Shown in pieces: positions 1-22,179 of a stretch of 22,179 nt of DNA (position 1 is its first letter; each line of letters opens with the position of its first letter). The DNA comes from a virus. The DNA lies in the IMG/VR virus record IMGVR_UViG_3300042356_001796, positions 1-22,179 of that record; one strand, written 5' to 3'. The translations under genes and the position numbers were made by a program. The notes below the pieces were generated by a model, which did no database searches, was not told where the DNA came from, and was given only the letters and a program-made list of their open reading frames with translations.

Positions 1-1
1 A

Positions 2-424
2 TCTCTTATTGATACTACTGAATATTCTGCATCTATATTTGCTTTAGATTATTTAAAAGTATTATCAAATCAAATTATAAAAAATCAATCTGTAACTGGT
101 TCTACCGATTCACCTCTATTATTTCAAAGTGGAGTTACACAATCTGTATTAAGTTCATTTACAAACGGAACACAATCAGGAATATCAGCATCTATATATG
201 TTGTGAATTCTTTAGTAGATGTAATTAAAAAAACTATTGAAGCTCCTGTATTAGTAGAGCAAGCTGCTGTAAGATTGGTGACAAACGTAACAATACCACC
301 AGCAGATTCATTATCTCCTGTTGTTTCTGGTAAATTGGTGTTAGAAGAAACATATGGTTTTATAGTATCAGGCTCAACTGAATTAACTGTAGTCCTTTCT
401 TTGCTAGAGAGTGCGAATGAATAA
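2..424 (+). CDS. C-terminal part of a virion structural protein (5' end outside window)
   Basis: The frame is open from base 2 to the TAA at 422-424, giving 140 residues, so an internal ATG at 203 is probably not the true start and the gene begins left of the window. The visible part has a helical-looking segment (from SLIDTTEYSASIFALDYLKV to about residue 90, ending NSLVDVIKKTIEAP). A beta-rich end follows, with SGKLVLEETYGFIVSGSTEL and the terminus LTVVLSLLESANE. I do not recognise a named family with certainty. The layout, Ser/Thr-rich composition and position directly upstream of a giant fibre suggest a structural protein of the tail or baseplate (inference). It is on the same strand as everything downstream, and a 66-base AT-rich gap separates it from the next gene. 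Confidence 0.7.
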   Translation, partial: SLIDTTEYSASIFALDYLKVLSNQIIKNQSVTGSTDSPLLFQSGVTQSVLSSFTNGTQSGISASIYVVNSLVDVIKKTIEAPVLVEQAAVRLVTNVTIPPADSLSPVVSGKLVLEETYGFIVSGSTELTVVLSLLESANE

Positions 425-440
425 CGATAATATTATAGAT

Positions 441-480
441 TAATATTTATAGTAGAAATTTCATATTTATAACAAAGCTA
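441..480 (+). promoter_or_regulatory. Candidate promoter or leader motif upstream of giant fibre 1
   Basis: The gap between the first two genes contains the octamer TATTTATA twice, at 444-451 and 464-471, exactly 20 bases apart. The second copy runs into AACAAAG about 20 bases before the ATG. A similar arrangement (ATATTTATA, then ATAACAAAAG) occurs in the only other gap above 40 bases, at 13105-13153. The octamer is the reverse complement of the T4 late promoter core TATAAATA, so a conventional late promoter would point the wrong way; the function is therefore open. The same octamer also turns up inside coding sequence, for example at 7578-7585, so it is not diagnostic alone. Confidence 0.35.
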
Positions 481-490
481 GCAGTAACTA

Positions 491-3400
491 ATGGCAATAA
501 GTAATCTTTTAACAGGTAGGGTAAGGGTAGTATCGCCTAAAAATGTAACATCCGATAGGTATCAATTCTTAGATTTATCTCAAGCAGAACCAAATTTAGG
601 TGTTCCTCCATTTTCAGCCTCATTATTAACCAATCCTGCTATAATAGTTTCGGATGACCAAGGTAATAGAGGATTTGCAAAAAAGTTATTTTTAGAAGAA
701 TTTAGTGGGTCTTTCTCTGGCTCATTTCAAGGAGATGGTAGCCAATTAACAAATGTACCATCTGTCATAGCTCCATTTATAGCATCTGGTTCATTTACCG
801 CATCCTTTGGTGATAATGGTTTAAATGTAAACACAAATACCGCAGTAAGTGGTAATTTGAGTATATTGGGCGACGCTAATGTTGCTGGAAATCTTTATGT
901 TAGTAAATCAATATTTGCTGACCAACTTATTGTTAATATAATTTCTTCTTCTGTAATTTATTCATCTGGTTCAAATATATTTGGTGATGAACTAACCGAT
1001 GTTCAACAATTTACAGGTTCAGTAGAAGTTAGAGATAGAATTGGTGTAAACCAAATTACAGGTTCTTCTATATCTGCATCATTTACTGGTTCATTTTTTG
1101 GAGATGGTACTAATTTATTTAATTTACCACAAGCTACAAGATTAGCAACAGGTTCTATAACAGCATCGGTATCACCTGAAGATGGGTTTAAAGTATTATC
1201 GGTTGTAAGTGGTTCAACATTTACTGGTTCTCTTTTTGTAAGTGGAAATATAAACATTCCATCTGGAAGTGGATTTTTTAGTGGAAGTGGTGAGGGGTTA
1301 TTTAACATTCCCCTTTCAGCACTTAATATTGATTCTTTAGTAGCAACTAAAATAGCTAGTGGTAGTGTGACTGCATCAGTAGCACCTGATACAGGATTAA
1401 TAGTAGTATCTAAAGAATTTGGTTCTCAATTTACTGGTTCTATTAATATAAGTGGTAGTATATCCGCATCAATGTTTACTGGTAGTGGTAGGGGATTGTT
1501 TGATATTCCACAATCAGCGCTATCAGAAGATGCAACTTTAATAGCAAGTGGTAGTGTAACTGCATCCGTAACTCCACAATTTGGATTTAGAGTAATATCC
1601 GCTGAAATTGGTTCTCAATTTACTGGGTCACTATTTGTAAGTGGAGGAAATATAAGAGTTGAGACTGGTTCATTCTTTAGTGGTAGTGGTAAGGGATTAT
1701 CTGATATCCCTCGTTCAGCATTAGCACCCGATGCGTTATTAAGTACTTTAATAATTAGTGGAAGTGTAACTGCTTCTGTAAATCCTGAATATGGTTTTAG
1801 AGTTGAATCCGCATTAAGTGGCTCTGAATTTACCGGTAGTGTTGATATTAGTGGTAGTATATCTGCATCATTATTTGTTGGAGATGGTAGTGGATTATTT
1901 AATTTACCAGCATTAACAGCAACTTTAATATCCAGTGGTTCTGCAACGGCATCAATTTCTCCCGATAGAGGTCTTTCTGTAAATACTTTTGCACAATTTG
2001 ATTTTTCTGTATCCGCATCAATGTTTAGTGGTAGTGGTAAAGGATTGTTTGATATTCCATTATCTGCATTAGCAGAACAAGTAGCACAAGCAGTAAAAAT
2101 AGCAACAGGATCTGTAACAGCATCTGTATCTCCAAATTTTGGATTTACAGTAATATCAAATGAAGTTGGTTCGCAATTTACAGGTAGTTTAAGAATATCT
2201 GGATCTGTATCAATTTCGTCTGGGTCATCATTTAGTGGTAGTGGTAAAAATCTATTTGATATACCAGAATCAGCATTATCGTTTTTCCCAAATAAAATAG
2301 TAAGTGGTAGTGTAACCGCATCTGTATTACCTGATTTTGGATTTAGAGTTGAATCTGTTTTAAAAGGTTCTGAATTTACAGGAAGTGTTAGAGTTAGCGG
2401 AAGTGTTACAATAAATACTGGTTCTTTTTTTGTAGGAGATGGTAGATTCCTTAATAATATTACTCTTGCCAATTTATCAATAGATTCAACTAAAATATTT
2501 AGTGGTAGTGTAACAGCATCTGTAAGTCCTGATGGTGGATTTGTAGTAACTTCAAAAAGTGGTTCATATTTTTCCGGCATAGTAACTGCCGTATCTGGTG
2601 AATCGTTCTTTAGCGGAAGTGGAGAAGGATTAGTTAATATTCCGGAATCTGCTTTAGCATTTCAAATTAATAAAATAACAAGCGGTTCAGCCACTGCATC
2701 AATTTCACCTGAAGCCGGATTTGTAGTTAATACATTCTCAACTATAAGTGGTAGTTTAATAGTATCATCATCTGCAATATTAATACCAACAGCTTCAATA
2801 GATACAATAATAAATGTCACTAATACAGCATCATCACTATATAATATTAATGGCGTACCAAATGCATTAATAACATTAGTAAGAGGTTTAACATATACCT
2901 TTAATGTAAATGCAGTTGGACATCCATTTTATATCAAAACAGTAAATTCAACTGGTACTGGAAATGCATATAATGATGGAGTAACTAATAATGGTGAAGA
3001 TAGTGGTACAATAATATTTGTAGTACCTGCTAATGCACCTGATACACTTTATTATAATTGCCAAAACCATTCGGCAATGGCGGGCATTATTAATGTTGTT
3101 GATGATATATATAAACCTGCACAAATTAAATTTATAGGAGAAACTTCTGTAATTGGAAATGTAACTGCATCTATGTATTCTGGTTCTGGTAGAGGTTTAT
3201 TTGATATACCACAATCATCATTATCATCTGAAGTATTTAGATTAGTAACTGGAAGTATTACTGCATCTGTAACTCCACAATTTGGATTTAAAGTAGAATC
3301 ATTGGGAAGTGGTTCTCAATTTACTGGTTCAGTTTCTATAAGTGGCTCTTTAACTGTATTATCCGGCTCTGTATTATTAAAAGAAGCAACTGGTTCATTT

Positions 3401-6400
3401 AGTGGTTCGTTTGAAGGTGATGGTAGTAGATTGAAAAATTTAACTATCCCACCAACAATATCATTTATAATAGGAAGTGGTAGCGCAACTGCATCAGCTA
3501 CACCTGATTTTGGATTTAAAGTTGTTACTGATGCAACTGGGTCTTCATTTGGTTCTAGGTTTACTGGTTCTATTGATGTTAGTGGTAGTGTACAAGCCTT
3601 TTCATTTATTGGAGATGGTTCTCAATTAACAAATGTAATTGCCGAAGCTGCAACAAAAATACTATCTGGGTCAGTTACGGCATCTGTATCTCCTAATTTT
3701 GGATTTAAAGTAGACTCATCACAAATTGGTTCTCAATTTACTGGTTCTATTAATGTTACTGGTAGTATATTCATACCAAGTGGTAGTGGGTTTTTTAGTG
3801 GTAGTGGTAAGGGATTATTTGATATACCATTATCAGCATTTACAGGAGATGCATCTAGAATAGCTAGCGGTAGTGTAACTGCATCTGTATCTCCGAATTT
3901 TGGATTTAAAGTAACATCGTTAATAAGTGGTTCTCAATTAACTGGTTCAGTAAAGGTTAGCGGGTCATTGACAGTTAGTGAATTCTTTATTGGAGATGGT
4001 AGATTTTTAACAAATGTACCTGCAGCCGAAAGTGCAAAAATAGTATCTGGGTCTGTTACGGCATCTGTATCACCCAATCGTGGGTTTTTAGTAACATCAG
4101 TAGTAAGTGGTTCTACATTTACTGGAAGTTTATTTGTAAGTGGAAATATTACAATACCATCTGGAAGTGGATTTTTTAGTGGAAGCGGTGAGGCATTATT
4201 TAATATTCCTAGGTCAGCTTTAAATGATGATGCACTAACTTCTGCAGAAATTAAATCTGGTTCAGTTACGGCATCTGTATCTCCTAATTTTGGATTTAGA
4301 GTAATATCGGCTGAAATAGGTTCTCAATTTACTGGGTCACTATTTGTAAGTGGGGGAAATATAAGAGCAGCAAGTGGTTCATTCTTTAGTGGTAGTGGTA
4401 GAGGATTATCTGATATTCCGGAATCTGCTTTATCATTTTCACCAAATAGAATTTCAAGTGGTAGTGTAACTGCATCTGTATCTCCTAATTTTGGATTTAG
4501 AGTACAATCTTCTTTAATTGGTTCTCAATTTACAGGTTCTTTATTTGTAACTGGTGGAAATATAAGAGTAGCAACTGGTTCATTTTTTAGTGGTAGTGGA
4601 GCTGGATTGAGTGATATTCCGGAATCAGCATTATCATTTAAAATTAATAGAATTGCAAGTGGTTCTGTGACGGCATCAATATCACCTGATTTTGGATTAA
4701 CAGTAAATACATTTTCTACAATTAGTGGTAGTTTTATAGCATCATCATCAGCTAGAATAATACCGGATTATGAAATAGATAAGGTATTTATTGTTACTAA
4801 TAATGAAAGTGGTAACTATAATATTAGTAATACATTAGTAAGTGGTTCAAACCCAACTTTAACTTTAGTTAGAAATGTAGAATATACGTTTAACGTTAAT
4901 GCATCTGGGCATCCGTTTTGGATTAAAGAAGTAAGTAGCATTGGTACTGGAAACTCATATGATTATTGGGTAACTAATAATGGTGAAGATGTAGGTAATA
5001 TAACATTTTTAGTTTCAGGAAGTGCACCTGATACACTTTATTATAATTGCCAATTACACTCATCAATGGCAGGCGCAATTAATGTAGTAGATGCATTATA
5101 TATACCGGCAGAAATAAAATTAATTGGTGAAACAAAAGTTGAAGGAAATGTTACCGCATCAATGTTTAGTGGTAGTGGTAAAGGATTATTTGATATACCA
5201 ATAGCAGCAATATCCGGAGATACTGTTAGAATAGCTAGTGGTAGTGTAACCGCATCTGTATCACCTGTATTTGGATTTAGAGTAGCATCATTTGATAGCG
5301 GCTCTGATTTTAGTGGAAGTATTAGAATAGATTCTTCATCTTTTATATATTCATTAGGAACTTTCTTAAGAGAAATTCCTAGAGCAGCATTGACAGAGGA
5401 TGCATTAGTATCTTCAGAAATAAAATCAGGTTCGGTAACCGCCTCCGTTAGTCCTGTTTTTGGATTTAAAGTAACAACGCCATTTACATCGTCTGTGAGT
5501 GAAAGTTATTTCTTTACGCAAATCGCATCTCAATTTACTGGTTCTATATCTGTGAGTGGAAGTGTTTATATTAATGATAATAGTGGTGGCCTATTTATAG
5601 AATCATCATCTTTTATATATGCAGTAGGTACTCATTTAAGAAATATTCCTCGTTCTGCACTAACGGATGATGCATTGATATCTACTGAAATTAAAAGTGG
5701 TAGTGTAACGGCATCGGTATCTCCTGATTTTGGATTTAAAGTTATAACCCCATTTACAGGTTCTCAAATAGGTTCTCAATTCACCGGTTCAATTGATGTT
5801 AGTGGAAGTGTAAAAGCATTTACATTTATAGGAGATGGTTCTCAATTAACCAATGTTCAAGCGGCAGCAGCACCTTTAATAGCAAGTGGTTCAGCAACAG
5901 CATCGGTTCAAAGTGGAGATACATTCATAGTAACAACCGGAGCAACCGGAAGTGGACAGGATGTACAATTTGGTTCTCGTTTTACTGGTTCTATTGATGT
6001 AAGTGGTAGTATCAAAGCTCAATTCATATTAGGTGATGGTACTTTTATAACAAACGTACAAGCAGCTGCAGCACCATTCATTGGTAGTGGTTCTGCAACG
6101 GCATCGGTTCAAAGTGGTAATAATTTTATAGTAACAACTGGAGCAACTGGTTCTGCTATTGGTTCTAGATTTACTGGTTCAATTGATGTTAGTGGTAGTA
6201 TTAGAGCATTTTCATTTAGTGGAGATGGTTCTCAATTAACAAATGTAGTAGCAGCGGCATCTCCATTGATAGCAAGTGGTTCGGCAACTGCATCTGTACA
6301 AAGTGGAATACAATTAATTGTTACAACTAAAGGTAATTTTTCACCAGTTGGTGCAAATTCTGGTTCATATTATGGTTCTGTATTTACTGGTTCTGTAATT

Positions 6401-9400
6401 ATTAGTGGTTCAATATCATCATCTCGTTATGATGGTGATGGGGGTGGATTATTTAATATCCCAGCATCAGCACTTGAAGATTTACAATTAGATAGAATAC
6501 AATCTGGTTCTGGTAGAGCAATAATAGACCCAACTAAATTAGATGTAAACGTACCAATAACAGCAGCACTTTATATAGGTGATGGTGGTGGATTATTTAA
6601 CATTCCTGCGGAAGCATTAGAAGATTTACAATTAGATAGAATCATATCAGGCTCAGTACAAGCGGTAATTTCTCCGAACAAAGGGTTGGAAGTTGGTATT
6701 AAAACGAGAATATCTGGTTCATTATCAGTTAGTGGAGCTTTGTTTATAACTGGTGGTAATGTTGTAGTAGAAAGTGGTTCAGCATATTATGGAGATGGTA
6801 GTGGATTAACAAATATTAGTATTGCAAATTTATCATTTGAAACATTTATATTAAAGAGTGGTTCTGCAACAGCATCTATTTCTCCTAATAACGGATTTGT
6901 AGTTAATACATCTTCATTCTTTTATGGAGAAATGTACGTTCAGGATAAATTAAGAGTTAGTGATGTAACTGCAAGTGGTATTATTAAATCTCAATTATTT
7001 ACCGGCTCATTCTTAGGAACTTACACATATCAAGGAAATGGACCTACGGCAAGTATTGATTATGATATTTTAAGATTTGACCCAAATAGAGGACATTATA
7101 TTCCTCAACCTGAAACCTCATTAACCGAAACGGTATCATTTAATAATGTTAGTACATTAACAATTGTACATAATTTGGGAATTAGATACCCAATGGTTCA
7201 AGTTTACGCAACTGGTTCAGAAGACCAAATTTTACCAGGTACAATAAAATCAATAGATGATGATACAATTCAAATTCTATTTAGTGGATTGACAAGTGGA
7301 CATGTAGTAATTGGAAGTGGTGGTTCTTTGATAAACGGAACAATACCAGGAGATAGAGTAATTGGTACAGTCTTATCAGCATCACATGCAGAAGTTGCAC
7401 AAGTAGCAAATTCACTTGTTGGATTTAATTCTGCATCATTAGCAGCATTGGGTGATTTGACAAATTTTGTAACAAATAATAAAACATCATCAATGGCGGT
7501 GTTTAGTGCAGTAAGTTCTTCTTACGCATTAACCGCATCATACGCATTAAATGCAGCACAAGGTAGTGGTACTGAATTATTTATATACCAAACCAGTTCA
7601 TTAGTAAAAGCACAAGTAGGAAAAATTCATTTTACTGGTTCTGGTGTTGATGTGATATCATCTGGTTCTGATGGGGTATTAGTAAGGATATTAGGTGGTG
7701 GTGGCGGCGAGGGTTTTGGTGATTTACTTAGTTCACAAACTTCTTCAATGTTAGTTGGTACTGCATCTTTAGCATTCACCGCATCATACGCTCTTTACGC
7801 TTTAAATGCGGAAGGTGTAAATACAGCATCATTCTTACAAGTAAATAAAGATAGTAATATTAACGCTAATTTAACTATTAGTGGTAGTTTAGGTGTAAGT
7901 GGTAGTGTGTTAATAAACGCACTTGTTTCTGGTTCATCGGAAGATGTGGTAGTTTGGAATAGTACAACAAAAAAATTAGAAAGAAGAAATATAGCAGGTG
8001 TACAAGGTTCATCAGGAACATCTGGAGCTAGTGGTACTGATGGTACATCGGGAACTTCTGGAATATCTGGAAGTAGTGGTTCATCTGGAAGTAGTGGTAC
8101 ATCTGGAAGTAGCGGTTCATCTGGAGTAAGTGGTACATCTGGAAGTAGCGGTTCATCCGGCTCATCCGGAAGTAGTGGTTCATCGGGAAGTAGTGGTACA
8201 TCAGGAAGTAGTGGTTCATCTGGAAGTAGTGGTACATCTGGAAGTAGCGGTTCATCCGGCTCATCCGGAAGTAGTGGTTCATCCGGAAGTAGTGGTTCAA
8301 GTGGTTCAAGTGGTACATCAGGAACTTCTGGAACTTCTGGTACATCGGGAACAACTGGTTCATCTGGAACTTCCGGAAGCAGCGGTAGCAGCGGAAGCAG
8401 CGGAAGTAGCGGAAGCAGCGGCTCAAGCGGTTCAAGTGGTTCAAGCGGTACGTCAGGAACTTCTGGAACATCAGGAACATCTGGAACATCAGGAACATCT
8501 GGAACATCAGGAACTTCTGGGAGTACGGGTTCATCTGGTTCATCGGGAAGTAGTGGTTCAAGTGGTTCATCTGGTTCATCGGGAACTTCTGGAACATCAG
8601 GAACTTCTGGTTCATCTGGAAGTAGTGGTTCAAGCGGTACTGGTGGTTCAAGCGGTTCAAGCGGAACAAGCGGAACAAGCGGAACAAGCGGAACAAGCGG
8701 AACGTCAGGTTCTTCCGGTACAGTAGGAACATCAGGAACTTCTGGAACAAGCGGTACTTCTGGAACAAGTGGTAGTGGTGGTTCGGCAGGTTCATCTGGT
8801 TCATCGGGAACTTCTGGTACATCTGGAACATCTGGTAGTAGTGGTACAGCAGGAACTTCTGGTTCAGCAGGTTTTACAGGAACTTCTGGAACAAGCGGTA
8901 CATCGGGAACTTCTGGAAGTAGTGGTACATCTGGAACAAGTGGAAGTGGAGGTTCAGCAGGAACTTCTGGAACTTCTGGTTCGGCAGGTTTATCAGGAAC
9001 TTCTGGAAGTAGCGGTACATCTGGCTCATCTGGAACAAGTGGTATATCAGGAACAAGCGGAACATCAGGAACAAGTGGAAGTAATGGAACATCTGGAACT
9101 AGCGGAAGTAGTGGTACTGCCGGTTCATCTGGTACATCTGGAAGTAGTGGTTCATCCGGAAGTAGTGGAAGTAGTGGTTCATCCGGAAGTAGCGGTACAT
9201 CAGGAAGTAGTGGTTCATCGGGAACAACTGGGTCTTCTGGTACATCAGGAACAAGCGGTACATCAGGAAGTAGTGGTACTGCAGGTTCATCCGGCTCTTC
9301 TGGGACTAGTGGTACAAGCGGAACATCTGGAACGGCTGGTACATCAGGAACTTCTGGAAGTGATGGTACATCTGGAAGTAGTGGAACAAGCGGTTCATCT

Positions 9401-11746
9401 GGCTCTTCTGGGACTAGTGGTACAAGCGGAATTGATGGTACTTCTGGAACAAGCGGTACAAGTGGTACAAGCGGCTCAAGTGGAAGTACGGGAACAAACG
9501 GAACATCGGGAAGTAGTGGAAGTAGTGGTATATCGGGAACTAGTGGTACGAGTGGAAGTAATGGTACAAGCGGTTCAAGCGGAAGTACGGGAACAGATGG
9601 TACAAGCGGAACTTCTGGTACAAGCGGAACAAGTGGAACATCGGGTACTTCTGGCACAAGCGGTAGTAATGGTACATCTGGTAGTAGTGGGTCATCAGGA
9701 AGTACGGGTTCAAGCGGAACATCAGCAGAAGGTTCATCAGGAACAAGCGGTACGAGTGGAAGTAATGGTACAAGCGGCTCAAGTGGAAGTACGGGAACGG
9801 ATGGAACAAGCGGAACTTCTGGTACAAGCGGCACCAGCGGAATAAGTGGAACATCGGGTACTTCTGGCACAAGCGGTAGTGATGGTACATCTGGAAGTAG
9901 TGGTTCATCTGGAAGTACGGGTTCAAGCGGAACATCAGCAGAAGGAACATCAGGAACAAGTGGTACATCAGGAATTTCCGGAACATCTGGAACATCTGGT
10001 ACAAGCGGAATAAGTGGAAGTGATGGAACTAGTGGTACATCTGGACAAGATGGAACATTATTTGGAAGTAGTGGTACAAGCGGAACTTCTGGGACTAGTG
10101 GAACTTCTGGTACATCAGGAACATCAGGAACATCTGGATTAGATGGAACATTATTTGGAAGTAGTGGTACATCGGGAACAAGCGGAAGTAGTGGTACTAG
10201 TGGAACATCAGGAACATCAGGTAGCACAGGTACAGATGGAACATCTGGAACAAGCGGAATAAGTGGTACGAGTGGCACAAGTGGAACATCAGGAAGCGAT
10301 GGTACATCTGGTTCATCTGGAACTTCTGGAACATCTGGAGTAAGTGGAACATCTGGAACTTCTGGACAAGATGGAACTTTATTTGGAAGTAGTGGTACAT
10401 CTGGAGAAAGTGGTACATCAGGAACTTCTGGTATAAGCGGTAGTGATGGAACAAGTGGTACATCTGGAACATCTGGATTAGATGGAACATTATTTGGAAG
10501 TAGTGGAACATCGGGAGTTAGTGGAAGTAGTGGAACATCGGGAGTTAGTGGTTCATCAGGAACTTCTGGCACAAGCGGTACATCGGGAACAAGCGGATTA
10601 GATGGAACTTTATTTGGTTCATCAGGTACATCGGGAACTTCTGGAACATCCGGAACTTCTGGAACATCAGGAACGTCTGGAGCAAGTGGTAGTAATGGTA
10701 CATCTGGTACTTCTGGACAAGATGGAACTTTATTTGGTTCATCTGGAACATCTGGAACAAGCGGAGCAAGTGGTTCATCGGGAACGTCTGGTACATCGGG
10801 AACGTCAGGAACGTCAGGTATATCTGGAACTTCTGGACAAGATGGAACTTTATTTGGAAGTAGTGGTACAAGTGGTTCAAATGGACCAGCTGGTACGCAA
10901 GGCTCAGATGGAACAAGCGGTACAAGTGGTACAAACGCACCTGGTATAACTTCTGGAACATCAGGAACTTCTGGAATAAGTGGTACTGATGGAAGTGCTG
11001 GAACTTCTGGTACAAATGCACCGGGATTTTCATCTGGAACAAGTGGTACAAGTGGTATAAGTGGTACAAATGGAAGTGGTGGAACTTCTGGTACAAATGC
11101 ACCTGGTATAACTTCTGGAACATCAGGAACTTCTGGAATAAGTGGTACTGATGGAAGTGCTGGAACTTCTGGTACAAATGCACCAGGATTTTCTTCTGGA
11201 ACAAGCGGTACAAGTGGTATAAGTGGTACAAATGGAAGTGGTGGAACTTCTGGTACAAATGCACCAGGATTTTCATCTGGAACATCAGGAACATCGGGAC
11301 TTCAATTAGTTGGTACAACTAATAATGGTTTACTTACATATATTGATTCACCTATTGGAGCGGCAGTTGAAAGTAATTTAATTTTTGATGGTACTACTTT
11401 ATCAGTAACAGGTAATGTAGCATCAACAACATATAGAGAAACATATTCTGATTTAGGAACTGGTGGTAGTGCAACATTAGACCTATCAACCGCAAATAAT
11501 TTCAGAAGACAATTTAATGGTACAGCAACACTTACATACACAAATCCACCAGCATCAAATGCATTTGGATTTACTTTAGTAGTTGTAAATGCTGGGGCTT
11601 TTTCTATAACATGGCCAGCTAGCATTGATTGGGCAGGTGGTACTGCTCCTATATTGACATCGTCTGGAGTAGATGTTTTAACATTCTATACTTATAATGC
11701 AGGTGTTACATATTATGGATTTGTAACCGGTAAAAATTTAAGTTAA
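491..11746 (+). CDS. Giant tail fibre 1: repeat shaft, two cupredoxin-like domains, collagen-like shaft, beta tip
   Basis: This is a 3751-residue predicted virion fibre. In order it shows: an N-terminal head (1-97, MAISNLLTGRVRVVSP, possibly the tail-attachment end); about 27 copies of a beta-rich unit of roughly 66 residues (98 to about 2170; core SGSVTASVSPNFGFKV, then GSQFTGS, then SGSGKGLFDIP); two cupredoxin-like insertions (about 773-871 and 1432-1534); a hinge-like domain (about 2210-2280, LTIVHNLGIRYPMVQVY); Ala/Ser segments of the SSYALTASYALNA type; a Gly-X-Y region (2506-3602); and a 148-residue tip ending YYGFVTGKNLS. There is no signal peptide or membrane segment, as expected for a phage structural protein. 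The ATG at 491 lacks a Shine-Dalgarno but is the first start after the upstream stop and begins a plausible head. It lies 7 bases before the LRR gene and is probably co-transcribed with it. Trimeric fibre is inferred from the collagen-like region and from the family habit of such proteins. Confidence 0.93.
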   Translation: MAISNLLTGRVRVVSPKNVTSDRYQFLDLSQAEPNLGVPPFSASLLTNPAIIVSDDQGNRGFAKKLFLEEFSGSFSGSFQGDGSQLTNVPSVIAPFIASGSFTASFGDNGLNVNTNTAVSGNLSILGDANVAGNLYVSKSIFADQLIVNIISSSVIYSSGSNIFGDELTDVQQFTGSVEVRDRIGVNQITGSSISASFTGSFFGDGTNLFNLPQATRLATGSITASVSPEDGFKVLSVVSGSTFTGSLFVSGNINIPSGSGFFSGSGEGLFNIPLSALNIDSLVATKIASGSVTASVAPDTGLIVVSKEFGSQFTGSINISGSISASMFTGSGRGLFDIPQSALSEDATLIASGSVTASVTPQFGFRVISAEIGSQFTGSLFVSGGNIRVETGSFFSGSGKGLSDIPRSALAPDALLSTLIISGSVTASVNPEYGFRVESALSGSEFTGSVDISGSISASLFVGDGSGLFNLPALTATLISSGSATASISPDRGLSVNTFAQFDFSVSASMFSGSGKGLFDIPLSALAEQVAQAVKIATGSVTASVSPNFGFTVISNEVGSQFTGSLRISGSVSISSGSSFSGSGKNLFDIPESALSFFPNKIVSGSVTASVLPDFGFRVESVLKGSEFTGSVRVSGSVTINTGSFFVGDGRFLNNITLANLSIDSTKIFSGSVTASVSPDGGFVVTSKSGSYFSGIVTAVSGESFFSGSGEGLVNIPESALAFQINKITSGSATASISPEAGFVVNTFSTISGSLIVSSSAILIPTASIDTIINVTNTASSLYNINGVPNALITLVRGLTYTFNVNAVGHPFYIKTVNSTGTGNAYNDGVTNNGEDSGTIIFVVPANAPDTLYYNCQNHSAMAGIINVVDDIYKPAQIKFIGETSVIGNVTASMYSGSGRGLFDIPQSSLSSEVFRLVTGSITASVTPQFGFKVESLGSGSQFTGSVSISGSLTVLSGSVLLKEATGSFSGSFEGDGSRLKNLTIPPTISFIIGSGSATASATPDFGFKVVTDATGSSFGSRFTGSIDVSGSVQAFSFIGDGSQLTNVIAEAATKILSGSVTASVSPNFGFKVDSSQIGSQFTGSINVTGSIFIPSGSGFFSGSGKGLFDIPLSAFTGDASRIASGSVTASVSPNFGFKVTSLISGSQLTGSVKVSGSLTVSEFFIGDGRFLTNVPAAESAKIVSGSVTASVSPNRGFLVTSVVSGSTFTGSLFVSGNITIPSGSGFFSGSGEALFNIPRSALNDDALTSAEIKSGSVTASVSPNFGFRVISAEIGSQFTGSLFVSGGNIRAASGSFFSGSGRGLSDIPESALSFSPNRISSGSVTASVSPNFGFRVQSSLIGSQFTGSLFVTGGNIRVATGSFFSGSGAGLSDIPESALSFKINRIASGSVTASISPDFGLTVNTFSTISGSFIASSSARIIPDYEIDKVFIVTNNESGNYNISNTLVSGSNPTLTLVRNVEYTFNVNASGHPFWIKEVSSIGTGNSYDYWVTNNGEDVGNITFLVSGSAPDTLYYNCQLHSSMAGAINVVDALYIPAEIKLIGETKVEGNVTASMFSGSGKGLFDIPIAAISGDTVRIASGSVTASVSPVFGFRVASFDSGSDFSGSIRIDSSSFIYSLGTFLREIPRAALTEDALVSSEIKSGSVTASVSPVFGFKVTTPFTSSVSESYFFTQIASQFTGSISVSGSVYINDNSGGLFIESSSFIYAVGTHLRNIPRSALTDDALISTEIKSGSVTASVSPDFGFKVITPFTGSQIGSQFTGSIDVSGSVKAFTFIGDGSQLTNVQAAAAPLIASGSATASVQSGDTFIVTTGATGSGQDVQFGSRFTGSIDVSGSIKAQFILGDGTFITNVQAAAAPFIGSGSATASVQSGNNFIVTTGATGSAIGSRFTGSIDVSGSIRAFSFSGDGSQLTNVVAAASPLIASGSATASVQSGIQLIVTTKGNFSPVGANSGSYYGSVFTGSVIISGSISSSRYDGDGGGLFNIPASALEDLQLDRIQSGSGRAIIDPTKLDVNVPITAALYIGDGGGLFNIPAEALEDLQLDRIISGSVQAVISPNKGLEVGIKTRISGSLSVSGALFITGGNVVVESGSAYYGDGSGLTNISIANLSFETFILKSGSATASISPNNGFVVNTSSFFYGEMYVQDKLRVSDVTASGIIKSQLFTGSFLGTYTYQGNGPTASIDYDILRFDPNRGHYIPQPETSLTETVSFNNVSTLTIVHNLGIRYPMVQVYATGSEDQILPGTIKSIDDDTIQILFSGLTSGHVVIGSGGSLINGTIPGDRVIGTVLSASHAEVAQVANSLVGFNSASLAALGDLTNFVTNNKTSSMAVFSAVSSSYALTASYALNAAQGSGTELFIYQTSSLVKAQVGKIHFTGSGVDVISSGSDGVLVRILGGGGGEGFGDLLSSQTSSMLVGTASLAFTASYALYALNAEGVNTASFLQVNKDSNINANLTISGSLGVSGSVLINALVSGSSEDVVVWNSTTKKLERRNIAGVQGSSGTSGASGTDGTSGTSGISGSSGSSGSSGTSGSSGSSGVSGTSGSSGSSGSSGSSGSSGSSGTSGSSGSSGSSGTSGSSGSSGSSGSSGSSGSSGSSGSSGTSGTSGTSGTSGTTGSSGTSGSSGSSGSSGSSGSSGSSGSSGSSGTSGTSGTSGTSGTSGTSGTSGTSGSTGSSGSSGSSGSSGSSGSSGTSGTSGTSGSSGSSGSSGTGGSSGSSGTSGTSGTSGTSGTSGSSGTVGTSGTSGTSGTSGTSGSGGSAGSSGSSGTSGTSGTSGSSGTAGTSGSAGFTGTSGTSGTSGTSGSSGTSGTSGSGGSAGTSGTSGSAGLSGTSGSSGTSGSSGTSGISGTSGTSGTSGSNGTSGTSGSSGTAGSSGTSGSSGSSGSSGSSGSSGSSGTSGSSGSSGTTGSSGTSGTSGTSGSSGTAGSSGSSGTSGTSGTSGTAGTSGTSGSDGTSGSSGTSGSSGSSGTSGTSGIDGTSGTSGTSGTSGSSGSTGTNGTSGSSGSSGISGTSGTSGSNGTSGSSGSTGTDGTSGTSGTSGTSGTSGTSGTSGSNGTSGSSGSSGSTGSSGTSAEGSSGTSGTSGSNGTSGSSGSTGTDGTSGTSGTSGTSGISGTSGTSGTSGSDGTSGSSGSSGSTGSSGTSAEGTSGTSGTSGISGTSGTSGTSGISGSDGTSGTSGQDGTLFGSSGTSGTSGTSGTSGTSGTSGTSGLDGTLFGSSGTSGTSGSSGTSGTSGTSGSTGTDGTSGTSGISGTSGTSGTSGSDGTSGSSGTSGTSGVSGTSGTSGQDGTLFGSSGTSGESGTSGTSGISGSDGTSGTSGTSGLDGTLFGSSGTSGVSGSSGTSGVSGSSGTSGTSGTSGTSGLDGTLFGSSGTSGTSGTSGTSGTSGTSGASGSNGTSGTSGQDGTLFGSSGTSGTSGASGSSGTSGTSGTSGTSGISGTSGQDGTLFGSSGTSGSNGPAGTQGSDGTSGTSGTNAPGITSGTSGTSGISGTDGSAGTSGTNAPGFSSGTSGTSGISGTNGSGGTSGTNAPGITSGTSGTSGISGTDGSAGTSGTNAPGFSSGTSGTSGISGTNGSGGTSGTNAPGFSSGTSGTSGLQLVGTTNNGLLTYIDSPIGAAVESNLIFDGTTLSVTGNVASTTYRETYSDLGTGGSATLDLSTANNFRRQFNGTATLTYTNPPASNAFGFTLVVVNAGAFSITWPASIDWAGGTAPILTSSGVDVLTFYTYNAGVTYYGFVTGKNLS
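2807..3103 (+). other. Cupredoxin-like domain 1 inside the fibre shaft
   Basis: Residues about 773-871 of giant fibre 1 break the shaft repeat. They read as a small beta sandwich: IINVTNTASSLYNI, then LVRGLTYTFNVNAVGHPFYI, then TNNGEDSGTIIFVVP, and finally APDTLYYNCQNHSAMAG. The potential copper ligands are His811, Cys857, His860 and Met863. The 46-residue gap from the first His to Cys, and the Cys-x2-His spacing, match the plastocyanin/pseudoazurin pattern. The last spacing, His-x2-Met, is two residues shorter than the usual His-x4-Met, so the axial ligand is uncertain. Fold assignment is by motif. Whether metal is bound, and why, is unknown. Confidence 0.72.
4784..5092 (+). other. Cupredoxin-like domain 2 inside the fibre shaft
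   Basis: This is the second copy, residues about 1432-1534, with the same ligand layout: His1474 (in NASGHPFWI), Cys1520, His1523 and Met1526 (in YYNCQLHSSMAG). The His-to-Cys distance is again 46 residues. Compared with copy 1 it has a 4-residue longer loop before the strand LTLVRNVEYTFNV. Otherwise it shares TGTGN, VTNNGED, APDTLYYNCQ and INVVD. Conservation of all four candidate ligands in two diverged copies argues that they matter. The surrounding shaft units are also duplicated. Confidence 0.72.
7117..7340 (+). other. Beta domain linking the repeat shaft to the collagen-like shaft
   Basis: Residues about 2210-2284 read TETVSFNNVSTLTIVHNLG, then RYPMVQVYATGSED, then a strand IKSIDDDTIQILFSG and SGHVVIGSGG. 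Domains of this pattern (a His-Asn-Leu turn, then R-(Y/F)-P-x-V-x-VY) are common in phage tail fibres and usually sit between a shaft and a distal part. After it come Ala-rich pieces of the SSYALTASYALNA type and a linker EDVVVWNSTTKKL just before the first Gly-X-Y triplet. The role as a hinge or trimerisation element is inferred. Confidence 0.55.
8006..11299 (+). repeat. Collagen-like Gly-X-Y region of giant fibre 1 (about 1100 residues)
   Basis: Residues 2506-3603 are almost entirely Gly-X-Y triplets, mostly G-T-S and G-S-S, with occasional D, N, A, I, V or Q in X or Y. Proline is nearly absent: it occurs only in NGPAG and in the NAPG units near the end. The register is broken by recurrent elements: seven copies of DGTLFGSSG between 10050 and 10870, two GTSAEG (near 9720 and 9940), and five NAPG. 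By family knowledge such regions form triple helices in phage fibres. If fully helical at the usual rise of about 0.29 nm per residue this would span roughly 0.3 micrometre (inference). Serine codons from both TCN and AGY families are mixed, and locally AGC-rich patches occur near 8375-8440. Confidence 0.95.
10934..11282 (+). repeat. 81-bp tandem array at the end of the collagen-like region
   Basis: The codon for Asn of NAPG recurs at 10934, 11015, 11096, 11177 and 11258, exactly 81 bases (27 residues) apart. Units alternate between an NAPGITSG/GTDGSAG type and an NAPGFSSG/GTNGSGG type, so the true period is a 162-bp double unit followed by a partial copy. Near identity at the DNA level points to recent duplication. 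The proline-containing breaks may mark the transition from the triple helix to the tip. Confidence 0.92.
11300..11743 (+). other. C-terminal tip domain of giant fibre 1
   Basis: Residues 3604-3751 start with LQLVGTTNNGLLTYI and FDGTTLSVTGN, a post-collagen module also found in giant fibre 2. The end is a compact beta-rich domain: ATLDLSTANNFRRQFNGTAT, then FGFTLVVVNAGAFSITWPA, DWAGGTAP, and DVLTFYTYNAGVTYYGFV. Ends of this pattern (W-P, W-x-GG-x-x-P, D-V-x-T-F-x-T, W/Y-Y-GF) are frequent at the distal ends of phage fibres, where receptor contact is expected. Receptor binding is inferred; the ligand is unknown. Confidence 0.6.
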
Positions 11747-11753
11747 TAAAGTT

Positions 11754-12659
11754 ATGAGTATATTTAGAAGATTAGTAGAATCGGATTCATCACAAGCTTT
11801 CCCATTTGTATTTAAAGTAACAACTACCTCAGTAAATACGGTATTTACTTGCCCTTTAATAGATTATGGCGGATTAACACCATCTTTAATAATTAGTTGG
11901 GGAGATGGTGGAGCAAATTCACCTTTAATAACGGCATCCAATTCAGTAAATAGAATTCACACATACGCATCAGCAGGAACTTATACAATAACTATTAGTG
12001 GGTTTATGCCAGGATTTACAGTAAATAATAATTCCGCAATTAGAACTCTTATAACTGAATTAGTTCAATGGGGAATTGTTGGATTACGAAGTGTAAATTT
12101 TTATGGTTGTTCAAACTTAACAGCAATACCTGGCAGCGCATCATTAAGTGCAGTTGGTGGGTATACTGGTTTAGATGAGGTAGTTTCTTTTTCTAATTTT
12201 ATGAATGGTACTAGAATAACATCAATTCCAGCTGATATTTTTGATTATTCGCCAAACGCAACAACATTTAGTAGTGCCTTTGCATCAATAACAACAATAA
12301 CAACAATACCAACTGGATTATTTGATAATGTTCCTTTAGCAACATCGTTTGCATCTTGTTTCTTTGCATGCCAAGCTCTAACAACAGTACCATTAACATT
12401 ATTTGACCAAAATGTAAATGTGACTAGTTTTTCTGGAACATTTAGAAATTCTAGAGCAATAGTTGATGTTTTACAATTTACATATAATACAGCAGTAACA
12501 ACTTTTAGTAATGTATATAATATGAGTTCTACTACAAATGCTTTAACAGGTACTGCTCCTGAATTGTGGAACAGAGTACCAGCACCAGCTGGAACTGATG
12601 CATTTAATAATTGTAGTGGATTAACAAATTTTGCATCAATACCTATAAACTTTAAATAA
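11754..12659 (+). CDS. PKD plus leucine-rich-repeat (BspA/DUF285-like) protein, candidate adhesin
   Basis: This is a 301-residue protein without a signal peptide. Residues about 44-85 look like a PKD-type beta sandwich, with WGDGG at 49-53 and IHTYASAGTYTITI at 68-81. From about 110 onward come repeats of the BspA/DUF285 leucine-rich type. The conserved Pro of TSIP, TTIP and TTVP falls at residues 159, 186 and 213, giving a 27-residue period, with the pattern IP-x-x-(L/I)-FD-x-(V/S)-x-x-x-T-(S/T)-F-x-x-x-F. The end reads LWNRVPAPAGTDAFNNCSGL and ASIPINFK. Such repeats serve as surface-binding modules in bacteria and recur in phage tail regions. Placement between a giant fibre (7-base gap) and a tail chaperone (1-base gap) supports a virion adhesin or fibre-tip protein (inference). 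The start is preceded by A-rich sequence without Shine-Dalgarno. Confidence 0.8.
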   Translation: MSIFRRLVESDSSQAFPFVFKVTTTSVNTVFTCPLIDYGGLTPSLIISWGDGGANSPLITASNSVNRIHTYASAGTYTITISGFMPGFTVNNNSAIRTLITELVQWGIVGLRSVNFYGCSNLTAIPGSASLSAVGGYTGLDEVVSFSNFMNGTRITSIPADIFDYSPNATTFSSAFASITTITTIPTGLFDNVPLATSFASCFFACQALTTVPLTLFDQNVNVTSFSGTFRNSRAIVDVLQFTYNTAVTTFSNVYNMSSTTNALTGTAPELWNRVPAPAGTDAFNNCSGLTNFASIPINFK

Positions 12660-12660
12660 T

Positions 12661-13104
12661 ATGTACTTAAGAATTATAAACGATACGATTAATTATCCAT
12701 ATACTATTAATGAATTAAGAGATTCATATCCAAACACAAGCTTACCATTTGAATTAACAGATGCATCATTAGTAGAATGGGATATGTATGTAGTACAACC
12801 AACTCCAATGCCGGTTGATTACACAAAAAATATTACGGAAGGAACTCCTACTTTAATTGATGGGGTTTATTATAAAAGCTGGGTAGAAACTGATGCTACC
12901 TCTGCAGAAATTTCTTATAGAGTAGAAAATCAATGGGAAACAATCCGAATTCAACGAAACGAATTATTGACAGAATGTGATTGGACACAATTAGCAGATA
13001 TCCCATCTGAAACAAAAGAAGCTTGGACAATATATAGACAAGCATTACGAAATATTACAACACAATCAAGTCCATTTAGTATTAATTGGCCTGTGAAACC
13101 TTAA
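12661..13104 (+). CDS. Phage tail fibre assembly chaperone-like protein
   Basis: This 147-residue protein has a two-part layout. The N-terminal part contains TINELRDSYPNTSLPFEL and YVVQPTPMP. The C-terminal motif RNELLTECDWTQLADIP continues into KEAWTIYRQALRNI and ends in a W-P element, FSINWPVKP. That C-terminal pattern (R-N-x-L-L-x-x-C/S-D-W-T-Q, W-x-x-YR-x-x-LR-x-I) is the hallmark of the phage tail assembly chaperone family Phage_tail_APC (PF16778). By family knowledge it helps fibres fold or attach and is typically encoded beside its fibre. Its ATG lies one base after the upstream stop codon, so translation is probably coupled. Which fibre it serves is not visible; both giant fibres and the LRR protein are candidates. 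Confidence 0.85.
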   Translation: MYLRIINDTINYPYTINELRDSYPNTSLPFELTDASLVEWDMYVVQPTPMPVDYTKNITEGTPTLIDGVYYKSWVETDATSAEISYRVENQWETIRIQRNELLTECDWTQLADIPSETKEAWTIYRQALRNITTQSSPFSINWPVKP

Positions 13105-13153
13105 AAGGAAAATAGTTTATATTTATACCTATAACAAAAGTATATAGATATAG
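13105..13153 (+). promoter_or_regulatory. Candidate promoter or leader motif upstream of the 92-residue gene
   Basis: This 49-base gap contains TATTTATA at 13120-13127 within TTATATTTATACC, then ATAACAAAAG, ending 13 bases before the ATG. The combination resembles 463-477 upstream of giant fibre 1, with six extra bases (CCTATA) between the two halves. The inverted repeat CCTTAAAAGG at 13099-13108, spanning the upstream stop codon, is too short to call a terminator. Direction and function cannot be settled from sequence. Confidence 0.35.
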
Positions 13154-13432
13154 ATGATTATACATAGTCCCATATTTTCAGGTTCAATTACACAAGCTTC
13201 ATCTGCGTACGCAAATTTAAGTGGTTCATTTACTGGTTCATTTACTGGTTCATTTAAAGGTATAATCAATGTGTCACAAGCAGATTTTGATTATCTTAAT
13301 GTAAATCAAAGATTGTATGTAAGTAGCTCTCAAATTATTACAGGTTCAATATATTTAACGCAGGGTGGATATTTGGTAGATGGGGTAAACGTATTAGACT
13401 CAGCAATAGCTTTTGCGATAGCATTAGGATAA
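13154..13432 (+). CDS. Small structural protein with fibre-type GSFTGSF motif
   Basis: This 92-residue protein begins MIIHSPIFSGSITQAS. A tandem element GSFTGSFTGSF at about residues 24-34 is encoded by two near-perfect 12-base repeats (ACTGGTTCATTT) around 13223-13250. The rest (SQADFDYLNVNQRLYVSSSQ, then ITGSIYLTQGGYLVDGVNVL) ends in an Ala/Ile-rich tail. The GSFTGS motif is the same as in the shaft repeats of giant fibre 1. I do not recognise a family. It could be a minor fibre, an adaptor, or the remnant of a larger fibre gene. The preceding gap carries the candidate motif at 13120, and the next gene follows after 13 bases. Confidence 0.7.
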   Translation: MIIHSPIFSGSITQASSAYANLSGSFTGSFTGSFKGIINVSQADFDYLNVNQRLYVSSSQIITGSIYLTQGGYLVDGVNVLDSAIAFAIALG

Positions 13433-13445
13433 AAATAAAAAAGAA

Positions 13446-13778
13446 ATGGCAAATACATTTAAAAATAGTATAACGGGTTCAATAGGAACATCAGGTGTTA
13501 AAGTATATGAATCACCAGCAGGAACTGCGGCAACAATAATTGGTGTCAATGTAGCAAATGCAGCAGCACAAAATATTTCGGTAAGTGTAATGATGAGAGA
13601 TGTATCAGGAAATAAATGTGTATATTTGGTAAAAGATGCTTTGGTAATACAAGGTAGTTCAAATATAATGGTGGGTGGTGAACAAAAAATTGTATTGGAA
13701 GCTACGGATTTTCTTTCGGTGACATCTTCGTTAGCAAATTCGGCAGATGTAATTGTTTCGGTATTGGAGTTGACATAA
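13446..13778 (+). CDS. Small beta-rich virion protein
   Basis: This 110-residue protein is MANTFKNSITGSIGTSG, then VKVYESPAGTAATIIGVNVAN, a central strand region with YLVKDALVIQGSSNIMVGG, and the end KIVLEATDFLSVTSS / SADVIVSVLEL. Proteins with this plan (NTFKN start, TIIGxxVAN, a YLVK-x-A strand, a GG-x-QK-VLE turn, S-A-D-V-I-VS-VLE end) are frequent in marine T4-like phages and are usually listed as structural or hypothetical. The beta-rich plan without Cys pairs suggests a small capsid- or tail-associated sandwich (inference). It lies 13 bases after the upstream gene and 17 bases before giant fibre 2. The start is preceded by A-rich AAAAAAGAA rather than GGAGG. Confidence 0.72.
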   Translation: MANTFKNSITGSIGTSGVKVYESPAGTAATIIGVNVANAAAQNISVSVMMRDVSGNKCVYLVKDALVIQGSSNIMVGGEQKIVLEATDFLSVTSSLANSADVIVSVLELT

Positions 13779-13795
13779 TAAAAAAGATATATTAA

Positions 13796-16700
13796 ATGGA
13801 GTTTAACGGTAAAAGTCCTAATGGTTTAAATCAGACTAGTGTAGATAGTGTATCACTTTTTGTGAGCGGAGCATCTATATTAAATGCTTCATCAGAATCG
13901 GTAAATGTTGTAGGAAACTTTACTGCTTCTAAAATACAAACGGATGAAATCGATTCATTTGGTACTAATCCGTTACAAATAAAAGCAAACACACAAATTA
14001 GTGGGTCGGCCAACATTTCATCATCAATATCAGCATCTTTATTTAGAGGAGATGGTGGTGGATTATTTAATATTAGTGCAACAGCTCTTGGAGATTTAGA
14101 TAGATTAAAATCAGGTTCAGCAACAGCAATAATTTCTCCAAATAAAGGATTAGTAGTAAATACTGATTTAACTGTAGCTGGAAAAATAAATACAACTGAA
14201 TTATTTGCAACATATATATCATCATCAATAATCTACGCAAGTGGAAGTAACAAATTCGGTGATGCACAAAATGATAAGCAAGAATTTACTGGAAGTGTAG
14301 GAATTACTGGTTCATTGTTTATAGCAGGATTATCAGCAGATGCATCAAATGAAGTTTTAGTTATTAATGCAACAACTGGAAAAATAGGAACTAAATTTGC
14401 AGCAGCATCATCAGGAACATCTGGTACATCAGGAACATCTGGTACATCAGGAACTAGTGGAACTTCTGGAAGTACAGGTTCATCAGGAACTTCTGGTAGT
14501 AGTGGAACATCAGGAACTTCTGGAACTAGTGGAACATCTGGAAGTAGTGGCTCATCGGGAACTTCCGGAACATCAGGCTCAGCTGGAACATCAGGCTCAT
14601 CTGGAACTTCTGGAACTCGTGGCACATCTGGAACATCAGGCACAAGTGGTAGTAGTGGAACAAGCGGTTCATCAGGAACTTCTGGTACAAGTGGTACAAG
14701 TGGTAGTAGTGGTACATCTGGGGTAAGTGGTACATCAGGAACTTCTGGAATAAGTGGCACAAGTGGAACATCTGGAAGTAGTGGTACATCGGGAACTTCT
14801 GGTACTTCGGGAATATCTGGAAGTAGTGGTAAAGATGGAACTTCCGGAACATCAGGAATAAGTGGTTCAGCTGGAAGTAGTGGAACATCGGGAACTTCTG
14901 GTACAAGTGGTACATCAGGAGTAAGTGGTACATCGGGAATATCTGGTTCATCTGGTACATCTGGAATAAGTGGAACAAATGGAAGTGCTGGTACATCGGG
15001 AATATCTGGTTCAAGCGGTTCATCAGGAACTTCTGGTACATCGGGAACTTCTGGAACTTCTGGAACTTCTGGTACATCCGGTTTAACAGGAGCTGGTGGA
15101 GGTTCTGGTACTGCAGGAAGTGGTGGTTCATCTGGAAGTAGTGGTACAAGCGGTACAAGTGGAACATCAGGAACTTCTGGTACATCAGGAACTACGGCAA
15201 CGGCTGGAAGTGGAGGTACTGCTGGTACTGCAGGAACTTCGGGAACATCCGGTACATCGGGAACTTCTGGTAGTACGGGTTCATCAGGAACTTCTGGTAC
15301 AAGTGGTTCATCGGGAACTTCTGGTACATCAGGAACAAGTGGAGCAACAGGTTCTACGGGTAGCGCAGGTTCATCGGGAATTAGCGGAACATCTGGCACA
15401 AGCGGAACATCTGGCACAAGTGGAACATCGGGAACATCTGGTACATCAGGAGTAAGTGGTTCAGCTGGAAGTAGTGGAACATCAGGAACATCTGGTACAT
15501 CAGGAGTAAGTGGTTCGGCTGGTACATCAGGAGTAAGTGGCTCAGCTGGAAGTAGTGGAACATCGGGAACATCTGGTACATCAGGAGTAAGTGGTTCAGC
15601 TGGAAGTAGTGGAACATCAGGAACATCTGGTACATCAGGAACATCTGGAACAAGCGGTTCTGCTGGTAGTGGTGGTTCATCGGGAACGTCTGGTACATCA
15701 GGAACTTCTGGTACAAGCGGTTCTGCTGGTAGTGGTGGTACAGCCGGTACATCGGGAACTTCTGGAACTTCTGGTACAAGCGGTTCATCGGGAACTTCTG
15801 GAACATCAGGAACAAGCGGTTCATCGGGAACATCTGGAAGTAGTGGCACATCAGGAACTTCTGGTACAATGGGAACTGCTGGTAGTGGTGGTTCTTCAGG
15901 AACTTCTGGAACAAGCGGAACATCTGGAAGTAGTGGAACATCTGGAACATCTGGCACAAGTGGGTCATCTGGAACTTCAGGAACTTCTGGTACATCCGGA
16001 ACAAGTGGTTCATCGGGAACTTCTGGTACAAGTGGTACATCAGGAACATCTGGTAGTGGTGGTACATCTGGTACATCTGGTTTATTAGCATTAACTGGTA
16101 CAACAAATAATGGTGTAATCACATTAAATGGGACAGCTCCTAACGGAACTGTTGAAGCAAATTTAACTTTTGATGGTACTACATTAACTGTAACTGGTAA
16201 CGCTACAATTAGTGGTGACCTTACTGTAAGTGGTACAACAACATATATTAATACAACAACTCTTAACATAGGTGATAATATTATTACACTTAACGCAGAT
16301 ATTGGAGCAGGAACTGCACCAACTCAAAACGCAGGTATTGAAGTTAAGAGAGGCTCATCCGCAACAAAAGCATTTTATTGGGATGAAGCAGCTGATAGAT
16401 GGTATGCTGAAGATGGACTTTATGTAGCAGGTAATGTAGTTCTTAGTGGAACTATTGATACTGGTATAGGAGCAACTGAGGTTTATTTAATGGACCAAAA
16501 TGTTAGAACAACAGATTCTCCTACATTTGGAACACTTAATATAACAAACGCTTCAAACGCAATAAATTTCAGTAATACATCTGAAGCTATATTAGAGCAT
16601 ACTGGAAATTCTACACCTGTTGCATTTGATATGAGAAAGGGTGGAACTTCATTTAGTGATGATGGTGGGTATGGTACATTGCACTTAACAAGAACAAACC

Positions 16701-19700
16701 ATAATAACTCCGCAACATCAGTAGGTTCTAATTTACATTTTAGATTAAAGGATAGTGGTGGTACGATACAAGAGTATGCTGGTATTGGTGGTAGAAAAAC
16801 TGAAGCTGGTGCAGCTGGAGGCGCATTATATTTTTATCGTTATAATAGAACTGTATTAGGATATTGGGATGCAAACGGATTATATGCATCAACTTTTTAT
16901 GATTATGATAACTCAGCTTATTATTTAAATCCTGCTAGTACATCTAACTTAAATGCTTTAGTAGCAGGTGGTACAAATAACGGAGCAGTAATTTTCTATC
17001 GTTCATCAAATCCATATTCAATTGGAGGAACTGATGCAGTATTAACTGTTTCCGATAGAAGTGGTGCTGACTGGGGTATTTTTGTTGATAAGACTGGATT
17101 TGATTATGGTATTTATACAACTGTAGCATCTGGCGCTACTTATGCACTTGCTGTTAATAATGGTAGTAGTTGGGTATGGAGAGTAGATGGAGCTGGTATA
17201 TTATATTCAAATAGTATATATGCACCACTTTATTATGATAGTGATAACTCAGCATATTATTCAAACCCTGCAGGCAATTCCAATTTAAACGAACTTACAA
17301 CAAACGGAATATTTACGGCATATGGTACTGGTGCACCATTTATGAAATGGCAAAATACGGCAGCAGCTGGATATCTATTATTAGGATTATACAACGACCA
17401 GGGAACACAAAGAGTTTGGTTTGGTTTAGGTGGGAGAACGCAAACATTTGGTTCATATGCAGCATATTCACAGGATGGTTTATCTATGAATTTAGATGGA
17501 GCTGGTGCAATTAATATATCAAATAGAGGTACATCTAAAAGAATTAATTTAAATACAGGAGCAGAAGGTAGTTCTAATTTTACAACATTAAGAATAGATA
17601 ATCAGGGTGTTTATGTAACTCCGGATTCATTAACTGGTGGTATGTATTCACCAATTTATTATGATTCAAACGATACGAATTTTTATTTAGACCCAAATAG
17701 TACGTCTAGAGTAAATTCACTTCAAGCTAGAAACTTAGGTGGTGCAACTCTTAACATTGTAAGTACTGATGTTGGTGTGAACGCTACATTAGAAGCAATA
17801 ACATTTATAGATAATTCAATTGTTCAAGCGCATGCATCAACTGGTAACGGTAATTCTTCAAATTGTTATAACTGGTACACTACTGAATTAATTGATATAA
17901 ATCCTGAAAAGGATTACGAATTTAGTGTTTGGGTAAGAAGTACAGGTAATGATAACTTATATGTAGGTTGGTATGAGCAAGATGTAAATGGAACTACACT
18001 TACATCAAATCCTTACTTTCATACTAACCCAATAAATACCGGTGGAACTTGGATTAAACTTACGCATAAATTAAAAAGTTGGAGAACTCCTTCTGGACAA
18101 GCAAATTCAAATGGTGTTGATAGATATGCATCATCAACATCAACATTGGTTGATATTACTAACACAAACGCAGATGGTGTAATGCACTCAAATGCAAGAA
18201 GAGTGCACTTAAGATTTGGTACCTGTTATGGTAGTGTAAATGGTAGTAAAACATATTTCTATTTACCTGCAGTTAGAGAAGCATCTTATCAGGATGTTCA
18301 ACAACAAATAATAATACCTTATTATAATGGTAGTTCATATGGTGGAAAATTAAGATTTGGATATAACGATTGGGGTTATTTTGGAATTGGTATGTATGGT
18401 GCTGCTGGAGAATTCCGTATGAGTTCTGATACTGGTGATTTAAACTTAAGAGTAGATGGTTGGGTGATTGCACACAATTCTATGCAAACTCCAATACTTT
18501 ATGATTTGGACAATACAGCATTTAGAATAGATGGTAATGGTACATCTCGTTTGACAACCCTAACTACCGATGGATATATGGCAGTTGGTATGACTGATAC
18601 AACTGGATATATGAGTGGTACTAGAGGAGTATCAATATATCATTCAGCAAATCCAGCAGTAGGATTCCGTAACGATAGTAGATACCATTTATGGTATGCT
18701 AGTGGTAACAATATGGTCCTATGGAATAATGTTTATGGTGATGTAATGAGAGTTATCAACAACTATACGGAAATGGTTGGTTCGGCAAGAGCACCTATTT
18801 TCTATGATTTGGATAATACTGCATATTATGTAGACCCAACTGGTACTACTAATATAAGCATTCTTAATATGAATAATCGTATCATCACAAATAGAAATAC
18901 AATCTATTTAGCAGGTGATAATGATTACAACCACGCAATTGGTAACTCATTACAAACATTCAATGGTTCAGCTGATGGTGAAACTTTCTATGGTTGGCAT
19001 TTTATAAACTTGCATGCTAGACAAGTTGGTAGGTCTGGTTTATTAATGCGTGAAAATGGATACATTGGTATAAATAATATTACAAATCCTCAATATGGAT
19101 TGCATACATCTGGAACATCGTATTCTGATGGTGATAAGAGAGCACCTATATTTTATGATTCAAATGATACAACATACTATATTGACCCTAATACAACTGG
19201 TGTATCTGTAAGAGTAGCTGGGCAAATTTGGTCTGGACAATCTAATAGTAGAAGTGGTGATATTGGTTTGGTATTAAATGATGGTTCTGTATTAGTAAGA
19301 GCAAGTGGTGATAACTATCATAAAATGTGGTACTATGATGGTATTGCATTTGGAACTAACAGTGCACATGGACACTTCCGTTTTTATGGTGAAACTAATA
19401 CTCAAAGAAATAATAGTACTGGTGGTGCAAATTTATGGTTTGATATAAACGCAACAAATGGTGTGGCAATATCATATGGTGATATGAGAGCACCTATTTT
19501 TTATGACCAAAATAATACGGGATATTATGTAAATCCTGATGGTACAACAAACCTTGTTTATTTAGTTGTTGCAAACGGAAACTCTATTCAACATAATGCA
19601 TATAATAACAATGGTTCATATATGATGAACAACGCATCTACCTATTGGGGTATGATGAGTAACGTATCTACAAATGACTGGAGATTAGGATATGGTGGAG

Positions 19701-22179
19701 GTAACTCTATTGTTGGTTGGAACTTAAGATGGGATAATGGAAGTACGGCTTGGGCACAAAACTTCCAAGCTAATATAATGTATGATGCACAAAATACAGG
19801 ATATTTTGTAGACCCTAATGGACGTTCTCGTTTATCATCAATGGATTATGGCAATGGTTCATACTATTTAGCAGGTGGTGATTGGGGTTATCGTCATAAC
19901 ACTCCATATGGTTGGATTCAATTTGGACCAGCTAACTCTGGACATGCTCACATTTATACTGATAGAGGTAACTTCTACTTTAATGTGTATGAGATGTATT
20001 TGAACGGATATAGAGTTCCAATGTATGGATATAATGTTGGTGGAAGTTTATACGCAAATGTGTACTATGATTCTGACAATACTGGATACTATATGGACCC
20101 AACTTCAGATTCAAACTGGAATGGTTTAACATTATATGGTAAAAATAGAATTGGATTAGCGGCAAAAGAAAATTATAGAAGAAGTGATTATACAGGAGAT
20201 AGTAACCACTGGACAGGTGCAAGAGGATGGGGTACGACTTCATTCAATGACCAAATGAACTGGGGTTCTGGTTGGGGTGATAGCTGGGGTAGTATTGGAC
20301 AATCTCCTGGGGATACTTCTCACTATTTAACGGCACAAGTATATCACTATTCTTATTCTGGATATGGATATGGATGGCAGTTGACGGGTGGTGTTACCGA
20401 TTCATTGTGGTGGAGACATAGCTGGCCATACCCTGGTGGTTGGTTTAAAATTGCTATGTATGATAATAATGCATCCGCAGGTGGTGCATTATGGGCAGGT
20501 ATATTCTACGATTCAAATGATAGTTCATTCTACTTCAATGGAAATGGTACGACTAGATGGCAGGGTACTGATGATTACTCTAAAATGAGAATTGGTTTAA
20601 CTGCAAAAGGTAACTTTAGAAGAAATGATTATACTGGAGATTCTAACTATTGGGTAGGTTCAATGGGATGGGGTACAACTGACCTTATTTCAGTATTTAC
20701 TTGGGGTAGTGGGTTCTTTGATACTTGGAGTAACCCCGCTAACCAACCTGCAGGTACATCTCACTGGACTGGAGTTCAAGCACTTCACTATGTGAGTGGA
20801 TATAATAGTGGATATGGATGGCAATTAGTTGGTGGACCTATTAATGGTGCATGGTGGACTTCTTATTGGAGTGGAAAACGTCCTTGGTATAAGTTGGCAA
20901 TGTATAGTTTGAATGAATACTCAAGTGATTTTTGGGCATCAATTTATTACGATTCCAATGATAGTGGATATTATATGGACCCTAACTCAACCTCCCAAGC
21001 CGCAATGCGAATTAGAGGTGGTATGTTTATGGGACCTAATCCAACGTGGGGTGCTTATTTTAGAGTGGGTTCTGATAATAGACCTGATGGATACGCATCT
21101 GTTACTGCGACAAATGGTAACTTACACTTAGATTGTCAAAATGGATATGAAACTTATATCAATCACTATAATGGAAATAGAACGTATCTTTATGAAATAA
21201 GAACAAACTTTATTTACGATAGAGATAATACTGGATATTATTTAGACCCGAATGGAGATTCTCAATTTAACCAAGTATATGCAAATGGATGGTTTAGACC
21301 TCAAGGTGCAGTTGGTGTATATTGGCAATCTTATGGTAGAGGTATATGGGCTCCTGATAACTCTGGTTCTCCATATGGTAACGTAGCAACTTATGGTGGT
21401 GGTAGAAACGGATGGTATGGATATGCGATAGATAGTACACACTGTTTGATGACTACAACAGGTGATAACTTTGGATTACATGATAACCGATATAGTTGGA
21501 TTTGGTATTGGGATGGTGGGGCATTTAATGTGTATAGAGGATATTCATATTTCAACCAATCAGCACGTTCTCCTTTATTCTATGATAGTGATAATACTGG
21601 ATTTTATTTCAATACTGATTCTAGAATATCTTATTTAAGTAATACAAATGGCGGATTCTCCGAAGATGGTGGACAGTTTATGTTTAACTCAACTAGAGGA
21701 TATTATAATCACTATACAAACTCACCACCATTACAATGCTTCTCATATGGTAATAATGCAGCATTTATGTCTTTCCATAAAAGTTCGCATTATGCTATAA
21801 ATATGGGATTGGATGGTGATACTGTTTTCCGTATGGGTGGCTGGTCTGCACAAGCATGGTTTTCTCAATATGATATGAGTGGTAACTATTATATTAGAGG
21901 TGGTATATACCAATACTATTCAGATGAAAGATTGAAAAATATTTTGGGAAGAATACCAAATGCATTAGAAAAAATTTCACAAATAGATGGTTTCTATTAT
22001 AAAAGTAATGAATTAGCATTTACAGCAGCTGGATATGATGATAATTATAAACTTCAAGTAGGTTTATCGGCTCAGCAAGTTCAGAAAGTTTTACCTGAAA
22101 TTGTTTCAATAGCTGGATTTGATACTCATTTTCCTGATCCTGATGACCACTCAATTATAACTTCAAAATCTGGAGAAAA
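13796..22179 (+). CDS. Giant tail fibre 2, 3' end outside window: shaft, collagen-like region, Tyr/Trp-rich tip, S74 chaperone domain
   Basis: The frame is open from the ATG at 13796 to the right edge, giving 2794 residues visible. In order: an N-terminal shaft (1-206) with VSGS and GDGGGLFNI elements like giant fibre 1; a linker NEVLVINATTGKI; Gly-X-Y triplets (207-762); the shared GTTNNG/FDGTTLTVTGN module (763-810); a segment SGDLTVSGTTTYINTTTLNI with KAFYWDEAADRWYAEDG (about 808-878), typical of marine phage fibres; 13 YD/DP modules (about 1032-2616); a carbohydrate-binding-like insertion (about 1325-1499); two tandem Trp-rich domains (about 2119-2375); and an S74 domain from 2709. The domain order matches a receptor-binding fibre that trimerises through a C-terminal self-cleaving chaperone. 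The start follows the previous stop by 17 bases without a Shine-Dalgarno. Confidence 0.93.
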   Translation, partial: MEFNGKSPNGLNQTSVDSVSLFVSGASILNASSESVNVVGNFTASKIQTDEIDSFGTNPLQIKANTQISGSANISSSISASLFRGDGGGLFNISATALGDLDRLKSGSATAIISPNKGLVVNTDLTVAGKINTTELFATYISSSIIYASGSNKFGDAQNDKQEFTGSVGITGSLFIAGLSADASNEVLVINATTGKIGTKFAAASSGTSGTSGTSGTSGTSGTSGSTGSSGTSGSSGTSGTSGTSGTSGSSGSSGTSGTSGSAGTSGSSGTSGTRGTSGTSGTSGSSGTSGSSGTSGTSGTSGSSGTSGVSGTSGTSGISGTSGTSGSSGTSGTSGTSGISGSSGKDGTSGTSGISGSAGSSGTSGTSGTSGTSGVSGTSGISGSSGTSGISGTNGSAGTSGISGSSGSSGTSGTSGTSGTSGTSGTSGLTGAGGGSGTAGSGGSSGSSGTSGTSGTSGTSGTSGTTATAGSGGTAGTAGTSGTSGTSGTSGSTGSSGTSGTSGSSGTSGTSGTSGATGSTGSAGSSGISGTSGTSGTSGTSGTSGTSGTSGVSGSAGSSGTSGTSGTSGVSGSAGTSGVSGSAGSSGTSGTSGTSGVSGSAGSSGTSGTSGTSGTSGTSGSAGSGGSSGTSGTSGTSGTSGSAGSGGTAGTSGTSGTSGTSGSSGTSGTSGTSGSSGTSGSSGTSGTSGTMGTAGSGGSSGTSGTSGTSGSSGTSGTSGTSGSSGTSGTSGTSGTSGSSGTSGTSGTSGTSGSGGTSGTSGLLALTGTTNNGVITLNGTAPNGTVEANLTFDGTTLTVTGNATISGDLTVSGTTTYINTTTLNIGDNIITLNADIGAGTAPTQNAGIEVKRGSSATKAFYWDEAADRWYAEDGLYVAGNVVLSGTIDTGIGATEVYLMDQNVRTTDSPTFGTLNITNASNAINFSNTSEAILEHTGNSTPVAFDMRKGGTSFSDDGGYGTLHLTRTNHNNSATSVGSNLHFRLKDSGGTIQEYAGIGGRKTEAGAAGGALYFYRYNRTVLGYWDANGLYASTFYDYDNSAYYLNPASTSNLNALVAGGTNNGAVIFYRSSNPYSIGGTDAVLTVSDRSGADWGIFVDKTGFDYGIYTTVASGATYALAVNNGSSWVWRVDGAGILYSNSIYAPLYYDSDNSAYYSNPAGNSNLNELTTNGIFTAYGTGAPFMKWQNTAAAGYLLLGLYNDQGTQRVWFGLGGRTQTFGSYAAYSQDGLSMNLDGAGAINISNRGTSKRINLNTGAEGSSNFTTLRIDNQGVYVTPDSLTGGMYSPIYYDSNDTNFYLDPNSTSRVNSLQARNLGGATLNIVSTDVGVNATLEAITFIDNSIVQAHASTGNGNSSNCYNWYTTELIDINPEKDYEFSVWVRSTGNDNLYVGWYEQDVNGTTLTSNPYFHTNPINTGGTWIKLTHKLKSWRTPSGQANSNGVDRYASSTSTLVDITNTNADGVMHSNARRVHLRFGTCYGSVNGSKTYFYLPAVREASYQDVQQQIIIPYYNGSSYGGKLRFGYNDWGYFGIGMYGAAGEFRMSSDTGDLNLRVDGWVIAHNSMQTPILYDLDNTAFRIDGNGTSRLTTLTTDGYMAVGMTDTTGYMSGTRGVSIYHSANPAVGFRNDSRYHLWYASGNNMVLWNNVYGDVMRVINNYTEMVGSARAPIFYDLDNTAYYVDPTGTTNISILNMNNRIITNRNTIYLAGDNDYNHAIGNSLQTFNGSADGETFYGWHFINLHARQVGRSGLLMRENGYIGINNITNPQYGLHTSGTSYSDGDKRAPIFYDSNDTTYYIDPNTTGVSVRVAGQIWSGQSNSRSGDIGLVLNDGSVLVRASGDNYHKMWYYDGIAFGTNSAHGHFRFYGETNTQRNNSTGGANLWFDINATNGVAISYGDMRAPIFYDQNNTGYYVNPDGTTNLVYLVVANGNSIQHNAYNNNGSYMMNNASTYWGMMSNVSTNDWRLGYGGGNSIVGWNLRWDNGSTAWAQNFQANIMYDAQNTGYFVDPNGRSRLSSMDYGNGSYYLAGGDWGYRHNTPYGWIQFGPANSGHAHIYTDRGNFYFNVYEMYLNGYRVPMYGYNVGGSLYANVYYDSDNTGYYMDPTSDSNWNGLTLYGKNRIGLAAKENYRRSDYTGDSNHWTGARGWGTTSFNDQMNWGSGWGDSWGSIGQSPGDTSHYLTAQVYHYSYSGYGYGWQLTGGVTDSLWWRHSWPYPGGWFKIAMYDNNASAGGALWAGIFYDSNDSSFYFNGNGTTRWQGTDDYSKMRIGLTAKGNFRRNDYTGDSNYWVGSMGWGTTDLISVFTWGSGFFDTWSNPANQPAGTSHWTGVQALHYVSGYNSGYGWQLVGGPINGAWWTSYWSGKRPWYKLAMYSLNEYSSDFWASIYYDSNDSGYYMDPNSTSQAAMRIRGGMFMGPNPTWGAYFRVGSDNRPDGYASVTATNGNLHLDCQNGYETYINHYNGNRTYLYEIRTNFIYDRDNTGYYLDPNGDSQFNQVYANGWFRPQGAVGVYWQSYGRGIWAPDNSGSPYGNVATYGGGRNGWYGYAIDSTHCLMTTTGDNFGLHDNRYSWIWYWDGGAFNVYRGYSYFNQSARSPLFYDSDNTGFYFNTDSRISYLSNTNGGFSEDGGQFMFNSTRGYYNHYTNSPPLQCFSYGNNAAFMSFHKSSHYAINMGLDGDTVFRMGGWSAQAWFSQYDMSGNYYIRGGIYQYYSDERLKNILGRIPNALEKISQIDGFYYKSNELAFTAAGYDDNYKLQVGLSAQQVQKVLPEIVSIAGFDTHFPDPDDHSIITSKSGE
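14414..16081 (+). repeat. Collagen-like Gly-X-Y region of giant fibre 2 (about 556 residues)
   Basis: Residues 207-762 are Gly-X-Y triplets dominated by G-T-S, G-S-S and G-S-A, without proline. They lack the DGTLF and NAPG interruptions of giant fibre 1. A rare break is GTTATAGSG near 15190, where one Gly is missing; G-T-R and G-T-M triplets are single oddities. Larger DNA-level repeats occur around 15440-15620, where GVSGSAGSSG blocks recur. If fully triple-helical it would be about half the length of the giant fibre 1 shaft (inference). Confidence 0.95.
17770..18290 (+). other. Carbohydrate-binding-module-like insertion in giant fibre 2
   Basis: Residues about 1325-1499 differ from their surroundings. 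They contain a jelly-roll-like pattern: WYTTELIDINPEKDYEFSVW, then VRSTGNDNLYVGWYEQD, NPYFHTNPINTGGTWIKLTH, and a closing VHLRFGTCYG / KTYFYLPAVREA. This order (a line of the type 'I-x-P-x-x-x-Y-x-F-S-x-W-V', a Trp before a K-L strand, and a final 'F-Y-L-P-A-x-R' strand) resembles carbohydrate-binding, galactose-binding-like domains. A sugar-binding role on the host surface is plausible but not shown. Confidence 0.45.
20141..20910 (+). repeat. Two tandem Trp/Tyr-rich domains, 147-residue period
   Basis: The two copies start at RIGLAAKENYRRSDYTGDSN (codon for Ile at 20150) and RIGLTAKGNFRRNDYTGDSN (Ile at 20591), exactly 441 bases apart. Both continue with W-(T/V)-G-x-x-GWGTT, a WGSG element, a TSH segment, a GYGWQL(T/V)GG strand and W(F/Y)K(I/L)AMY, then a YD-type module. 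Trp, Tyr and Gly are very abundant, as in sugar- or surface-binding lectin-like folds. Function is inferred only. Confidence 0.85.
21920..22179 (+). other. S74 / intramolecular chaperone auto-processing domain (truncated by window)
   Basis: The last 86 visible residues of giant fibre 2 begin SDERLKNILGRIPNALEKI. They continue with IDGFYYKSNE, LQVGLSAQQVQKVLPEIV and FPDPDDHSI. This is the Peptidase_S74 family signature: SDxRxK at the cleavage site, then an (A/S)QxVxxxxPE(I/V/L) helix. The expected Ser-Lys dyad is present as Ser2709 and Lys2714. In the family, the domain trimerises the fibre and then cuts itself off just before the Ser. The 3' end of the domain lies beyond the window. Confidence 0.92.

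Follow-up and report, generated by a model that had tools for sequence, protein, structure and literature searches.

Metal sites in phage tail fibres have been described in the form of iron held by paired histidines, and an ecological (Trojan-horse) hypothesis has been attached to them (PMC11705849). The HxH motifs of T4 gp37 and phage R22Y are, like the sites discussed here, metal sites in tail fibres (PMC11705849), but they hold octahedral iron with six His between three chains, whereas the fibre in our window (the whole stretch of DNA analyzed, a virus record of 22,179 bases) carries a predicted Cys-containing site within one domain. The HxH motif does not occur anywhere in this fibre: none of its ten His are two apart, and its domains have His...Cys-x2-His instead.

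Several copper proteins resemble these domains. Amicyanin (NCBIfam TIGR02657; PDB 1aac) has the C-x2-H-x2-M loop that they also carry (PMC12723479), though amicyanin is a free periplasmic electron carrier and the window domain is part of a fibre. The closest solved single-domain folds are rusticyanin and AcoP, both of them respiratory proteins of acid-loving iron oxidizers, at ~18–20% identity. The highest VIA-align Z of the window domains was obtained with the N-terminal domain of three-domain copper nitrite reductase (2dv6, 6tfo), an enzyme with a second copper centre whose catalytic partner domain is absent from the fibre. In phages, the C-terminal domain of gp9, the "baseplate wedge tail fibre connector" (PHROG 677), belongs to the same family as the window domains, but gp9 has one such domain at the C-terminus of a baseplate protein of roughly 410 residues, whereas the window has two shaft insertions in a fibre of 3,751 residues. 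No paper joining a cupredoxin with a tail fibre, a cyanophage tail or a virion was found in the openly licensed literature, and as far as that literature goes the fold and site are known and their use in a virion is undescribed. Elsewhere, such phage proteins may well have been labelled as cupredoxins by automatic superfamily annotation.

A long tail fibre with two inserted domains

The window encodes a long fibre protein with the following features:

491..11746, + strand: long tail-fibre protein of 3,751 aa bearing both cupredoxin domains (from the open frame, shaft repeats, collagen-like region and homologue setting)
1332..6910, + strand: shaft repeats of family D1, 20 copies of an 80-nt core, hosting both inserted domains (from repeat spacing)
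2810..3103, + strand: predicted cupredoxin domain 1, residues 774–871 (from HMM boundaries, AlphaFold of residues 762–883 and PDB matches)
2921..2923, + strand: codon of His811, putative first ligand of domain 1, in a GHPF motif (from sequence; lost jointly with the other ligands in homologues)
3059..3079, + strand: putative ligand loop Cys857-x2-His860-x2-Met863 of domain 1 (from profile alignment onto amicyanin and nitrite reductase ligands)
4787..5092, + strand: predicted cupredoxin domain 2, residues 1433–1534 (from HMM boundaries, AlphaFold of residues 1421–1546 and PDB matches)
4910..4912, + strand: codon of His1474, putative first ligand of domain 2 (from sequence)
5048..5068, + strand: putative ligand loop Cys1520-x2-His1523-x2-Met1526 of domain 2 (from sequence)
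7997..11299, + strand: collagen-like Gly-Thr/Ser-Ser/Gly region, residues 2503–3603 (from 12 Pfam Collagen stretches; boundaries from sequence)

The possibility that the frame at 491–11746 is an artefact was rejected, as its 3,751 codons contain fibre repeats and have homologues. The collagen-like region, of ~1,100 residues, lies downstream of the cupredoxin domains in the same protein. Neighbours of the fibre gene encode a chaperone for tail assembly (Phage_tail_APC) and another long fibre, which has a Peptidase_S74 chaperone. The window virus is most likely a contractile-tailed phage, because a related 43.6-kb contig has the same gene set adjoining tail sheath and tail tube genes. A further contig of 19,426 bases is 99.99% identical to the window.

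D1 repeats around both domains are mostly spaced 171–228 nt apart, and this spacing jumps exactly at the two domains, to 567 nt (2655 to 3222) at domain 1 and 579 nt (4632 to 5211) at domain 2. Each domain is therefore an insertion, ~125 extra residues within a shaft unit, as the initial annotation had proposed in describing cupredoxin-like domains built into the fibre shaft. The flanks of both insertion places are alike (families D11 and D12, 75–78% DNA identity), which suggests, from the sequence, a joint duplication of the domain with its shaft unit. The two domains are themselves 60% identical over 126 aligned positions.

The span first assigned to the pair, 2807–5092, begins one codon ahead of domain 1 (2810) and ends with the last codon of domain 2 (5092). 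The eight residues named as ligands (His811, Cys857, His860 and Met863; His1474, Cys1520, His1523 and Met1526) are all found at these numbers, and the 46-residue His-to-Cys spacing and the Cys-x2-His motif are present in both copies. The ligand sets had been called near-complete; His, Cys, His and Met are indeed present in both copies, but the sets are actually complete, and both copies match the type-1 copper ligand pattern His...Cys-x(2-4)-His-x(2-5)-Met. Nor is the His-x2-Met spacing shorter than usual, as had been supposed, since the ligands of amicyanin (His53, Cys92, His95 and Met98) are spaced identically (PMC12723479). Of 285 family members, 283 have a C-x2-H-x2-M loop, and in the 293 members having both motifs the first His and the Cys lie mostly 43 or 46 residues apart. 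The residue following the first His is Pro in the window domains, as against Asn in amicyanin and Ser in rusticyanin (PMC12723479), and the site may for this reason be of a kind other than classical blue. From the alignment, the ligand positions would meet at one site. C857 and C1520, each at a predicted ligand position, are the sole Cys among the 3,751 residues of the fibre; the naive chance of the only two Cys landing on homologous ligand positions is ~1e-7.

Predicted fold and relationship to copper proteins

Structures were predicted with AlphaFold2 for residues 762–883 and 1421–1546, with aligned relatives of this phage as input. Both models were of high confidence (mean pLDDT 95.0 and pTM 0.85 for domain 1; mean pLDDT 93.9 and pTM 0.86 for domain 2) and mostly strand, with 8–9 beta strands. 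Foldseek against the PDB placed cupredoxins on top (AcoP, 4.3e-5; rusticyanin, 4.5e-5), followed by nitrite reductase, multicopper oxidases and plastocyanin. VIA-align gave Z scores of 10.2 and 11.1 with the N-terminal domain of the three-domain nitrite reductase (rmsd 4.6–4.9 Å, 100–104 aligned; 4.2–4.9 Å across the matches to 2dv6 and 6tfo) and of 10.0 and 9.5 with rusticyanin (rmsd 2.3–2.5 Å, 95–96 aligned), and the solved folds matched by the two programs also include amicyanin. Nitrosocyanin was not among the matches listed in these fold searches. Both copies thus match solved cupredoxins, the outcome expected if the initial annotation was correct, and both belong to the cupredoxin superfamily by their predicted fold.

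A sequence search of the PDB with a single window domain found no match, and a family profile was needed to connect the domains to solved proteins. A profile built from the first 38 sequences gave only marginal PDB matches, while one built from 24 diverse liganded members matched nitrite reductases (4e-5), amicyanin (5e-4, over 83 positions of the 1aac chain) and plastocyanin (1e-3), as well as auracyanin, pseudoazurin, azurin and rusticyanin. In the alignments shown with this 24-member profile, the Cys, His and Met of the family fall on the copper ligands of the PDB chains. The best scores of family members were 1.7e-6 with the NCBIfam amicyanin model and 1.8e-6 with Pfam Copper-bind; the amicyanin model TIGR02657 was matched by 8 of the 24 diverse members, and domain 1 of the window matched none of the NCBIfam models, TIGR02657 included. 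The sole Pfam family to match domain 1 was PF25489 (At5g54830-like domain; E 0.0012), but the match missed the gathering cut-off (19.2 versus 27 bits), and domain 1 cannot be counted as a member. PF25489 was also weakly matched by 14 of the 24 diverse members.

Distribution of the domain and joint loss of its ligands

The domain proved to be common in cyanophage tails, making its presence in virion proteins a wider surprise than the initial annotation had supposed. A single-domain query matched 179 IMG/VR stretches and degenerate patterns matched at least 572, while 347 of 50,697 phage records have the domain, most of them cyanophages. In sampled T4-like cyanophages it forms the C-terminal part of gp9 with all four ligands present; the window domain matches the PHROG 677 profile with E 4.6e-24 at positions 303–411 of 412, that is, over the C-terminal domain only. 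Cultured cyanophages with the domain in gp9 include P-SSM4, S-ShM2, Syn10 and S-RIM2. It also occurs in two Prochlorococcus podoviruses and in fibres with collagen-like shafts. Relatives up to ~60% identical are encoded at 54 cellular loci, mostly in aquatic bacteria (Flavobacteriaceae, Marivirga, myxobacteria, PS1/OCS116 alphaproteobacteria and Neomarinimicrobiota). Several of these have a lipoprotein-like N-terminus with the domain at the C-terminus, and by their sequences the cellular relatives are predicted to be exported proteins of aquatic bacteria.

We gathered 353 distinct domains, some of them from overlapping loci, which formed 205 clusters at 80% identity. All four ligands are kept in 173 of the 205 clusters (84%), and since some queries were themselves ligand-less copies the proportion lost is inflated, though joint loss cannot arise in this way. 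The remaining patterns include clusters keeping Met only (18), none of the ligands (6), the first His only (2), the first His and Met (2) or Cys and Met (2), and clusters in which only Met was lost (2); none of the 205 had lost Cys while keeping the loop His. Replacements were varied (Ser, Asn, Gln and Tyr). Met is the fourth residue in 95% of clusters and is tied to the others less tightly than they are to one another, as expected for an axial ligand.

In a second clustering (210 clusters, with slightly different columns), the pairs among the first His, Cys and loop His ranked 1, 2 and 3 of 666 conserved-column pairs for joint loss, with phi values of 0.96, 0.92 and 0.88 compared with a median of 0.02. 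Ligand-less copies in this set retain the remaining fold pattern. We also counted changes on all 417 branches of a FastTree phylogeny built with both ligand segments removed, its branches being estimated from a short alignment: Cys was lost 10 times, nine of these on a branch also losing the loop His and six on a branch also losing the first His, while 25 control columns had 0–4 losses on the branches of Cys loss. An independent-pairs test confined to supported branches contained too few events for significance, and no opposite supported pair was found among Cys, first His and loop His. Among 40 distinct fibres sharing this type of shaft, 39 contain exactly as many Cys as they have domains with ligands, and this holds also where one copy has lost its site.

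The homologues thus do not replace the ligands freely but keep or lose them together, in agreement with the original argument that conservation of all four speaks against drift. Joint retention and loss, together with the Cys count, argue against drift or a mere fold-stabilizing motif and for a metal site. To judge by sequence, the four ligands are a selected metal site that is sometimes discarded whole. Since the residues that would grip the metal are kept or discarded as a set, the tail of the window virus probably bears copper or some other metal.

Possible roles of a metal site on the tail

The explanation we lean towards, on the strength of the models and sequences, is that both domains are true cupredoxins in which the type-1-style site is complete, probably serving as stable, metal-locked decorations of the tail. 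The fibre would fold without metal in the reducing cytoplasm and would take up copper or another soft metal (or zinc) at assembly or after release into the water. The bound metal could then tie the strands of the sandwich together and shield the lone Cys from oxidation in oxidizing surroundings, leaving a stable domain that would jut from the shaft and face the host surface. Tail fibres are usually trimers, and if this one is too, two copies per chain would amount to six sites per fibre. We rank metal-locked decoration first because ligand-less copies show that the domain has a use without metal. As site-less copies retain the fold, the domain appears to be of use on its own and can dispense with the metal, which in most copies would act as an added stabilizer or tuner. 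The mechanical unfolding of azurin follows a different pathway when copper is bound, with ~1 nm of chain sequestered by the metal (PMC5792602; see also PMC4532836). By analogy, mechanical stabilization during the pull of adsorption is a plausible benefit for a fibre domain.

Copper itself may instead be the point, with the virion carrying redox-active or exchangeable copper that acts on copper or electron-transfer proteins of the host surface, either as a copper version of the Trojan horse or as copper taken for the next infection. The complete type-1 set with amicyanin spacing fits this idea, as do nearest solved folds that are electron carriers and copper enzymes, cellular relatives that are predicted exported proteins of aquatic bacteria, and the existing metal-in-fibre hypothesis for iron (PMC11705849). 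We nevertheless consider it unlikely, given that neither a partner protein nor an electron path is known, that the domain is located in the shaft (or, in cyanophages, the baseplate connector) and that several fibres have copies lacking the site.

The site might also hold zinc or another structural metal rather than copper. Ligand conservation fits this equally well, as it does not discriminate among metals. The cytoplasm in which phage proteins are synthesized has little free copper, and cupredoxins produced in E. coli are known to acquire zinc. Still, the prevalence of Met as the fourth ligand and the amicyanin-type loop point to copper, which would be on offer in the extracellular water after release, and we hold a zinc site to be distinctly unlikely.

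Many phage fibre domains are adhesive and ephrins have the cupredoxin fold without copper, precedents for a reading in which no metal is bound and the His/Cys/His/Met cluster is the conserved tip by which an adhesion domain binds protein or glycan; ligand-less paralogues do persist in phage fibres. This is improbable, however, in that the joint loss of sequence-distant residues to varied ones resembles the loss of a metal site and Cys is avoided elsewhere in the fibre. That the ligands are a structural relic of a cellular ancestor and no longer matter, an option raised by the initial annotation and one to which the ligand-less paralogues lend something, is scarcely credible and is refuted for both window copies, which keep all four ligands at 60% identity in a fibre excluding Cys elsewhere, within a family that mostly retains the full set and loses it jointly where drift would strip ligands singly.

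A selected Cys-containing site of copper type, in fibres as well as in the baseplate proteins of cyanophages, would constitute a new type of virion cofactor. A bolder proposal, which we put forward as speculative and on present evidence would not expect to hold, is that a large share of aquatic tailed phages, T4-like cyanophages included, have copper-metalloprotein virions. Each particle would bear tens of type-1 sites on its fibres and baseplate, loaded after release; these sites would act at the cell surface (through redox, receptor engagement or copper piracy), and the particles would contribute to the dissolved copper that natural waters hold in protein-bound form. The openly licensed papers found on plastocyanin in phages concern petE photosynthesis genes, and a paper on viral nirK in oxygen-minimum zones concerns a separate gene; "plastocyanin-like" phage genes of the sort described here should not be taken for photosynthesis or nitrogen-cycle genes.

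Ligand loss and baseplate members among phage proteins

Loss of the copper ligand set (His, Cys, His and Met) in fibres carrying several adjacent cupredoxin-like domains (L076:3395-8512 and its relatives) groups into one large clade of 17 tips, which is a copper-less branch of the domain family represented in the window. Cupredoxin-like domains also occur in the cyanophage baseplate gene immediately following gp9, the baseplate wedge tail fibre connector (loci L215, L219, L221, L224-L229 and L234). This gene encodes one such domain with longer His-to-Cys spacing and an unchanged C-x2-H-x2-M loop (e.g., CKYHRHMSGY), together with additional copies that are apparently ligand-less.

A member of the tail-domain family, the phage tail and fibre cupredoxins related to the two domains in the window, lies with the motif HPF...CTIHGSM inside a gene of cyanophage S-SCSM2R labelled PetE (plastocyanin; L230:1740-2246) that adjoins a peptidase S8 gene. 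Phage 'petE' annotations may partly represent tail-domain cupredoxins.

Giant-virus structural matches and cellular relatives

The model of domain 1 (residues 774-871 of the window's 3,751-aa fibre) matches in structure short 'beta-sandwich proteins' of giant viruses in BFVD (A0A481Z6J5, A0A481Z7Q7 and A0A481YVH3), whose sources are Pithovirus and Marseillevirus LCPAC/LCMAC. In marine Flavobacteriaceae (L084, L086, L087, L093, L094 and others), the cupredoxin relative lies C-terminally in proteins that resemble lipoproteins. The protein from L087, the single example tested, contains repeated PF03640 units ('secreted repeat of unknown function'), which may connect the PF03640 family with copper or electron transfer.

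Other long frames in the window

13796-22177, second giant fibre, incomplete at the window end
7795-10572, minus strand, very long open frame of 925 aa, opposite GTS/GSS repeats
14233-16269, minus strand, very long open frame of 678 aa, opposite GTS/GSS repeats

Both minus-strand frames are most likely repeat-codon artefacts rather than genes. The second fibre includes a collagen-like region and, at approximately residue 2709, a Peptidase_S74 intramolecular chaperone.
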